Below, in pieces: positions 1 through 64,000 of a stretch of DNA of 64,000 nucleotides. Below the pieces are notes generated by a model that searched no databases, was not told the DNA's origin, and saw only the letters and a list, made by a program, of their open reading frames with translations. How positions within the stretch are numbered: position 1 is the first letter of the stretch; each line of letters opens with the position of its first letter. Origin of the DNA: Corynebacterium occultum (GTDB lineage Bacteria > Actinomycetota > Actinomycetes > Mycobacteriales > Mycobacteriaceae); NCBI RefSeq assembly GCF_009734425.1, contig NZ_CP046455.1:2170001-2234000 (forward strand), in the 5' to 3' direction. The position numbers were made by a program, and so were the translations under genes.

Positions 1-441
1 GCCCAGATGATCTTCTCCAATGATGAGGATGTGAAGGCCTGGCGGGCGTTGAATGGCGTGATTAAGGACGGTACCGGAACTCTGGGCGTTTTCGCTGCCA
101 CCGCCTGTTACAACCAGGGTCGGGAGTTCCTGCATGAGCAGCTGGATTATCTGCGTGCCAACCGGGACTGGCTGGTGGAGAACCTGCCGAAGCGGATCCC
201 GGGGATTAAAACCACCAACCCCAAGGCCACCTACCTGATGTTCCTGGATTTCTCGGAGACCGCCATCCCGGACCGGGAGATGCCGGCCGCCTGGTTGCGT
301 CGCAATGCCAAGGTTGCCTTCAATGAGGGTGTGACCTTCGGCCCCGGTGGTGAGGGTTGGGCACGGTTGAACTTCGCCACCTCCAGGGAGAACCTGGAGG
401 TGGCGGTGGATCGGATCGCCGCGGCCCTGGACCAGGCCTGA
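1..441 (+). CDS. aecD: C-S lyase / MalY-PatB class aminotransferase, 3' part
   Basis: This is the C-terminal part of a PLP-dependent fold-type I enzyme; the reading frame is open to base 1, so the gene starts outside the window and the PLP lysine is not seen. The segment carries the family's C-terminal small domain, with 'YLMFLDFS', '[19 protein letters not shown]' and a final helix. This pattern is typical of MalY/PatB cystathionine beta-lyases that split C-S bonds of cystathionine and S-alkyl cysteines in the cytosol. In C. glutamicum aecD lies directly before brnQ; here brnQ follows on the same strand, but four minus-strand genes stand between. The gene name rests on this synteny and on the family. 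Confidence 0.7.
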
Positions 442-456
442 TTCAGCGGGGCGGTG

Positions 457-1392
457 TCACCCGCGTCCCGGGTCTTGGAGCCGGGAACTCCAGGGCACCC
501 TGGTGGTGGAGACCCCCACGCTGAACACCGCGAAAGCACCGGGTGGGAGTTTTGCGGCGGTGTCCGGGTTGTCCTTGATCTCCGAGTTCACCGACACCCG
601 CAGTCCCGCCCTGGCCAGCAGCAGCCAGCAGCGCAGCAGATCCCGGCCACATTCAATCAGGGCAGCCGGGTCGGTGGTGTCCCCCGCGCAGAGCACCACC
701 CGACTGGGTGGCCGCAGGCTCCGGCTGTAATACAACCGCGCCAGCAGGGGCTGCCAGACCCCGGCGGTGCGCCGCAGCCCCGGGGAATTCAACAGCCTCC
801 GCCCCAGCCGTGCCAGGCCGGGGGATATCCGCAGACAGTCAGCGTTGAGACCATCCCGGTGGTAGGCAGGATCGGTGGGGTCCAGCCGGAGCCAGGACAC
901 TGTCTCCGCCAGGATTTCCGGGGTACGTGCGATATCCAGTGCGGTCCGGTTATGCAGTTTCCGCCAGGTCCGCTCCCCCATCATCTGCGCCACCGCGGTG
1001 GTGGCCAAGAGTCCGAAATTCTCCAGGGCATGATGCAGCGACACCTCATCCTTGACCAACCTGCCCCGGTCAACCTGTCGGGCGGCCACCTCCCGGGGAG
1101 TGAAATCCCGGTAGGGTTCCGGCCCCACCTGGATCTCCACCACCAGCGCTGCACCCCGGCCGGACACCTGCAGGCAAAGTTCGCGTTGCAGGGCGATGGC
1201 GAAGGCCTCCACCCAGGCACCCAGACCCAGCACGGTGTCCTGGTGGGTGGGGTCCGCCAGGGGCAGGGTACGTGCCGGATCCACCCTGAGCCGCACCTTC
1301 TCCCCCTCCTGTTCCACCGCCCAGGGCTGGGTGTTGTGCGCGGAGGGGGCGCGCCCCGCCAGGGTGATCGCGGCGTCGATAAGCTGCTCCAT
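457..1392 (-). CDS. Nitroreductase-fold protein (Acg/Rv3131-like)
   Basis: The 311-residue product opens with 'RAPSAHNTQPW', the signature of the nitroreductase-like subgroup that includes mycobacterial Acg proteins. Those proteins bind FMN, often with a degenerate active site, and many have no known substrate. It is the last gene of a four-gene minus-strand operon; its ATG shares one base with the TGA of the gene before it (TGATG at 1390-1394). Its 3' end faces the end of aecD at 16 bp. A reductase role on a product of the upstream adenylating enzyme is possible but only inferred from context. Confidence 0.75.
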   Translation of the reverse strand: MEQLIDAAITLAGRAPSAHNTQPWAVEQEGEKVRLRVDPARTLPLADPTHQDTVLGLGAWVEAFAIALQRELCLQVSGRGAALVVEIQVGPEPYRDFTPREVAARQVDRGRLVKDEVSLHHALENFGLLATTAVAQMMGERTWRKLHNRTALDIARTPEILAETVSWLRLDPTDPAYHRDGLNADCLRISPGLARLGRRLLNSPGLRRTAGVWQPLLARLYYSRSLRPPSRVVLCAGDTTDPAALIECGRDLLRCWLLLARAGLRVSVNSEIKDNPDTAAKLPPGAFAVFSVGVSTTRVPWSSRLQDPGRG

Positions 1393-2480
1393 CAGCTCAG
1401 CTCCCTCCGGTAGAAACTGATGGCGTGCAGCCGATGCCCACCGGCCTTCTCAAAGACCCTGGCCGAGGCGGGGTTGTCCCGGCCGATGAAAGTCACCCGC
1501 AGTTGCCGATAACCACCGGCCCGCAGATTGGCGTAGAGCTGCCGGGTCAGCAGGGACAGCAACCCCTGACCCTGGTACTCCGGCAGGGTGCCCTGGATGA
1601 TCAGGACCGCATCCTTCGGACGATGTCTGAGCAGACGCAGCAGCTCCGGCAGGCCCAGGCGGCCACCACGACGCCGCAGAATCCCCACCGGATCGGGGAT
1701 CACCAGCGCAAAACAGGCCAGCTCCCCCTCGATTTCCACCAGGGGGATCAGCTTCGGATCCATCAGCAACTCCAGCCCGGAGGTCTGGGACTTCATCTGT
1801 GCCGCAGTGATCGGGGTGAAGTAGGGCAACTGCTCAAAAGAGGCGTTCAACGCGGGCAGCAACCTTTTCGCCAGGCCGAAACGGCCCGGGTAGCGCAACC
1901 TCGCCCGCCCCCACTCCGCCGCCGTCGGGGCCGACACCTCCGGGATCTGCGGCACCTCCCAGGTATCCGCCTCACCCCAACGCTGATAACCCGCCGCCTC
2001 GAGGGCCTCCGGGACGGCCGGACCATTCCAGGTGGTGTCCATGAAACCGGGATGCTCGAACCCCGCCGTCACCGCCCCACCGGTGACATTGGGCAACGGG
2101 GTCACCGGGCCGAACACCTGGGAACATCCCGCCAACCGCCCCCGCACCTCCACCTCCGCAAGCAACGCCCGGACCACCTCCGGGTCCGTGGCATCCAGGG
2201 CGCCGAAAAGCTGCGCCCGGATACCGAGCTTGGTGTCCAGGGCGGCGGAACGGTGCGTGATGGCACGCCCCACCACCTCTCCCCCGCGCCGGGCCAGCAG
2301 CAGATCAATGCCGGGGAACCAGCCCCGCCCCCGGAACCACTGCTTGATGTCCGTGGCCAGCAGGGGCACATGCCTGCGGCGGTACTCCTCCCCGAGATGC
2401 AGCGGCAGGTCAATGAAGTCCCCCAGTTCGGAGAGTTCACGTACCGGGGCCACGGAAATCGCTGCCGCGCCGGGGTTCAT
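1392..2480 (-). CDS. GNAT-like acyltransferase, unknown substrate
   Basis: The 362-residue protein has the look of a two-lobed GNAT fold. The C-terminal half holds 'IQGTLPEYQGQGLLSLL', which fits the acyl-CoA pyrophosphate-binding loop (Q/R-x-x-G-x-G/A), followed by a late 'VTFIGRDNPASARVFEKAG' stretch typical of the last GNAT strands. The N-terminal half is a degenerate repeat of the fold. It overlaps the gene before it by 4 bp and the next gene by 1 bp, so translational coupling is likely. It may transfer an acyl group linked to the PaaK-like enzyme, but this is inference. Confidence 0.6.
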   Translation of the reverse strand: MNPGAAAISVAPVRELSELGDFIDLPLHLGEEYRRRHVPLLATDIKQWFRGRGWFPGIDLLLARRGGEVVGRAITHRSAALDTKLGIRAQLFGALDATDPEVVRALLAEVEVRGRLAGCSQVFGPVTPLPNVTGGAVTAGFEHPGFMDTTWNGPAVPEALEAAGYQRWGEADTWEVPQIPEVSAPTAAEWGRARLRYPGRFGLAKRLLPALNASFEQLPYFTPITAAQMKSQTSGLELLMDPKLIPLVEIEGELACFALVIPDPVGILRRRGGRLGLPELLRLLRHRPKDAVLIIQGTLPEYQGQGLLSLLTRQLYANLRAGGYRQLRVTFIGRDNPASARVFEKAGGHRLHAISFYRRELS

Positions 2481-2929
2481 GCACTGCCTCCGGCGGTGGG
2501 CGGGCCCTCGTCCTCATCGCCGATGGGACTGAAGTTCCGGATCATCCCCAACTCCCCCGTCGCCCGGTAGACACCATTGGTGTAACCCCATTCCTCCGCA
2601 TCCAGGATCCGGATGAAACCACCCTTGGCAGGTGCCTTGTCCCCACCACCCACCAGCCAGGTCATGATCTTTCGGTGTGCCGGGGTGCGGGCGAAATCCA
2701 TCAGGGAGTCACGGTCCTGGAAGCCGACCATCAGTCCGATGCCCAAGGGGAACTGATAGTAGGAGCGGTGCCAGAGATAACCCGGATGTTTTTTGAGTGC
2801 CCGGGCCACCGGCGGCCATTGTCGCAGCTGGCCCAGCATCCGCAGCGGACTGGTGTAACGGTTGCAGCCCAGGAAGAAACACTCCGCCTTCGCCTGGGGT
2901 GGTCCGGCAGAGAAATCATTGGATCTCAT
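2477..2929 (-). CDS. Unknown protein, possible dimeric alpha+beta barrel
   Basis: I do not recognise the family of this 150-residue cytosolic protein. The middle part shows 'WHRSYYQFPLGIGLMVGFQDRDS' and 'FARTPAHRKIMTW', spaced as in ferredoxin-like alpha+beta-barrel (monooxygenase or aldoxime-dehydratase-like) proteins, where a strand with a hydrophobic run precedes a helix and a His near a Trp. It overlaps the upstream gene by 4 bp (ATGA) and the downstream gene by 4 bp. Its strict coupling to the adenylating enzyme suggests a shared pathway. The function is open. Confidence 0.55.
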   Translation of the reverse strand: MRSNDFSAGPPQAKAECFFLGCNRYTSPLRMLGQLRQWPPVARALKKHPGYLWHRSYYQFPLGIGLMVGFQDRDSLMDFARTPAHRKIMTWLVGGGDKAPAKGGFIRILDAEEWGYTNGVYRATGELGMIRNFSPIGDEDEGPPTAGGSA

Positions 2930-4548
2930 CGCTGGCCTTTCATCAGGTAGGTGTTCTTGATCTTGTTCTGATCCCCGGCGAAGGGGCCGGCACCGAAATC
3001 ATGGATCTCCACCCGGATATCCGCGGCACTGGGATCCTCCTCCACTGAGGAAAGGAAATCCCGGGACACGGTCCTGAGGTGTGCCACCACCCCCTCCTGC
3101 AGCTGCCTGGACATCTCCTCCCGCTCTGCGTCCCCGAACCCACCCGGAGGCAGGCGGGAAGCCTCCCGGAGTTGGACGTGGATGGTGGGACGTTGTTCCA
3201 GCTCCCCGATCTCCACCAGTTCGGTGCGGAAGGTGTCGATCAGCGGAGCGTACTTCTCCGAACCATAGAGCCCGTTCTCCACATCGAGGGGGTAGATATT
3301 GGCCCCCATGTAGGAGACGGTGGCATCGGAACGGCCGAAGAGGAGCAGGAAGGGCAGGCGCATCCGTTGGGCCCGGAAGGCCTTCTTCGCCTTCGCCGCC
3401 ACCTTGGGGAAGGGCCTGAGCAGCTCCATCATCTCGGGAAAGCTGAGCAGCCGGGCTTCATCACCGATGTTGTAGCGCAACCGGGGACTCATCACCGCGG
3501 CATTGTTGATGGTGACCACCAGGTTGTCATCCTCGATGGTCTCCAGGTAAGTCTCCAGGGGGTTGTACTGGAAGATCATCGGGGTGCGGGATTCATCCTC
3601 ACCGAGCAGGGCGACCCGCAGCTCCGGGTCGGACAGACCCTTGCGGATCACCACTGAAAGATCCGTTTCCCCCGCCATCCCGATGGTCAGGTCAGAGGCA
3701 CCGTAACCGGAGTAGACGAATCCGAGACGCTTCTCCAGGTATTCGCGCAGCCCCTCGGTCATCGCCTCCCCACCGACGAAGGCGTTGATCTCGAAGCGGG
3801 CCCAGCGCCCTGGTTCCTGGTCCATGCGGTCCACCAGGTGTTTGAGGAAGGGTGGGTAGGCGGTGATCAGGTAGGGGAAACGCGGCCCGAAGTGTTCCAT
3901 GGTGTCCAGGATCTTCTCCAGGTCCGGGCCGGTGTTCTTGACCATGGCGGTCTTCGCCATCGCCAGACCGGTGTTGGTGCCGGTGGCCCAGGCCCCCATG
4001 GAAAAGGCGTTGATGCAGAAGATCTCCCCGGTGCCGAAGGTCATCGTGGTGAAACCAGCCATGTTCTTGTGCACGGTGTGCAGTTCCCGCTTGGAACGCA
4101 TCCAGTTATAGGGTTTGCCGGTGGAACCGGAGGATTCATCCACCACGGTGCCGGCCACCCGGATCCGGCCATTCCAGCAGCGGTCCGCCTCCTCATAGCG
4201 GGCGACGTAGGTGTCCTTGGCGGTGATGGGGTAGCTGGAGAGATCCCACCACTTGAACTCGAAGTCATTCTCCGCGAGGAAGTCATGGTAGGCGGGAACG
4301 TCCAGGTAGGCGTGCTGGCAGATCATCCAGGCGTTGAGCCGGGCTAGGTCCTCGAGTTTGGGGCTGTAGTTTCGGGCGGTGAAACGCCAGATCGCGGGGT
4401 GGACCCGGTAGAGGTTGTAGGCCGCGGTGAGCCCGAAGTTGGCTACCCGGAGGAAGGCCTGCCGGGCAAGGTTGACGGGCTTACGGGGAATGGGCAGGCG
4501 CCTCAGCTTCCGCGCTTTCTGCTCGGTATCGGCCATATCTGAAACCAT
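2926..4548 (-). CDS. Phenylacetate-CoA ligase-like (PaaK/CapK) adenylate-forming enzyme
   Basis: This 540-residue protein belongs to the PaaK/CapK branch of adenylate-forming enzymes. The phosphate-binding loop 'ESSGSTGKP' lies at about residues 138-146, and 'YSGYGASDLTIG' in the second third fits the adenine-binding motif region. The family activates a carboxylic acid with ATP and passes it to CoA or another acceptor. It is the first gene of the operon running down to 457. A second ATG stands 12 bases in (4536) and no strong Shine-Dalgarno is seen for either start. The acid substrate cannot be told from sequence. Aromatic catabolism genes that usually accompany true PaaK are absent, so a biosynthetic or modifying role is equally likely. 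Confidence 0.7.
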   Translation of the reverse strand: MVSDMADTEQKARKLRRLPIPRKPVNLARQAFLRVANFGLTAAYNLYRVHPAIWRFTARNYSPKLEDLARLNAWMICQHAYLDVPAYHDFLAENDFEFKWWDLSSYPITAKDTYVARYEEADRCWNGRIRVAGTVVDESSGSTGKPYNWMRSKRELHTVHKNMAGFTTMTFGTGEIFCINAFSMGAWATGTNTGLAMAKTAMVKNTGPDLEKILDTMEHFGPRFPYLITAYPPFLKHLVDRMDQEPGRWARFEINAFVGGEAMTEGLREYLEKRLGFVYSGYGASDLTIGMAGETDLSVVIRKGLSDPELRVALLGEDESRTPMIFQYNPLETYLETIEDDNLVVTINNAAVMSPRLRYNIGDEARLLSFPEMMELLRPFPKVAAKAKKAFRAQRMRLPFLLLFGRSDATVSYMGANIYPLDVENGLYGSEKYAPLIDTFRTELVEIGELEQRPTIHVQLREASRLPPGGFGDAEREEMSRQLQEGVVAHLRTVSRDFLSSVEEDPSAADIRVEIHDFGAGPFAGDQNKIKNTYLMKGQR

Positions 4549-4738
4549 ATCCAGCTGTGCCGGAGCTCACAACCGTTCCACCAGGTGGACGGGGGTGGCC
4601 TTTTCAGATTTCCCCCGGGCCTCTTATCCGCCCATCTGCGCAGGTGGAGGGAGAGCCTGATGAGTTGGGTTCCAGCCCATGGGATGAAGTACTCTTAGCT
4701 GCACTTCCTTATCCCGTCTATTAGTCAGGTTTCCCCAC

Positions 4739-6127
4739 ATGTCGAAACCCCAGGTGGCTTCGAAAGCAAGCCCGGTGCTCCTCGCCATCACGGCGATGAT
4801 GCTGTTCTCGATGTTCTTCGGAGCCGGTAACCTCATCTTCCCGCCCGCACTGGGTGCGCAGGCCGGTGACAACTTCATCCCCGCCATCCTCGGCTTCCTC
4901 GGCACCGGTGTGGTGCTGCCGGTGCTGGCGATCATCGCGATCGCCCTCTCCGGCAAAGATGTCCGGGACATGGCGCGCCGCGCCGGCCCCCTCTTCGGTA
5001 TCGCCTTCCCGGTGCTGGCCTACCTCTCCATCGGCGCTTTCTACGCCCTGCCGCGTACCGGTGCGGTGAGCTACTCCACCGCCATCCAGCCGGTCTTCGA
5101 CACCGAGGGGATGCTCATCTCCGGCATCTTCAACTTCGTGTTCTTCGGCATCGCCCTGGCTCTGTCCTATAACCCGAACTCGATCGTCAACAATCTGGGT
5201 AAGTTCCTCACCCCGGTGCTGCTGGTCCTGCTGGTGCTGCTGGTGGCCCTGGCGGTGTTCAAGTTCGACGGCACCCCGGGTGCCGCGAATGAGAAGTGGG
5301 CGGATGCCCCCTTCCCCACCGGCCTGGTCGAGGGTTACCTGACCATGGACTCCATCGCGGGTCTGGCCTTCGGCATCATCGTGATCTCCGCCTTCAAGTA
5401 CAAGGGCATCGCCGAGGGCAAGCCCCTGGTCAAGGCCACCATCTGGGCAGGTGTCATCGCCGGCATCCTGCTGGGCCTGATCTACATCGGTCTGGGCTAT
5501 ATCGGTCAGATCATCCCGAATGCCGCACAGTACTCCGATGGCGCCTCCCTGCTGGCGGATGCCGCACTGCAGCTGATGGGTGGCCCCGGCCAGTTCATCT
5601 TCGGCCTGATCGTGCTGCTGGCCTGCCTGACCACCGCCGTGGGCCTGATCGCCGCCACCAGTGAGTTCTTCGAGACCATCCTGCCGGGCATCCACTACAA
5701 GGCCTGGGCGATTTTCTTCTCGCTGATGTCCTTCGCCATGGCCACCCTGGGTCTGGACATGGTGCTGGCGATCGCCGCCCCGGTGATCGGTTTCCTCTAC
5801 CCCTCCGCGATCACCCTGATCTTCATCAGCCTGCTTCAGCCGATCGTGCAGCGCAAGCTCTACTTCCGCTGGACCTTCCTGATCGGTGTCTGGGCCGCCG
5901 TGGTCTGGGCCGCCCTGATGACCTTCAACAACCTGGGCTGGGGTTCCGCCTTCATCGGCCCGCTGATCTCCTGGTCGCCGCTGCATGAGGTGGAGATGGG
6001 CTGGGTGCTGCCCACCGTCATCGCCACCGTCATCGGTCTGCTTATCGACGTCGCAAAGCCCACCCCGGGCCCGACCTCCCCCTTCGATGAGGTCCAGACG
6101 GCACAGCCTGCTGAGGCGAAGGCCTAA
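4739..6127 (+). CDS. brnQ: Branched-chain amino acid:cation symporter BrnQ
   Basis: The 462-residue protein is a LIVCS-family carrier with about 12 hydrophobic segments. It begins with the typical 'FSMFFGAGNLIFPPALG' run around residues 24-40 and continues with 'GFLGTGVVLPVLAIIAIA' and 'YLSIGAFYALPRTGAVSY'. BrnQ imports leucine, isoleucine and valine driven by Na+. The C-terminal tail is hydrophilic. It follows the aecD region as in C. glutamicum, where aecD and brnQ are adjacent. A -10-like TACTCT lies near 4690 and no clear ribosome site precedes the ATG, so transcription start is uncertain. The luciferase-like gene follows at about 80 bp on the same strand. Confidence 0.92.
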   Translation: MSKPQVASKASPVLLAITAMMLFSMFFGAGNLIFPPALGAQAGDNFIPAILGFLGTGVVLPVLAIIAIALSGKDVRDMARRAGPLFGIAFPVLAYLSIGAFYALPRTGAVSYSTAIQPVFDTEGMLISGIFNFVFFGIALALSYNPNSIVNNLGKFLTPVLLVLLVLLVALAVFKFDGTPGAANEKWADAPFPTGLVEGYLTMDSIAGLAFGIIVISAFKYKGIAEGKPLVKATIWAGVIAGILLGLIYIGLGYIGQIIPNAAQYSDGASLLADAALQLMGGPGQFIFGLIVLLACLTTAVGLIAATSEFFETILPGIHYKAWAIFFSLMSFAMATLGLDMVLAIAAPVIGFLYPSAITLIFISLLQPIVQRKLYFRWTFLIGVWAAVVWAALMTFNNLGWGSAFIGPLISWSPLHEVEMGWVLPTVIATVIGLLIDVAKPTPGPTSPFDEVQTAQPAEAKA

Positions 6128-6206
6128 AACCTCCTCGGGGAATATTTCCACCTCCGGATAAGTTGGGGTCTATGACCACAACTGTCTCCGGAAGGTGGAT
6201 TTTTTC

Positions 6207-7220
6207 TTGTCTGTCCCGCTCTCATTGATTGATTTCTGTCATATCTACCCCGGGGAAAACGCCTCCCAGAGCTTCGCCCGCTCAGTGGCCATGGCGCAAC
6301 GTGCGGAGCAGCTCGGGTTCTCCCGCATCTGGTACTCCGAGCACCACAACATGAAGCACATCGCATCCTCCGTACCCTCGGTGCTGATCGCCCACATCGG
6401 TGCCCAGACCGAGAAGATCCGGCTGGGTGCCGGTGGCGTGATGCTGCCCAACCATGCCCCCTACGCCATCGCCGAGCAGTACGGCATGCTCGCCGAAATG
6501 TACCCCGACCGCATTGATCTGGGACTCGGGCGTGCCCCCGGCACCGACATGAACACCCTGCGTGCCCTGCGCCGGGATCCCTCATCCTCGGATAACTTCC
6601 CCAATGATGTCGTCGAGCTCAACGGCTACCTCAGTGGCAACTCCCGCATCCTGGGTGTCAACGCCATCCCCGGTGCGAACACCAACGTGCCGCTCTATAT
6701 CCTTGGTTCCTCCACCTATGGGGCGCAGCTGGCCGCGAAACTGGGACTGCCCTACTCCTTCGCCTCCCACTTCGCCCCCGCCCACCTGCAAGAGGCGGTG
6801 AAGATCTACCGGGACACCTTCCAGCCCTCCGAAACCCTCAAGGAGCCCTATGTCATTGCGGCGGTCAATGTGATCGGCGCGGACACCGAGGAGGAGGCGG
6901 ACCGCCGCGAGGAGGGTATACACCGCCAGCGGGTCCGTTCCATGGCCGGTCGGGGTCGCTTCTTCAGTGAGGAGCAACTGGATCAGATCATCAACTCCTA
7001 CCAGGGGCAGCAGATCATCGAGATGCTCTACTTCACCGCCAAGGGCACTGCACCGCAGATCCGGGAACAGCTGGAGCGTTTCACCGAGCTGGCCCAGGCT
7101 GATGAGCTGATGATCTCCCTGCAGGGCACCACCCAGCCGGAGGCCATGGAGTCCATGGAGATCCTGGCCCAGGCCTGGGAGCTGGACCCGGAAAACACCG
7201 CCGGCGTACCGGGACGCTGA
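6207..7220 (+). CDS. Luciferase-like (LLM class) flavin-dependent monooxygenase
   Basis: The product of about 337 residues is a bacterial luciferase-fold oxidoreductase. It shows 'LGFSRIWYSEHHNMKH' near the N terminus, 'IRLGAGGVMLPNHAPYAIAEQ' and 'RIDLGLGRAPGTD', all typical of the LLM group using FMN or F420. A GTG at 6195 is in frame, but the TTG at 6207 gives the expected family N terminus (MSVPLSLIDF) and stands about 10 bases after GGAAGG, so I prefer it. C. glutamicum carries an alkanal-monooxygenase-like gene in the same place after brnQ. The substrate is unknown. A strong intrinsic terminator follows at 7361. Confidence 0.85.
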   Translation: MSVPLSLIDFCHIYPGENASQSFARSVAMAQRAEQLGFSRIWYSEHHNMKHIASSVPSVLIAHIGAQTEKIRLGAGGVMLPNHAPYAIAEQYGMLAEMYPDRIDLGLGRAPGTDMNTLRALRRDPSSSDNFPNDVVELNGYLSGNSRILGVNAIPGANTNVPLYILGSSTYGAQLAAKLGLPYSFASHFAPAHLQEAVKIYRDTFQPSETLKEPYVIAAVNVIGADTEEEADRREEGIHRQRVRSMAGRGRFFSEEQLDQIINSYQGQQIIEMLYFTAKGTAPQIREQLERFTELAQADELMISLQGTTQPEAMESMEILAQAWELDPENTAGVPGR

Positions 7221-7360
7221 TCCGGTTTTAACTGCTCACCCCCTGGTGTCGGTGCTTTAGCTGCCGGCGCACCTCCCCAAAGCTGGAGGTGTGAGCGGGG
7301 ATCCACCGGGGCACCCCCCCAATCGGCTGCAAACTGGCTCATCTGAAGCTAATATTTTCA

Positions 7361-7405
7361 TGGAACGGCACACGCGCCTAGAAGCGTGTGCCGTTCCATT
7401 TTTCT
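7361..7405 (+). terminator. Intrinsic terminator after the luciferase-like gene
   Basis: A perfect 15-bp stem (7361-7375 with 7384-7398) with an 8-base loop is followed by a T-rich tract on the plus strand. It lies 140 bp past the monooxygenase stop. Apart from this hairpin, the 7221-7519 interval shows no coding signal and no RNA gene I can name. Confidence 0.85.
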
Positions 7406-7519
7406 CTTCCCCCACAGCTCATCCCCCAGGGAGAGTATTCCTGCGACAGCCAGCACCCCCACTCCGCGCCGACCCGGTGCTGAAGGGCCTGCTACCAGAT
7501 CTGCGGCAGACGGGGCCCG

Positions 7520-8041
7520 TTAGAGCACCCCGAGTTTGTCGATCTGAACCTCTCCCCGCCGGGCTTTGATCAACTCGGTCAGTTCAAAGGGCCGCGGGGT
7601 GACATCATCGGGCAGCCGCACCGAGTAGGAGGCCACCTGCTTGAGGAAGTGCGGCACCCGTTCGGGGACATGATCCGGCAGCAGGGTGATGTAGGTGGCT
7701 CCCCGGGACCAGAGCTGCACGGTATCCAGTTCCTCCAGGGGGAAGCTGACTCCGCTGTGCGGGATCTTCACCACCTCACCGATCTCCAGGATGGGCCGGG
7801 AACGCCGGTAGAGCACCACCGCCAGGGAAAGCACGGCGGCGGTGATACCCAAGGCTGGGGCGAGGGCGGCGATGGCGTAGGCGTTCTGCCAGGTCCCACT
7901 GCTCTGCCGGGATCTTTCAGTCAGCAACCCGTAGAGGATGGGAAGGAGGAGCACCACGAAAATTATGCAGACCGCCACCGCCCGGGAGCGGGCAAGGGCG
8001 GCGGCGCGACGGCGCACCGTGATGGGGCTTCTCGTGGTCAT
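7520..8041 (-). CDS. Small membrane protein, unknown
   Basis: The chosen start (ATG at 8041) gives 173 residues; the frame is open further upstream, but that extension is rich in Cys and Arg and unlike a protein start. Two membrane segments lie at about residues 22-42 and 58-80, followed by a cytosolic part containing 'ILEIGEVVKIPHSGVSFPLEELDTVQL', which resembles the short PH-like domain of bacterial membrane proteins. A -10-like TAGAAT stands 10 bases before the ATG with no Shine-Dalgarno, which fits a leaderless or very short-leader transcript. No function can be given. Confidence 0.65.
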   Translation of the reverse strand: MTTRSPITVRRRAAALARSRAVAVCIIFVVLLLPILYGLLTERSRQSSGTWQNAYAIAALAPALGITAAVLSLAVVLYRRSRPILEIGEVVKIPHSGVSFPLEELDTVQLWSRGATYITLLPDHVPERVPHFLKQVASYSVRLPDDVTPRPFELTELIKARRGEVQIDKLGVL

Positions 8042-8200
8042 GATGGGCTTGATTCTAGGAGAAGGTCCCAGGCTATGTGAACTGCAGCGCCGGTTGCCCA
8101 CCCCGCAGGTATTCCCGCACCTTGGGGTTGCGGCCACCGAATTTCCGGACCTGTCGGAGTGGACGGTGGCGGGGTACGACGGTGGTGAGGTTCAACTGCT

Positions 8201-9121
8201 TCAGCCCAGCAGGAAGGAGATGAGCACCAGTACCGGCACGCAGGCCAGGGTGGACACCAGTCCGGCGTCCCGGGCGAGGTTCTCGGCGGTGCGGAAACGC
8301 AGAGCATAGGCATTGACATTCTGGGCGGTGGGCAACGCGGCGAGCACCACGGCGGTCAGCAGGGCGTGTCCTTGCATACCGAAGATGTAGTGCGCCATCA
8401 GGCCGGCGATGATCGGCATGAGAACCACCTTGAAGAGGGAGGCCAGGATGGCGTCGCGGGCACCTTCCCGCAGCACCGGTGCACCGGCCAGGGACATGCC
8501 GAAAACCAGCAGAGCCAGCGGGACGGAGGCCCCGGCGAGGATGCCCACCGGTTCGGAGATCAGCTGCGGTACGGGGATCTCAAGGAAGGCGAAGAACATG
8601 CCGATGATCGCAGCGATGACCATGGGGTTGGTCAATGGGGCCTGAATCAGGTTGCGCAGCAGGTTCGACTGCTGGGAGGAGTTGACCGCATCCAGGATGG
8701 TCAGGGTGATCGGGGCGTAGAAGGCCACCTGGAAGAGGATGACGGGGACCACTGCGGCGGCATCATCAATCACATAGACCGCCAGTGGGATACCGAGATT
8801 TCCGGCATTGGCGTAGGAGGCCGCCAGCATGCCGATCAGGCTGTCCGCGGTGTTGCGCTGCAGCAGGGTGCGGCAGAGCAGGAAGAAGAGGAATCCGGCG
8901 AGCAATGCGGAGGCCACGATCACCACGAAGTTCGCGGAAAATATTTCGGCGGGGTCGGTGACTATCAGTCGATCGAAGAGCAGGGCCGGGGTGGCCACCA
9001 GGTACACCAGGGAGGCCAGCGCCTGGCGTCCACCGGCGCCGAGGCTGTTGCGCCGCCCGAGCACATATCCGACGAAGACGACGAGGAACACGACCGCGAA
9101 ACCCATGAGTACCTGTTGCAC
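8201..9121 (-). CDS. AEC-family transporter (auxin efflux carrier / malate permease type)
   Basis: This 306-residue protein has about ten hydrophobic segments in two halves of five, the layout of the AEC family. 'ASYANAGNLGIPLAVYV' in the middle of the first half is the family's conserved Asn-Gly-Pro crossing. Bacterial members export or import small organic anions. The start is the GTG at 9121; an ATG 15 bases in (9106) follows an AGG and is an alternative. It is divergent from a GntR regulator at 9240, which may control it. The substrate is not evident. Confidence 0.85.
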   Translation of the reverse strand: MQQVLMGFAVVFLVVFVGYVLGRRNSLGAGGRQALASLVYLVATPALLFDRLIVTDPAEIFSANFVVIVASALLAGFLFFLLCRTLLQRNTADSLIGMLAASYANAGNLGIPLAVYVIDDAAAVVPVILFQVAFYAPITLTILDAVNSSQQSNLLRNLIQAPLTNPMVIAAIIGMFFAFLEIPVPQLISEPVGILAGASVPLALLVFGMSLAGAPVLREGARDAILASLFKVVLMPIIAGLMAHYIFGMQGHALLTAVVLAALPTAQNVNAYALRFRTAENLARDAGLVSTLACVPVLVLISFLLG

Positions 9122-9239
9122 GAAAGGCTATTCTTCCATGACTTCCCCGGCGCGGTACCGGGGCCCGCTTTGTGACGCCCGGGTGGGTCCGGCCCAGGAA
9201 ATCCAGGCCCGGGTCTTTGTTGATGTGGGATACTGGGGC

Positions 9240-9959
9240 ATGGCGGAAACACCGAAGCCGTTACCGAGGCCGACGCTGACGGAACAGGTCATGGACTATG
9301 TTCGCGGGGCGGTCGCCTCCGGTGAGATCGTGGCCGGGGCGTGGTACAGCGTGCAGCAGCTCAGCGAGGTGCTGGGCATTTCCAGGAGCCCGGTCCGGGA
9401 CGGTCTGCTGCGGCTGGAGGAGTCGGGGTTGATTCAGTTCACCGCGAACCGTGGTTTCCAGATCGTGTCCAGTTCCCCGGAGGATATCGCCGAGATCTAT
9501 GCTCTGCGGCTCGGTATTGAGGTCCCGGCTGCCCGGCGGGCCGCCCGGCAACGCAATGTCGCCGATCTGGGGGAGATCGACCACCTGGTGGAGCTGATGT
9601 CCCAGGCGGCGGATATCGGCGAGGCGGAGGAATTCTTCCGCCACGAAAGGGCCCTGCATGATCTGATCCTGCGGCTGGGTCACAGTGAGAGGGGTGCCCG
9701 GCTGGTGGCGCAGCTTCGTCCCCACACCCGGCTGATCGGCCGGGAGGTGATCACTCCCCGGCGTTCACTGCACCATGTCCTCCAGGAGTTCGACGCCCTC
9801 CTGGTGGCTCTGCGGGAACAGGATCAGGTGGCAGCAGGTGAGGCGATGCGCAACCACCTCTGCAGCACCGGGATGGAACTGCTGCAGCAGGCGGTGGAGT
9901 TAAACGGTGGCCAGGCCCAGCCGAGGCAGATCTGGAAGACCTACACCAGCGGGCTGTGA
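9240..9959 (+). CDS. GntR-family regulator, FadR/FCD subgroup
   Basis: The 239-residue protein has an N-terminal winged helix ('LSEVLGISRSPVRDGLLRLEESGLIQ', about residues 37-65) and a C-terminal all-helical FCD ligand domain with the metal-binding type Asp/His residues, including 'FFRHERALHDLILRLGHS'. Such proteins sense organic acids. The frame is open far upstream, but only the ATG at 9240 gives a normal GntR N terminus; GATACT stands 5 bases before it, so the mRNA may be leaderless. It is divergent from the AEC transporter (118 bp between the starts), so control of that transporter is the simplest reading. Its stop is 8 bp from the end of the dehydrogenase gene on the other strand. Confidence 0.88.
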   Translation: MAETPKPLPRPTLTEQVMDYVRGAVASGEIVAGAWYSVQQLSEVLGISRSPVRDGLLRLEESGLIQFTANRGFQIVSSSPEDIAEIYALRLGIEVPAARRAARQRNVADLGEIDHLVELMSQAADIGEAEEFFRHERALHDLILRLGHSERGARLVAQLRPHTRLIGREVITPRRSLHHVLQEFDALLVALREQDQVAAGEAMRNHLCSTGMELLQQAVELNGGQAQPRQIWKTYTSGL

Positions 9960-9967
9960 GCTCCGGT

Positions 9968-10951
9968 TCAGATCCGCACCAGGGTGCGCAGTCCCTCGTG
10001 GGGGTGGGTGAATTCCTCGGCCAGCTGATCCAGGCTGATGGGACCACTGAGGATCTCGTCCCAGGGCAGTTCTGCTTCGGTGAGGAAATCCACCGCCTGC
10101 TGCAGGTGGCGGGGTTCATAGTTGTGGACCCCGGTGACGCTGCGCCAGCCCCGCACCAGCCATTCCGGGTTGATGTCGATGTCACCGCCCGGTGCCACGC
10201 TGCCGGCCAGCACGGCGGTGCCGCCGATGCCGAGGGATTCCACACAGCTGCGGACTCCGGCGGTGACCCCGGAGTATTCCAGCGCAATATCCATCTCAGT
10301 GTCCCCGTTCCAGATATGTGCTCCGAGTTGCTCAGCCAGTGCGGCACGCTCAGGTGCCGGGTCGAAGGCATGTACCTCGGCGGCTCCCCTTTTCAAGGCG
10401 GCGGCCACGGCACTCAACCCCAGCATCCCCAGCCCATTGACCAGGATTTTTCTTCCTGCAATGTCCCCGGCGGCATCCAGGGTGGCCATTACGGTGGCCA
10501 CGGAACAGCCGGCGATGGCGGCAACCTCATCCGGGACCTGTGTCGGGACCGGTACCACGGTCACCCCGGCCGGCAGCAGGATATGGGAGGCGTAGGTGCC
10601 TGAGAGCGGCCACTGGCCTTCGTAGGATTCATGTCCGACCTTGGTGACCTGGGTGCATTTGGCGCTCAGTCCACGACGGCAGTGGTCGCAGGTCCCGCAG
10701 ATCGAGGTCACGCTGAACACCACCCGCTCCCCTGCCCCGGGCCCGGCCACGATCTTTCCGACGCCCTCATGACCGAGGATGGAGGGGCAGGCACCACCGC
10801 GGCGCCCGGTGACGGTGTGCCGGTCGGAGCCGCAGACCGCGGCCATGTGCATCTCCACCAGTCGTTGCCCGGCCATGAGCTCCGGGGTTGCCACCTCGAC
10901 CGTCTCAAAGGTGTTGCCACCGGTCCACACCTGTGCCTTGATCCGGGACAA
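9968..10951 (-). CDS. Phosphonate-associated zinc alcohol dehydrogenase
   Basis: This 327-residue medium-chain dehydrogenase has a GroES-like zinc domain with 'AAVCGSDRHT' and 'SILGHEGVGKI' for the catalytic zinc, a Cys cluster 'CGTCDHCRRGLSAKC' for the structural zinc, and a Rossmann domain starting at 'ILVNGLGMLGLSAV'. It matches the dehydrogenase group that recurs in aminoethylphosphonate clusters. It is the last gene of the block, one base after the HAD gene. The likely substrate is the aldehyde or alcohol left after C-P cleavage, such as acetaldehyde; this is inferred from the operon. Confidence 0.85.
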   Translation of the reverse strand: MSRIKAQVWTGGNTFETVEVATPELMAGQRLVEMHMAAVCGSDRHTVTGRRGGACPSILGHEGVGKIVAGPGAGERVVFSVTSICGTCDHCRRGLSAKCTQVTKVGHESYEGQWPLSGTYASHILLPAGVTVVPVPTQVPDEVAAIAGCSVATVMATLDAAGDIAGRKILVNGLGMLGLSAVAAALKRGAAEVHAFDPAPERAALAEQLGAHIWNGDTEMDIALEYSGVTAGVRSCVESLGIGGTAVLAGSVAPGGDIDINPEWLVRGWRSVTGVHNYEPRHLQQAVDFLTEAELPWDEILSGPISLDQLAEEFTHPHEGLRTLVRI

Positions 10952-10952
10952 G

Positions 10953-11630
10953 CTAGTTCTCCTGCTTCTTCAGTTCCTGCGGCAGGACCGCCACCGAGTC
11001 CACCACCAGGTGGGCACCCTCGGCCTGGAAATCCTCCCGGGTCAGGTGACCGGTGAGCACACCCACCGAGGTGACCCCGGCTTTGAGTGCGGATTGCACA
11101 TCGGCGGAGGTGTCGCCGACGCTGATGACCTTGGTTGGGTCGCTGACCCCGACATCCGCCATGACAAGCTGGATCAGGTCGGGTTCCGGGCGGCCCTGCG
11201 CCACCTCATCGCCGGCGCGGGAGGCATCGATGGTCTCCCCGATCTGCCAGCCCATCTTCGTCAGGATCAGGTCGGTGATTTCCCGGGAGAAACCGGTGGT
11301 CAGGCCGACCTTCATGCCCTCGGCGCGGAAGGTTTCCAGGGCCTGCTCAATACCCGGGAGCGGCTGCGGGGGGTTCTCGGTGTAGGTGCGGTGCAGTTCC
11401 TCCCGGAACCAGGCCCAGGCGTTGTCGTGGATCTCAGGGGTGGCTTCCACCCCACCGATCTCCAGGAGTTTGCCGATGGCGTAGTACTTTTCGGTGCCCA
11501 TGAACTGCTGGAACTGCTCATCGGTGTACTTCGCCCCTTCCCGCTCGGTGGCCTCGCGCAGAACGCGGTAGACCTCGTCACGGTCGTTGATGGTGGTGCC
11601 TGCCATATCGAAGACGGCGAGTTCAAACAT
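10953..11630 (-). CDS. Phosphonatase-like HAD hydrolase
   Basis: This 225-residue HAD-superfamily enzyme starts with 'FDMAGTT', where Asp8 is the nucleophile. The cap holds 'MGTEK' at residues 44-48, so Lys48 falls where phosphonoacetaldehyde hydrolase (PhnX) carries the Schiff-base lysine in MG-x-x-K; the His that follows in PhnX is not kept. Motif III/IV is 'SVGDTSADV'. It most likely splits the C-P bond of phosphonoacetaldehyde or a close analogue, giving phosphate and an aldehyde. It is shorter than PhnX (about 265-270 residues). It sits between the PhnE gene and the dehydrogenase on the same strand. The Lys alignment was made by eye. Confidence 0.82.
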   Translation of the reverse strand: MFELAVFDMAGTTINDRDEVYRVLREATEREGAKYTDEQFQQFMGTEKYYAIGKLLEIGGVEATPEIHDNAWAWFREELHRTYTENPPQPLPGIEQALETFRAEGMKVGLTTGFSREITDLILTKMGWQIGETIDASRAGDEVAQGRPEPDLIQLVMADVGVSDPTKVISVGDTSADVQSALKAGVTSVGVLTGHLTREDFQAEGAHLVVDSVAVLPQELKKQEN

Positions 11631-11696
11631 GTTTTTCTCCTTGGGGAATGAGGGGGGTTGTGCGGTGTCTCGGGGACACCGGCTTCAGGGGAGGTG

Positions 11697-13372
11697 TCAG
11701 CGGACGACGCGGCGCAGCCACATGGACAGGCCTTCGACGATCAGGACCACGGCGACCATGAGGATCAGGACCATGGTGACCACATCAAATTGATTGATCC
11801 GGGAGGCGTTGAGCAGTAGGAAACCGATGCCACCGGCACCGACGACACCGAGCAGGGTGGCGGAACGGATATTGGTGTCAAGCAGGTACATGGTGTGGGC
11901 GACCATGGCGGGAGCGGCCTGGCGGATGGTGGCGGCGAAGAACACCTGCATCTCACTTGCGCCGGCGGCACGCATGGATTCCTGAACCTTGGTGTCGGTC
12001 TCCTCCAGGGAGTCGGCGATGAGCTTGGACAGCAGTCCAACCGCACCGACGGACAACGCCAGGGTGCCGGCCACACCGCCGAGACCGGAGATCACCACGA
12101 AGATGATCGCCAGAATAAGTTCCGGGATGCCCCGGACGACGACGATGATCATGCGGGAGGTCTGGTAGACGTATTTATTGGCGGCCACATTGCGGGCGGC
12201 CAGGATACCGATCGGGATGGCGATGACACCACCGATCAGGGTGGCTGCCAGGGAGATCTGCAGGGTGACCAGCAGCTGTTCCAGCATATTGGGCAGGGAA
12301 CCACCGGTGGAGGGCGGGAAGAACAGTGCCAGGGTGTCCGGGATCTCCAGCAGACCATTCCAGAGATCGCTCAGGGAGAGGTTGACCCGCCAGGTGGCGG
12401 CCACCGCCAGGACAATGATCAGGGCGAAGGAGAGGAATTTCCGGAACCGATCCATGCTCCACGGCGGGGTGAGTTTGAGGTCATTGACCCCCGGCTCACG
12501 TCCCTGGTTGAACATGCGGTCCACCCAGGTGCCGCCGCTGATCCCGGTGCCGGTGCTACGCATCAGTGCCGCCCGGATGGCACCTGAGATCAGCTCAATG
12601 ATGATGCAGAGCGCCAGCACGATCAGCGCCAGCGCCATACCCCGCTGGTAGTCCATGACCCGGAGGGAGCTGGCGATGGCCAGGCCGATACCGCCGACCC
12701 CGACATATCCCAGCAGCACCGAGGTACGCAGGTTGATGTCGAAACGGTGCAGCGCGGTGGCGATGATCTGCGGCATCAGCTGCTGCGGGATGGCACTGAG
12801 GATCTGTTGTCCACGGCTGGCGCCGGCGGATGCGAGGGACTCCCGAGGGCCGTCGTCAAGTTCTTCGATGGCATCGGCGTAGAGCTTGGCCACCATGCCG
12901 ACGGAGTGGATGCCCATGGCGACGATGCCGGCGGTCGCGCCCAGGCCGAACATGCGGAGAAAGATGATGGCCAGCACCAGATCCGGGATCGCCCGGCAGA
13001 GCACGGTCAGCGCGCGAGCCACCCACTGTGCCCCCTTGCCGGAAGTGGTGGTGCTGGCGGCGAAGAGTGCGGTGGGGACCGAGAGGATCACCGAGAGCAG
13101 GGTGGCCAGGAAGACGATGGCCAGGGTCTCCGCCACCAGGGAGATGCCCTCCATCAGGGGCGGGAAGTCCAGGGGGAACATTGCCCCGAGGAAATTCACG
13201 GCATTGTCGAAGGAATTGACGATGGTGTTGATATTGATGCCCAGCGAGTTGATGGACCAGACACCACCGAGGATCAGTGTCAGCATCACCACCGTGGCGG
13301 CGATGCCTCCGCTCGAGGGCCTCGGCCGGACCGGAAGCTGTGGCCCCGCGGGAAGCTGCTGCAGGGTGCTCA

Positions 13373-13373
<1 letters not shown>
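11697..13373 (-). CDS. phnE: Phosphonate ABC permease, PhnE-PhnE fusion
   Basis: The 558-residue protein holds two complete BPD-type permease domains in one chain, about residues 1-285 and 300-558. Each has its own EAA loop, seen as 'ESLASAGASRGQQIL' in the first half and 'ESMRAAGASEMQVFF' in the second, each followed by a 'GVGGIG' or 'GAGGIG' run. Most bacteria encode two separate PhnE copies; here one gene would make both halves of the channel. Its ATG overlaps the phnC stop by one base (TGATG at 13371-13375). It works with PhnC and PhnD to import phosphonates. Confidence 0.92.
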
Positions 13374-14239
<866 letters not shown>

Positions 14240-14248
14240 CGTGTTTTC

Positions 14249-15187
14249 CTAACTGACGTTCTTGCAGGCTTCAGCCTGGGTGATTTCGCAGACCTCACGG
14301 ATGGCGTCGAAGTCGGAGTCATCGACCGGCAGGAAACCGTACTGGATCTCCTCCGGCAGGGTGCACTCCTCCTCGGAAGCACAGATGCCGGCCTCGACCA
14401 GGGCCGGGATGTTCCCCTTCTCCTCGAGGATGTTGATGATCTGATCGGCAAGTTCCGGCTCCAGGGAACCGTGGTTGACACTGATCGGGTCTTCAGTGAT
14501 CGGATCAGACTCCCAGACGGCGACCAGGGAGCCCGGCTCCACCTGACCGGACTGCTCCAGGGTGTTGAGCATGGTGTCGTGGGCGAAGGCGATATCGCAG
14601 TTCTCGGAGGAGAGGGACAGCAGGGAGGCGTCATGGCCACCTGCCAGGATCTGCTGGATGTCGGTGTCCATGTCGATGCCCACATCCATCAATCCCTTGG
14701 AGGGGATGAGGAAACCGGAGGTGGAGGCGGCGTCAACGAAGCAGACGGTCTTGTCCTTGGCATCCTCCAGGCCCTTGATCTCGGAGCCCTCACGAACATA
14801 GGCCAGCGAGGTGTAGGCCGGGGCCTGTGCCGGATCATCTGTCGGGGAGACGACGGCTTCCATGTCGATGCCGGAGTCCTTGCCGATGACATAGGCGAAG
14901 GGCCCGAAGGAGGCGATATCGATCTGGCCGGCACGCATGCCCTCAATGACGGCGGCGTAGTCCGAGGCGTTCTGGAAGACGACTTCCCGGCCGGTTTCCT
15001 GGGCGATCAAGGTGGTGATGTTCTCGAAGGACGACTCCAGGGTGGCGGCGGATTCGGAGGGAACCGCTGCGAAGGTGATGGGGTCCTCTTCCGGGGAGGA
15101 ACCGCAGGCCACCAGAAAAGGGATGGTCATGGCGGCGACAGCGGCAACTCGGCTGGCACGGGAATTGAGGATCGGGGAGAGCTTCAT
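14249..15187 (-). CDS. phnD: Phosphonate-binding lipoprotein PhnD
   Basis: The 312-residue protein has a lipoprotein signal with lipobox 'LVAC' (Cys28) and the PhnD fold, with 'AAVPSESAATLESSFENIT', 'VFQNASDYAAVIEGMRAGQIDIASFGP' split over the two lobes and the polyanion-binding loop 'DAASTSGFLIPS'. It should catch phosphonates outside the membrane and pass them to PhnE. It is the first gene of the phnDCE part, with a long 5' region (15188-15430) that holds a perfect 16-bp palindrome. An AAAGG stands some 15 bases before the ATG. Confidence 0.92.
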   Translation of the reverse strand: MKLSPILNSRASRVAAVAAMTIPFLVACGSSPEEDPITFAAVPSESAATLESSFENITTLIAQETGREVVFQNASDYAAVIEGMRAGQIDIASFGPFAYVIGKDSGIDMEAVVSPTDDPAQAPAYTSLAYVREGSEIKGLEDAKDKTVCFVDAASTSGFLIPSKGLMDVGIDMDTDIQQILAGGHDASLLSLSSENCDIAFAHDTMLNTLEQSGQVEPGSLVAVWESDPITEDPISVNHGSLEPELADQIINILEEKGNIPALVEAGICASEEECTLPEEIQYGFLPVDDSDFDAIREVCEITQAEACKNVS

Positions 15188-15362
15188 GGAGGCAGAGCCT
15201 TTCAGGTCCTAGAGGAAAGCAGGGGGATGAGCGCAGGCGGGGAGGTGGCGGAAGGAATATTGCGAGGAACTTCGGCGGGCAATCCAGTCATGGCGGCCCA
15301 GGGGGGGGCTCTGCCAGGTGACACGCTGTCTCACTGGATTCGATTGTGAACCATCCCAGCCA

Positions 15363-15378
15363 AGTTGTCTAGACAACT
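15363..15378. promoter_or_regulatory. GntR/HutC-type operator upstream of phnD
   Basis: This is a perfect 16-bp palindrome, AGTTGTC-TAGACAACT, whose core GTCTAGAC fits the HutC-type GntR consensus GT-M-T-A-K-AC. It lies about 175 bp upstream of phnD and 52 bp past the FAD oxidase stop. Its half-site resembles that of the element at 16582, so both are probably bound by the GntR protein at 16775. Confidence 0.75.
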
Positions 15379-15430
15379 CTGAAGAGTTCACTTAGTGGTA
15401 ACTGAGGTTTATCTTCCGGTTGGCATTGGC

Positions 15431-16546
15431 CTAGAACTGGACACTTTCGCCATCCAGAATTAAGCGGGCGATCCCGAAGGAAAGGGTCATCCCGATGCCG
15501 GAAGTCACCACCGCGATAGTCGTCTTTTCATCAGGACGCTCCAGAACCAGGTTCGTGCTGACGCTGTCCGCATACCTGCCGAGCCAGCGCTGCTTGACCA
15601 CCGGACGTTCAATGCCCAGCAGTGAGGTGGCCCGATCCAGCAGCAGCTGGGCAACCCCCTCATCAATGAAGGGTTCCGGTGAATGGGCATAGGCATGGGA
15701 ATCGCCGATCAGAAGCCCTTCCGGAATATCGGTGACCATGAGATTGGCGACACAGCCAACCAACTCCGGCTCACGCTCCGCAAGTTCCGCCCGCAGCGCA
15801 GGCGCACCGGGCAGGGCCGTAAACCCGTCATAGCGGGTGAGAGAGGTTCCACTGAGCATCGCTAGCCCATCGGGAATCCGAGCGGGCTTTTCAATCAGGG
15901 ACATGGCCAGCGTGCAGACCCGGACCCCACGGTCTTCAGCGAGCTCCGGAAAGAGTCCGCCCAGCTCATAACCGGGGCACACCACTACCTCGGCTGCATG
16001 AAATTCCCCACGGTTGGTGACGACCACCCCATCCTCCACTGCGGTGACCTGTGTTTTCCAGCGAAACTCCACTCCCCTACCCTCCAGCCAGGCAGCTAGT
16101 TTCGGAGCAGCCTCCCGCGGATTGACCCGCATATCACGGGGCAACCAGGCTCCGCCGAGGGCCGGGAGCCCAGGGTTTCCCAGGGCCCGGCCCACCTCCT
16201 CCCCCGAGAGGAGCTGAACCTGCCCACCACCACGATGTTCGGCAAACTCGCGGAGCACCTGCAACTCCGCCTCGGTCACGGCCGGGATGTAGGTACCGGT
16301 TTCCGCAGCCCAGATACCGGTTGCAGCGGCAGCCTGCAGCCAGCCCTCGCGGGCCATCTCAGCCACCGGCTGGATGATGTCGGCCTGGCCGGTGAAGCAG
16401 GCATGGCCGAAGTTCTGGATGGAGGAGCCGACGGGATGGTCGGAACGGTCGATGATGCAGACGGTGCGCCCCTGCTGATGGGCGAGGAAGGCGGTGGCCA
16501 GTCCGAGAATTCCGGAACCGACGATGATGAGATCTCTATTTTCCAT
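15431..16546 (-). CDS. FAD-dependent amine oxidoreductase of phosphonate clusters (TIGR03364 type)
   Basis: This is a DAO-fold flavoenzyme of about 371 residues. The FAD-binding 'DLIIVGSGILGLATAFLA' starts at residue 4 from the chosen ATG (16546), matching the family; two ATGs further up (16558, 16555) lack this fit, and a GGGAAA precedes 16546. 'GSSIQNFGHACF' and the C-terminal 'VVTSGIGMTLSFGIA' agree with the subgroup that co-occurs with AEP genes, some members of which oxidise AEP or N-methylated AEP. It would turn the amino phosphonate into phosphonoacetaldehyde, replacing the transaminase PhnW, which is absent. It is the first gene on this strand after the divergent GntR gene. Confidence 0.82.
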   Translation of the reverse strand: MENRDLIIVGSGILGLATAFLAHQQGRTVCIIDRSDHPVGSSIQNFGHACFTGQADIIQPVAEMAREGWLQAAAATGIWAAETGTYIPAVTEAELQVLREFAEHRGGGQVQLLSGEEVGRALGNPGLPALGGAWLPRDMRVNPREAAPKLAAWLEGRGVEFRWKTQVTAVEDGVVVTNRGEFHAAEVVVCPGYELGGLFPELAEDRGVRVCTLAMSLIEKPARIPDGLAMLSGTSLTRYDGFTALPGAPALRAELAEREPELVGCVANLMVTDIPEGLLIGDSHAYAHSPEPFIDEGVAQLLLDRATSLLGIERPVVKQRWLGRYADSVSTNLVLERPDEKTTIAVVTSGIGMTLSFGIARLILDGESVQF

Positions 16547-16581
16547 GTTTCCCATCATGATGCTTCGCCATCCGCTAAGCT

Positions 16582-16599
16582 AACTTGTATGTACAAGTT
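16582..16599. promoter_or_regulatory. GntR/HutC-type operator between the FAD oxidase and the regulator
   Basis: The 18-bp element AACTTGTA-TG-TACAAGTT pairs in eight of nine positions. The core GTATGTAC differs at one base from the HutC consensus. It lies 35 bp upstream of the chosen FAD oxidase start and 175 bp before the GntR start, so binding there would control the oxidase operon and possibly the regulator's own gene. The rest of 16547-16774 shows no coding signal. Confidence 0.72.
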
Positions 16600-16774
16600 T
16601 CTCATCTGTTCATCCAAGCTTCAGGACGACTTAAAGTTTCCCCTGAAAAATAAAGCCGGAAAACGGGCGGACATGCCAAGCCAGACACATTTCTCCTCCT
16701 CTCCTATCAGGGTCAGACACTAGGAAACCACCTGACAACCACGACATCACCGCAATCCCTGAAGGCCCTCCCCC

Positions 16775-17542
16775 ATGACGAACAGTTCAAGCGTGCAGCA
16801 GCACGAACATATCGCGCACTATCTGCGCTCCGCCATTAAAGAAGGCACCTTCAGCACCGGGGATCCGCTTCCCACCGAAGCCGAACTCAGCCGCAGATTC
16901 GAAACCTCCCGCGGCCCGGTCCGCCAGGCCATGTCCACGCTCCGCGCCGAAGGGTTGATCTCCTCCGGCCGTGGCCGTCGCTCCGTGGTGCTGGACAAGG
17001 TGTCCACCCAATCCTTCGATGATGTGATCTCCTTTTCCCAGTGGTGCCGCAAATCCGGCATTCAGCCTGGACAGAAAACTCAGTGGGTCGCCCGGCGCAA
17101 GGCGGAAGCTGCGCTGGCCGCCCAGCTGGAGATCTCCGACTGCGACCCGGTGGTCTCGGTCTACCGGCTCCGCCTCATGGACGGGGCACCTGCGATGGTG
17201 GAACGCCTGAATTACCCCTTGTCGGTGGGGCGTCATGTCCTGGCCTTCGACACCGATGCCGGTTCGATCTACCAGGAGCTGATCGATAACGGGGTGGACA
17301 TCAACCACGCCACCCGCACCATCGACGCGGTCGGCGCCGACCAGGAAGACGCCGACCTCCTGGAGGTACCGGTCGGCACTCCCCTGCTACGGGTCCGCCG
17401 CCGGGCCTTCACACTGGAGGGCACCCCGGTGGAATATTCCGATGACCGTTATCTTCCCTGGAAAGCGAGCTTCACCATGAACTCCACCAGGGAGCATCCC
17501 AATGCCCTCTCCATGGTCTCGGATGCCAGCTACGTGAACTGA
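16775..17542 (+). CDS. GntR-family regulator with UTRA domain, likely phosphonate-sensing
   Basis: This 255-residue protein has a GntR winged helix at about residues 10-75 ('GDPLPTEAELSRRFETSRGPV') and a UTRA ligand domain after about residue 90, with the usual 'RVRRRAFTLEGTPVEYSDDRYL' end. This is the HutC/PhnF subfamily. It is divergent from the FAD oxidase-phn block, and two HutC-type palindromes lie in that block (15363, 16582). It most likely represses it until a phosphonate or its metabolite binds. The ligand is not known. It could also act on the peptide-type ABC genes that follow on the same strand. Confidence 0.88.
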   Translation: MTNSSSVQQHEHIAHYLRSAIKEGTFSTGDPLPTEAELSRRFETSRGPVRQAMSTLRAEGLISSGRGRRSVVLDKVSTQSFDDVISFSQWCRKSGIQPGQKTQWVARRKAEAALAAQLEISDCDPVVSVYRLRLMDGAPAMVERLNYPLSVGRHVLAFDTDAGSIYQELIDNGVDINHATRTIDAVGADQEDADLLEVPVGTPLLRVRRRAFTLEGTPVEYSDDRYLPWKASFTMNSTREHPNALSMVSDASYVN

Positions 17543-17620
17543 GCAGCTGAGCGAACCACACACCCCCATCGAGGAGCGCCCCGAATTTTCCCTCCCGGTT
17601 CCGGCAGCTAGCCTGAGATT

Positions 17621-19144
17621 ATGAGCAGAACTGTCCGCCGGTGGGGTGGCCGCGTCGTGGCGGTCCTCAGCGCTATCACGCTGACCGCCTGCAACGCCGG
17701 TTCCACCGCGACATCCATAGGCCGGATCAGCGGGCCGGAAACCATTGTCGTCGGCACCACCGCCGCCCCGGCTTCGCTGGATTTCACCACCACCGGGGGC
17801 GCCGCCATTCCGCAGGCATTGATGTCCAATGTCTATGAGGGTCTGGTCCACATCGACGCGGACGGGGAGATCATCCCGCAGCTGGCCACCTCCTGGGAGG
17901 TTTCGGCGGATGGCCGGGAATACACCTTCCAGCTGCGGGAAGAAGTGACCTTCTCCAATGGGGATCCCTTCAACGCGGACAGCGCGAAGTTCTCCATCGA
18001 TCACGTCCAGAGCGGGTGGAGCAATGGCCTGGCCGCCCAGATGGACGTGGTCGCTGACACTGAAGTCCTGGATGAATTCACGCTGCAGGTCACCCTGTCT
18101 GAACCCAGCAATAACTGGCTCTGGTCCATGGGCACCCTGATCGGGGCGATGATGACCCCGAGCGGCATCGACACCCTGGCCACCGACCCGATCGGCACCG
18201 GCCCGTACACCGTGGTGCAGTGGGCGGTCGCGGAATCCATCACCTTCCAGGCCAACCCGGACTACTGGGGGGATCCCCCGGCCTCTGACACTGCGGCGAT
18301 CCGCTACTTCGCGGATGCCACCGCCACCACCAACGCCCTCCAATCCGGGGACGTGGATCTGGTGTGGGCCATGCCCGCCCCAGAGTTGTTGGACAACCTG
18401 CCTGAGCAATACCGCGTCGAGGTGGGCACCACCAATGGTGAACTGTTGTTGAGCATGAACAATAATGTGGCCCCCTTTGATGATCCGCGGGTCCGACAGG
18501 CCGTGATGTACGGGGTGGACCGCCAGGCGATCATCGACCTGGTCTATGAGGGCTATGGCACCGACACCGGTGGCGCCCCGGTGCCACCCACCGATCCCTG
18601 GTTCGAGGGCACCGACTTCTACCCCTTTGACCCGGAGAGGGCCCGTCAGCTGCTGGCTGAGGCAGGGATCGATGAAAGCAACAACCAGGTCACCATCTCG
18701 GTGCCCACCCTCCCCTATGCCGAGGCCACTGCGGAGGTGCTCTACTCCCAGTTGCGTGACATCGGATTTGAGGTGCGGCTGAAGTCCACTGAATTCCCGG
18801 CGGTCTGGCTGGCGGAGGTGATGGGTGACCAGAATTATCAGATGTCCCTGATCGCACATGTGGAGGCCCGGGACATCCCGGTGCTCTTCGGCAATCCCGA
18901 CTACTACCTCGGTTTCGATTCCGCCGAGGTACGCGAAGAACTCGCCCTGGCGGCCAGCGGTCCACTCTCCGACCAGGAGGCGCATATGCATGCCGCCGTC
19001 GCCGGGATCATGGCGCAGGCCGGCGCCGGCACCTTGCTCAATGTCCCCAATATCGTGCTCAGTTCCCCGGGGATTTCCGGGGTGCAGGCCGATGTGGTCA
19101 CCGATGCCCTGCCTCTGGCCGGGATCTCCAAGGCGGAGGACTAG
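17621..19144 (+). CDS. Peptide/nickel-type ABC substrate-binding lipoprotein
   Basis: The 507-residue protein is an SBP_bac_5 family receptor with a lipoprotein signal ('LTAC', Cys24). It shows 'LMSNVYEGLVHIDADGEI', 'GRFYTFQL'-like 'GREYTFQLREEVTFSNGDPF' and 'RQAVMYGVDRQAI', landmarks of the DppA/NikA family. It begins the four-gene importer. TAGCCT stands 6 bases before the ATG with no Shine-Dalgarno, so the mRNA is probably leaderless. The cargo (peptide, nickel, opine or sugar) cannot be told. Its place beside the phosphonate regulator is suggestive only. Confidence 0.88.
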   Translation: MSRTVRRWGGRVVAVLSAITLTACNAGSTATSIGRISGPETIVVGTTAAPASLDFTTTGGAAIPQALMSNVYEGLVHIDADGEIIPQLATSWEVSADGREYTFQLREEVTFSNGDPFNADSAKFSIDHVQSGWSNGLAAQMDVVADTEVLDEFTLQVTLSEPSNNWLWSMGTLIGAMMTPSGIDTLATDPIGTGPYTVVQWAVAESITFQANPDYWGDPPASDTAAIRYFADATATTNALQSGDVDLVWAMPAPELLDNLPEQYRVEVGTTNGELLLSMNNNVAPFDDPRVRQAVMYGVDRQAIIDLVYEGYGTDTGGAPVPPTDPWFEGTDFYPFDPERARQLLAEAGIDESNNQVTISVPTLPYAEATAEVLYSQLRDIGFEVRLKSTEFPAVWLAEVMGDQNYQMSLIAHVEARDIPVLFGNPDYYLGFDSAEVREELALAASGPLSDQEAHMHAAVAGIMAQAGAGTLLNVPNIVLSSPGISGVQADVVTDALPLAGISKAED

Positions 19145-20113
19145 ATGCAGCTGATCTTTCGTCACCTGGCCAGATTCCTGATCACCCTCTTCATCGCCAG
19201 CATCCTCATCTTCGGGCTGATGCGCGCCATCCCGGGGGATCCCGCCCAGATCGCGCTCGGGGTCAACGCCACCCCTGAGGCGGTGGCCGCACTCTCCACC
19301 CAGCTGGGCACCGACCAGCCACTGATCCAGCAGTACTTCTCCTGGATCAGTGGACTGCTGCGCGGTGAATTCGGTATCTCACTGAGCAGCCGGGCCGATA
19401 TCTCCCCCCTCGTGGTGGATCGGGCCCAGGTCAGCCTCATCCTCTGCGGCACCGCCATGACACTCTCCCTGCTGATCGCCGTGCCGCTGGGGGTCTGGGC
19501 AGCCAGGCGGGCCCGGCGGGCAGATGGTCTGCTGATCACCGCCGGCAGCCAGATCGGCATCGCCATCCCCAGTTTCCTGGCGGGTGTGCTGCTGGTGGCG
19601 GTGTTCGCGGTGCAGCTGGGCTGGTTGCCGGCCAATGGTTGGGTGCCGCCGGCGGTGGATTTCGGGGAGTTCCTGCGTCGCCTGATCCTGCCGGTGGTCT
19701 CCTTGACGGCGGTGCAGGCGGCTATCCTGACCCGTTATGTCCGCTCCGCGATTCTTGAGGTGATGAATGAGGATTATCTGCGCACCGCCCGGTCCAAGGG
19801 GATGTCGTTGACCCAGGCGCTGCGGGTCCACGGATTGCGGAATGCGGCCCTACCGGTACTGACTGTCACCGGTCTGCAGTTGACCAGCCTGATCGTGGGT
19901 GCGGTGGTGATCGAGCAGGTCTTCGCGCTGCCGGGCCTGGGGTCGATGCTGCTGGATGCGGTGGGTAACCGGGATCTGATCGCGGTCCAGACCATTGTGA
20001 TGCTGCTGGTGTTGTTCACCCTGACGGTCAACCTGATCATCGACCTGAGTTATTCACTCCTGGATCCCCGGATCAGTGCCACCTCGGAAACCCGACGGAG
20101 GGCAGATCGATGA
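19145..20113 (+). CDS. ABC permease, DppB type
   Basis: The 322-residue protein has six membrane segments and the DppB/OppB marks: an N-terminal segment ending in 'RAIPGDPAQ', then an EAA loop 'DYLRTARSKGMSLTQAL', and 'GLGSMLLDAV' before the last segments. It starts directly after the stop of the binding protein (no gap) and overlaps the next permease by 4 bp, so it is translated as part of one operon. It forms one half of the channel. Confidence 0.9.
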   Translation: MQLIFRHLARFLITLFIASILIFGLMRAIPGDPAQIALGVNATPEAVAALSTQLGTDQPLIQQYFSWISGLLRGEFGISLSSRADISPLVVDRAQVSLILCGTAMTLSLLIAVPLGVWAARRARRADGLLITAGSQIGIAIPSFLAGVLLVAVFAVQLGWLPANGWVPPAVDFGEFLRRLILPVVSLTAVQAAILTRYVRSAILEVMNEDYLRTARSKGMSLTQALRVHGLRNAALPVLTVTGLQLTSLIVGAVVIEQVFALPGLGSMLLDAVGNRDLIAVQTIVMLLVLFTLTVNLIIDLSYSLLDPRISATSETRRRADR

Positions 20114-20934
20114 GTGTGCTGCGCAGACTTCCCTGGACCGGGTGGATCGGCCTGAGCCTGGTGTCCCTGGTGGTGTTGGCCGCCCTGCTCTCCCTGGTCT
20201 GGACCCCGCATGATCCGGTGCAGGTGGTGCCCACGCAGCGCCTGGCTGACCCCTCTGCGGAGCATCTCCTGGGCACGGACCGTTTCGGGCGGGATGTGTT
20301 CTCCCAGATTCTGGCCGGTAGCCAGATCACCCTGCTGGTGGGTCTGGTCGCGGTGGGTATCTCCGCTCTGGTGGGTACCCCACTGGGAATCTGGGCGGGG
20401 ATGCGTCGCGGGTGGGTGGAGACCCTGGTGATGCGGGGGTCGGACCTGTTGCTGGCCTTCCCTGCCCTGCTGCTGGCGATTGTCGCGGGAGCGGTGTTCG
20501 GGGCGTCAACCGTGACGGCGATGGTGGCCATCGGTATCGCCGGCATCCCGGCTTTTGCCCGGGTGTCGCGTTCCGGGACGTTGCAGGTGATGACGCGGGA
20601 TTTCATCGCGGCATCGCAAAGCGCGGGACGTCCGGCAGTGGAGATCGCCCGTCGACATGTGCTGCCCAATATTGTCGGCATGCTTATCGTGCAGGCTTCG
20701 GTGGCTTTTGCCCTGGCCATCCTGGCGGAGGCGGCGCTGAGTTTCCTGGGGCTGGGCACTCCCCCACCGGAACCCTCCTGGGGCCGGATGTTGCAGACCG
20801 CCCAGGCCTCTCTCGGTTCGGCCCCGCAGCTGGCACTGTGGCCCGGGTTGGCGATCGCGGCCACCGTCCTCGGTTTCAATGTGCTTGGCGACGGCCTCCG
20901 TGACGCCCTCGACCCGAAGGAAAGGCGAGGTTGA
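20110..20934 (+). CDS. ABC permease, DppC type
   Basis: The 274-residue protein carries the DppC N-terminal region ending in 'HLLGTDRFGRDVFSQIL', five or six membrane segments and an EAA-like loop 'DFIAASQSAGRPAVEIARRH'. The C-terminal 'EAALSFLGLGTPPPEPSWG' is a strong family landmark. It overlaps DppB by 4 bp and its TGA shares one base with the ATG of the ATPase gene (TGATG at 20932-20936). Confidence 0.9.
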   Translation: MSVLRRLPWTGWIGLSLVSLVVLAALLSLVWTPHDPVQVVPTQRLADPSAEHLLGTDRFGRDVFSQILAGSQITLLVGLVAVGISALVGTPLGIWAGMRRGWVETLVMRGSDLLLAFPALLLAIVAGAVFGASTVTAMVAIGIAGIPAFARVSRSGTLQVMTRDFIAASQSAGRPAVEIARRHVLPNIVGMLIVQASVAFALAILAEAALSFLGLGTPPPEPSWGRMLQTAQASLGSAPQLALWPGLAIAATVLGFNVLGDGLRDALDPKERRG

Positions 20935-22400
20935 TGCTCAAGATCGAAGATCTGCATATCGCTGACCTGGTCCATGACCTCAACTTCGAGATCGGGAAGG
21001 GGGAAAGGGTCGGCCTGATCGGGGAATCCGGATCCGGTAAATCCCTGACCGCCCTGTCCATCATGGGGCTGCTGCCCCGGGAGCTGGCCGCCACCGGCCG
21101 GGTCGAGTTCCAGGGGCGTAATCTACTTCAGCTTAAGGATCGGCGGCTGCGCCAGATCCGGGGCGCGAAGATCGCGATGGTCTTCCAGGAACCGATGACC
21201 GCCCTGGATCCGCTGATGCGGGTGGGCCGGCAGGTGGCTGACATGATGCGGGTACATGGTGTTTCCCGGCACAACGCACAACAGCGCGCCCGGGAACTCT
21301 TCGCCGATGTGGGCCTCAAGGTGGAGAAAATGCGTTCCTTCCCGCACCAGCTCTCCGGTGGGCAACGCCAACGTGTGCTGATTGCCATGGCCCTGGCCAA
21401 TGATCCGGAGCTGCTGATCTGCGATGAGCCCACCACTGCCCTGGATGTGACGGTGCAGCGCCAGATTCTTGAGCTGATCTCCCGACTGGTGGAGCAGCGT
21501 GGCATCAGCCTGCTCTTCATCACCCATGATCTGGGGGTGATCAGCCAGATCTCGGAGAAAGTGGTGGTGCTCAAGGAGGGGCGGACGGTGGAATCCGGCC
21601 CCACCGCCCAGGTACTGGTGAAACCAGCCCATGAGTACACCGCTGCGCTGGTGGCCGCCTACCGGCCGGGGGAGAACTTTCCGGTGACTACCCCAGGGGA
21701 GCCGATCATCATCACCGAGGAATTGACCCGCTCCCACCGTGGTATCCCCGCCCTGGACCGGGTTTCCCTGACGGTCCGGCGCGGGGAAAGGCTGGGTGTG
21801 GTCGGTGGGTCCGGTTCGGGTAAAACCACCCTGATGAAATTGATCGCAGGTCTGGATCAGCCCACCTCCGGCACCGTGAGGGTCAAGGCCAGCACCCAGC
21901 TGGTCTTCCAGGATCCGATGTCCTCCCTGGATCCGAGGATGCGGATCTTCTCCTCCGTGGAGGAACCCCTGCTGAGCACCGAAATGACCAGGGCGGAACG
22001 TGCCGCCCGGGTCCGGGAAGTACTCACTGAGGTGGGTCTGCCACCAGATGCCGCCCAACGCTACCCCCACCAGTTCTCCGGTGGGCAGCGTCAACGGATC
22101 TCCATTGCCCGGGCCCTGGCACCCCGACCAGATGTGCTCTTGGCCGATGAGGCGGTCTCCGCCCTCGATGCCACCGTCCGGGCCCAGGTGTTGGCGCTGC
22201 TGGATCAGCTGGTGGAGGAATATGGTCTGACCCTGGTGTTCATCTCCCATGATCTTTCAGTGGTGCGTCAGGTCTGTTCCAGGGTGGTGGTGCTGAACCA
22301 GGGGCAAGTGGTGGAGGAAGGAGATATTGCCAGCGTGTGGGAGAACCCCCGGCATGAGTACACCCGGGCGCTGCTCACCGCCGTGCCGGCGCTGGATTAA
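20934..22400 (+). CDS. ABC ATPase with two fused domains (DppD-DppF type)
   Basis: The 488-residue protein has two complete nucleotide-binding domains: Walker A 'GESGSGKSL' with 'LSGGQRQR' and 'LLICDEPTTALD' in the first, and 'GGSGSGKTT' with 'FSGGQRQR' and 'VLLADEAVSALD' in the second. It would supply both ATPases of the importer. A TTG just before the ATG (20931) is also in frame, but the ATG at 20934 overlapping the TGA of the permease is preferred. Its last 26 bases overlap the end of a minus-strand gene. Confidence 0.9.
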   Translation: MLKIEDLHIADLVHDLNFEIGKGERVGLIGESGSGKSLTALSIMGLLPRELAATGRVEFQGRNLLQLKDRRLRQIRGAKIAMVFQEPMTALDPLMRVGRQVADMMRVHGVSRHNAQQRARELFADVGLKVEKMRSFPHQLSGGQRQRVLIAMALANDPELLICDEPTTALDVTVQRQILELISRLVEQRGISLLFITHDLGVISQISEKVVVLKEGRTVESGPTAQVLVKPAHEYTAALVAAYRPGENFPVTTPGEPIIITEELTRSHRGIPALDRVSLTVRRGERLGVVGGSGSGKTTLMKLIAGLDQPTSGTVRVKASTQLVFQDPMSSLDPRMRIFSSVEEPLLSTEMTRAERAARVREVLTEVGLPPDAAQRYPHQFSGGQRQRISIARALAPRPDVLLADEAVSALDATVRAQVLALLDQLVEEYGLTLVFISHDLSVVRQVCSRVVVLNQGQVVEEGDIASVWENPRHEYTRALLTAVPALD

Positions 22401-23196
22401 CTCCCGGGATGGTCTGTTTCGGCTGCTCCCCGGCAATCCGGTGGAGTGCCTGAAGATGTGCCTCCAGTGCCCAGGCCCCACCCACGGTGAGATAGACCCA
22501 GCCACCCAGACCTTCCTGCCGGATGCCGAAGTCCCGCTGCCAACGGAGATAGCCCACGGCCACCAACCGGTGGAGAACCTCCTTCACCTCCTCTTCGCTG
22601 AGCCCCAGTTTTTCCTGCAGCAGGCAAATGTTCATCTCCCGGGGCCCCTGCTCACCTTCCACCGCGTCGACGGTGCGAAGTGCGACACAGCAGTGCAGCC
22701 GGCCAGGCTGCTGCAGCACCGGGTTCAGGCCAAGCACGGGGTCAGCACTGCCCGGGATGGTGGGAAATCCCGGGGCACCGGTGATGAGAGAACCTGAACC
22801 ATCCACCTGGTTCACCCGGCAAGCCCCATAAACGAAGAGGGCACCGATCACGCCGAACAATGCCCCCAACCATCTGGGTTCCTGGGGTATGAAGATCACC
22901 GCCGGGATCCAGAGCACAACTCCCACCCAGGTGGCTGCGGCCACAGAATCGGGGTGCTGCCAGGAAGGACCATGAGAGTAGGGATTGCACAGTCGCTTCC
23001 GCAGCAGCAATACCAGCACTATGAACAATCCCAATAAACCGAGTTCGGGAATCAGCGCTCCCCAAGCCTGGACACAGAGATAACAGCCGATCAGCAGGGC
23101 ACAGCAGATCTTCGTCCACCTGCACTGGCACCAATTCAGGCTTTCCCGGATCCGCTCGGCTTCGTTCAACCTGGATCGGGCTTCACTCGGGGTCAT
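22375..23196 (-). CDS. Membrane protein with C-terminal winged-helix-like domain
   Basis: The start at 23196 follows a strong AAGGTGGGG, giving 273 residues; the longer frame upstream is rejected. The N-terminal half holds about four hydrophobic segments (residues about 28-75 and 95-135). The C-terminal third ('REMNICLLQEKLGLSEEEVKEVL', 'LVAVGYLRWQRDF', 'VYLTVGGAWALEAH') looks like a MarR/PadR-style winged helix with a beta wing. Membrane-bound HTH proteins of this layout are uncommon and the role is unknown. The 3' end overlaps the ABC ATPase gene by 26 bp on the opposite strand. Confidence 0.65.
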   Translation of the reverse strand: MTPSEARSRLNEAERIRESLNWCQCRWTKICCALLIGCYLCVQAWGALIPELGLLGLFIVLVLLLRKRLCNPYSHGPSWQHPDSVAAATWVGVVLWIPAVIFIPQEPRWLGALFGVIGALFVYGACRVNQVDGSGSLITGAPGFPTIPGSADPVLGLNPVLQQPGRLHCCVALRTVDAVEGEQGPREMNICLLQEKLGLSEEEVKEVLHRLVAVGYLRWQRDFGIRQEGLGGWVYLTVGGAWALEAHLQALHRIAGEQPKQTIPGVNPAPARR

Positions 23197-23334
23197 TGAT
23201 TCCCCACCTTCTCTAGGTAACCTATTTGAGCCCTGGCCGCCTCGTGGTGGCCCGCTGAAAATGACCTTATTGGTTCCTTGTGAAAAAAGAAGTGCGGGTG
23301 ACCCCGAAGTGGTGCCCCTCACAATCACCCCCGC

Positions 23335-23907
23335 TCAGTAACCGGCGTCAATGTGCTGGGCCGCCAAGGGCACCGACGCAAGCACCTCATAGCGGGGTTC
23401 CCCTCCCCGACCCGCCCCGAGGGTGGATTTAACCAGGTCGATCTGAGTGACCGGGAAATCCGGCCCCTGATAGACGGCGAGCGCATGCACCACATCATCC
23501 AGCACCGGATCCCAGCCCCGCTGCCTGCCCCGCTGATTACGGGCCACTGTGAGATGGGCGCGCTGCCGGGAACGCTCGCTCGGATCGAGGAGACAATCCG
23601 CCATCAGCTGCTTGAGCATCGGAGTCTCCCCGCCGACCCCCACCCAGAGATTCCGCCGGTTGAAGGAACCAGCCCCCCTGAGGTTGAGCTCCATGGCCCG
23701 GGCCCCGGCGGCAGCCATGGCCAGGTGCCCCAGCAGATCCTCGATCGCCCCTTCAGGTTGCTCCCCGTAGAAGGCGAGGGTCAGGTGCCACTGCTGCGGG
23801 TCCGTCCATCTGAGATCCGGGCCCAGGTCCGCGCTGATCGGGCGGAGCGCACCGAGCAGGTGCTCCCTGGCCTGGGTCGAGGGGGAAATCGAGGCGAAAA
23901 GGCGCAT
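23335..23907 (-). CDS. thpR: RNA 2',3'-cyclic phosphodiesterase (LigT family)
   Basis: This 190-residue 2H phosphoesterase has the two required H-x-T motifs: 'HLTLAF' (His41) and 'HLTVAR' (His118). The fold and length fit the ThpR/LigT group that opens 2',3'-cyclic phosphate ends of RNA; E. coli ThpR also joins 2'-5' tRNA halves in vitro. TAGTTT 8 bases before the ATG suggests a leaderless mRNA, although AAAGG is also close. The gene stands alone in this strand group. Confidence 0.88.
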   Translation of the reverse strand: MRLFASISPSTQAREHLLGALRPISADLGPDLRWTDPQQWHLTLAFYGEQPEGAIEDLLGHLAMAAAGARAMELNLRGAGSFNRRNLWVGVGGETPMLKQLMADCLLDPSERSRQRAHLTVARNQRGRQRGWDPVLDDVVHALAVYQGPDFPVTQIDLVKSTLGAGRGGEPRYEVLASVPLAAQHIDAGY

Positions 23908-24009
23908 ACCTTTGAAAACTAGCCTGCGAAGGGGAAAACCACCAGGGGTGCACTTCCCCCCGGACCCCGGGGAGAGAAAACCCTCTGGAGTGGGGTGGGA
24001 ACCGCTTTC

Positions 24010-24849
24010 TCAGTCGACCTCTCCGGACCGTTCCCACACTTCCCCGACCTCGGCATCGATCAGCTCCAACCCGAAGACCTCCCCCAGCACCTGCCCCAAT
24101 CGACCCGGGTCACCGATCTCCTCCCGGTGTTCACCCTCGGGTCCGACGCTGCGCAGCACCCGACCCCGGAGACTATGCCGGGTGCCGTCCCGCAGGGGCC
24201 GCGCCAACACCGGGTAGCGGGTGAACATGACCTGCGGGCTAGTGGAGACATACCAGTTGGAAACCTCAATATCCTGGGGCTGGGCGGGGACCGTGTCGAA
24301 ACCATAGAGGTTGTGCCACACCCCCTCGCCGGAGCGGCGCTGCAGCAGCAGGGAGACGTCCCTGGCCTGCAGCTGACTGGGCAGTGTCTCAGGTGCGGAC
24401 ACCAGGCGGAACTCCCCCACCTGAGCGCCCACCTCAACCGGGAGGGAGACGGTCGGGGTGCCACCACCGAACCCCGGATCCACCAGCCGCAGCTGCTCGC
24501 CCAGCACCACCAGGGTCAGATGGTGGGTCGGCCCGGAGGGAGTGGTCAGGGTGGGATCCCGATAGACCCGCGCCAGGACGGGAAAACACTTGAAACCCAG
24601 TTCCCGGAGGACCTGTTGGACCAACAGGGCGTGCTCATGGCAGAAACCACCGCGTCGGGCGTCGAGAAGCTTGGTGGCCACCACCCCGGGATCAAGGCTG
24701 GCTCCCCGACCAAGCAGCGGGTCAAGATTTTCGAAGGGGATGGCTTCGGCATGGTGGGACAGGATGTTGTCCAGGGTTTCAACCGGGTCGCTCCCCGCCG
24801 CAGGGGCCGGGATACCGAGGCGGCGGAAATAGCGTTCCAACAAAGTCAT
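24010..24849 (-). CDS. nat: Arylamine N-acetyltransferase
   Basis: The 279-residue enzyme has the NAT triad: Cys70 in 'RRGGFCHEH', His109 in 'THHLTLVV' and Asp124 in 'VDPGFGG'. NATs move an acetyl group from acetyl-CoA to arylamines and hydrazines in the cytosol. The usual 'RGGxCxE' loop is intact, so the enzyme should be active. The ATG at 24849 gives the expected family N terminus (MTLLERYF); a TTG 21 bases further up is also in frame. It is not clearly part of an operon. Confidence 0.88.
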   Translation of the reverse strand: MTLLERYFRRLGIPAPAAGSDPVETLDNILSHHAEAIPFENLDPLLGRGASLDPGVVATKLLDARRGGFCHEHALLVQQVLRELGFKCFPVLARVYRDPTLTTPSGPTHHLTLVVLGEQLRLVDPGFGGGTPTVSLPVEVGAQVGEFRLVSAPETLPSQLQARDVSLLLQRRSGEGVWHNLYGFDTVPAQPQDIEVSNWYVSTSPQVMFTRYPVLARPLRDGTRHSLRGRVLRSVGPEGEHREEIGDPGRLGQVLGEVFGLELIDAEVGEVWERSGEVD

Positions 24850-24897
24850 GGCATCCAGTGTGCCAGCCAACCCCTGGCCATTTCCGCGGATTGCGTC

Positions 24898-25479
24898 TTA
24901 GAGCTCGCCGACGTGTTCCAGGAAGAGATGGGGGACACGGCGCTGTATCTCCGCGGTGAAGACGTGCATCGGTGGCTGTAGATAAGACGGGTAACTGTAG
25001 GTGCCGGACTCCAGTTCCCGGGGGATCTGGTGTTGACGACTGAAGGCCGCAGCCAACTTCGCCTTGGGATCCACCCGCGCGTCACTGCCCTGCGGGATGA
25101 GGGTGAATTTCACCAGGGAGGAACCGGTATCACCATTGGACTCCACCCAGGTCTGTATCCCCTGGATATCCCGCAGATCAATTTCCCGGCCCCGGTAGTC
25201 CCTCAAGTAGTGGCCCACCAGACTGAAATAGGGCTGGCGGCGGGGGCTGATCCAGTGGAGCATCCGCCAGAGCAGCAGAATGCTGAGTAGACCGGTGGTC
25301 AACAGTGCCACTGAGGGGGATACTCCGAATGCCCCGGTTTCCAGGAAGAGGAGCCCGACCAGGAGCACCAGGAAGAGTCCCAGGGTTGACCCCAGGAACA
25401 TGGTGGAGGCAAGCAGGGAACGCCTGGTGCGGGTAACTGTGAAGGTGGCGGCATCGCTCATGACTTTAAGGCTGGACAT
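24898..25479 (-). CDS. Membrane-anchored protein, unknown
   Basis: The 193-residue protein has two hydrophobic segments near residues 24-46 and 55-75, and then a soluble domain with 'YRGREIDLRDIQGIQTWVES', similar in feel to the PH-like domains of small bacterial membrane proteins. A GGAAG precedes the ATG at 25479 by about 6 bases; this start overlaps the upstream gene by 14 bases. A second ATG lies at 25461. The function is unknown. Confidence 0.6.
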   Translation of the reverse strand: MSSLKVMSDAATFTVTRTRRSLLASTMFLGSTLGLFLVLLVGLLFLETGAFGVSPSVALLTTGLLSILLLWRMLHWISPRRQPYFSLVGHYLRDYRGREIDLRDIQGIQTWVESNGDTGSSLVKFTLIPQGSDARVDPKAKLAAAFSRQHQIPRELESGTYSYPSYLQPPMHVFTAEIQRRVPHLFLEHVGEL

Positions 25480-25972
25480 CGAAACTTCCGTCCGGATGAA
25501 ATATCAACGCGACTTCTTCGCCGACCCGGGTGTCCATCTCCTGGAGAAAATCGGCGATGGAGCCGAGCAGGGCATGCTCATCATTGAGGTGCAGGCCCCG
25601 CTTGCCCTTGCGGGAGTCCAACGCCCTAAAGGAGAGCCGGGGCACCTGGAGCATCCCGGCGATGGCCCGGGGAACCGGGAAACCCTCACCGGCCAACATC
25701 TCCTCGGTGACGATGAGCGGGACGCGGTATGTGTCCCCTAACACCTGGATCCGGGGATCAGCGGTGGGGAGCCAGGTCTCCCCGGCAGGGACCACACGTC
25801 GGTGGACATGCCCGCCGCGGAGTTCAAAGTCACCATCGGAGGCGACAGTGCGTACCGCAGCGGTGCGGTAGGGGGAGGTGTCCATCAGGTGCTGGAGTTC
25901 AACGCCGTTGTCCTCGGCTGCATCCACCTGAGACGCAAGCCACTCCGGCAAGATCTGGGTGGTGTTTTTCAT
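25466..25972 (-). CDS. Unknown cytosolic protein
   Basis: The product (168 residues from the ATG at 25972) has no signal or membrane segment and I do not recognise its family. Its final part, 'VGEEVALIFHPDGSFDV', looks like a beta hairpin. The chosen start follows TAGGGT by 7 bases with no Shine-Dalgarno, which fits a leaderless mRNA; the extra 20 codons upstream are unlikely. It overlaps the next gene by 14 bp. The 429 bases between this gene and the LacI regulator hold that gene's promoter (26220-26278) and otherwise no coding signal. Confidence 0.6.
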   Translation of the reverse strand: MKNTTQILPEWLASQVDAAEDNGVELQHLMDTSPYRTAAVRTVASDGDFELRGGHVHRRVVPAGETWLPTADPRIQVLGDTYRVPLIVTEEMLAGEGFPVPRAIAGMLQVPRLSFRALDSRKGKRGLHLNDEHALLGSIADFLQEMDTRVGEEVALIFHPDGSFDVQP

Positions 25973-26219
25973 GTTCAAGACCCTAACCCGGAAACTGAAG
26001 CGCAGTGTTGACAATCCGTTAAATTCACCCACTTTTCACGATCCCGTACCCCGTTGGCCATGCCATACCAGCACCGCGGTTGAGCCTCCACCCCGACAGC
26101 TGTAAACACCCCTCCCTCGCCAACCGAGTTCGGGGCTGCGGCACTCCGAAAAAAGATGCCCTTCACCTGCATAAACGCAATATGAGTCACAATTGATGCC
26201 GGGCTGTAACCCACAACGC

Positions 26220-26278
26220 TTGACACTGTCCACCTGGGAATTTAGGTTAAGTTGACCTGAACGATGCAAACGATTGCA
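26220..26278 (+). promoter_or_regulatory. Promoter and LacI-type operator of the ribokinase regulator
   Basis: TTGACA (26220-26225) is followed after 17 bases by TAGGTT (26243-26248). TGCAAACGATTGCA at 26265-26278 fits the LacI-family operator with one broken pair and lies just after the expected transcription start. This predicts autoregulation of the LacI-family gene. The mRNA would have a leader of about 145 bases. Confidence 0.7.
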
Positions 26279-26401
26279 GCCCTAACTTGAATCTTTAAGT
26301 CCGCTTCCCACCCCGCTCCCCTAGTTTCACCCCCGAAAGAACTATCCCGCCCGACCGGATTGAGCCCGGGGAGGGTCCCCCAGCCTGAAAGTCCACCCAC
26401 C

Positions 26402-27427
26402 ATGATGACCCAGCCTCCCCACCCCAGAAGGGCCAAACCGGCCACCCTCAAAGAAGTGGCGCAGTTGGCTGGGGTCTCCATAAGCACCACCTCCCGGGCG
26501 CTCAGCGGCCACTCCGCAATCTCCGCGGGCACCGCAGAACGCGTCCGGGCTGCCGCCATAGAACTGAGTTATCAGCCCAATGCCCAGGCCCGTGCCCTGC
26601 GGGCCGCACGGACCTCCACCATCGGATTGACCATCCCCAGTGTGATCAACCCCTATTTCGCGGGACTCGCCGCTGCGGTGCAGCATGCCGCCAGCGAGGC
26701 ATCCCTGTCGACCATCCTCTTCACCTCCGAGGAGGATCCGGAGGAACTGGCCAAGGCGTTGAGGGTGTTGGCGGGACATCGGGTGGACGGCCTGCTGGTG
26801 GTCCCCCATGAGGAAAACAGCGAACAGCTGCTGGAACTGAGAAACCTGGGTGTCCCGCTCGTCCTGGTTGACCGCACCCTCCCGGACACTGAGATCACCT
26901 CCGTCTCCTCGGACCCCACGGAGGGGGTCACCGCCGCGGTCAGACATCTGAAGGAGCGTGGCCACCTTTCGATCGGCTACCTTTCAGGGCCGGTGGACAC
27001 CTCCACCGGTCGGGAACGACTGGCCGCCTTCCACGACGCCTGCCGCGCCGAAGGCTTCGGGGATCAGCCGGTGTACCCCGGTGGTTATGAACAGCGGGAA
27101 GGTTATGAAGGCACCCGGACGCTGTTGGCTCAGGGAATCCGGGCCATCATCGCCGGGGACACCATGATGTCCATCGGTGCACTCGAGGCCTGCCACACGC
27201 TTGGCGTCGAAGTTGGGCGGGACATCGCCCTGGTGGGTTTTGATGACCACCCGATCTTCCAGCTGCAGCCGGCCCCCTTGACGGTCATCGATCAGCAGGT
27301 CACCGAGCTCGGGATCCGCGCCTTTGAGGTGCTGCAGCACCTGATTGCCGGGGACACCCCACCGGTGTCGGTACGTCTGCCCACCAAACTGAAGATCCGG
27401 GCCTCCACCGCCGGTTCCGCCCCCTGA
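26402..27427 (+). CDS. LacI-family regulator, likely ribose/ribokinase control
   Basis: The 341-residue protein has a LacI helix-turn-helix ('TLKEVAQLAGVSISTTSRALS', residues about 14-35) and a periplasmic-binding-like sensor domain starting near 'TIGLTIPSVINPYFAG'. The paired ATGs at 26402 and 26405 are both possible. A ribokinase gene follows at 131 bp on the same strand, so ribose or a nucleoside breakdown product may be the effector, as for RbsR or UriR. A matching operator lies in its own promoter. Confidence 0.85.
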   Translation: MMTQPPHPRRAKPATLKEVAQLAGVSISTTSRALSGHSAISAGTAERVRAAAIELSYQPNAQARALRAARTSTIGLTIPSVINPYFAGLAAAVQHAASEASLSTILFTSEEDPEELAKALRVLAGHRVDGLLVVPHEENSEQLLELRNLGVPLVLVDRTLPDTEITSVSSDPTEGVTAAVRHLKERGHLSIGYLSGPVDTSTGRERLAAFHDACRAEGFGDQPVYPGGYEQREGYEGTRTLLAQGIRAIIAGDTMMSIGALEACHTLGVEVGRDIALVGFDDHPIFQLQPAPLTVIDQQVTELGIRAFEVLQHLIAGDTPPVSVRLPTKLKIRASTAGSAP

Positions 27428-27558
27428 GCCACGCCTGGCAACAGCGGCATGGGAAGTGTCGGCCGCTCTGACACATCGCTAGAGTTGAGGGAAAATATCC
27501 AGGATCGCAGGCCTGCACAACCCATCGCCGGGCTGCGGAGAAAAAGGGGTGAATGTCG

Positions 27559-28467
27559 ATGAGTGGTGTCGTCGTGGTCGGTTCCATCAACGCTGATCTG
27601 GTGGTCCGGGTCCACCGCCATCCCCACCCAGGTGAAACACTGATGGGCAGCGGTGGCAACATAACCCCAGGTGGCAAGGGTGCCAACCAGGCGGTGGCCG
27701 CGGCACTCCAGGGCGCGGAGGTCACCATGATCGGCGCGGTGGGTTCAGATGCCTACGCCGGCCCCAGCACCGAACTGCTCCACTCCGCCGGGGTGAACAT
27801 GACCGGGGTGGCCACCACCGCGACAACCACCGGCCTGGCTGTGATCACGGTGTCCAAGGACGGCGAGAACTCCATCATCGTGGTCCCCGGCGCCAACGCC
27901 ACCGTCGATGAATCCTATGTCCGCACTCATGCGGACACCCTCGTCGGGGCCGATATCCTGCTGCTCCAGGGTGAGATCCCGGCCTCGGGGTTCGCCGCCG
28001 CCACCGAGCTCTGTGGCGGACGTCTCGTGGTCAACCTCGCCCCGGTGATCGAGGTGCCCCGGGAGGCCCTGCTGAAAGCTGATCCGATCATGGCCAATGA
28101 GCATGAGGCCGGTCTGATCCTGGAGCAGCTGGGCATCACCCCGGAGTCCGGGGAGCCGCAGGTACTCGCCCAGTCGCTTCTCGACGCCGGGTTCGCCTCG
28201 GTGGTGTTGACTCTCGGCGCCCATGGTGCGCTGGTGGGGACCCCGGCGGAACTGGTGGAGATCCCCACCCCGAAGATTGAAGCGGTGGACACCACCGGTG
28301 CCGGTGACGCCTTCGCCGGTGCCTTCGTCGCCAAGCTCCTGGAAGGTGAGGACATGATCGCCGCGGCGCAGCACGCCGCCCGGGTGGGTGCCTACGCCGC
28401 GACCGGCCACGGTGCCCAGGCCTCCTACCCCGATACCACTGCCCAGCTGCCCGAGGTCAGGGGCTAG
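27559..28467 (+). CDS. rbsK: Ribokinase
   Basis: The 302-residue PfkB-family sugar kinase has the ribokinase N terminus ('GSINADLVVRVHRHPHPGET'), the substrate-binding 'GGKGANQAVAAA' and the catalytic 'DTTGAGDAFAGAF' near the C terminus, with the catalytic Asp in the GAGD anion hole. It phosphorylates ribose to ribose-5-phosphate. An ATG also stands at 27553, but AAGGGG is 9 bases before 27559 and only 3 before 27553, so I take 27559. No ribose transporter genes are seen next to it. A terminator follows. Confidence 0.92.
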   Translation: MSGVVVVGSINADLVVRVHRHPHPGETLMGSGGNITPGGKGANQAVAAALQGAEVTMIGAVGSDAYAGPSTELLHSAGVNMTGVATTATTTGLAVITVSKDGENSIIVVPGANATVDESYVRTHADTLVGADILLLQGEIPASGFAAATELCGGRLVVNLAPVIEVPREALLKADPIMANEHEAGLILEQLGITPESGEPQVLAQSLLDAGFASVVLTLGAHGALVGTPAELVEIPTPKIEAVDTTGAGDAFAGAFVAKLLEGEDMIAAAQHAARVGAYAATGHGAQASYPDTTAQLPEVRG

Positions 28468-28484
28468 ACCCCGGGGAAACACTT

Positions 28485-28530
28485 TTGCCCTGTCAACGGT
28501 CACACACCGCGGACAGGGCAATTTTTCTTT
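28485..28530 (+). terminator. Intrinsic terminator after rbsK
   Basis: A perfect 10-bp stem (28485-28494 with 28512-28521) with a 17-base loop is followed by a T-rich tract. It lies 18 bp past the rbsK stop. Confidence 0.85.
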
Positions 28531-28565
28531 GTGGACTCTAAAGATGCATCAGGTTCAGGGGCATA

Positions 28566-28721
28566 TCAGGAGGAATAGACCTGGGTGAGCAGGCCAGGGT
28601 CAAGAACATGCTCTTCAGCCACCTCGAAAATGTCGATGAGGCGTTCAAACTCCGACATTTCGCCGACACTGAGCGAAACATGGTCGCGACCGTGTTCAAA
28701 AGCATTCATGAGCGCCGCCAT
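28566..28721 (-). CDS. Small acidic protein, 51 residues, unknown
   Basis: An uninterrupted frame encodes 51 residues (MAALMNAFEHG... ending in LLTQVYSS). Its composition is protein-like: an amphipathic helix, 'VGEMSEFERLIDIFEVAEEHV' and no low-complexity run. Purine-rich GAAAGAA stands before the ATG, and an extended -10 (TGGGCTAGTAT) lies about 40 bases further upstream. Ten plausible codons precede the ATG in frame without a start codon, after an in-frame TGA; this could be a 5' remnant of a longer gene. The rest of 28531-28882 shows no other gene. Confidence 0.45.
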   Translation of the reverse strand: MAALMNAFEHGRDHVSLSVGEMSEFERLIDIFEVAEEHVLDPGLLTQVYSS

Positions 28722-28882
28722 TTCTTTCGCAACTGGTTCATGTAGATCATCACAGATACTAGCCCATCAGGGTGGACAATCCACCATGATCACTTCCCCG
28801 GAATTCAGGTGGACCCCGGGAATCACCTTCCCCCTTTGTCAGCGGCCCCAGGGCATACCCAGGTATTCCACGCTGTACAAGG

Positions 28883-29503
28883 TCAAAACCCCAGCTTGAG
28901 TTCCTGTCCGCTGGCCTGGTCGAAGCCCTGCAGCTGGCGCTCCGTGGTCCAGGAATAACCGATCTTTCTTGCCTCCAACACCACCGGCGCAGCTTTCTTC
29001 AGCTCCACCCGCAGCAGGGAGTGGTCCTCACAGGCCCGGTGCAGGGTAGCCAGCACCTGGGAATCCACCGCCTGACCGGGTTCCAGCAGGAATTGACGTT
29101 CCGCCGCTTCCTCCTCCGGTGGCTGCTCCGCGATCCAGGACTCGATGTCCTCCCAGTCCAGTTCCCTCGCCGCCCCAAGCGATATTTCAGCGAAACCGTG
29201 GTGACGGGCCAGCACCCGGCGCGGCGCGGCCGCCATGACCAGGGCGAGGAACTGGTTCACCCGGTACATGAGCTTCTCATCCGCCATCATCTCCGGGGTG
29301 TCCATCACCCGTTCCAGGATCGCCAGCAGATTGTGATAGGCGGGCTCATCCATGGGGATGCCCCTGACATCCTTGCCGGCCCGCCCGGTGCTCGATTCAG
29401 AGTCGACATGGGTCTGTCGGTAGGCGGGGTCATGGAGGCTGAATCGCATCGGCGGCCCATCATCGGTGATCACCCGATAGCCCTCATCCTCAGCCAATTG
29501 CAC
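28883..29503 (-). CDS. Unknown protein, second of an overlapping pair
   Basis: The 206-residue protein has no signal or membrane segment and I do not recognise its family. It is acidic in the middle ('EEEAAERQFLLEPGQAVD'). It overlaps the gene before it by 14 bases, so the two are likely translated together. The final segment ends with 'GYSWTTERQLQGFDQASGQELKLGF', which could be beta-strand-rich. Confidence 0.55.
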   Translation of the reverse strand: MQLAEDEGYRVITDDGPPMRFSLHDPAYRQTHVDSESSTGRAGKDVRGIPMDEPAYHNLLAILERVMDTPEMMADEKLMYRVNQFLALVMAAAPRRVLARHHGFAEISLGAARELDWEDIESWIAEQPPEEEAAERQFLLEPGQAVDSQVLATLHRACEDHSLLRVELKKAAPVVLEARKIGYSWTTERQLQGFDQASGQELKLGF

Positions 29504-30107
29504 TGCCCCGATGATAGTTGAGGCGGACTCCCCCCAGTTCCAGCATCAGGTCCCAGAGTTCCCGGTCCCCACGGCTCAGTGCCAGAACCACCCGGAAGAT
29601 GAGGTTAGGATGGGTGGAGGCCAGGATCTGCTCAGTGGGTACATCAGCGATATCCCTGACCCGGTCGAAGACTCCCCAGACCACGGTGCCCGGGCCATGT
29701 CGTGCCACCAGCGCAGCGGGAAAAAGCAGATAAAAGCGCTGCCGCTCCGGTCTCTCCATCCCCACCTCCGCCAGAACATAGTCGGTGCTGTACGGGAGGC
29801 GGTAGATCTGCCGAAGGGTGAAGGAACCCAGCAGCCGATCCCTGGCATCCATGCCCAGGGAGGTGACCCCAGAGACCTGGAAAGCCAGGTCAGAGACATC
29901 TATGAAGGGGCAGTGCCGCCCTGCGGTGTCCCAGACATAGTCCTGGAAGTCGCGGTGATCTGCAAACACCTCCATGGCGTGGGGCAGCAGCAGGGGCAGT
30001 TCGGTGTGCAGGCCGGCTTGGGCCAGATGTGTGAACCCCGCCGGGTGGGTGAATACGACGGTATAACCCTCTTCTTCGAGTTCGATGATCTCCAGGCTGC
30101 TGTACAT
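29490..30107 (-). CDS. Unknown protein, first of an overlapping pair
   Basis: The ATG at 30107 gives 205 residues; the frame is open 41 codons further but that part is unlike a protein. TAATCT stands 8 bases before the ATG and no Shine-Dalgarno is seen, fitting a leaderless mRNA. The protein has no membrane segment. It shows an N-terminal beta-rich part ('LEIIELEEEGYTVVFTH') and a C-terminal 'LALSRGDRELWDLMLELGG' helix. No family is recognised. Confidence 0.55.
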   Translation of the reverse strand: MYSSLEIIELEEEGYTVVFTHPAGFTHLAQAGLHTELPLLLPHAMEVFADHRDFQDYVWDTAGRHCPFIDVSDLAFQVSGVTSLGMDARDRLLGSFTLRQIYRLPYSTDYVLAEVGMERPERQRFYLLFPAALVARHGPGTVVWGVFDRVRDIADVPTEQILASTHPNLIFRVVLALSRGDRELWDLMLELGGVRLNYHRGSAIG

Positions 30108-30293
30108 GAGAAACAAGATTAATCCACGCCCCGTATCTGAGCTGCACCTCTGCCCCGCAACATGCCGCCCAGGGATGTGGTGCCCCGAAATATGACGTCC
30201 CCAGCTCCCCACTATCGGGAGGTATTTCACCGCAGGAATCCCTCAGCTGTCACTAGACTGAAATGGTCCATCCATCATCAAGATCGGGGTTTC

Positions 30294-31586
30294 ATGAAAA
30301 CCAACACCCTCACCCCAAGCCTGCCTGCGTCCATCAGCACCCTCGCCCCTCGAATCCACGGTCTTGACCTGGCCCGCTTCCTCGCCGTGATGGGTATGGT
30401 CTATTCCCACCTGGGTGAGGAATTGGATTATGAAGGTTTCAGCAGGATCTTCATGGAGTCCCGGAATGGTCTGCCCTCCGCTCTCTTTGCGGTCCTGGCC
30501 GGGATCTCCATGTCGATCATCTCTGCCTCTGCGGTCCGGGCCGGAGGCGCCACCCTGGCCCATAATCGCCACCGGTTGATCATCCGGGGGCTGATCCTCA
30601 TGGTCCTGGGTTTCATCCTGGGAGAGGCTCAGGTCTCGATCGCGGTGGTGCTGCTCCCCCTCGGTTTGGCGATGGTCCTGCTCAGCTGGGCACCCCGTGC
30701 CCGAAACTCCACCCTGATTTCCCTGGGGTTGACTCTGCTGCTGGTGGGCCCGGCACTGCAGGTGCTGCTCCCCGGAGCTTTCCTCACGTCCTTGATGGGT
30801 GGCAGTTACCCGCTCCTGGCGTGGTTGACCTATGTCACAGCGGGTATTCTGCTCCACCGGCTGCTGATCACCCCGCAGGTTTCCACCATCGCGCTCAGCT
30901 GCCTGCTGGTTGTGGGTGCGCTGCTGACAATGTTGGGGCTTCAGGCCCGTTATCTTCTCGGTTTCATTCCGCTCGACCCGGATTCCTCGGTGCAGTACTA
31001 CACCGAGGAAGTTATCTTTGAATCCAGGTTCCTGGTGTCTGAACCGGCCTTCGTCTTTCTCTCTCCGGAGGGTCACAGCGGTGGCCTGATGGAGCAGATC
31101 ACCAGCCTTTTCGCTTCGCTGGCGGCACTCGCCCTGTGCCTGCTGTTGTGCCGTTTCACCTGGTTGAATAGGTTGCTTTATCCGCTGCGGGCAGCTGGCT
31201 CGATGAGCCTGACAGTGTATGTGCTGCATGTTCTCACCACCGCCTGGTACTTCCATGGGCTCGGCTTCACCCTGCTGAACCCGGCTGCGGATTTCGATGA
31301 TTATCTCCAGGGGAAAGCGCCGGAAAATGATCTGCTGGTGATACTGACCGTGGTGGTTGCGGCAACGGTGGCAGCACTGTGGAAGTTGAAGTTCCGGCGG
31401 GGCCCCCTCGAGGAATGGGTGGCACGTGTCATTGATACCGCCACCCGCCAGGATCTCCCCGCCCGAGAACTACCTGATCCCAGCCCTGCCACCACCCCGG
31501 TGGGGGACCTGAAGCCACCCGCGGAGAATCCGGCTGAGCAGTTGGACAGTCACGGCCGGGAACTACAGCCTGACATCAGGAAATAA
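30294..31586 (+). CDS. DUF418-like multi-spanning membrane protein
   Basis: The 430-residue protein has about ten hydrophobic segments. It opens with 'RIHGLDLARFLAVMGMVYSHL', similar to the first segment of DUF418 and acyltransferase-like membrane proteins, and later has 'AAGSMSLTVYVLHVL', typical of the C-terminal part of DUF418. The tail after about residue 385 is hydrophilic and rich in Pro, Glu and Asp. A GGGG precedes the ATG at 30294. Related proteins are thought to modify envelope components, but no substrate is known. Confidence 0.7.
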   Translation: MKTNTLTPSLPASISTLAPRIHGLDLARFLAVMGMVYSHLGEELDYEGFSRIFMESRNGLPSALFAVLAGISMSIISASAVRAGGATLAHNRHRLIIRGLILMVLGFILGEAQVSIAVVLLPLGLAMVLLSWAPRARNSTLISLGLTLLLVGPALQVLLPGAFLTSLMGGSYPLLAWLTYVTAGILLHRLLITPQVSTIALSCLLVVGALLTMLGLQARYLLGFIPLDPDSSVQYYTEEVIFESRFLVSEPAFVFLSPEGHSGGLMEQITSLFASLAALALCLLLCRFTWLNRLLYPLRAAGSMSLTVYVLHVLTTAWYFHGLGFTLLNPAADFDDYLQGKAPENDLLVILTVVVAATVAALWKLKFRRGPLEEWVARVIDTATRQDLPARELPDPSPATTPVGDLKPPAENPAEQLDSHGRELQPDIRK

Positions 31587-31599
31587 CGGTGGAACAGAG

Positions 31600-31649
31600 A
31601 CTGATCCCCGGGTCGGAGGGAGATTAACTCCTCCGGCCCGGGGATCAGT
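31600..31649. terminator. Hairpin between convergent genes
   Basis: A 13-bp outer stem (31600-31612 with 31637-31649) continues, after one T-G step, into a 6-bp inner stem with a 10-base loop. There is no long T run. It lies 14 bp after the DUF418-like stop and 43 bp from the end of the Trp/Tyr-type ATPase gene, so it may end both transcripts. Confidence 0.65.
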
Positions 31650-31691
31650 TCTGGGAATGCAACGATCTGGCAGGGGGGGCGCGGGCGGGAC

Positions 31692-32486
31692 TCAGCCCAG
31701 CAGGGACTTGTCCGAGAGGGTGGCGCCCTTGATATTGGCAAACTCATTGAGCAGGTCCGGCACCGTCAGCTTCGCCTTGGTGACGGGGTCCGCCTCATAG
31801 ACGATGCGTCCCTCATGCATCATGATCAGTCGGTTGCCCAGGCGGATCGCCTGCTCCATGTTGTGGGTGACCATCAGGGTGGTCAGGCGCCCATCAGCCA
31901 CGATGCGTCGGGTCAGGTCGGTGACCAGGTCGGCGCGCTGGGGATCCAACGCTGCGGTGTGCTCATCAAGCAGCATGATCTGCGGCTGGGTGAATCCGGC
32001 CATGAGCAGGGAGAGTGCCTGTCGCTGACCACCGGAGAGCAGTCCGACCTTGGCGGTGAGCCGATCCTCCAGCCCCAGCTCCAGCTTGGCCAGCTCCTCC
32101 CGGTAGAGCTCCCGCCGCTTCCGGCTCAGGCTGGGCCCCAGACCCCGGGAACGGCCACGTCGGAGTGCGAGGGAGAGGTTCTCCTCGATGGTGAGGTGGG
32201 GAGCGGTGCCTGCCAGGGGATCCTGGAACACCCGGCCGACAAAGCGGGCACGCTTATGCTCCCGCAGCCGGGATACCTGGGATCCGGCGATACTGATGCT
32301 GCCGCGGTCCATGATCAGCCGGCCGGACACCGCATTGAGCAGGGTGGATTTTCCGGCACCATTGGAACCGATGACGGTGACGAAGTCACCTTCCTCCATA
32401 TGGAGGGAAACATTGTCCAGGGCTTTGCGTTCATTGACGGTGCCGGGGAAAAAGGTCTTGGAGATGTTCTTGATCTGCAGCATCAT
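31692..32486 (-). CDS. ABC ATPase of a Trp/Tyr-type (TrpXYZ-like) importer
   Basis: The 264-residue ATPase has Walker A 'GSNGAGKST', signature 'LSGGQRQA', Walker B 'IMLLDEHTAALD' and the switch His in 'MVTHNMEQA'. It starts at one of two neighbouring ATGs (32486 or 32483), overlapping the permease stop. The set ABC_sub_bind lipoprotein, single permease and this ATPase is the usual tryptophan/tyrosine-type importer layout. In sequence it leans to that group, but the cargo is unproven. Confidence 0.85.
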   Translation of the reverse strand: MMLQIKNISKTFFPGTVNERKALDNVSLHMEEGDFVTVIGSNGAGKSTLLNAVSGRLIMDRGSISIAGSQVSRLREHKRARFVGRVFQDPLAGTAPHLTIEENLSLALRRGRSRGLGPSLSRKRRELYREELAKLELGLEDRLTAKVGLLSGGQRQALSLLMAGFTQPQIMLLDEHTAALDPQRADLVTDLTRRIVADGRLTTLMVTHNMEQAIRLGNRLIMMHEGRIVYEADPVTKAKLTVPDLLNEFANIKGATLSDKSLLG

Positions 32487-33436
32487 CGAACCTCTCCGGT
32501 CGGGGTGCTTCCCACCAGGTCAGGGGTATGTGGTTCTTCCTCCAGCTGGAGGTCGGTGTTGGCCCGACGGATCCAGGTCTGGAAGCGTTTCCACCATTCC
32601 CTCATGCGCGGCACCAGCAGGGCGATGATCACCAGCACCGCGGTGATCGCCTTCATGTCATTGGGGTCCAGCCCCAGTCGCAGGGCAGCGAAGATGATCA
32701 GTCGGTAGAGCACCGAACCGATGATGACGGCGTAGACCGCCAGCCAGAGGAAACGCTGCCCGAAAACGGCCTGGCCCACGATCACCGAGGCCAGTCCGAC
32801 CAGGATCAGACCGATACCCATGGAGATATCGGAGAAGCCCTGGTACTGGGCGATCAGGGCACCACACATGCCGACGAAACCATTGGAGAGCGCCAGGGTG
32901 AGCGTCTTGGTGAAGTCGGTGGAGACGCCATAGGCGGTGATCATCTGGCCATTATCGCCGGTCGCCCGGATGGACAGCCCCAGGTCGGTGCGCAGGAACC
33001 AGATCACCACGGCAGCCAGCAGGCCGACCGCGACCGCCATGACGGCGACGCTGCCCCAGCTGTTCAGGATCCCCGCCTCCCGCAGGGGGGTGAAGAGGGT
33101 GTCCTGCCGCAGGAGGGGCACATTTGCCCCACCCATGATGCGCAGGTTGATCGACCACAGGGCGATCATGGTCAGGATTCCGGCGAGCAGGCCGTCGATC
33201 TTGCCCTTGGTGTGCAGCAGACCGGTGACCGCGCCCGCCAGGAAGCCGGTGCCGAAACCCGCCAGGGTGGCCAGGATCGGGTTCCAGCCGTTGAGCAGAC
33301 CGATGGCGGCGGTGGCCGCACCGGTGGTGAAGGAACCGTCAACCGTGAGGTCGGGGAAGTTGAGCACCCGGAAGGTCAGGTAGACCCCGAGCGCCATGAC
33401 CCCGTAGATCAGGCCGACCTCGAAGGCGCCGATCAT
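32483..33436 (-). CDS. ABC permease of the Trp/Tyr-type importer
   Basis: The 317-residue membrane protein has about nine hydrophobic segments of the branched-chain/Trp permease type, starting with 'LIYGVMALGVYLTFRVLNFPDLTVDGSF', which is characteristic of this group (split here over two lines of the fold). The C-terminal 40 residues are charged and cytosolic. It overlaps the binding-protein gene by 4 bp and the ATPase gene by 1-4 bp. Confidence 0.87.
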   Translation of the reverse strand: MIGAFEVGLIYGVMALGVYLTFRVLNFPDLTVDGSFTTGAATAAIGLLNGWNPILATLAGFGTGFLAGAVTGLLHTKGKIDGLLAGILTMIALWSINLRIMGGANVPLLRQDTLFTPLREAGILNSWGSVAVMAVAVGLLAAVVIWFLRTDLGLSIRATGDNGQMITAYGVSTDFTKTLTLALSNGFVGMCGALIAQYQGFSDISMGIGLILVGLASVIVGQAVFGQRFLWLAVYAVIIGSVLYRLIIFAALRLGLDPNDMKAITAVLVIIALLVPRMREWWKRFQTWIRRANTDLQLEEEPHTPDLVGSTPTGEVR

Positions 33437-34425
33437 ACCCGCTCAGCTTCGTCCAGGATGTTCTGCGGAATGCTCACACCCTGACGCTCCGCGGCATCCT
33501 CGTTGATGACGTAGGTGAACTCCTGGGCGGTCTCGACGGGGGTGGTGGCCGGGTCACCGCCGTTGCGCAGGATCTCCAGGGCCATCTCACCGGTCTGACG
33601 GCCCAGTTCGGTGTAGTCGATACCCAGGGTGGCCACGGCACCACCCTCGACGGTGCCGGATTCCGCGCCGATCACCGGGATGGACTTCTGCTCGGCAACC
33701 TGGATCAGGGAGGCGATGCCGGAAACGACCATGTTGTCGGTGGGCACGTAGATGGCGTCGACCTCACCCAGTGCCTCCACGGCCTGCTGGATCTCGTTGA
33801 CGGTGGTCACCGTCTGGGTCTTGACCTCCACGCCCAGCGGGCCAGCGGCCTGGTTCACCGCATCCACCTGAACCTGGGAGTTGACCTCACCGGAGGCGTA
33901 GACGATGCCGATGCTCTCCATGTCCGGCACCAGCTCCTGCATCAGTGCCAGCTGCTCATCGATCGGGGCGGCATCGGAGGTGCCGGTGACGTTGGCACCC
34001 GGGGCTTCGTTGGAGTCCACCAGTTCAGCGGCCTCGGCATCGGTGACCGCGGTGAAGAGCACCGGAATATCGGTGATGTTCTGGGCGGTGGCCTGTGCTG
34101 CCGGGGTGGCCACGGCGAGCACCAGGTCCAGGTTGGCGGCGGCGAACTGCTGGGCGATGGTCAGGGCGGTGCCCTGCTCACCATTGGCGTTCTGCTCATC
34201 GAAGTCGACCTCGACACCGGCATCCTCGAAGGCCTGCTTGAAGCCTTCGGTGGCGGCATCGAGTGCGGGGTGCTGCACCAGCTGGTTGATGCCGATGCTG
34301 TAGGAGTCGCCGCCGGCTGCGTCGCCACCGGTGGCGGTGTCATCGCTGGAGTCGGAGGAACAGGCGGAGAGTGTCAGTGCGCCGACGGCGAAGAGGCCGG
34401 CGAGGATCTTAGGTGTGGAGAACAT
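33433..34425 (-). CDS. ABC substrate-binding lipoprotein, ABC_sub_bind family
   Basis: From the ATG at 34425, preceded by AGAAGGAT, the protein has 330 residues. It has a lipobox 'LSAC' (Cys22), a Gly/Ser/Asp-rich linker and then the two-lobe ABC_sub_bind fold ('IGINQLVQHPALDAATEGF', 'VLAVATPAAQ', 'FTAVTDAEAAELVDS', 'VYASGEVNSQVQVDAV'). It binds an aromatic amino acid or another small ligand. The 177 bases before it have no further gene. Confidence 0.88.
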   Translation of the reverse strand: MFSTPKILAGLFAVGALTLSACSSDSSDDTATGGDAAGGDSYSIGINQLVQHPALDAATEGFKQAFEDAGVEVDFDEQNANGEQGTALTIAQQFAAANLDLVLAVATPAAQATAQNITDIPVLFTAVTDAEAAELVDSNEAPGANVTGTSDAAPIDEQLALMQELVPDMESIGIVYASGEVNSQVQVDAVNQAAGPLGVEVKTQTVTTVNEIQQAVEALGEVDAIYVPTDNMVVSGIASLIQVAEQKSIPVIGAESGTVEGGAVATLGIDYTELGRQTGEMALEILRNGGDPATTPVETAQEFTYVINEDAAERQGVSIPQNILDEAERV

Positions 34426-34602
34426 GTCGGTATCCTTCTCTCGTCGGCACCCCGGGGGGAGCACCGAAAGAATGAACTAAATCACCTTTGAACTTACTTG
34501 TATCCCCGCACATATGTGAAAAAGACGTGAAATCTTCCTGATACCCACCCCACCCCAGGCTTATCTACGCCGCGGCAGCCAGTCCCCCTGACACCCGGGA
34601 AA

Positions 34603-35301
34603 TCAGGGTTGTTCCACCCGCTTCTCCCAGAACTCATCCGTGCGGTAGAGGTCGAAGAGTTCCCGGTAGCCACGCCGACTGGCGAGGGGGCCCAGGACCC
34701 TGGCCAGGGGACGGGTGATCCGCGGCGGCGGCGAGGGAAAGACGGTGTCACCCTCGAGCTCCCTGGTCATGAGCATCGCCGGGAGGAGCTGCGGCGCCCC
34801 GGACTTGGAGAACTTCCCGTCATGGGCCAGGCCATAATAGATGGGGATGAACTCGGCGAAACGTCCCCCCGGCCGGGCCTCGATGAGGAAGGACCCGAAT
34901 CCCCTGCCGGTGTAGCGGAAGGTGTGCAGCACCCCCTTGGGGACCGCTGCCTTCTCCCCTGGTCCGAAGTTGTACACCGTCCTGTCCAACCGGAAGGCGA
35001 AGGTGCCCTCCAGGATCTCGAAGTGCTCTTCATAGTCGGGGTGATAGTGCGCCGCCAACCAGGGCTGGCCCTCCCGGAACACCCCTATGCCCCGCAGATA
35101 CTCACCGCCGTTTTCACTGGGATCGACCAGTTTCATACCCCACTCCCCGTGGGTGGGGTGGGAGTAGATGGGGCTGATCCGGGCTGCCAGGGCCTCGGCC
35201 ACGCGACCTCCCGGCGTGTAGTTGAAACCGGTGCCCTCGATGGGTTTTCCGGTGTTGTCGCGGGTTCTTCCGGTGGTCAGTGTTTTCTCGGGAGTTTCCA
35301 T
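34603..35301 (-). CDS. Cupin-domain protein
   Basis: The ATG at 35301 follows GGAGG by 8 bases and gives 232 residues; the longer frame is rejected. The middle part shows the cupin motifs: 'AAHYHPDYEEHFEILEGTF' (HxH...E) and 'KGVLHTFR' (second His), so a metal site is likely. The role could be dioxygenase, isomerase or sensor. It is divergent from an AraC-type gene by 155 bp, and that regulator may control it. The C-terminal 80 residues lie outside the cupin and have no recognised fold. Confidence 0.75.
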   Translation of the reverse strand: METPEKTLTTGRTRDNTGKPIEGTGFNYTPGGRVAEALAARISPIYSHPTHGEWGMKLVDPSENGGEYLRGIGVFREGQPWLAAHYHPDYEEHFEILEGTFAFRLDRTVYNFGPGEKAAVPKGVLHTFRYTGRGFGSFLIEARPGGRFAEFIPIYYGLAHDGKFSKSGAPQLLPAMLMTRELEGDTVFPSPPPRITRPLARVLGPLASRRGYRELFDLYRTDEFWEKRVEQP

Positions 35302-35456
35302 CAGGCAGTCCTCCGGGACTCTGGTGTGGACCATGCGGACCCCCGGGGACAGATCCCAGGGCATGCTTAACTCTGAAGCTACGCTCAGGCGGCGCTGGCC
35401 ACAATCACCCAGAAATGGGGGCTGAGCAGCGATGGACATGACGTAGCATCATGTTC

Positions 35457-35897
35457 ATGGCAAGAAATCCCCAGCAGCAGAAGCTGGCTGACATCATCGC
35501 GATCCGGCGGGTCCGGGACCGGATCGACCGGGAATACGACCGCCCTCTGAATGTGGGGGAACTGGCCCGCGGGGCCTATATGTCGGCTGGGCATCTGAGT
35601 CGGGAGTTCAAGCGGATCTATGGGGAACCGCCTTATTCCTATTTGATGACCCGGCGGATTGAGCGCGCCAAGACCCTGCTGCGCCGGGGTGATCTCAGTG
35701 TCACGGAGGTGTGCTTCGCGGTGGGTTCGGCTTCCCTGGGCACTTTCAGCACCCGTTTTTCGGAGTTGGTCGGGGTCTCCCCCAGTGTCTACCAGCAGGG
35801 GCATGGCGGGGAGGCGGCGGGACTTCCACCCTGTGTGACCCGCCAGGTGAGCAGACCGGTCAGGAATCAAGAAGCAAAGGGCTCCGCCACGCCCTAA
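35457..35897 (+). CDS. AraC-type regulator, DNA-binding domain only
   Basis: This short protein (146 residues) is essentially the AraC/XylS double helix-turn-helix: 'LNVGELARGAYMSAGHLSREFKRIYG' and 'LSVTEVCFAVGSASLGTFSTRFSELVG', with the C-terminal 40 residues disordered. No sensor domain is present. A TAGCAT 7 bases before the ATG at 35457 suggests a leaderless mRNA; an ATG at 35451 is also possible. It probably controls the cupin gene beside it or the VOC gene after it. Confidence 0.82.
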   Translation: MARNPQQQKLADIIAIRRVRDRIDREYDRPLNVGELARGAYMSAGHLSREFKRIYGEPPYSYLMTRRIERAKTLLRRGDLSVTEVCFAVGSASLGTFSTRFSELVGVSPSVYQQGHGGEAAGLPPCVTRQVSRPVRNQEAKGSATP

Positions 35898-35907
35898 CCT
35901 CAGGGTC

Positions 35908-36318
35908 ATGGACATCAAGATTTCGAATTCATTCCTTCCCCACACCGATCCCGAGGCCTCCCTGACCTTCTACCGTGATGTACTCGGTTTCGAGGTTCGT
36001 CTGGATGTGGGTTATGAAGACATGCGGTGGATCACCGTCGGTCCCGTTGGCCAGCCGGACACCGCCATCGTGCTGCAACCCCCGGCGGTGGACCCGGGGA
36101 TCACCGAGCCGGAAAAGCAGGTGATCGCGGAACTGATCGCCAAGGGAGTCTATGCCGGGGTCATCCTGAGCACCGATGATCTGGACGGCTATTTCGAACA
36201 GGTCTCAGCCGCCGGTGCGGAGATCATCCAGGAGCCGATGACCCAGGACTACGGGGTACGTGATTTCGCGCTCCGGGACCCCGCCGGCAATATCATCCGC
36301 ATCAACCAGGCCAGCTGA
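35908..36318 (+). CDS. VOC-family (glyoxalase/bleomycin-resistance fold) protein
   Basis: This 136-residue protein has two beta-alpha-beta modules of the vicinal oxygen chelate fold: 'SNSFLPHTDPEASLTFYRDVLGFEVRLD' near the N terminus and 'DDLDGYFEQVSAAGAEIIQEP', ending in 'FALRDPAGNIIRINQ', the typical last strand. It could be a dioxygenase-like, glyoxalase-like or binding protein. It starts 10 bp after the AraC gene and TAACCT lies 7 bases before the ATG. Confidence 0.82.
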   Translation: MDIKISNSFLPHTDPEASLTFYRDVLGFEVRLDVGYEDMRWITVGPVGQPDTAIVLQPPAVDPGITEPEKQVIAELIAKGVYAGVILSTDDLDGYFEQVSAAGAEIIQEPMTQDYGVRDFALRDPAGNIIRINQAS

Positions 36319-36328
36319 GCGGGAGAAC

Positions 36329-36363
36329 CCCGTGCCTGCCGCATTTTCTGCGGCAGGCACGGG
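36329..36363. terminator. Hairpin between the VOC gene and aceB
   Basis: A perfect 14-bp stem (36329-36342 with 36350-36363) with a 7-base loop lies between the ends of the convergent VOC and malate synthase genes. T runs are weak on both sides. Confidence 0.7.
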
Positions 36364-36382
36364 ACGTCGTCAAGCGGGGTTT

Positions 36383-38605
36383 TTAGACCAGGCCTTCCCG
36401 CGCCTTGAACTCGCGGCGGCGGGCGTGCAGGATCGGCTCCGTGTAACCCGAGGGTGAGACGCTGGAGTCCGCACCCTTGAGAATGAGGTCCTTGGCAGCC
36501 TGGAAGGCGATGGAGCCCTCGAAGTTGGCGGCCATCGGCAGGTAGGTCGGATCCCCCTCATTCTGCTTATCGACGACCGCGGCCATCCGCTGCAGTGACT
36601 CGAGGATCTGCTCCTCGGTGACCACACCGTGGGTCAGCCAGTTGGCCAGCAGTTGGGAGGAGATGCGCAGGGTGGCGCGGTCCTCCATCAGGTCAATATC
36701 ATGGATGTCCGGAACCTTGGAGCAACCGACGCCCTGCTCCACCCAGCGGACGACATAGCCGAGGATGGACTGGCAGTTGTTGTCCAGCTCCTCCTTCTTT
36801 TCCTCGGGAGTCCAATTCGGGTTCTTGGCAACCGGGATGGTGAGCAGGTCGACGAAGGAGTTGCGTCGGCCGGCGGCCTTCAGTTCCTCCTGGACGGCGA
36901 AGACATCGACGCGGTGGTAGTGGGTGGCGTGCAGGGTGGCGCCGGTGGGTGAGGGAACCCAGGCGGTGTTGGCGCCCTCGCGGGGTTGGCCGATCTTCTT
37001 CTCCAGCATCTCCCCCATCAGCTCGGTCATGGCCCACATGCCCTTGCCGATCTGGGCCTTGCCGGGCAGACCACGGGCAATGCCGGCATCGACATTGTGG
37101 TTCTCATAGGCCTGCTTCCAGGGGGCGGTCTGCATATCAGCCTTGCGGACCATGGGGCCGGCCTGCATGGAGGTGTGGATCTCATCGCCGGTGCGGTCCA
37201 GGAAGCCGGTGTTGATGAAGGCCAGGCGCTCACCGACCGCCATGATGCAGGCATCCAGGTTGACGGAGGTGCGACGCTCCTCATCCATGACACCGACCTT
37301 GAGGGTGTTGCGCGGCAGTCCCAGCAGATCCTCGACCCGGCCGAAGAGCTCGTTGGTGAAGGCGACCTCCTCCGGGCCATGCTGCTTGGGCTTGACGATG
37401 TAGATGGAACCGGTGCGGGAGTTGCGGCGGCTGTTCTCCGGGTTGATTCCCGGGATGGCGCAGAGCGAGGTGATGACGGCATCCATGATGCCCTCCTGGA
37501 TCTCCTCACCATCAACCAGGATGGCGGGGTTGCTCATCAGGTGGCCGACATTGCGGACGAACAGCAGGGAACGCCCGTGCAGGGGGAGATCGCAGCCCGT
37601 GCGGGAGATGAAGTGGCGGTCCTCGTTGAGCTCACGGGTGAAGGTCTTGCCGTTCTTGGTGACCTTCTCAGCCAGCTCACCGGTGTTCAGGCCGAACCAG
37701 TTGCGGTAACCCAGGGTCTTGTCCTCGGCGTCGACAGCGGCGACCGAATCCTCGAAGTCCATGATGGTGGTGATGGCCGACTCCAGGATGACATCCTTCA
37801 GCCCGGCCGGGTCATCCTGGCCGATCGGGGAAACCGGGTCGATCTGCAGCTCGATATGCAGACCGTTGTTGCGCAGCAGGATGGAGGCGGGATCATAGAG
37901 GTCACCGGTGAAACCGAGGTAGGCATCCTCATTGACCAGGCTGTGTTCCGACTTGTCGATATGGGCGATCAGGCGACCCTCGGTGATTCCGTAGCGCTCA
38001 ACATCAACGTGGCTGGCACCCTGCAGCGGGATGACATCATCGAGGAATTTGCGGGTCCACTCGATGACCTTGCGGCCCCGGGCCGGGTTGTACCCCTTGC
38101 CGCGTTCCGCACCGTCGGTGTCCGGGATGGCGTTGGTGCCGTAGAGGGCGTCATAGAGGGAACCCCAGCGGGCGTTGGCTGCGTTGATGGCGAACCGGGC
38201 GTTGGTGATCGGGACGACCAGCTGCGGGCCGGCGGTCTCGGCGATCTCCCGGTCGATGTGGCGGGTGACGATCTGGCCGCGGCCCGGCTCATCAACCAGG
38301 TAACCGATCTCGGTGAGGTAGGCCTCCATGACATCCGGATCCAGCTGGCCCGGGTTTTCCCGGTGGTACTTATCCAGCTGGGACTGCAGCTGGTCACGGC
38401 GTGCCAGAAGCTCACGGTTGCGCGGAGTCAGTTCGCGGACGAGCTGACCGAAACCCTCCCAGAAGGGGCCAGCCTCCACGTCGACGTGCGGAAGAACGGT
38501 CTCGGCCAGGAAGTCGTAGAGGACCTTGGCGACCTCCATGCCTCCGGCGTTGACGCGCTCGGTGGTGTCGGTGAGGTTGATGATGGTCGTGGACTGCTCG
38601 GACAT
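36383..38605 (-). CDS. aceB: Malate synthase G
   Basis: The 740-residue enzyme joins glyoxylate and acetyl-CoA to malate in the cytosol, the second step of the glyoxylate bypass. Length and sequence match the large, single-chain G form, with '[16 protein letters not shown]', '[15 protein letters not shown]', '[21 protein letters not shown]' and the catalytic '[30 protein letters not shown]' region. It is divergent from aceA across 541 bp with GlxR- and RamB-like sites, the layout of C. glutamicum. The pair supports growth on acetate, ethanol or fatty acids. Confidence 0.96.
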
Positions 38606-38733
38606 GTCTGGCTCCTACTGACTCGGGAAAGGTGGGGACTGCCTTCGCGGATCCCTGGGAAGTCAGGAGATGACTTCGTTAGTGGGAAGCGGTCCGGCAC
38701 GCATTCCGATGCGGTGCGTTGAAAATCAGGCTA

Positions 38734-38749
38734 AGTGATGGCCGTCACG
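38734..38749. promoter_or_regulatory. GlxR (CRP-type) binding site near aceB
   Basis: AGTGATGGCCGTCACG keeps the GTGA-N6-TCAC core of the C. glutamicum GlxR consensus. It lies about 130 bp upstream of the aceB start, the gene on which GlxR was first found to act. Confidence 0.7.
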
Positions 38750-38760
38750 AACAAAAGGCT

Positions 38761-38771
38761 TTTGCGAACTT
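38761..38771. promoter_or_regulatory. RamB-like motif, aceB side
   Basis: TTTGCGAACTT resembles the RamB half-motif (complement of AAGTTTGCAAA, one changed base). It lies just beyond the GlxR site. Confidence 0.55.
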
Positions 38772-38927
38772 CGCCCCATAGTTACCCCCATCACAAAAGG
38801 ATGACCATCGTGATAATTCTGCAAATTTCCCGAAAAGGCAACCTAGCGGCCAAAATCGCATCGCTTGACTAAATGCAGCTCAGGGGCGATAGAAGAAACT
38901 ATTGATAGAGATTTCTAAATTTCAATC

Positions 38928-38938
38928 TTTGCAAACTT
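38928..38938. promoter_or_regulatory. RamB-like motif, aceA side
   Basis: TTTGCAAACTT matches the RamB motif without a mismatch. It stands about 210 bp upstream of aceA, followed by C-rich runs of the RamA kind. Confidence 0.6.
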
Positions 38939-39037
38939 AGCGAAATTACCCCTTACCCCCGCGCAGAAGTTTAAGAGCCGAGACCGTTGACGAAGATCAC
39001 GGGATCGAGCAGTGTGTGAACCACGCCACCAAGACAG

Positions 39038-39053
39038 CGTGACCACGGTTACA
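39038..39053. promoter_or_regulatory. GlxR-like site near aceA
   Basis: CGTGACCACGGTTACA has GTGA-N6-TTAC, one base off the consensus. It lies about 95 bp before aceA. Confidence 0.45.
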
Positions 39054-39146
39054 CACTTCAGGTGAGACCGCAGTAGCGCCCAAGGCAGTTCCCCTCCCTC
39101 AGGCTCCATCCCCTGGAAGCCCTCAAGATTTTAGGAAGTGACCGAT

Positions 39147-40448
39147 ATGAGCACCACCGGCCAGGCACGTACCGCAGCAGAGATCCAGCAGGACTGGGAC
39201 ACCAACCCCCGTTGGGCCAACACCACCCGTGACTACACCGCAGAGCAGGTTGCTGAACTGCAGGGCACCGTCATCGAGGAGCACACCCTCGCCCGTCGTG
39301 GCGCTGAAATCCTCTGGGAAGGTGTCAACGGCGATGATTACATCCACTCCCTGGGTGCCCTGACCGGCAACCAGGCAGTCCAGCAGGTCCGCGCCGGCCT
39401 GAAGGCTGTCTACCTCTCCGGTTGGCAGGTCGCCGGTGACGCCAACCTCTCCGGCCACACCTACCCGGACCAGTCCCTCTACCCGGCCAACTCGGTCCCC
39501 CAGGTCGTCCGCCGCATCAACAACGCCCTGCTGCGTGCCGATGAGATCGCCCGCTCCGAGGGTGACACCTCCGTCGACAACTGGCTCGTTCCGATCGTCG
39601 CCGACGGCGAGGCCGGCTTCGGCGGCGCCCTCAACGTCTACGAGCTGCAGAAGGCCATGATCGGTGCCGGTGCCGCCGGCACCCACTGGGAGGATCAGCT
39701 CGCTTCCGAGAAGAAGTGTGGCCACCTCGGTGGCAAGGTCCTCATCCCGACCCAGCAGCACATCCGCACCCTGACCTCCGCCCGCCTGGCAGCCGATGTC
39801 GCCAACGTCCCGACCGTGGTCATCGCCCGTACCGACGCTGAGGCCGCCACCCTGATCACCTCCGACGTCGATGAGCGTGACCGTCCCTTCATCGAGGGTG
39901 ATCGCACCGCCGAGGGTTACTACCGGATCCGCAACGGCATCGAGCCCTGCATCGCCCGCGCCAAGGCCTACGCCCCCTACTCCGACCTGATCTGGATGGA
40001 GACCGGTACCCCGGACCTGGCAGTGGCCAAGCAGTTCGCCGAAGCCGTCCACGAAGAATTCCCGGATCAGCTACTCGCCTACAACTGCTCCCCCTCCTTC
40101 AACTGGTCCGCACACCTGGAGGCAGATGAGATCGCCAAGTTCCAGAAGGAACTGTCCGCCATGGGCTTCAAGTTCCAGTTCATCACCCTGGCTGGCTTCC
40201 ACTCCCTCAACTACGGCATGTTCGATCTGGCACACGGCTACGCCCGCAACGGTATGACCGCTTTCGTCGACCTGCAGAACCGTGAGTTCCAGGCAGCTGA
40301 GGAGCGTGGCTTCACCGCCGTCAAGCACCAGCGCGAGGTCGGTGCCGGCTACTTCGACAATATCGCCACCACCGTTGACCCGACCTCTTCCACAACCTCG
40401 CTGAAGGGCTCCACCGAGGAAGAGCAGTTCGTGTCCACGAACGCTTAA
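39147..40448 (+). CDS. aceA: Isocitrate lyase
   Basis: The 433-residue enzyme splits isocitrate to glyoxylate and succinate. The catalytic loop '[10 protein letters not shown]' is intact, and 'WDTNPRW', '[18 protein letters not shown]', '[10 protein letters not shown]'-like '[13 protein letters not shown]' and '[15 protein letters not shown]' are all present. The ATG at 39147 follows AGGAAG by 8 bases; a GTG 9 bases earlier is also open. The length equals the C. glutamicum protein. A terminator follows at 40566. The rest of the 398-base gap up to the next gene (40449-40846) shows no coding signal. Confidence 0.96.
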
Positions 40449-40565
40449 ACCCCTCACCGGGGTAGGCGAACTCCCCCTACCCCACCCCTGCCTGATCTTC
40501 GCCCCTTGGGTTCTACCCGTGGCACCGCGGCAGCACAGCCCTCCGGTTCCACCCCCACCTGAAGC

Positions 40566-40612
40566 CACCGTCTCCCCGCACACCCAGCGGGGAGGCGGTG
40601 TTCAGCGTTTTT
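40566..40612 (+). terminator. Intrinsic terminator after aceA
   Basis: A 14-bp stem (40566-40579 with 40587-40600, one G-T pair) with a 7-base loop is followed by a short T run at 40608-40612. It lies 118 bp past the aceA stop. Confidence 0.8.
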
Positions 40613-40846
40613 AGGGCTGTGGTGCCTGGCAGAGGAGGGCATTCTCCCCAGGGGTACCGCACTCCTGGGGGTCGTGATTTTCTTCTCCTTAATATAAAGC
40701 TCGGCCGGGTGGGGTTGGGGTTGCGGTGCGTGATGGGAAGTGGAATCCCCACCCAACCCACACTTCCCCCCTCAACTCCAGCAGGAAGGCACCAGAGCGC
40801 AGGGCCCGGTGAGAGGCACCACTAGGCTCTTAGTGTCCCTCCCCTG

Positions 40847-41599
40847 ATGAAAACCCGGAAAGGTACCTCCCCCTTGTTGAAGAACCGGACCCGCTTCCTC
40901 CCCACCCTGGCCACCATTCTGATTCTCGGTTCCGGGCTCAGCGCCTGCTCCGATTCCGGGGGAGATGACCAGACCCGGACCGCAGCCACCGCTGAGGGTG
41001 AAAGCTCCGCCGCAGGCAGCAACACCCCCGCCCCCGAGGAAGACCAGAGGACGGAAGGATCCGCCCCGGAAACCGCGGATGCCACGGCAACCAGCGGGGA
41101 GGATGAAGCTGGTGGAGAAAACCGGGAGAACCGGGAGCCCGGGGAAAGCAAGGGAAATGACACCCCTTCCACTGACGATGGGGGCCTCTCCCTGGGTGGC
41201 CCCGATGAGGCCGCACCCACCGGAACGGAGATTGTGGACCTGAGTGCAGATCCCTTCTTCGACATCACCCCGGGCACTTCCATCACCATCGAGGTCAGTG
41301 GCCTGAACCCTGAACGCGGTTACCATGTGGCCATCTGTGAGGCCGGGCAACCGGCGGAAAACAGTCATCCCACCTGCACCGGTGACGCCGATTATCAGGG
41401 GCACCGCGCCTGGTTGAGGAACCCGGGTGGCAGCCATGAGATTTCCCCAGCTGGTACCGCCACCCTCACGCTGGCTGCCGCTGCGACCGGTGAGGGTCTG
41501 GACTGCACCGCCGAGGAATGCGTGATCAAGGTCTTCGGTGATGAGTCCGAGGATTATCGGAATGTGGCTGATCTGCCGGTGACCTTCGCGGCCCCCTGA
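40847..41599 (+). CDS. Lipoprotein with neocarzinostatin-like domain
   Basis: The 250-residue protein has a lipobox 'LSAC' (Cys34), then about 90 residues rich in Ser, Thr, Glu and Gly (a linker), and from about residue 128 a beta-rich domain. 'ITIEVSGLNPERGYHVAIC' followed by 'LDCTAEECVIKVFGDESE' resembles the neocarzinostatin fold with its disulphide. C. glutamicum has a gene called thiX after aceA, and this is probably its counterpart by position; that name's link to thiamine is doubtful. It is likely surface-exposed. No Shine-Dalgarno is seen. Confidence 0.7.
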   Translation: MKTRKGTSPLLKNRTRFLPTLATILILGSGLSACSDSGGDDQTRTAATAEGESSAAGSNTPAPEEDQRTEGSAPETADATATSGEDEAGGENRENREPGESKGNDTPSTDDGGLSLGGPDEAAPTGTEIVDLSADPFFDITPGTSITIEVSGLNPERGYHVAICEAGQPAENSHPTCTGDADYQGHRAWLRNPGGSHEISPAGTATLTLAAAATGEGLDCTAEECVIKVFGDESEDYRNVADLPVTFAAP

Positions 41600-41639
41600 C
41601 CCTGGGTAGCTCATCCCCGCCACCTGGCCCTGAAAACAC

Positions 41640-41678
41640 CGCAGGCCCGCTTCGGGAAAATCCTGAAGCGGGCCTGCG
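41640..41678. terminator. Hairpin between convergent genes
   Basis: A perfect 14-bp stem (41640-41653 with 41665-41678) with an 11-base loop lies between the lipoprotein gene and the class III aminotransferase gene. No T run is present. Confidence 0.7.
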
Positions 41679-41707
41679 TCTGATCCCGGTAGGGGATTTT
41701 CCCGGGC

Positions 41708-43060
41708 TTAGTTGGCGTATTTGTCGATCTCGCCGAGGGCCTCATCGATGATCCCCAGACCACGCACCAGATCTTCCTCGGTGATGGTCAGCGGAGGTGC
41801 GATATGTGTGCGGTTGAAGTGGGTGTGGGGCCACAGTCCCCGCTCCTTGCAGGCCGCGGTGTACTCCACCATCGGCTGGTTCTCCTCCGGTTTGGGAGCG
41901 AAGGGCACCAACGGTTCGCGGGTTTCCTTGTCCTTGACCAGCTCAATCGCCCAGAACATACCCATGCCCCGGACATCACCGACGCAGGCGTGCTTCTCCT
42001 TCATCTCCTCCAATGCCGGCTTGATCACCCGCTCCGCCAGGTCATTGATGTGGTCCAGCAGGTTGTCCTCGCGGAAGACCTCGAAGGTGGCCACACCGGG
42101 AGCACAGGCCAGGGGGTGTCCGGAGTAGGTCAGGCCACCAGGGTAGGAGGTCTGGGCGAAGGTGTCGCGGATGGCCTCGTTGATGATCACCCCACCGAGA
42201 GGGACATAACCGGAGTTGGATCCTTTGGCGAAGGTCAGCAGATCCGGTTCCACGTCGAAGGCCTCCACGGCGAACATGGTGCCCATGCGGCCGAAACCGA
42301 TCATCACTTCATCGGCGATGTAGAGGATGCCGTACTTCTCACATAATGCCTTCAGCCCCTTGAGGTATCCCGGCGGCGGGATCAGCACGCCATTGCCGCC
42401 GACCACCGGTTCCATGAGGATGGCGGCGATGGTGCCGGCACCTTCGAGGATGATCTGCTCCTCCAGGTGGGCCAGCGCGCGTTCGGTCTCCTGCTCCGGG
42501 GTTTCGGACCAGAAGGGCGAGCGGTAGGTGTAGGGGCCGAAGAAGTGGACCACTCCCGGGTCACCGGCCGGGGTGGGCCAGCGGCGGGGTTCACCGGTCA
42601 GGGTCATCGCCAGGTTGGTGGCGCCATGGTAGGAGCGGTAGGCGCTCATGATCTTCTGGCGGCCGGTGTGGATCCGCGCCATGCGCACCGCATGTTCCAC
42701 CGCATCGGCACCACCATTGGTGAAGAAGACGTAGTTGAGGTCACCGGGGGCGGCCTCGGCGATGAGCCGGGCCAGTTCCGTCCGGGTTTCCTCCGCGAAG
42801 CCGGGGGCGATGGTGGCGAGCCGGTCGGCCTGGTCCTTGATCGCCTGGATCAGCTTAGGGTGCCCGTGGCCCAGGTTCGCGTTGACCATCTGGGAGTTGA
42901 AGTCGAGGTAGCCCTTGCCCTCATAGTCGTAGAAGGTGGATCCCTCGGCATAAGCGATGGGCAACGGGTTGATCTTGTCCTGGGCGGACCAGGAGTGGAA
43001 GACGTGCTTACGGTCGTTCTCGGCGATCTGACGCCCGCGTTCCGGATCAGTGTGCTTCAT
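41708..43060 (-). CDS. Class III PLP-dependent aminotransferase
   Basis: The 450-residue enzyme belongs to the beta-alanine/GABA-type class III group. PLP-binding Lys lies in 'TFAKGSNSGYVPLGG', and 'FFTNGGADAVEHAVRMAR' plus 'YIADEVMIGFGRMG' (cofactor Asp) are as expected. Substrates of this group include omega-amino acids, taurine-like compounds and polyamines; the exact one is unclear. The ATG at 43060 gives the usual N terminus; eight more codons upstream are also open. TAGACT stands near 43105, consistent with a promoter. Confidence 0.85.
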   Translation of the reverse strand: MKHTDPERGRQIAENDRKHVFHSWSAQDKINPLPIAYAEGSTFYDYEGKGYLDFNSQMVNANLGHGHPKLIQAIKDQADRLATIAPGFAEETRTELARLIAEAAPGDLNYVFFTNGGADAVEHAVRMARIHTGRQKIMSAYRSYHGATNLAMTLTGEPRRWPTPAGDPGVVHFFGPYTYRSPFWSETPEQETERALAHLEEQIILEGAGTIAAILMEPVVGGNGVLIPPPGYLKGLKALCEKYGILYIADEVMIGFGRMGTMFAVEAFDVEPDLLTFAKGSNSGYVPLGGVIINEAIRDTFAQTSYPGGLTYSGHPLACAPGVATFEVFREDNLLDHINDLAERVIKPALEEMKEKHACVGDVRGMGMFWAIELVKDKETREPLVPFAPKPEENQPMVEYTAACKERGLWPHTHFNRTHIAPPLTITEEDLVRGLGIIDEALGEIDKYAN

Positions 43061-43146
43061 ATGCTTCTCGAACTTCCTTCTCATCTCGGTGTGTCAAATC
43101 CCGAGTCTAGGAGAAAGTAGTTCAGCTCACAGCGGATCGGGATTTC

Positions 43147-44427
43147 TCAGTGCTCCCGCACCATCTGGTACAGGCGGCGGAAGATGGCTGCCCCATCCTG
43201 CCGGATGCCATCATGCTGGAACTCATTGGTGATCCAGGGGCGCAGATCCCGGTAGCGTTCCGCGGTGCGGAGCGAATGTTCGAGGGGCACGAAGATGTCA
43301 TCGACGTAGACCGCGGCGGCGCAGACGGGACCGGCCTCGGCGAGCACCTCGGCGTCATAAAGCGGGGTCCAGTCCTCGGCCTGGGCGAGTTCCTCGGCGA
43401 CCTGACGGAAGGGTTCCAGGGCCGGATCCTCCTCGAACTGCCAGGGAAAGATGTGCTCCCCGGTGAGGTAGAAGGGCTCAGCCTCCCGGGGATCCAGATC
43501 ATAGGCGAAGCCGGGAATCGCATCGCTGACGCTCTGTGCCGCCCAACTCGTCGGACCCGGTGTGGTGCCGGCGTAGATGGTTTCATGGATGGCCGCGTAG
43601 AGCGGGGCTTCGGCGAAGCTGACGCGCCCACCGACGTCGAGGAGGAAATCACTGCGCAGACGTTTCTCCCCCCGGTATTCCCGGAAAGGTTCCTCCAGGA
43701 GGTAGGCCAGGGTGTCGAATCCGGTGCCGCGGCCGAGTTCGATGCCGATGGTGCGGAAACGGCGGGAGCTGAGTCTTTCCCCGGTGGCCAGTAGTTCCTC
43801 GGAGTTGTTGAGGTGGTGGCAGATCTCCCGGATCCGGTCTTCCGCCCAGGGGATTTCGGTGTAGAACTTCTCGTGCCGGGTGCTCAGCTTGCTGAAGGTG
43901 GCGCGGTAGATGTCATCGGCGTGGGAGTCGGTGCTGGGTAGTCCGCCGGTGAGGTAGGCGTGTTCGACGGATTCGGGGTGGGTGGAAAGGTAGGTGGTGA
44001 TGCAGAAGCCACCGAAGCTCTGCCCCAGCAGGGACCAGCGGCGGATGCCGAGTGCTTCACGCAGTGTTTCTGCGTCGGCGACGATCTGGTCTGCCCGCAG
44101 CAGCCGCAGATGTGCCGCATCGAGGTAGGGGCTGTCGGCGTCGATACGCTCGGAGTGTCCGGTGCCCCGCTGGTCGAGCAGGATCACGCGGTGGTGTTCC
44201 AGGGCGGCTTCCAGCCATCCGCTGGGGTCTACCGGCCGTGGAGAGGGGAAGCCTGGGCCGCCCTGCAGGTAGAGCAGCGTCGGGAGGTTCTCACCACCGG
44301 CCGGGATGATTTCCCGGGCGAAGATCTCCAGCGTTTCCCGGGGCGCATGATGATCCCAGGGCACCCGGAGGCGGTGCTCCCGGAAGGTGTGGCCGAAGCG
44401 GATGGCGGTGGAGGTGCGAAGAGTCAT
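43147..44427 (-). CDS. pip: Proline iminopeptidase-like alpha/beta hydrolase
   Basis: The 426-residue enzyme has the 'LGQSFGG' nucleophile elbow (Ser137), the 'QGGPG' oxyanion segment (about residues 55-59) and 'LDQRGTGHS', signatures of the prolyl aminopeptidase S33 family. It removes N-terminal proline from peptides. Its start is only 34 bp from the start of the divergent mutarotase gene, and TAAACT stands 7 bases before the ATG, so the mRNA is probably leaderless. Confidence 0.87.
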   Translation of the reverse strand: MTLRTSTAIRFGHTFREHRLRVPWDHHAPRETLEIFAREIIPAGGENLPTLLYLQGGPGFPSPRPVDPSGWLEAALEHHRVILLDQRGTGHSERIDADSPYLDAAHLRLLRADQIVADAETLREALGIRRWSLLGQSFGGFCITTYLSTHPESVEHAYLTGGLPSTDSHADDIYRATFSKLSTRHEKFYTEIPWAEDRIREICHHLNNSEELLATGERLSSRRFRTIGIELGRGTGFDTLAYLLEEPFREYRGEKRLRSDFLLDVGGRVSFAEAPLYAAIHETIYAGTTPGPTSWAAQSVSDAIPGFAYDLDPREAEPFYLTGEHIFPWQFEEDPALEPFRQVAEELAQAEDWTPLYDAEVLAEAGPVCAAAVYVDDIFVPLEHSLRTAERYRDLRPWITNEFQHDGIRQDGAAIFRRLYQMVREH

Positions 44428-44461
44428 GGGTACCAGTTTATCTTCCGGCTAAGCTGGCCGT
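44428..44461. promoter_or_regulatory. 34-bp divergent promoter interval
   Basis: Both neighbours start within 34 bp of each other. A TAAACT (44435-44440, minus strand) lies 7 bases from one ATG and TAAGCT (44450-44455, plus strand) lies 6 bases from the other, so both transcripts would begin at or beside the start codons. The -35 of each then falls at or inside the other gene's first codons. Confidence 0.7.
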
Positions 44462-45214
44462 ATGTCTGAAATCATCACTGCCGGCCCGCTCCGGTACACC
44501 TCCCACGGTGCCCATCTGACCGCTGCCGACACCCAGCTCGGTGATCTGCTCTACCTATCTACGAGCGCGACATTCGGGGAGGGTGAATCCATCCGTGGTG
44601 GGGTGCCGATCATCGCCCCCTGGTTCAATGACCTGCTCGGATTCACCCCGGCGCATGGCTGGGCACGGCGTAGTGAGTGGAAGACGGAGGAGGTCGAGGG
44701 AGGTTTCGACGCCACCCTCACCTGGCGGGGCATTGAGCTGATCCTGACCACCCGGGCCACCGCTGATGGTTTCGCCCAGACCCTGACCGCCACCAACCTG
44801 GGACAGAAGGAAGCCACCATCCAGTTGGCCTTCCACCCTTATTTCCTGGTCTCTGATGTCACGAAGATTTCAGTGGAGGGTGCCGATGCCTCCCCCATCA
44901 CCTTCGATGGCTCCCTCTATGATGAGTTCTTCGCTGTCGCCCCCACCCAGGACATGGCCACGGAGGCCCCGGTCCGCATCATCGATGAAGGTGCTGAGCG
45001 GATTATCAGCATCTACGGTTATGGCTCCGACCACACCGTGGTGTGGAACCCCGGGGAGGAAAAGGCCGCTGGCATGGCGGATGTGGGTCCCGATGAGTGG
45101 CGGCAGTTCGTCTGTGTGGAACCGGCCAAGTTGGGGGCCGGTCGTGGAGGGATCACCCTGCCTTCCGGGGCGGGTGCCACCCTGGGCATGCTGGTGGGGG
45201 TTTCTGCGCTCTAG
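44462..45214 (+). CDS. D-hexose-6-phosphate mutarotase (aldose epimerase-like)
   Basis: The 250-residue protein belongs to the YeaD-type aldose-1-epimerase group. It shows 'SIRGGVPIIAPWFND', 'TPAHGWARRSEW' and 'LAFHPYFLVSD', with the two catalytic His in the HGWAR and HPYF motifs and the Glu late in 'VCVEPA'. These enzymes switch the anomers of glucose-6-phosphate. The mRNA is likely leaderless (TAAGCT 6 bases before the ATG). A large palindrome follows at 45225. Confidence 0.88.
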   Translation: MSEIITAGPLRYTSHGAHLTAADTQLGDLLYLSTSATFGEGESIRGGVPIIAPWFNDLLGFTPAHGWARRSEWKTEEVEGGFDATLTWRGIELILTTRATADGFAQTLTATNLGQKEATIQLAFHPYFLVSDVTKISVEGADASPITFDGSLYDEFFAVAPTQDMATEAPVRIIDEGAERIISIYGYGSDHTVVWNPGEEKAAGMADVGPDEWRQFVCVEPAKLGAGRGGITLPSGAGATLGMLVGVSAL

Positions 45215-45224
45215 TTCATCCGGG

Positions 45225-45307
45225 CATGCAGCCTAGAGTGGGGAAAACGGCACTTAAGGATGGGATCTAGGACCTTAAGGCCGGTTTTCCCCACTCTAGG
45301 CTGCATG
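45225..45307. repeat. Long palindromic element (possible MITE or terminator)
   Basis: A perfect 24-bp inverted repeat (45225-45248 with 45284-45307) surrounds a second, 7-bp stem (45253-45259 with 45273-45279) and a small loop, making an 83-bp nearly complete hairpin. It starts 11 bases past the mutarotase stop. A related string of about 25 bases is at 61502-61527. Perfect 24-bp ends without a gene inside fit a miniature inverted-repeat element, though it may also serve as a terminator. Confidence 0.8.
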
Positions 45308-45345
45308 ACCCCCCTGGAACTCATGGCTGGTCATCCAGGAAACAG

Positions 45346-45382
45346 AAGCACGGCATGACATATTTCCTGTCATGCCGTGCTT
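45346..45382. terminator. Terminator between the mutarotase and YeeE-TusA genes
   Basis: A perfect 15-bp stem (45346-45360 with 45368-45382) with a 7-base loop. Short T runs at the outer edges allow use in both directions. Confidence 0.82.
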
Positions 45383-45413
45383 TGATCTACGGAGCTCTAC
45401 CGAAAAACTAGGT

Positions 45414-46847
45414 CTAGCCCTTCTTCACCGTGATCTGCCAGGAGGCCTCCCCGGTTTCCCGGAAGTCGGTGACCTCATGGCCGTCGGTGGCGCACCACTG
45501 CGGGATGGCGTCGGTGGCCTGGGTGCAGTCGAAGTCGATGACCAGGTGCTGGCCGGACTGAAGATCCTGCATCACGTCCTTGGCCTCGATCAGCGGGAAG
45601 GGGCAGACCGCGCCGAGGGAGTCCAGGGCGTAGTAGCCATCACCCAGTTCGCGTAGCTTCTCGCTGACGGCGGGCTGGATGTTGATCAGACCGGTCGCCA
45701 TCTTCAGTCCACCCAGGGGGGCGGGGCTGACTGCAGGGTTGTCGGCGACCTTCAGCACACGGTCCTCGGCGGAGGTGACGGTTTCGTTGGCCAGGCTCTG
45801 CTCGGTGGAGTAGGTGCCGGTGTCCGGGGTCTTCTTCTTCGCTGCGGTGGCAGGCTTGAGGAAGATCTTGGCAGCCACGCCAACGCCGATGGCGATGAAC
45901 AGCAGAGCGATCCAACCCTGGAAGCTGAAGAGGCTGGTCTGGACCATGCCGTTGCCGACGGTGCAGCCACCGGCCAGGGAGGCGCCGACACCCATCATGG
46001 TGCCGCCGATCACTGAACGGACAGAAGTGACGGAGTCCGGCACGCGCACCCGGAATTCACCGGTGGACCTGGCGGCGATGAAAGAGCCGACCAGGATGCC
46101 CAGCACCAGCATGACACCCCAGTTGAGGTAGCTCTCATCACCGGTGGTGATGTACTGCAGCGTGTGGGCGGTGGGGGTGGTGATGCCCAGACCGGAGTTG
46201 CGGCCCGCGGCAGCGGAGAGCGGCCAGGCGATGACACCGATCAGGCCGATCAGGGCACCTGCGGTGTAGACGTGCAGGGGGCGCTTCCATGCCGGCTGGT
46301 TCCCCAGTCGTGCGATCTTGGGGCGCTTGGCTTCCAGGGTCAGGAAGTGGCGGACCAGGTAGATGGTCAGGGCCGCGAAGGGGACGACGAACCACCAGAC
46401 GGAGATGCCGAAGAGTGCCGGCAGGGTGGTCAGTTCGGTCTCCCAGGAGAACATGAAATTGGTGAAACCGGACAGGACGCCGGTCTTCATGGCGGCGGTG
46501 GAGACGGCGTAGGTGGCCAGGGCGATCCAGGAGCCGACCAGTCCCTCACCGGAGCGGTACCAGGTGCCGGAGGCGCAACCACCCGAGAGGATGATGCCGA
46601 AACCGAAGATGAAGGCGCCGAGGATCACGGCGGCCGGGGCGAAGTTGTCATAGGTCGGGGTGATCACGCCTGCGGAGGTCAGGGCGGCGAGGCCCACGGC
46701 GTGTACCGCGATGACCACGAGCAGCCCGACGAAGGTGCGCCAGGAGCGTTGCAGGAAGATATCCCGCAGCATGCCGGTGACACAGAACCTACCGCGCTGC
46801 ATCACGATGCCGAGTACGGCACCGACGGCGAGTCCGGTGATGATCAT
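45414..46847 (-). CDS. YeeE/YedE thiosulfate-type permease fused to a TusA domain
   Basis: The ATG at 46847 gives 477 residues, with about nine hydrophobic segments. Conserved cysteines sit in 'RGRFCVTGM', 'SGGCASGTWYRSGEG' and 'AGGCTVGNGM', the gating cysteines of TsuA-type thiosulfate carriers. After about residue 400 the chain carries a TusA-type sulfur carrier: Cys415 in 'GAVCPFPLIEAKDVM'. In other bacteria the TusA-like TsuB is a separate gene. It would take up thiosulfate or a similar reduced sulfur compound and hand it to the carrier Cys. The frame is open for 19 more codons upstream, but GGAAAG precedes 46847 and the region above it looks like promoter. Confidence 0.87.
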   Translation of the reverse strand: MIITGLAVGAVLGIVMQRGRFCVTGMLRDIFLQRSWRTFVGLLVVIAVHAVGLAALTSAGVITPTYDNFAPAAVILGAFIFGFGIILSGGCASGTWYRSGEGLVGSWIALATYAVSTAAMKTGVLSGFTNFMFSWETELTTLPALFGISVWWFVVPFAALTIYLVRHFLTLEAKRPKIARLGNQPAWKRPLHVYTAGALIGLIGVIAWPLSAAAGRNSGLGITTPTAHTLQYITTGDESYLNWGVMLVLGILVGSFIAARSTGEFRVRVPDSVTSVRSVIGGTMMGVGASLAGGCTVGNGMVQTSLFSFQGWIALLFIAIGVGVAAKIFLKPATAAKKKTPDTGTYSTEQSLANETVTSAEDRVLKVADNPAVSPAPLGGLKMATGLINIQPAVSEKLRELGDGYYALDSLGAVCPFPLIEAKDVMQDLQSGQHLVIDFDCTQATDAIPQWCATDGHEVTDFRETGEASWQITVKKG

Positions 46848-46916
46848 GGGAACCAGCTTTCCGAGGTTTGAGATTACTATTAGACCCCTCAGAATATAGA
46901 CCAACCGGTACCTCTT

Positions 46917-46935
46917 TGTCTAGCCCCCCTAGACA
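46917..46935. promoter_or_regulatory. Inverted repeat upstream of the YeeE-TusA gene
   Basis: TGTCTAG-CCCCC-CTAGACA is a perfect 7-bp inverted repeat with a 5-base centre, lying 70 bp upstream of the start. It could be an operator. It differs from the McbR site (TAGAC-N6-GTCTA) in orientation, so the binder is unknown. Two direct TAGACC copies (46881, 46897) lie closer to the gene. Confidence 0.5.
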
Positions 46936-47105
46936 GATCTGTTCATAACGGGGCGGGGATGGGCGGATACACCTTCATCCCGCGGCACTCTCAGGTCCAC
47001 CGGTCCCCCTCCCACAGATCCAGACCAGGGTGTCAGGACGCACTCTCCCAGCAGAGATACCTCAGCATCACGCCTATTTCCTGATAGAAACCCCCGCTCA
47101 GCAGC

Positions 47106-47165
47106 CTATGATGGAAAGGAATGCTTCCGCCCAGGTCAATCCCCGGGGCGGAAATTTCTCTTAGT
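47106..47165 (+). promoter_or_regulatory. Leader hairpin upstream of the FUSC gene
   Basis: A -10-like TATGAT (about 47107) is followed by an 8-bp stem (47125-47132 with 47146-47153) and a T-rich tract. Read as RNA it would be a terminator or attenuator some 45 bases before the FUSC start. A 15-codon reading frame (ATG at 47121) runs through it. No other feature is seen in 46936-47208. Confidence 0.45.
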
Positions 47166-47208
47166 TGACGTAGCTATATACCGCTTGATTTACCCACGGA
47201 GTCCGCCA

Positions 47209-48963
47209 TTGAATCCTGAAACCCCCGGCCAGGAACCGCTAAAACAGCCCAGACCTGATCAGAACACCGACCTACCCGAACCGATCCCGGCCCGCCCCAG
47301 CCCCTGGCAGCTGCTGACCGCCTTCCACAGCAGTGCCCCCCGCTGGCCCGGCGCGCTCCGAGCAGCGCTGGCCGTCACCCTGCCCGGACTACTGGCCCTC
47401 ATGCTCGGCTTCGAGAATGAGATCATGCTCATCGCCGCCGGCGGCTTCGCCGTCATCTACGGCGAAGGACACGCCTACCGCGCCCGCTGGCGGGTGATGC
47501 TCATCGCCGGAGCACTCATCGCACTCAGCGCCACCGCCGGTGCCTTCGTCGGCGAGTCCATGTTCCAGGCCATGGGAGTCGACGGTTCCCACTGGTGGCT
47601 GCTGCTCTCCGCCTTCTACACCATCATCATTGCCACCATCGGCACCTTCGTCCAGAACGCCCTGCGACTACCGCCACCCGGCAGCTTCTTCATCGTCATG
47701 GTCGGCGGTGGTTCCACCATGGTGGCCAAACTGGGCCTCAACCCCGTGGATGTCGGCCTCTGGGCCATGGTCGGCGTGGCAGCAGCCCTGCTCATCGGCA
47801 TGTTCCCCGCTCTGTTCAACCACCGCCACCCCCAGGAACAGGCGGTGAAAACCCTGGAGCAGGCCGTCGCCGACTTCGAGGCCGCTGAAAAACCCGCCCT
47901 GGCAAAAAACCACCAGGCCGAAACCGCCCTCACCAACGCCTGGGGCGCACTCTCCGACTCCGGTGCGGTGCGCGCCGGGCAGCTGCTGGACGAGAAGCAG
48001 CGGGACCTGGTGGACCGGGTCACCACCGCGCACCGGCGACTCTCCCAGGCCAGTGCCATGCTCCCCCAGGGTGGTGCCACCGAGGAGCTGACCGACACCC
48101 CGAACTACATCGATCTCTCCCGCACCGCAATCCCCATGGCGCGCCCCTCGGTCAGCTATCGCATCTACCGTTCCCTGCACCCCGACAGCCATGCCAGCAT
48201 CACCGCAATCAAGGTCGCGGTAGCCACCACCCTGGCTGCCGTGATCGGCATCGCGCTGGGCTTCGACCGGCCGGACTGGGCGGTGGTGTCTGCCCTCCTG
48301 ATGATCCAGTGGGGTCCGGACCGCATCCCGGGCACCATCCGTGGGCTGCACCGCATGATCGGTTCCCTGATCGGCATCTTCCTCTTCGCCCTCTTCCACT
48401 ACCTGGAGGTTGAGGGGTTCACTCTGCTGCTCGCCCTGGCGGTCTGTCAGTTCGGGGCGGAGTTCTTTGTCACCCGAAACTATGCCTTCACCGTCATCTT
48501 CACCACCCCATTGGCACTGCTGATGGGCGATTCGCTCGCCTCCCCCCTGGGTGAGGTGATGTTCGGGCGCAGCATGGAGATCCTCCTCTCCATCGTCTTC
48601 GGCCTGCTCGCGCTCTGGTTCATCCTGCGGGATTCCGGACCACGCCACCATGACCGTCTGGTTCGCCGTGCCTTCGATGCGATGGGAGCCGCCACCGGCG
48701 CCCTGCTGACCTCCCGTCCGGGCCGTCAGCTCACTGAACTGCGCGACCTGCAGTATGAACTGCTCGGGGAGCGCCGCGCCGTCCAGACCCTGGTGAACAA
48801 CCATCCGGAGATCGCCAAGGAGCGCTGGAACACCCACCTGGCGGTCCAGCTGGCCGGCTACAGCCTGCTCGACTACGTCACCGCCAGCGCCAACCGTCAA
48901 CTCAGTTTCGAGGAGATTGCGGAACTGGCCCGCCGTATCCGCACCGCGCGGGAATACAACTAG
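47209..48963 (+). CDS. FUSC-family membrane protein (aromatic acid exporter-like)
   Basis: The product of about 584 residues has two blocks of five to six hydrophobic segments separated by a long helical, cytosolic part (about residues 210-315). This is the FUSC/YccS layout used by aromatic-carboxylate efflux proteins (AaeB family). The second block holds 'WAVVSALLMIQWGPDRIPGTIRGLHR', a conserved region. The TTG at 47209 follows CGGAG by about 8 bases and is preferred over an upstream in-frame TTG (47185). Cargo is unknown. Confidence 0.78.
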   Translation: MNPETPGQEPLKQPRPDQNTDLPEPIPARPSPWQLLTAFHSSAPRWPGALRAALAVTLPGLLALMLGFENEIMLIAAGGFAVIYGEGHAYRARWRVMLIAGALIALSATAGAFVGESMFQAMGVDGSHWWLLLSAFYTIIIATIGTFVQNALRLPPPGSFFIVMVGGGSTMVAKLGLNPVDVGLWAMVGVAAALLIGMFPALFNHRHPQEQAVKTLEQAVADFEAAEKPALAKNHQAETALTNAWGALSDSGAVRAGQLLDEKQRDLVDRVTTAHRRLSQASAMLPQGGATEELTDTPNYIDLSRTAIPMARPSVSYRIYRSLHPDSHASITAIKVAVATTLAAVIGIALGFDRPDWAVVSALLMIQWGPDRIPGTIRGLHRMIGSLIGIFLFALFHYLEVEGFTLLLALAVCQFGAEFFVTRNYAFTVIFTTPLALLMGDSLASPLGEVMFGRSMEILLSIVFGLLALWFILRDSGPRHHDRLVRRAFDAMGAATGALLTSRPGRQLTELRDLQYELLGERRAVQTLVNNHPEIAKERWNTHLAVQLAGYSLLDYVTASANRQLSFEEIAELARRIRTAREYN

Positions 48964-48980
48964 GGGGTTCCTCCCCTAGT
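48959..48980. terminator. Hairpin whose arms hold both convergent stop codons
   Basis: ACTAGGGG pairs with CCCCTAGT (48959-48966 with 48973-48980). The TAG of the FUSC gene and, on the other strand, the TAG of the hydrolase gene lie in the two arms. Confidence 0.6.
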
Positions 48981-49779
48981 CCAGCGCAGCCTGGAGAATC
49001 GCGGTGCTGTTCAGGCCGAAGTGGTCCACACCCTGGGGGTAGGACTCCTCAACTGCCCCGAAACCCTGCGCCCGGTACCAGGCCGCGCCTTCCTGCGCCG
49101 CCCCATAGGCGTTGAAGGGTGCTTGCGGGTCAGTGCCATCATCAGCGGTGCCGCTCACCCAGGTCAGCGGACCGACCTGCTCAGCGGCGGCCGCAATGGC
49201 AGCGGGGTCCGCACCCCAGGGCCGGCCGCCGCCGCCGAGCATGAGTGCCCCGCCGCTCACCAGTTGCGGCTCACTGAGGATCAGCTCGTGGGCAAGAAGC
49301 TCTGCGCCCCCGGAGTATCCCATCCACCAGATATCGGAGCGGTCGATCCCGTATTCGGGAAGGATCTGCTGCTCGAGCAGTTCGGCCAACCAGTCGGCAT
49401 TGGACGCGGAATTTTTCCACCAGGTGGTGGTGGCAGAGTCCGGGGTCAATGGGGCGATCAGGATCTTATTCTCCGCTGCCGCCACGGCTGCGAGCCCCTC
49501 AAGCAGGTATCCGGGGTTGTGGTACTCATAGGCGCCGTCGCCGTGCAGCCGGATGACCGCACCCACGGGCCGGGAGAAGTCCACGCCCTCCGTGTAGACG
49601 CGGACATCGCCGAAGTTGTGCTGGGTCTGCTGGGCATAGTTCCGCTGTTTCACATCGGAGAGGGAAGAGCTGAGCGCTGTGCCGGGTGTTGCAGCTTCTG
49701 CTACGCAGGGGGTGAGTGCCAACAATCCGGCGATAGCCAGGGTTGTAGGAAGAAATCGACGTAAAGGTATGATTTTCAC
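48976..49779 (-). CDS. Secreted alpha/beta hydrolase (esterase-like)
   Basis: The GTG at 49779 gives 267 residues with a clear signal peptide (KIIPLRR, then a 20-residue hydrophobic run ending AEA-A). The soluble part has 'VIRLHGDGAYEY' (oxyanion), the nucleophile elbow 'GYSGGAELLA', an Asp in 'VSGTADDGTDP' and a final 'GVDHFGL' His, which resembles LpqC/polyhydroxybutyrate-depolymerase-type esterases. A TACGCT stands 8 bases before the GTG, with no Shine-Dalgarno, so a leaderless mRNA is likely. An upstream ATG (49896) adds a basic 39-residue stretch and is unlikely. Confidence 0.75.
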   Translation of the reverse strand: MKIIPLRRFLPTTLAIAGLLALTPCVAEAATPGTALSSSLSDVKQRNYAQQTQHNFGDVRVYTEGVDFSRPVGAVIRLHGDGAYEYHNPGYLLEGLAAVAAAENKILIAPLTPDSATTTWWKNSASNADWLAELLEQQILPEYGIDRSDIWWMGYSGGAELLAHELILSEPQLVSGGALMLGGGGRPWGADPAAIAAAAEQVGPLTWVSGTADDGTDPQAPFNAYGAAQEGAAWYRAQGFGAVEESYPQGVDHFGLNSTAILQAALD

Positions 49780-50444
49780 ATGGGGAAAGCGTAATGGTTC
49801 CGTGACCTTTCTCAAGCTGGCGAAAGTCCCGAAAACCGATGAGAGCACGCTGAGGGGGAGAGCTTTCCGCTGTACAGAAAGGTGCAGCTCCGGCACCGGG
49901 CAGCTTGAGCAGAACCCCTAGGGAGCCCCTTTTGTGAGCGGAAACACCTTGCTGTGGGCCGGATTCAGCCCAGGATCTGCTGGCCCAGGATCCCGGCGGC
50001 AACGAGTGGCATCGCTCCGCCAGCCACACCGGTGAGCGCCCTGGAGGCACCTCCCCGGGTGCCGGTGCACCCATTTTCTCTCCGGATGAGTGGATGACAT
50101 CATCCTGCCCCTTGGGTCGGCACCGGGAAACTGAGGAAGTTTAACCTCACCCCAACGAGTTTTCCGGGGCAGATATGCAGGAATCCGTCACTCAGGAGCT
50201 ATGTAGCGAAGGTTTCTGGTACCAGCGCCGGAGAATTGCGGGATCACCGTCACCGCAGTGATAGGCCGGTGGCCCCGCGTCTGCAGCCCTGCCGACAGCT
50301 CCCTCACCGCCTTGCCGAAACGGCCCGGTGCAAGGGGTGCACCGGGCCGTCGATAAGCGGGCGCGCAGCGCTAACAGGACAATGGCTGAGACGCAGACCT
50401 GGCAACGACCCGCGCTTGTCGACGCCGCATCCTCCCCGCGCTGC
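49780..50444. other. Non-coding interval with one hairpin
   Basis: This 665-base stretch between the hydrolase promoter and the phosphoesterase gene holds no gene I can support. It contains the hairpin at 50321 and several short frames without start codons, including a hydrophobic 27-residue frame on the minus strand near 49965-50045. Confidence 0.5.
50321..50349 (-). terminator. Terminator after the phosphoesterase gene
   Basis: A perfect 12-bp stem (50321-50332 with 50338-50349) with a 5-base loop lies 95 bases past the phosphoesterase stop. On the minus strand a short T run follows. Confidence 0.7.
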
Positions 50445-51014
50445 TCAGCTGAAGAGCAGCTGCTGCACATCCTCCTGGCGCACGGGCTGCAATCCCCAGG
50501 CATCCAGACCGACATCCACCTGTCCCTCGGCCACCTGCGGCACCGGGGAATGCAGGTGACCGTGCACCAGGTAGGGCACCCGCAGACGCAGGTCATCGAA
50601 ACGGGATGTCATGCCGTCATGGTCCTGCCCGGGGCGCGGGAAATGCGAGAGCCAGACCTCCTGCCCCTGCCAGCGCAGCTTCTGATAGGCCTGCACCGAC
50701 TCGAAGACCTCAAGGTAGACCCGCTGCCTTTTGAAGGAACTCTTGAAGAGCGGATGGCAGGAGTCATGGTTTCCGGGGATGAGATGCTTCTCCACCTCCG
50801 GAAGATGTTCCTGGATCAGGTCCAGGGCGCGCTGTTCTTCCCTGGTGTCACCGACACTCAGGTCGCCGAGCACCCAGAGGCGGTCCCCCGGGGCGACCTG
50901 CTCCTTCAGGTTGGACAGGACTGTCGCATCGTGGCGGCCCACATCGCTAAAACCCCGTAGCCCCGCCACAAAACGGTGCCCCAGGTGAAGATCAGAGGTG
51001 AACCAGACCGTCAT
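50445..51014 (-). CDS. Calcineurin-like metallophosphoesterase
   Basis: The 189-residue protein has the metallophosphoesterase motifs in order: 'SDLHLGH' (DxH), 'VLGDLS' (GD), 'PGNHDS' (GNHD), 'SHFPR' (His) and 'HGHLHS' (GHxH). It is short and single-domain, as in YfcE-like phosphodiesterases. The substrate is unknown. Its start overlaps the DsbA-like gene stop by 4 bp (ATGA), so the two are coupled. Confidence 0.85.
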   Translation of the reverse strand: MTVWFTSDLHLGHRFVAGLRGFSDVGRHDATVLSNLKEQVAPGDRLWVLGDLSVGDTREEQRALDLIQEHLPEVEKHLIPGNHDSCHPLFKSSFKRQRVYLEVFESVQAYQKLRWQGQEVWLSHFPRPGQDHDGMTSRFDDLRLRVPYLVHGHLHSPVPQVAEGQVDVGLDAWGLQPVRQEDVQQLLFS

Positions 51015-51652
51015 TTCGCAGCCGCCGCCTGTTCCAGCGCCTGGGTGAACACCTCAACCGGTTGCGCACCGGAGACCGCCAGTCGACCATCGAAGACGAA
51101 AAAGGGTACCCCCTGGACACCGATCTGACGGGCGGTGGCGATATCGGCGTTGACCTGATCGCTGTACTCCTCAGAGTTCAGCACCCGATTCACCTCTTCC
51201 GCTTCGAGGCCGACCTTTCCGGCGAACTCACGGAGTGTGTCATGGTCGGCGATATTGCGGCCCCGGGAAAGGAAACCGTCCTTGACGATCTCATCCCAGG
51301 CCATGCCCACCCCTTTCTCCCGGGCGAGCTGGCCCACCCGGTGGGCGTCCCAGGTGTTGGCGTTGACGCCCTCCCGCCAGTTGAAGTCCAGTCCGACCTG
51401 CTCCGCCTGGGCGGCCAGCTGACCCAGCATGCCCTCGATCTGGGCGGTGGGGGCACCCTTCATCCGGGACAGGGATTCAACCATGGAGTCCTGAGGTTCC
51501 TTCTCCGCCTCAGGACTGAGCTGGAAGCTACGCCAGATGACCTCCACATCCTCTCGGCCGGCGAAATTCTCCAGCGCCAGGGAGAGATGCCGCTCCCCGA
51601 GGGAACAGAAGGGGCAGACATAGTCAGACCAGATATCAATTCTCATACTCAT
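51011..51652 (-). CDS. DsbA-family oxidoreductase, FrnE-like
   Basis: The 213-residue thioredoxin-fold protein has the CxxC 'CPFC' in 'DYVCPFCSLG' near residue 12, and 'GVQGVPFFVFD' (cis-Pro) near the end, which is the FrnE/DsbA type. It lacks a signal peptide, so it acts in the cytosol, like FrnE, as a disulphide isomerase or related reductase. The ATG at 51652 is preferred (GGGG 6 bases before). The metallophosphoesterase gene follows with a 4-bp overlap. Confidence 0.85.
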   Translation of the reverse strand: MSMRIDIWSDYVCPFCSLGERHLSLALENFAGREDVEVIWRSFQLSPEAEKEPQDSMVESLSRMKGAPTAQIEGMLGQLAAQAEQVGLDFNWREGVNANTWDAHRVGQLAREKGVGMAWDEIVKDGFLSRGRNIADHDTLREFAGKVGLEAEEVNRVLNSEEYSDQVNADIATARQIGVQGVPFFVFDGRLAVSGAQPVEVFTQALEQAAAAK

Positions 51653-51801
51653 GTTCAACCCCGTAGCTTCCTGATCAATTCCCGCCCACCCCCTGGGGAA
51701 GTTCCCTTAACCTGCTGACCGCATGTGGCCGGAGGAGTTGGCATTGTGTCCCAGCGTGCCGAATAATGGCCACTTTGTCCACTATCTTTGATAGGAAAAT
51801 A

Positions 51802-53742
51802 ATGCCAGATAAATCTGTGCACTCCCCCAAGCTCGGCGCTGCTGCCGAGGAGCCGGAACAACCGGTTTCCGGGAGCTCATACCCACATGATCTACACCCT
51901 GGCCTGGTGCCGGGCATCGGTGTTGATGAGCAGCGCAACCGTTTCGGGGTGGACTGGTTCGTCTTCGCCGTCACTGCGGTCCTGATCATCGGTTTCATCA
52001 TCTGGGGTATTTCGAGCCCCGCTCATGTCGGTGAGGTCTCATCCTCCGCCTTCGCCTGGGCGATGACCAACACCGGATGGCTGCTCAACCTGGTGATGAT
52101 CCTCGGCCTGGTGCTCATGGCCTATATCGGATTCTCCCGCTTCGGCGCCATCCGCCTGGGTAAGGATGATGAGGGCCCCCAGTTTTCCCGTTTCTCCTGG
52201 ATTGCGATGATGTTCGGTGCCGGTATCGGCGTGGGCATCTTCTTCTTCGGCCCCTCCGAGCCCCTCTCCCACTTCCTCAATCCCCCGCCGGGCACGGTGG
52301 CGGCAGGCACCCCCGCAGCCCTGCACCAGGCGCTGGCCCAGTCCCACTTCCACTGGGGGCTCTCCGCCTGGGCGCTTTATGCCCTGGTGGGTGGGGCGAT
52401 CGCCTACTCCACCTTCCGGCGGGGCCGGGTCAGCCTGATCAGCTCGGTCTTCCAGCCGCTCTTCGGCACCAAACAGACCGATGGCCTGGTGGGACGGATC
52501 ATCGATATCCTGGCCATCTTCGCCACCCTTTTCGGCACCGCCGCCACCCTGGGGCTCTCCGCCACCCAGATCGGCACCGGCATCGAGATCATCTCCGGGA
52601 TCAGCGAAGTGGGCAATGATGTCCTGCTGATGATCATCGCTGTGCTGACCACCGGGTTCATCATCAGCGCGGTCTCCGGTGTGGCGAAGGGTATCCGCTA
52701 CCTCTCCAACCTGAATGTCTCGCTGACCCTGATTCTGATCGCCTTCGTCTTCCTCACCGGCCCCACCCTCTTCCTGCTCAACCTCATCCCCTCGGGCATC
52801 TTGGTCTACGTTGATGAACTGCTGCCGATGATGAGCAAGTCCCTGTCCTGGGGCGAGGAAACCGTGAGCTTCCAGGCTGGCTGGACCGCCTTCTACTGGG
52901 CCTGGTGGATCGCCTGGACACCTTTCGTGGGCATGTTCATCGCCCAGATCTCCCGGGGCCGCACCTTGCGTGAGTTCGCCCTGGCCACCCTGTTGGTCCC
53001 GACCATGATCATCATCCTGGCCTTCACCGTCTTCGGTGGTGCAGCCGTGTGGTTGAACATGCAGGGCACAGCCGGTTTCGATGGCTCCGCAGGTTCGGAG
53101 AATGTGCTCTTCTCCCTCTTCGAGACCCTGCCGCTGAACCAGATCACCCCCTTCATCCTGATCTTCGTGCTCGCCATCTTCTTCATCACCTCAGCGGACT
53201 CCGCCTCGGTGGTGATGGGCACCATGTCCTCCAAGGGTGACCCCTCACCGAAGAAGTATGTGGTGATCTTCTGGGGACTGTGCATGATGGGCATCGCCGT
53301 GGTCATGTTGCTCGCCGGCGGCGAGGAGACGCTGGCCGCACTGCAGAACCTGACCATCCTGGTGGCACTGCCCTTCTCGGTGGTGCTGCTGTTGATGATG
53401 GTCGCCTTCCTCAAGGATCTCTCCACCGACCCTGCCGCCATCCGACGCAAGTACGCCCGCGTCGCCGTCGCCAATGCCGTGGTCCGCGGCCTGGAGGAAT
53501 ACGGCGATGACTTCGAGTTCGGGGTCTCCGAGGCGGAGGAGGGCCGGGGTGCCGGCCATGACTTCGACTCCACCTCGGTGAAGGTGACCGAGTGGTACCA
53601 GCGCACCGATGAGTTCGGCAACAAGGTCGACTATGACTACGAGTCCGGCCGGTGGGCCGACGGCTGGACCGCAAAGAACGAGAACCCGGATACCTCTGAT
53701 GATCCGGGACAGGCCGCGAAGAACACAACTGACCGTCCCTGA
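51802..53742 (+). CDS. lcoP: BCCT-family osmolyte transporter, LcoP-like
   Basis: The 646-residue carrier has twelve hydrophobic segments and the BCCT substrate motif 'WWIAWTPFVGMFIAQISRGRT' (aromatic cage Trp) in segment eight. Such proteins take up glycine betaine, ectoine or proline with Na+. The C-terminal 100 residues are long, acidic and cytosolic, as in stress-sensing carriers. C. glutamicum has lcoP close to aceA; the neighbourhood here fits, although genes differ between. AGGA precedes the ATG at 51802. A terminator follows. EctP is the other candidate. Confidence 0.75.
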   Translation: MPDKSVHSPKLGAAAEEPEQPVSGSSYPHDLHPGLVPGIGVDEQRNRFGVDWFVFAVTAVLIIGFIIWGISSPAHVGEVSSSAFAWAMTNTGWLLNLVMILGLVLMAYIGFSRFGAIRLGKDDEGPQFSRFSWIAMMFGAGIGVGIFFFGPSEPLSHFLNPPPGTVAAGTPAALHQALAQSHFHWGLSAWALYALVGGAIAYSTFRRGRVSLISSVFQPLFGTKQTDGLVGRIIDILAIFATLFGTAATLGLSATQIGTGIEIISGISEVGNDVLLMIIAVLTTGFIISAVSGVAKGIRYLSNLNVSLTLILIAFVFLTGPTLFLLNLIPSGILVYVDELLPMMSKSLSWGEETVSFQAGWTAFYWAWWIAWTPFVGMFIAQISRGRTLREFALATLLVPTMIIILAFTVFGGAAVWLNMQGTAGFDGSAGSENVLFSLFETLPLNQITPFILIFVLAIFFITSADSASVVMGTMSSKGDPSPKKYVVIFWGLCMMGIAVVMLLAGGEETLAALQNLTILVALPFSVVLLLMMVAFLKDLSTDPAAIRRKYARVAVANAVVRGLEEYGDDFEFGVSEAEEGRGAGHDFDSTSVKVTEWYQRTDEFGNKVDYDYESGRWADGWTAKNENPDTSDDPGQAAKNTTDRP

Positions 53743-53772
53743 ACTACTGCTGACCCCAACTCTGGATTCCCG

Positions 53773-53806
53773 CTCCCCGCACCACACCTTGGTGCGGGGA
53801 GTTTTC
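53773..53806 (+). terminator. Intrinsic terminator after the BCCT gene
   Basis: A perfect 11-bp stem (53773-53783 with 53791-53801) with a 7-base loop is followed by TTTT. It lies 30 bp after the stop. Confidence 0.88.
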
Positions 53807-53974
53807 CGCTCGACCGGGGGTGTCACGGGGTGGCGCTGAGCAGGCTGAACCATGAGTCACCTCTTTACGGGTCTCAACTTCCCCATTAGACTGTGACCCA
53901 GGTAACTAAATTGCGCATCTAGTACACCAGGTCCAAGGAGAAAGAACACCTTCAACCGGCGAGGGAGTGGCGAC

Positions 53975-54976
53975 ATGACCGCCGTTATTTTCAACAGTGT
54001 GCAGGCTCGGATCCACCAAGAGAAGGATCCGGTCAGACGAGCCCGACTCGGGCAGTTCATCGTGGAGGTCATGCGCCATATGCCGCAGCTGACCCTCTCC
54101 CAGGCTGCCAGCACCGCGCTGCAGACAGCCGACGCGGTCGAGTTCCACACCCATGAAGACCACCCCTCGCTGGTGCAGATGATCCAGGGGCTACAGGTCC
54201 GTTCCGCCATGGAATGGCACGCCTTCGGTTATGAACCCAAGGAGGATGCCGTCCCGATCACGTTGGACACCCCGCGGGAGAACCCCGGCAAGGCACCGGT
54301 ACCGCCGCAAGCCGAGGCCTATTACCTCAAGGAGCACACCCGGCGCGCCCCGCAGCTCAATGAGGGTGCCAACCCGGTTCTCCATCTGCCCAGCTACCGT
54401 GATGCCGCGACCGCCTGGCGCAAGCGCCTGGGTTATCGGACTGAGCCGAACATGTCCTACATGGAGTTCGGGGCCGGCCGCCCGGTGCGTCGCATCGAGA
54501 TGCTGGGCAACCTCTGGAAGATCGGCGCGGTGGCCACCTGGGAGCGGGAGTGGGAGGGTCAGACCTCCTGGTGCAACATCACCCATGAACCGGAGTCCGG
54601 TGATCAGCCTTTCCCGATGATGAGTGAACTTGACTGCTGGTATCACCTCCGCATCCACCATTCCGTGGAGCGGGATGGTTTCGCCGAGATCGCGCGCTGT
54701 CTGGGAGAGATCTTCACCGGTTATCTTTCCCAGCTGTGGGAGGGTGCGGAGCAGGTCAAGCCGGGCAAGCTGCTGGGTGCGGAGTCGGAGGCCGCCGGTT
54801 ATATCGCCCTGGAACGGCTGTGGGTGCCGATGCGTTCCCGGCGCACCTCCTGGTACCACGACTTCATCGCCGGTAAGCCGATGCCGGAGGAGTTCCGCTG
54901 GGACATTGTGGTGGCCGCCGCCGAACAGATCGAGGATCTGCTGCGTGGTGACACCGAACCGGTGGTCGCTGCCTGA
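53975..54976 (+). CDS. Unknown cytosolic protein, 333 residues
   Basis: I do not recognise the family. The first 75 residues form helices ('QARIHQEKDPVRRARLGQFIVEVMRHMPQL'), and the later part is rich in Trp, Tyr and Arg ('TAWRKRLGYRTEP', 'CWYHLRIHHSVERDGF'). There is no signal or membrane segment. GAGGGAG precedes the ATG by 7 bases. It lies between the BCCT gene and pabAB. It could be corynebacterial and restricted in range. Confidence 0.6.
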   Translation: MTAVIFNSVQARIHQEKDPVRRARLGQFIVEVMRHMPQLTLSQAASTALQTADAVEFHTHEDHPSLVQMIQGLQVRSAMEWHAFGYEPKEDAVPITLDTPRENPGKAPVPPQAEAYYLKEHTRRAPQLNEGANPVLHLPSYRDAATAWRKRLGYRTEPNMSYMEFGAGRPVRRIEMLGNLWKIGAVATWEREWEGQTSWCNITHEPESGDQPFPMMSELDCWYHLRIHHSVERDGFAEIARCLGEIFTGYLSQLWEGAEQVKPGKLLGAESEAAGYIALERLWVPMRSRRTSWYHDFIAGKPMPEEFRWDIVVAAAEQIEDLLRGDTEPVVAA

Positions 54977-55008
54977 CCTCACCATGGCCCCGGGTATCCT
55001 GAGCTGCC

Positions 55009-56892
55009 ATGAACTCAGATTCCCGGATCCCGCCTTCGTTGCTGCTGATTGACAACCACGACAGTTTCACCGGGATCCTGGCGCATCTGATTCAGGCGGC
55101 CACCGGGACTGCCCCAGGGGTGCTGCTTCACGACGACCCCCGCCTGACCCCGGCTCTGATCGCCGCGCAGGACTGCGTGGTCATCTCTCCCGGCCCCGGG
55201 AATCCGCATAACCCCGATGATCTTCGTGGTTCCGCCCTGGCCCTGGCGCAGGACCGTGTTCCGGTGCTGGGGGTGTGCCTGGGTATGCAGGCCATCGCGG
55301 TGGCTGCCGGCGCCCGGGTGAGCAGGGCTGCTTTCCCGATGCACGGGCGGAGCAGCCGGATTGACGGTTTCGCGGGCCTGCCAGGTCCCCTTGAGGTCAC
55401 CCGTTATCATTCGCTGGCGGTGGATCCGGCGTCGGTGGGAGAAAATCTTAAGGTCACCTCCCGCGCCGAGGACGGGACCATCATGGCCTTGAGTCGACTG
55501 GATGCCCCACAGGTCGGGGTGCAGTTCCACCCCGAGTCGGTGGGCACCGTAGGTGGGGAGCTGATGATCCGTGCTCTCCTGCGGGAACTGGGGGTCAACC
55601 TTCCGCCCAGGGTGCGCTGGCACTCCCAACTCCTTAGCCAGGTCTCCCTCTCCGCGGTGGCCGCGGTGTTGGATCCTTTGGCCCGCAGTCTGGTCTGGTT
55701 GGACAGTTCCGATGCCGTGCACCCCACCGGCCGCAGCAGTTTCCTGGCCGCTGACCTGGGGTCCGGTGAGTCCGGCATCATTGCGGCGAGCCTGTTGGAG
55801 GAGCGGCTGGCACAGCTTCCCCAGGTGGAGGTCACCGGTGGGGGTCCTTACCGCCCGGGTGTCTTCTGGTCGCTGGACTATGAGGCGGAGACTGCCATGT
55901 ACCTGTGCCCGGATGTACTGGTGCAGGAAACCCGGGAAGGCACCTGGCTCTACACCCGCGAAGGTGTCCGGTTGCCTGCCCTGGCAGATCTGGCTGAGCC
56001 CGTTCCGGCCGCCGCCCCGGTGACGGTGGGTATCCCCCGGGCAGATCATTCCCTGTCCGGATATCTCGCGGCGGTTGAGGCCTGCCAGCAGCACATCCGG
56101 GCCGGGGAGTCCTATGAACTGTGTCTGACCACCACCGTGCGCACCAGGTTGGCGGAGGAACCTGAGCCCCTCGGTCTCTACCTGCGGCTGCGGAAGCTCG
56201 CCCCAGCCCCGATGGCCTCGTTCTGGCGGGTCGACGGGGTGGCCCTGCTCTCGGCTTCCCCGGAGCGTTTCATGTCCGTGGACGGTCAGGGCATGGTGTC
56301 CGCCAGCCCGATCAAGGGCACCCGCCCGCGCGGCGTCGATAAGCGACAGGATGAGGGGGTCCGTGCGGAACTTCAGGCCTCGGTGAAGGATCGGGCCGAG
56401 AACCAGATGATCGTCGACCTGATGCGCCATGACATCGCCGCCTGGTGTGAACCCGGGTCGGTGCAGGTGCCGGAGTTGTGTGCGGTGCACAGTTTCGCCA
56501 CCGGGCACCAGATGATCAGCACCGTCACCGGCCGGTTACACCCCGGGGTTCCGGTCCACCAGGTGATCCATGCGGCCTTCCCGCCCGGATCCATGACCGG
56601 GGCACCCAAAGAACGAACCATGGCCCTGTTGGAGACCCTGGAGCCTGGCACCCGGGGTTGGTACTCCGGTGTCGCCGGACACCTGAGTGCTGATGGTGTC
56701 GTTGATACCGCGGTGCTGATCCGCACCGCGGTGGTGTCGGGCAAAGAGCTGAGTTATGGTGCCGGGGGCGCGGTGACCATGCTCAGTGACCCGGCCGAGG
56801 AGGCTGCTGAGGTGCAGGTGAAGCTGCTGCCGCTGCGGCGACTGCTCGGGATCGCCGACAATGCCGACGACTGGTTGGAGGACTGGACATGA
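55009..56892 (+). CDS. pabAB: Aminodeoxychorismate synthase, PabA-PabB fusion
   Basis: The 627-residue enzyme makes 4-amino-4-deoxychorismate from chorismate and glutamine, the first step to p-aminobenzoate. The N-terminal glutamine amidotransferase (to about residue 200) has Cys90 in 'GVCLGMQ' and His174/Glu176 in 'QFHPES'. The C-terminal chorismate-binding domain (about 345-620) has 'PIKGTRPRG', 'ENQMIVDLMRHD' and the final 'GAGGAVTMLSDP'; the Lys of PIKGT is the PabB-type nucleophile. TATCCT 8 bases before the ATG suggests a leaderless mRNA. It overlaps pabC by 4 bp. Confidence 0.93.
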   Translation: MNSDSRIPPSLLLIDNHDSFTGILAHLIQAATGTAPGVLLHDDPRLTPALIAAQDCVVISPGPGNPHNPDDLRGSALALAQDRVPVLGVCLGMQAIAVAAGARVSRAAFPMHGRSSRIDGFAGLPGPLEVTRYHSLAVDPASVGENLKVTSRAEDGTIMALSRLDAPQVGVQFHPESVGTVGGELMIRALLRELGVNLPPRVRWHSQLLSQVSLSAVAAVLDPLARSLVWLDSSDAVHPTGRSSFLAADLGSGESGIIAASLLEERLAQLPQVEVTGGGPYRPGVFWSLDYEAETAMYLCPDVLVQETREGTWLYTREGVRLPALADLAEPVPAAAPVTVGIPRADHSLSGYLAAVEACQQHIRAGESYELCLTTTVRTRLAEEPEPLGLYLRLRKLAPAPMASFWRVDGVALLSASPERFMSVDGQGMVSASPIKGTRPRGVDKRQDEGVRAELQASVKDRAENQMIVDLMRHDIAAWCEPGSVQVPELCAVHSFATGHQMISTVTGRLHPGVPVHQVIHAAFPPGSMTGAPKERTMALLETLEPGTRGWYSGVAGHLSADGVVDTAVLIRTAVVSGKELSYGAGGAVTMLSDPAEEAAEVQVKLLPLRRLLGIADNADDWLEDWT

Positions 56893-57617
56893 GTGAACTA
56901 CTGGCAGCGGATTCCTTCACGGTGCGTGACCTGGGGCAGGGACCGGTGGTCCGGGGGCTGAGCCTGCACCTGGAACGCTTCCGGAGGGCCTGCCTGGCCC
57001 AGGGACATCAGGTGGAGCCGACACACCTACGTTCCCTGCTGAGCTCCGAGGATCTTTCCGGCACCTCCCCACGCCTGGAACTGAACAAGGTGGGGGTCAG
57101 TCTGCGGCGACGTCCGGCGCGCCCCGAAACCGACACCGCCACCCTGTCCGCCAGCGGGGCAGCTGACACCCGGGTCCTACCGAAGATCAAGGGCCCCGAC
57201 ATCCCCCTGCTGCAGGAACTCCTGGCGGAGGTGGCGGAGGATGAACGTATCCTGCTCGATGAGGAGGGGAAGGTGGTGGAGTGCTGCTTCTCCACCCCGA
57301 TCCGTTTCCTCCCTGGTTCCCTGATCGAGGATGTGCCCTGGATCGCGGAGTTCCCCCAGCATCCCCGTCAGCTGGAGTCGGTGACCGCGCAGCTGGTGCG
57401 CCGCGCCCTGTTGTGGCTGGGTGTGGCCGTGGTTGAGTCAGCTCCCCTGACCCACCAGCAACTTCAGGAAGGCCATGTCTGGCTGCTCAATGCCACCCAT
57501 GTCCGCCGGGTGGTTTCGCCTTCCCGGCAGCCGGATTTCTGGCCGACGGAACTACTGGAGCTGCAACAGCTGGTCACCGAATGGTTGGATACCAAGGCGG
57601 AACCACTGCCGCGCTGA
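56889..57617 (+). CDS. pabC: 4-amino-4-deoxychorismate lyase
   Basis: The 242-residue class IV PLP enzyme has a Lys at about residue 101 in 'LPKIKGPD', the family's PLP site, and 'LLDEEGKVVECCFSTPIRF' after it. It removes pyruvate from 4-amino-4-deoxychorismate and gives p-aminobenzoate for folate. It starts with ATG inside the stop of pabAB (4-bp overlap), so both should be made in equal amounts. The enzyme family is certain; the precise role is backed by the neighbour. Confidence 0.9.
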   Translation: MSELLAADSFTVRDLGQGPVVRGLSLHLERFRRACLAQGHQVEPTHLRSLLSSEDLSGTSPRLELNKVGVSLRRRPARPETDTATLSASGAADTRVLPKIKGPDIPLLQELLAEVAEDERILLDEEGKVVECCFSTPIRFLPGSLIEDVPWIAEFPQHPRQLESVTAQLVRRALLWLGVAVVESAPLTHQQLQEGHVWLLNATHVRRVVSPSRQPDFWPTELLELQQLVTEWLDTKAEPLPR

Positions 57618-57746
57618 TTCCGGTGCAGCTGGGCTGTTGCCACCTCAGCTGATGAAGGCCGGGGCTCCTTGCTCTGCAGTCCGGTGGGGAAGCTGAAACC
57701 CAGGAAGAATTAGGCGGGCCTGAGACGTGCGGATGGTTTTCCCGGG

Positions 57747-57787
57747 AAAGATAACTTTGCCCAGCACTTTCACACAATGTTATCTTT
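57747..57787. promoter_or_regulatory. Inverted repeat before the first mycolyltransferase
   Basis: AAAGATAAC (57747-57755) and GTTATCTTT (57779-57787) form a perfect 9-bp inverted repeat with a 23-base spacer. It lies 70-110 bp before the mycolyltransferase start, inside its presumed promoter region, and is much richer in A and T than the surroundings. It may be a regulator site. Confidence 0.5.
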
Positions 57788-57856
57788 ATACGTTTGATGA
57801 TTGCGGCCTTAAATCCTGAAAAGTGCCGCCTGAAAAATTCGGAGGCCTTTAACCCC

Positions 57857-59161
57857 ATGTCCCGGTCTGTCCTGCGTACCACGCTTGCCACCACCCTTTC
57901 CGCCGCCCTGCTCTGCAGCACCCCGGTGCTGGCCCAGAGCGCCACGGAGGAGTCCACCGGTGAATCCGCTGGTGCCTCCTCCCTCTCCTCGGGTTCTTCC
58001 CTGTTTTCCTTCGGTTCCTCCGCCAACTCCGATGAGAGCGGAGACGCCAGCCCTGCCGAGGAGGAAGGCAGTGTGCTCGGTTCCGCCAACAGTCTGCTGC
58101 AGGCACTGATCACCGGCTCCTCCCAGTCCACCACCTCCTCCGGGCTGGGGGTCAACGGTTTGCTGGGACTACTGAACCTGGTCGGACTCTACGAAACACA
58201 GTTCAGCGGCCCCCTGCTCAGCAGCGAGAGCGGTTACCCCCTCACCACCGATGAGAGCATCAACACCGCGGAAATACTGAGCCGGGAGACCGACACCCGC
58301 GCTCCCCGGCTCGAGCGCTGGCACATCGCCTCCCCCTCGATGAAGCGGGTGGTTGAGGTGCAGATCATGCGCCCCGCAGATGACTCGGCCGCCGCACCGA
58401 TGATCTACCTGCTGGACGGCATCGGCGGCAACAAGAATTCCTCCGGTTGGATCAACGGGGGCGAGGCACCGAAGGTCTTCGCCGAGGAGAATGCCACCGT
58501 GGTCATGCCGCTGGGTGCCGCTGCCTCCATGTACTCCGACTGGGAGCAGGAGGATCCCGCGCTGGGCACCATCAAGTGGGAGACCTTCATCGTCGAGGAG
58601 CTGGCCCCCCTGTTGGAGGCGGAGTCGGAGCTGAACTTCAACGGCAAGCGTGCCATCGGCGGGCTGTCCATGGGTGCCACCGGTGCGGTGAACCTGGCCA
58701 ACTCCAACCCGGATTTCTTTGACGGGGTCATCGGCATCTCGGGCTGCTACTCCACCCTGGACCCGGTGGGTCGCCAGACCGTCAACCTGATTGTCGGTTC
58801 CCGCGGGGGCGACGTGGAGAACATGTGGGGCCCCTATGGTTCCGAGACCTGGGTGGAACATGATGTCACCGCCAACCCGGAGGGACTGCGCGACATGGCC
58901 GTCTACCTCTCCGTGGCCAATGGTTCGGTGACCGCCGGGGATAAGCCGGTCTACACTGACCAGCCCTTCTTCAACATGATCGCGGGTGTGGTGCTGGAGC
59001 GGGGCGCTCTGGAATGCACCTACAACCTGGATAAGTCGATGCACGATAAGGGGATGGACCACCAGGTGGTGGAGTACAAGTCCGGTGGTCTGCACAACTG
59101 GGATAACTACAATGAACAGCTACAGCCGGGCTGGGATGCCATCAAGCACGTCCTGTACTAG
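57857..59161 (+). CDS. Secreted mycolyltransferase (antigen 85 family)
   Basis: The 434-residue protein starts at the ATG after GGAGG (11 bases) and has a signal peptide cleaved near 'TPVLAQ-S'. A Ser/Glu-rich stretch (residues about 30-95) follows, then the alpha/beta-hydrolase domain with nucleophile Ser271 in 'GGLSMGATGAV' and catalytic His413 in 'GGLHNWDNY'. It transfers corynomycolates between trehalose monomycolate and cell-wall arabinogalactan or other acceptors in the envelope. An inverted repeat precedes it. A second copy follows at 59386. Confidence 0.92.
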   Translation: MSRSVLRTTLATTLSAALLCSTPVLAQSATEESTGESAGASSLSSGSSLFSFGSSANSDESGDASPAEEEGSVLGSANSLLQALITGSSQSTTSSGLGVNGLLGLLNLVGLYETQFSGPLLSSESGYPLTTDESINTAEILSRETDTRAPRLERWHIASPSMKRVVEVQIMRPADDSAAAPMIYLLDGIGGNKNSSGWINGGEAPKVFAEENATVVMPLGAAASMYSDWEQEDPALGTIKWETFIVEELAPLLEAESELNFNGKRAIGGLSMGATGAVNLANSNPDFFDGVIGISGCYSTLDPVGRQTVNLIVGSRGGDVENMWGPYGSETWVEHDVTANPEGLRDMAVYLSVANGSVTAGDKPVYTDQPFFNMIAGVVLERGALECTYNLDKSMHDKGMDHQVVEYKSGGLHNWDNYNEQLQPGWDAIKHVLY

Positions 59162-59385
59162 AGCTTCCACCCCCTGGGTGAAGCTCCCCTGGAAAAGCCT
59201 TTCACCTGCACCTCTGAGGAACCTACCGCTGCCTGGGGAACCCGGCCACATCCCCCCGGAACCGGCCGGGAGGTAACGACAGCCACTTTGGTCACGACAG
59301 TTCTCCCAGTAGGATCTAGCGAAATGGTCTGCCCCGGTCATGGTCGAGCGGGGTGAAGACAGCAGGACTTCTGGGAGGAAAATAC

Positions 59386-60663
59386 GTGGTTTCAAGGTCT
59401 TGGTCCATCATCTCCACCGGGCTGGCACTCAGCCTGACGCTGGGGGCAGGCCCCGCCCTGGCCCAGAGCACCGGTTCTGACGAAGGGTCTTCAGCGCCGC
59501 TCAGCTCGGGTAGTTCCCTGGGTTCCAGCAGCGGGCAGGATGATGGCGAAGGCTCCACCACCGGGTCCGCAGCGTCCTCCGATCAGGAGGATCTGGCGGA
59601 TCTGACCCGGGATCTGATCGACCTCTACTCCGGCAGTTCAGCCGCCAACTCAGGTAGTTCCCTGCGTGCTCTGACCAGCTCCCTGGAAGCCACCGGTTCC
59701 TCCCAGATCTCCCTGCCCGAATCGATGGTCATCATCGCTGGCGATTACCCCAAGCCACTGGATGAGTCGATCCAGACCCCGGAGCTGATCTCCCGCGTGC
59801 CGGAGGGGGATCGTCTGGAGCGTTGGACCATCGCCTCCCCCGCCATGGCCCGCAATGTCGAGGTGCAGGTGCTGCGTTCCGCGGACACCACCACCCCTGC
59901 CCCGATGCTTTATCTGCTTGATGGGGTGGACGCCGCCCGCGACTCCAACTGGTTGGATTCCGGCCGTGCGGGCAGCTTCTTCGAGAATGAGAACGTCACC
60001 CTGATCATGCCCACCGAGGCCCGGGCCTCCATGTACTCCGACTGGGTTTCCGATGATCCGAACCTGGGCCGCCACATGTGGGAAACCTTCCTCGCTGAGG
60101 AACTGCCACCCATCCTGGAGGCGGAACCGGAACTGAACTTCAACGGCAAGCGTGCCATCGGCGGCATCTCCATGGGTGCCACCGGTGCGGTGCACCTGGC
60201 TAACACCCGCCCCGAGCTCTACTCCGCGGTCTTCGGCCTCTCCGGCTGCTACTCCACCCTGGACTCCCTGGGCCGGCAGACCGCACAGCTGACCCTGGGC
60301 ACCCGCGGCGGGGACGTGGAGAACATGTGGGGCCCCTACGGTTCCGAGACCTGGGTGGAACATGATGTCACCGCCAACCCGGAGGGACTGCGCGACATGG
60401 CGGTCTACCTGGCATCCGCCAATGGCGAATATGACGATGTGGACCGCCACAACTACGGCAACACCGCACTGATCGACATGCCGCTGGGCATGATCCTGGA
60501 ACAGGGGTCGATGCTGTGCACCCAGGACCTGGATGAGGCCATGAAGAATCACGGGATGGAGCACCAGGTGGTGGAGTACTTCGACAGCGGTGTGCACGCC
60601 TGGCGTAATTTCCGGGCCCAGCTCACCCCGGCCTGGGACTCAGTGAAAGACGCCCTGTATTAG
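59386..60663 (+). CDS. Second secreted mycolyltransferase (antigen 85 family)
   Basis: The GTG at 59386 follows GGAGG by 7 bases and gives 425 residues with a signal peptide ending in 'AGPALAQ-S'. The Ser-rich linker is longer than in the first copy. Nucleophile Ser262 lies in 'GGISMGATGAV' and catalytic His404 in 'GVHAWRNF'. It is a paralogue of the gene before it; near the C terminus the two share a 98-base block with two differences. It probably acts on the same envelope lipids, with its own substrate range. Confidence 0.92.
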   Translation: MVSRSWSIISTGLALSLTLGAGPALAQSTGSDEGSSAPLSSGSSLGSSSGQDDGEGSTTGSAASSDQEDLADLTRDLIDLYSGSSAANSGSSLRALTSSLEATGSSQISLPESMVIIAGDYPKPLDESIQTPELISRVPEGDRLERWTIASPAMARNVEVQVLRSADTTTPAPMLYLLDGVDAARDSNWLDSGRAGSFFENENVTLIMPTEARASMYSDWVSDDPNLGRHMWETFLAEELPPILEAEPELNFNGKRAIGGISMGATGAVHLANTRPELYSAVFGLSGCYSTLDSLGRQTAQLTLGTRGGDVENMWGPYGSETWVEHDVTANPEGLRDMAVYLASANGEYDDVDRHNYGNTALIDMPLGMILEQGSMLCTQDLDEAMKNHGMEHQVVEYFDSGVHAWRNFRAQLTPAWDSVKDALY

Positions 60664-60689
60664 GGTGGATTAGGGCTCTGCGCCGCGGG

Positions 60690-61109
60690 TTATTCCTCTG
60701 ATTCCGCTGATTTTTCAGCAAGCCTGGCCAGTCGTTCCAGATCAGCGCGGACCGCCAGGCAATCAGCCTCGAAATCAGCATTGCTTGCACTCCCCTGCCG
60801 CACCGTGAAGATGATCTCGGTTCCGGCGGGGTGGACAACCAGCCGGAGCGGATTGTCCATGGTGGTGCCGTCTGGGAGGATCACACGATGATCGAGCACA
60901 CCGAGCTGGTTCCGCGGCAGAAACACCGTGCGTACCCGGCCCATCGGTGAGTCCAGCTCCACCGTATTTTCATCCATCACCTGCAGATTTCCCGCGGCCA
61001 AACCAGCGGCCCATTCGGGCAGCCGAAAGAGATCACGGGCGATGTCGTAGATCGTCTGCGGGAGGGCTTGAGCCACCACCGCGATATGCCGCGAATCAGA
61101 GATGATCAT
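60690..61109 (-). CDS. SRPBCC (START-like) domain protein
   Basis: The ATG at 61109 gives 139 residues. The sequence ('LPQTIYDIARDLFRLPEWAAGLAAGN', 'LDHRVILPDGTTMDNPLRLVVHPAGTEIIFTV') fits the SRPBCC fold used to bind hydrophobic ligands. TATTCT lies 7 bases before the ATG and no Shine-Dalgarno is seen, so the mRNA may be leaderless. The open frame upstream of the ATG is unlike a protein. The partner ligand is unknown. Confidence 0.65.
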   Translation of the reverse strand: MIISDSRHIAVVAQALPQTIYDIARDLFRLPEWAAGLAAGNLQVMDENTVELDSPMGRVRTVFLPRNQLGVLDHRVILPDGTTMDNPLRLVVHPAGTEIIFTVRQGSASNADFEADCLAVRADLERLARLAEKSAESEE

Positions 61110-61735
61110 GAGCCCAAGAATAACCAGGAAAAGTCCCCTTTTCAGACACTGAAGCCAGTCCCCTCCAAGGCCTGAACACTGATCATCATTTTCGAGGAAC
61201 ACAACTGGATGGGCTGGCACAATCACACCGGTGCTGGTGAGCGCGACACATCTATGTGCCACCACGTAGAGGTTGACTGCTGCTCTACATAGGTTGGCTG
61301 CTGGCCTAAAAGTTCTTCCGGTGGTCTGAGAGTTCCCATGCTGTACTCGCTCAGCTGCAGAGCATCGTTATCCAGTTCTTAGGGGGTGTTGTCCGTACTT
61401 GCGGGCCGCTCCCCCACCCAACCCGAGCGCTCCAGAGTTTTATCCCGCTTTTTCTCAACGCGCAGTCCCACAGTGCCAACTACCTGAAGGAACTTAGATT
61501 AAAGGACCTTAGAGCCTGGTTTCCCCGATACCAGGCCCCCGCCCGCCGGGATCTCATCGATCCTTACTTACTGCGGTTATCCCACGTGCCCATCACGAAA
61601 CGAAGCCACGGGAGAAATTCGGGTTGGTGAGCTGCTTTCCCTGCCCCCAGGAACAGCACTGACATAGACGCCACCACGCAGTTCATCACCGCACAATAAC
61701 CAAATTCAGTCCGCATTCCATCCCAGAGAGCCCAC
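61110..61735. other. Non-coding stretch with a short tandem repeat
   Basis: No gene is supported in this 626-base interval. It carries a 21-bp tandem repeat (61270-61290, 61291-61311; 16 of 21 identical) and a string at 61502-61527 similar to part of the palindromic element at 45225. It may be a site of past insertion. Confidence 0.45.
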
Positions 61736-62776
61736 TCAGCCCCAGTTAAAGCTGAGGGCATACATGCTGAATAGGAAAGGAGAAGCAAGAGCGTAAAGGA
61801 ACAGACTCACAACACCAATTGTTCTCAGATCCTTCCCCTTTTCAGCTGTGGGAATGGCGTAGATTACGGGGAGGATAAAGTCTATGGATGCGAGAAGTCT
61901 GGTAGACACTACCGGGTTGGGGTAAAGGGCAATACCAGACAATGTAACGAATATATAATAGTAATAGAGAGCTGGCGGAATCGCCTTAACTTTATTCAGA
62001 TTATACACGATGGCTAAATGAAAAACTGCCCATAAAAACTTGGCGTAAATTAGGTATGGCGACTCGGAAGTATTGAGAAATAAGTAGCTTTTGTATTTCT
62101 CCGCCAGATCGGCATCAGCCATCGAGAGTATTTCAGGGGTATAGGACGACAGGATGAATGCAATGGTCATGGCTGCGAAAGCGATGAAGAGCCCATACCT
62201 GTTGGACAGAAACCTCTTGCAGAAATGAGATACCAGATAGATTATCCCGGTAGTCCTATGTATGAATAGTGTCGCGAGGGGCATTGCAAGGCCGCGCACA
62301 CTGGACTTATGCTGTATGAGGGAGATGCCGTAGAGGACGATGGCTACCGCGAGTCCCTGGCGGGAAATGTTTATGTATTGCATTATTCCATAAGGCAATA
62401 TCGCCGCCAACGCCAGATAAAGGGATGCGGAAGAGTAATCTTGTGTGAAATTCTTTATTGCATGCAGCAGCAGCAGGCTGGTCGCAAGCGCGAGGGCAAA
62501 AAGGTATTGCGAACTATCCAGCCCAACCTTCTTGAGCAGGATGCCTGCATAGGAGAACAGGAAATCACTGGTGACGGTTTCATCAAGGAACCTGTCTATA
62601 TATTCCTCAGTGTCTGCCCCTACATTGGGGGACCGAAATCCATAAAACCATGCTATTGCTATCGCCAATACGTGGGCACTGATGGTCCTGGTTAGACCGA
62701 TCAGCTTGCTTGTCGCTAACGCGCATAAGGAAATTATGGCGAAGAATCCGAAAATTGATACGATGCTATATGTCAT
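61736..62776 (-). CDS. EpsG-family polysaccharide polymerase (Wzy-like)
   Basis: The 346-residue membrane protein has about ten hydrophobic segments and the EpsG marks 'GADTEEYIDRF' after the second segment and 'MQYINISRQGLAVAI' in the middle. Such proteins join sugar repeats to make exopolysaccharide or capsule. By eye it is far richer in A and T than all neighbours, has many Ile, Lys and Tyr codons ending in A or T, and stands alone, which points to transfer from another source. No glycosyltransferases are beside it, so its partners must be elsewhere. Confidence 0.75.
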   Translation of the reverse strand: MTYSIVSIFGFFAIISLCALATSKLIGLTRTISAHVLAIAIAWFYGFRSPNVGADTEEYIDRFLDETVTSDFLFSYAGILLKKVGLDSSQYLFALALATSLLLLHAIKNFTQDYSSASLYLALAAILPYGIMQYINISRQGLAVAIVLYGISLIQHKSSVRGLAMPLATLFIHRTTGIIYLVSHFCKRFLSNRYGLFIAFAAMTIAFILSSYTPEILSMADADLAEKYKSYLFLNTSESPYLIYAKFLWAVFHLAIVYNLNKVKAIPPALYYYYIFVTLSGIALYPNPVVSTRLLASIDFILPVIYAIPTAEKGKDLRTIGVVSLFLYALASPFLFSMYALSFNWG

Positions 62777-63413
62777 TGTGTTAATTCTTATTCAATGCGA
62801 GGGGCGAATACTTACCATTGCTCTATGATTTTCGGAGAGATTTCTCCATCATATTTTTGGGAGAATTGGTTAACCTATTGAGCAAGGTTAAGACGGGGCA
62901 TTTTAATAGAGGCACATAAGCTTCTGACGGGTTCTGGAACATGACTTATTTACTGGTGGATCCATTTCAGGTTTCACTCGGCAAGTGGCTGCCCCCCAAG
63001 GTCGCTTGATGGTCACAGTCTGGTTGGCCGCCTGCTGCCACGTTCATAAAATGTGCCAGATAACGACCAGATAATAATTCAGCATCCCTTAAGGCTTTGC
63101 TAAGGATAGACCATAGTCTTGCGGTCCCGGATTTTTCACGGGTATCCCAGTGAACGTCCCGCGCGGGGGTAGTCAGTTCTGGGGTCGCCGAAAAAACGGC
63201 GTGCTCCCCCCCCTGGTGGCGACTGACTGCCAGGGATGGATCTGACCCCTGGAAAGCAGACGCTGATAATGGGAGTACCGGGACCGGTCCGCCCTCCCAG
63301 CGCCACCCCCACTGGTCAAGCCCTCCGGATGGCTCAGGACTACGGTTGCTCTCTTCGATGCACTCAGCCGATCACATCATTGAGTTCATCGAGGATGCCA
63401 TCCCAGTGGAGTC
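62777..63413. other. Non-coding stretch beside the EpsG gene
   Basis: This 637-base interval has no supported gene. The first part (to about 63110) is AT-rich like the EpsG gene; the second part returns to high G+C. It contains hairpins at about 63170-63240 and 63270-63300, which may end glpD transcription, and a 3' frame fragment (see findings). Confidence 0.5.
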
Positions 63414-64000
63414 TTAACCCACCGACTCGATCACGGCCCGCATCGCCGCCTGGGTACGTAGATATTCCCCCACCTGAGATTCAGTGTCTTCCGCACGCCA
63501 GCCCAGCAAGGGCCGCAGGGCCTCAGCCACCAGGCGTAGTGCCGCCTCGCTGACCAGGCCGAGAGTACCCAGGGTCAGACGGCGGTCCACCACATCGCGC
63601 AGGGTGCGTGCCCCTTCCTCACACACCCCATAAACTACCTGTGCCAGAATGTCCCGGCAGCCATTGGCCGGGGAGATCTCGCGCGCCAACCCCGGATCCT
63701 GCCGAATGAGTTCCAGCACCGCCCCGTGCCCGGTTCCGTAGAGCCGCGCCAGGTGCAGGCGGTTGCGTTCCGGAATCCCCAACTCCGGCTCACGCTGCAG
63801 GGCGGCCTCGAAGGCCGCCTCCAAGCTGCCGAAATCCCCGAATGATCCGGCCACCGGCAGATGGCGGGAATCGAATTTCCGGGTCGGTGGCAGATTCTCA
63901 GCCTCCACCTTGAGCACCTTCTCCAGCACCTTCTCTCCCATTGCCCGGGCGGTGGTCCACTTCCCGCCGGTGACGGTGAAAAGACCCGGCACCCCGGACT
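63414..64000 (-). CDS. glpD: Aerobic glycerol-3-phosphate dehydrogenase, 3' part
   Basis: The frame is open to the window edge, so the 5' part with the FAD-binding domain lies outside. The part seen opens with 'GLFTVTGGKWTTARAMGEKV', the characteristic GlpD block, followed by the C-terminal DAO_C domain. The enzyme oxidises glycerol-3-phosphate to dihydroxyacetone phosphate at the membrane, passing electrons to menaquinone. About 195 residues are in the window. Confidence 0.93.
   Translation of the reverse strand, partial: SGVPGLFTVTGGKWTTARAMGEKVLEKVLKVEAENLPPTRKFDSRHLPVAGSFGDFGSLEAAFEAALQREPELGIPERNRLHLARLYGTGHGAVLELIRQDPGLAREISPANGCRDILAQVVYGVCEEGARTLRDVVDRRLTLGTLGLVSEAALRLVAEALRPLLGWRAEDTESQVGEYLRTQAAMRAVIESVG

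What the first reader, a model, noticed from the sequence alone, without database searches (positions are those of the whole stretch)
9968..17542. Compact phosphonate cluster that lacks the PhnW transaminase and seems to use a flavin oxidase instead
The block joins PhnD-PhnC-PhnE uptake with an FAD amine oxidase, a phosphonatase-like HAD enzyme and a zinc dehydrogenase, but no PhnW. Seen in sequence: gene order and all motifs. Known: flavoenzymes of this group co-occur with AEP genes and some oxidise AEP or N-methyl-AEP. Inference: a self-contained route to phosphonoacetaldehyde, phosphate and a C2 product without transaminase.
Basis: partly seen in the sequence, partly recalled or inferred. 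Interest (0 to 1): 0.7.

Follow-up and report, generated by a model that had tools for sequence, protein, structure and literature searches.

The report
Transaminase-free phosphonate-degradation operon in Corynebacterium
A compact, widely shared set of genes that probably lets an actinobacterium pull phosphate out of natural aminophosphonates by oxidising them with a flavin enzyme instead of the usual transaminase; the principle is already published, but two of its enzymes look untested and may hide a second entry route.

Summary
In detail: 9968-17542 carries hpnZ, a phnX-like gene, fused phnE, phnC, phnD and hpnW (minus strand) and a divergent GntR regulator. No PhnW passes its cut-off in this genome or in 301 sampled genomes of the family; 140 of the 301 carry HpnW. 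HpnW is followed by canonical phnX in six proteobacterial records and accompanied by a PhnX-like gene in 72 of 80 mostly actinobacterial loci, so both hydrolases probably share a substrate. PhnX-like keeps the nucleophile Asp and Schiff-base Lys in 72 of 72 but never has PhnX's His56. A palindrome, ACTTGTNNNNACAAGT, lies between regulator and hpnW in 36 of 40 regions. Less expected: HpnZ goes with PhnX-like and usually with PhnDCE (28 of 29 loci), even in genomes without HpnW, so it may be a second entry enzyme (2-hydroxyethylphosphonate dehydrogenase) rather than acetaldehyde disposal. That is inference. Ordinary as a system; two enzymes worth assaying.

The parts
9968..10951 (-). hpnZ: zinc- and probably NAD-dependent alcohol dehydrogenase (TIGR03366)
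   Evidence: 366.4 bits over cut-off 328.1; presumed catalytic (C40, H61, E62, C149) and structural (C85, C88, C91, C99) zinc ligands invariant in 28 of 28 aligned, the window included; their roles and the NAD preference (Asp after the second beta strand) are inferred from the fold family
10953..11630 (-). PhnX-like HAD hydrolase: D8, A10, cap-domain K48 and D173 kept, His56 equivalent is Ala
11697..13373 (-). phnE, two permease domains fused in one protein
   Evidence: two TIGR01097 stretches
13373..14239 (-). phnC, ATPase of the importer
   Evidence: 287.2 bits over 266.1
14249..15187 (-). phnD-like binding protein; Asp at the AEP cap position (E. coli PhnD D205), no PtxB-type Tyr there
15363..15378 (.). 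second palindrome AGTTGTCTAGACAACT (two mismatches from the motif) upstream of phnD, possible second operator; by itself at chance level
15431..16558 (-). hpnW/pbfD: FAD-dependent aminophosphonate oxidase (TIGR03364)
   Evidence: 399 bits over 285.1; aligned with the A. baumannii member
16583..16598 (.). inverted repeat ACTTGTATGTACAAGT between hpnW and gntR, probable operator
16775..17542 (+). GntR/UTRA transcriptional regulator, divergent from the operon

Best explanation
This is an aminophosphonate-scavenging operon of a Corynebacterium. PhnDCE imports the phosphonate. HpnW (PbfD/TIGR03364) oxidises 2-aminoethylphosphonate and/or its N-methyl form with O2 to an imine that hydrolyses to phosphonoacetaldehyde, ammonia or methylamine, and H2O2. 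The PhnX-like HAD enzyme forms a Schiff base through K48, attacks phosphorus with D8, and releases phosphate and acetaldehyde. The divergent GntR/UTRA protein represses the operon at ACTTGTNNNNACAAGT until a phosphonate binds it. HpnZ is an accessory zinc dehydrogenase that either removes the aldehyde product or, about as likely, feeds a second (alcohol) phosphonate into the same aldehyde. Shown here: genes, order, absence of PhnW, motif conservation, partner exchange, operator conservation. Inferred: substrates, reactions, repressor role.
For: Family assignments. No PhnW or AepZ-type transaminase over cut-off in the genome; control rings. PhnW 0 of 301 and HpnW 140 of 301 in the same family sample. 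HpnW and PhnX-like co-occur: 136 of 140 (lists copied by hand), and three of the four exceptions (G159, G225, G254) have a PhnX-like gene beside HpnW below that threshold. Partner exchange: canonical phnX follows HpnW in 6 of the 10 records I opened of 26 plasmid-collection hits; a phosphonatase-like gene takes its place in Tsukamurella and, by motif, HAD genes in Gloeocapsa and Hymenobacter. An annotated 2-AEP ABC transporter sits beside HpnW and PhnX-like in Tsukamurella, and a relative of its binding protein in 2 of 80 loci. PhnX-like: D8, A10, K48, R147, D173, D177 in 72 of 72. PhnD cap Asp 42 of 48, 16 of 16 in the close set; PMC5700983 ties this Asp to AEP binding. PbfD enzymes make phosphonoacetaldehyde (PMC10590968: abstract, first parts of Results and Discussion, kinetics section and section 20 read).
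Against: PhnX-like lacks the His56 and mostly the Tyr128 of PhnX, so its activity on phosphonoacetaldehyde is unproven. HpnW is only 26-29% identical to the A. baumannii proteins, and I did not have the sequence of PbfD2, the AEP-active one. PhnD's best PDB matches are PtxB phosphite binders, and the second amine-contacting residue of E. coli PhnD (Glu177) is Thr here. 8 of 80 HpnW loci show no PhnX-like gene in the stretch held, and G163 has none in the 20 kb read. No structure could be predicted.
Confidence: 0.72

Rival explanations
1. The true substrate is a hydroxylated aminophosphonate (1-hydroxy-2-aminoethylphosphonate): HpnW makes hydroxyphosphonoacetaldehyde, PhnX-like releases glycolaldehyde and phosphate, and HpnZ reduces or oxidises glycolaldehyde.
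For: The altered PhnX-like active site (no His56) could reflect an altered substrate; the TIGR03364 description quoted in PMC10590968 names hydroxy-AEP as a possible substrate.
Against: TIGR03364-type enzymes tested in PMC10590968 work on N-methyl-AEP and AEP. The same HpnW family is followed by canonical PhnX, a phosphonoacetaldehyde enzyme, in six records.
Confidence: 0.1
2. HpnZ only disposes of the acetaldehyde made by PhnX-like, by reduction or oxidation, and has nothing to do with phosphonate entry. (This concerns HpnZ only; it is compatible with the main explanation.)
For: Acetaldehyde is a reactive product of the PbfD2-PhnX route (PMC10590968, section 20). In the family sample HpnZ genomes all have PhnX-like (59 of 59); HpnZ lies near PhnX-like in 55 and near HpnW in 41 of 59 (my reading of the tables); 15 of 18 HpnZ genomes of a class-wide sample also have HpnW.
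Against: Only 59 of 301 genomes have HpnZ over cut-off against 144 with PhnX-like, so most PhnX-like genomes do without it; HpnZ follows the PhnDCE importer (28 of 29 loci with HpnZ have phnC and phnE, 20 of 51 without HpnZ), also in four cassettes with no PhnX-like gene in the 16 kb read.
Confidence: 0.38
3. The operon serves mainly phosphite or another reduced phosphorus compound, with the enzymes doing something unrelated.
For: PhnD's best PDB matches are PtxB phosphite binders.
Against: The phosphite cap Tyr is replaced by the Asp of AEP binders (PMC5700983, passages), and the three enzymes are of phosphonate-linked families; none of the block's genes is a phosphite dehydrogenase.
Confidence: 0.05

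Closest known systems
PbfD2-PhnX route of Mariniblastus fucicola (PMC10590968)
   Same: FAD oxidase of the PbfD group makes phosphonoacetaldehyde from N-methyl-AEP and AEP; phnW apparently absent from the genome; hydrolysis by a HAD enzyme
   Different: Here the hydrolase is PhnX-like without His56; a PhnDCE importer, HpnZ and a GntR regulator are in the same block
hpnW-phnX operons of Achromobacter (PMC11203657, passages)
   Same: HpnW stands in the phosphonatase operon in place of PhnW
   Different: Those operons have PhnX with Asp, Lys and His, PhnSTU transport genes, LysR and PhnHD, and phnW lies elsewhere in the genome; HpnW activity was not assayed there, as far as the passages show
PhnW-PhnX pathway
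   Same: Ends in Schiff-base hydrolysis of phosphonoacetaldehyde to acetaldehyde and phosphate
   Different: No transaminase; oxygen-dependent first step; different hydrolase subgroup
TIGR03364 / TIGR03351 / TIGR03366 families of NCBIfam
   Same: The three enzymes of this block match these three families (PhnX-like just under its cut-off)
   Different: No difference in content; in the papers searched no hit for TIGR03351 or TIGR03366 came up

Membership tests
HpnW / PbfD (TIGR03364) | score over curated cut-off 285.1 | tested here: met
   399 bits
HpnW / PbfD (TIGR03364) | oxidation of N-methyl-AEP or AEP to phosphonoacetaldehyde | not testable with these tools
   needs enzyme assay; shown for other PbfD enzymes in PMC10590968
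PhnX-like (TIGR03351) | score over curated cut-off 218.9 | tested here: not met
   210.7 bits; therefore called PhnX-like, not filed as a strict member
PhnX-like (TIGR03351) | DxAGT motif and cap lysine (features of the family recalled from its description) | tested here: met
   D8, A10, K48
Phosphonoacetaldehyde hydrolase PhnX (TIGR01422) | score over curated cut-off 220 | tested here: not met
   113.3 bits
Phosphonoacetaldehyde hydrolase PhnX (TIGR01422) | catalytic Asp12, Lys53 and His56 (PMC11203657) | tested here: not met
   Asp and Lys kept; His56 equivalent is Ala here and A 60 / V 12 in 72 relatives; H in 7 of 7 canonical PhnX
HpnZ (TIGR03366) | score over curated cut-off 328.1 | tested here: met
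   366.4 bits
PhnD, strict (TIGR03431) | score over curated cut-off 261.1 | tested here: not met
   167.3 bits; the wider TIGR01098 is met
PhnF regulator (TIGR02325) | score over curated cut-off 156.8 | tested here: not met
   97.3 bits; a GntR-UTRA protein only
PhnW-PhnX pathway | a PhnW transaminase in the genome | tested here: not met
   control

The most novel reading that the evidence does not exclude
The operon has two entry doors to one C-P-cleaving enzyme: HpnW oxidises aminophosphonates and HpnZ oxidises a phosphonate alcohol, most likely 2-hydroxyethylphosphonate, to the same phosphonoacetaldehyde, which a His56-less phosphonatase subgroup then cleaves. HpnZ would be a catabolic 2-hydroxyethylphosphonate dehydrogenase, an activity I found in no paper searched. 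Basis: HpnZ tracks PhnX-like (near it in 55 of 59) more than HpnW (41 of 59), usually sits with PhnDCE, and occurs in cassettes of regulator, importer, PhnX-like and HpnZ in genomes without HpnW.
Probability: 0.35. Interest if true: 0.6.

Novelty: new member of a known kind. Interest (0 to 1): 0.4.

Why it matters
If right, the hydrolytic aminophosphonate route of this actinobacterial family is a transaminase-free, oxygen-dependent one: 140 of 301 sampled genomes have the oxidase and none a PhnW over cut-off, so surveys that count phnW or canonical phnX would miss it. Two enzyme families become directly testable: a phosphonatase subgroup without the catalytic histidine, and a dehydrogenase that may open 2-hydroxyethylphosphonate to hydrolytic degradation. 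[quoted passage not shown]

Tried and rejected
PhnE-HpnZ fusion: in G494 both families fall in one 1240-residue open frame, but the reading passes through withheld (N) stretches and an apparently out-of-frame part, so I do not count it as a fusion. The long open frame around HpnZ in L047 has no PhnE match in it.

Genome-wide operator count as evidence: at up to 1 mismatch the own genome has one site, but the reversed control pattern has two, so rarity alone proves nothing; likewise the second palindrome at 15363 is at chance level in the window (0.69 expected). The weight rests on position and conservation, with the caveat that the motif was chosen after looking at part of the same regions.

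Cap-lysine control with the HMM alignment: in 64 of 143 PhnX-like rows the register slips and the lysine lands three columns on; I used the MAFFT alignments instead. The only clean non-phosphonatase control there is one own-genome HAD (L076: Asp, Asp, no Lys). The Fisher P values are not corrected for kinship and are not used as probabilities.

HpnZ cationic pocket: R51 and H107 are invariant in the HpnZ proteins aligned (28, 8) and look non-cationic in some PDB relatives, but Lys104 is matched in a threonine dehydrogenase; too weak to use.

Neighbours of two of the eight HpnW loci without PhnX-like (L107, L108): no replacement hydrolase among the proteins scanned. The other six were not scanned.

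Promoter and terminator scan of the block: one promoter-like and two terminator-like sites, no more than in shuffles.
Full report
What is there. The block 9968-17542 holds, on the minus strand and in transcription order, hpnW (15431-16558), phnD (14249-15187), phnC (13373-14239), a double-length phnE (11697-13373), a phnX-like HAD gene (10953-11630) and hpnZ (9968-10951), with a GntR/UTRA gene reading away on the plus strand (16775-17542). The genus is Corynebacterium: a same-genus genome (G199, contig of 582,334 bases) matches the Corynebacterium pelargi record (L093) in contig length and place.

No transaminase. In the own genome (3.2 Mb, 99.88% complete) the PhnW model TIGR02326 reaches at most 27 bits (cut-off 400.8) and TIGR03301 at most 39.2 bits (cut-off 360.8). 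The four genes behind the TIGR02326 hits score best as SerC, SufS and two NifS/IscS-like proteins, the last two under their cut-offs. As a positive control the same model gives 586.4 bits in an A. baumannii record. Across 301 genomes of the same family PhnW passes E 1e-60, or its cut-off, in none (the 14 built-in controls do not ring either, hence); HpnW passes its cut-off in 140. C-P lyase (PhnJ) was not found in the own genome.

Prior art. PMC10590968 (abstract, first parts of Results and Discussion, kinetics section and section 20 read; other passages by search) shows that PbfD enzymes, of which the A. baumannii one is annotated TIGR03364, oxidise N-methyl-AEP to phosphonoacetaldehyde, and that PbfD2 of M. 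fucicola takes AEP only fourfold less efficiently and is proposed to stand in for PhnW. It also quotes the TIGR03364 description, which speaks of association with proposed phosphonatase-like enzymes, and says that PbfD homologues outside phnWX/phnWYA clusters occur in many Terrabacteria. PMC11203657 (passages seen) describes HpnW in place of PhnW in Achromobacter phosphonatase operons. In the library searched no paper holds TIGR03351 or TIGR03366, and the HpnZ hits are unrelated by title (listings only).

Partners of HpnW. Of the 80, 72 have a PhnX-like gene in the stretch and none a canonical PhnX as best match over 60 bits; eight have none (L098, L099, L107, L108, L111, L116, L143, L155; L155 is cut close to HpnW by the contig end). 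Fourteen of the 80 have the window's gene set and order, some cut by contig ends (read). Of 26 plasmid-collection hits I opened 10: canonical phnX follows HpnW in six (Asticcacaulis, Comamonas, Novosphingobium, Rhizobium tumorigenes, Pararhizobium, Bartonella); a phosphonatase-like gene lies next to the regulator in Tsukamurella; HAD genes of PhnX-like type lie near HpnW in Gloeocapsa and Hymenobacter (by motif); and PhnX (by sequence) and PhnW are near HpnW in A. baumannii. That the two hydrolases exchange as partner argues for one shared substrate, phosphonoacetaldehyde. In the family sample 136 of 140 HpnW genomes have PhnX-like at E 1e-45 and 8 genomes have PhnX-like without a full HpnW match; of the four HpnW-only genomes three have a PhnX-like gene beside HpnW below that threshold and G163 has none in 20 kb; of the eight, G193, G216 and G231 have partial HpnW matches.

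The hydrolase. In 72 PhnX-like proteins the nucleophile D8, A10 (the Asp+2 position), K48 (Schiff-base lysine), R147, D173, D177 and W128 are invariant. The position of PhnX His56 is Ala in 60 and Val in 12, never His, while 7 of 7 canonical PhnX have His; the Tyr128 position is Phe in 58 and Tyr in 14. A partly overlapping set of 39 gives V 22, A 17 and F 35, Y 4. PMC11203657 (passage seen) names Asp12, Lys53 and His56 as directly involved in catalysis. The chemistry is therefore probably that of a phosphonatase with a changed proton-transfer arrangement; activity is unproven. The window protein scores 8 bits below the TIGR03351 cut-off, so I do not file it as a strict member.

Transport. PhnD is nearest in the PDB to the phosphite binder PtxB, but its cap position carries the Asp that contacts the amine of AEP in E. 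coli PhnD (D205; my renumbering from the alignment), not the PtxB Tyr (PMC5700983, passages seen). The Asp is kept in 42 of 48 relatives and 16 of 16 close ones. The second contact, E177, is Thr here, and the third cap position is not conserved, so AEP binding is likely, not shown.

Regulation. An inverted repeat, ACTTGTATGTACAAGT (16583-16598), starts 25 bases upstream of hpnW. Of 40 regions with a divergent GntR gene (window plus 39 loci) 36 have ACTTGTNNNNACAAGT with at most two mismatches; 50 rounds of shuffling give a mean of 0.2 regions and at most 2. The four without it (L082, L091, L093, L135) include two Corynebacterium loci with the window's gene order. Many of these species are related, so independent events are fewer than 36. 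The window has a second palindrome at 15363-15378 before phnD; a site with at most two mismatches is found after hpnW in 8 of 29 loci examined, all 8 among the 13 with the window's gene order. In the own genome the motif at up to one mismatch occurs only here, but the reversed control occurs twice. I infer a local repressor.

HpnZ. In the family sample HpnZ passes its cut-off in 59 of 301 genomes, all with PhnX-like, three without HpnW (G022, G069, G297). Read by eye (with L035, L038, L045 and L171 where a place was not listed), 41 of the 59 HpnZ genes lie within about 10 kb of HpnW and 55 within about 10 kb of PhnX-like. The 18 away from HpnW split into 14 beside PhnX-like and 4 (G279, G173, G099, G271) with PhnDCE but no PhnX-like gene in 16 kb. 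I fetched 15 HpnZ loci away from HpnW: 11 have PhnDCE and 9 have PhnX-like; L169 and L171 have PhnX-like without PhnDCE, and L200 (G607) and L201 (second copy of G411) have neither in 18 kb, which counts against a fixed link. In G022 the cassette is GntR, PhnX-like, PhnD, PhnC, PhnE, HpnZ; of the seven ORFs scanned there (the regulator among them, one without a Pfam match) none is a transaminase, amine oxidase or lyase. In G297 it is a PhnF-like regulator (under cut-off), PhnX-like, an MFS transporter and HpnZ. In a class-wide sample of 345 genomes 18 have HpnZ, 15 of them with HpnW and three without (G022 and G069 again, and G494, 93% complete); G494 shows PhnX-like, PhnDCE and HpnZ together beside a PhnM-like gene. 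Among the 80 named HpnW loci, HpnZ accompanies phnC and phnE in 28 of 29 (the exception, L155, is a cut contig) against 20 of 51 loci without HpnZ; neither of the two AepS-type loci has HpnZ; in the unnamed loci L036 has HpnW, PhnX-like and HpnZ without PhnDCE. An enzyme that merely disposes of acetaldehyde would be expected wherever PhnX-like is; one that acts on an imported non-amine phosphonate fits the pattern better. 2-Hydroxyethylphosphonate oxidised to phosphonoacetaldehyde is my candidate. Against it: generic transaminases elsewhere could supply PhnX-like in the genomes without HpnW, most HpnZ genes are near HpnW, and the substrate of a zinc dehydrogenase cannot be read from sequence. 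PMC12366243 (passages seen) tested another enzyme, PbfF, for this activity and excluded it.

Horizontal movement. The best matches to the window's HpnW, 69-74% identical, are in Brevibacterium, Citricoccus and Rhodococcus; other Corynebacterium proteins are 55-66% identical, and only 7 of 30 sampled genomes of the genus, the own included, have it over cut-off, so the cassette has probably moved between actinobacterial lineages; no tree was built.

Verdict. What deserves bench work is the His56-less hydrolase and HpnZ.

Noticed in passing
   Followed up: partly
window 17621-22400: An Opp/Nik-type ABC importer (binding protein, two permeases, double ATPase) starts about 80 bases after the GntR gene on the same strand; no relative of its binding protein over 80 bits was found in the 40 loci.
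   Followed up: partly
L098, L099, L107, L108, L111, L116, L143: HpnW genes with no PhnX-like gene in the stretch held; in L107 and L108 the neighbours scanned are unrelated (DNA ligase, ThrE-like exporter, methyltransferase).
   Followed up: partly
L202, L203, L204, L205: PhnD-PhnC-PhnE-HpnZ cassettes without a PhnX-like gene in 16 kb, in genomes whose PhnX-like gene lies elsewhere.
   Followed up: partly
window 60001-64000: GC content falls to 0.58 and 0.54 against about 0.61-0.66 in the rest of the window, a possible island.
   Followed up: no
window 8829-9959 and 8201-9121: A GntR-FCD regulator converges on hpnZ, and a membrane transport protein (PF03547) is divergent from it; no relatives of either were seen over threshold in the 40 loci.
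   Followed up: no
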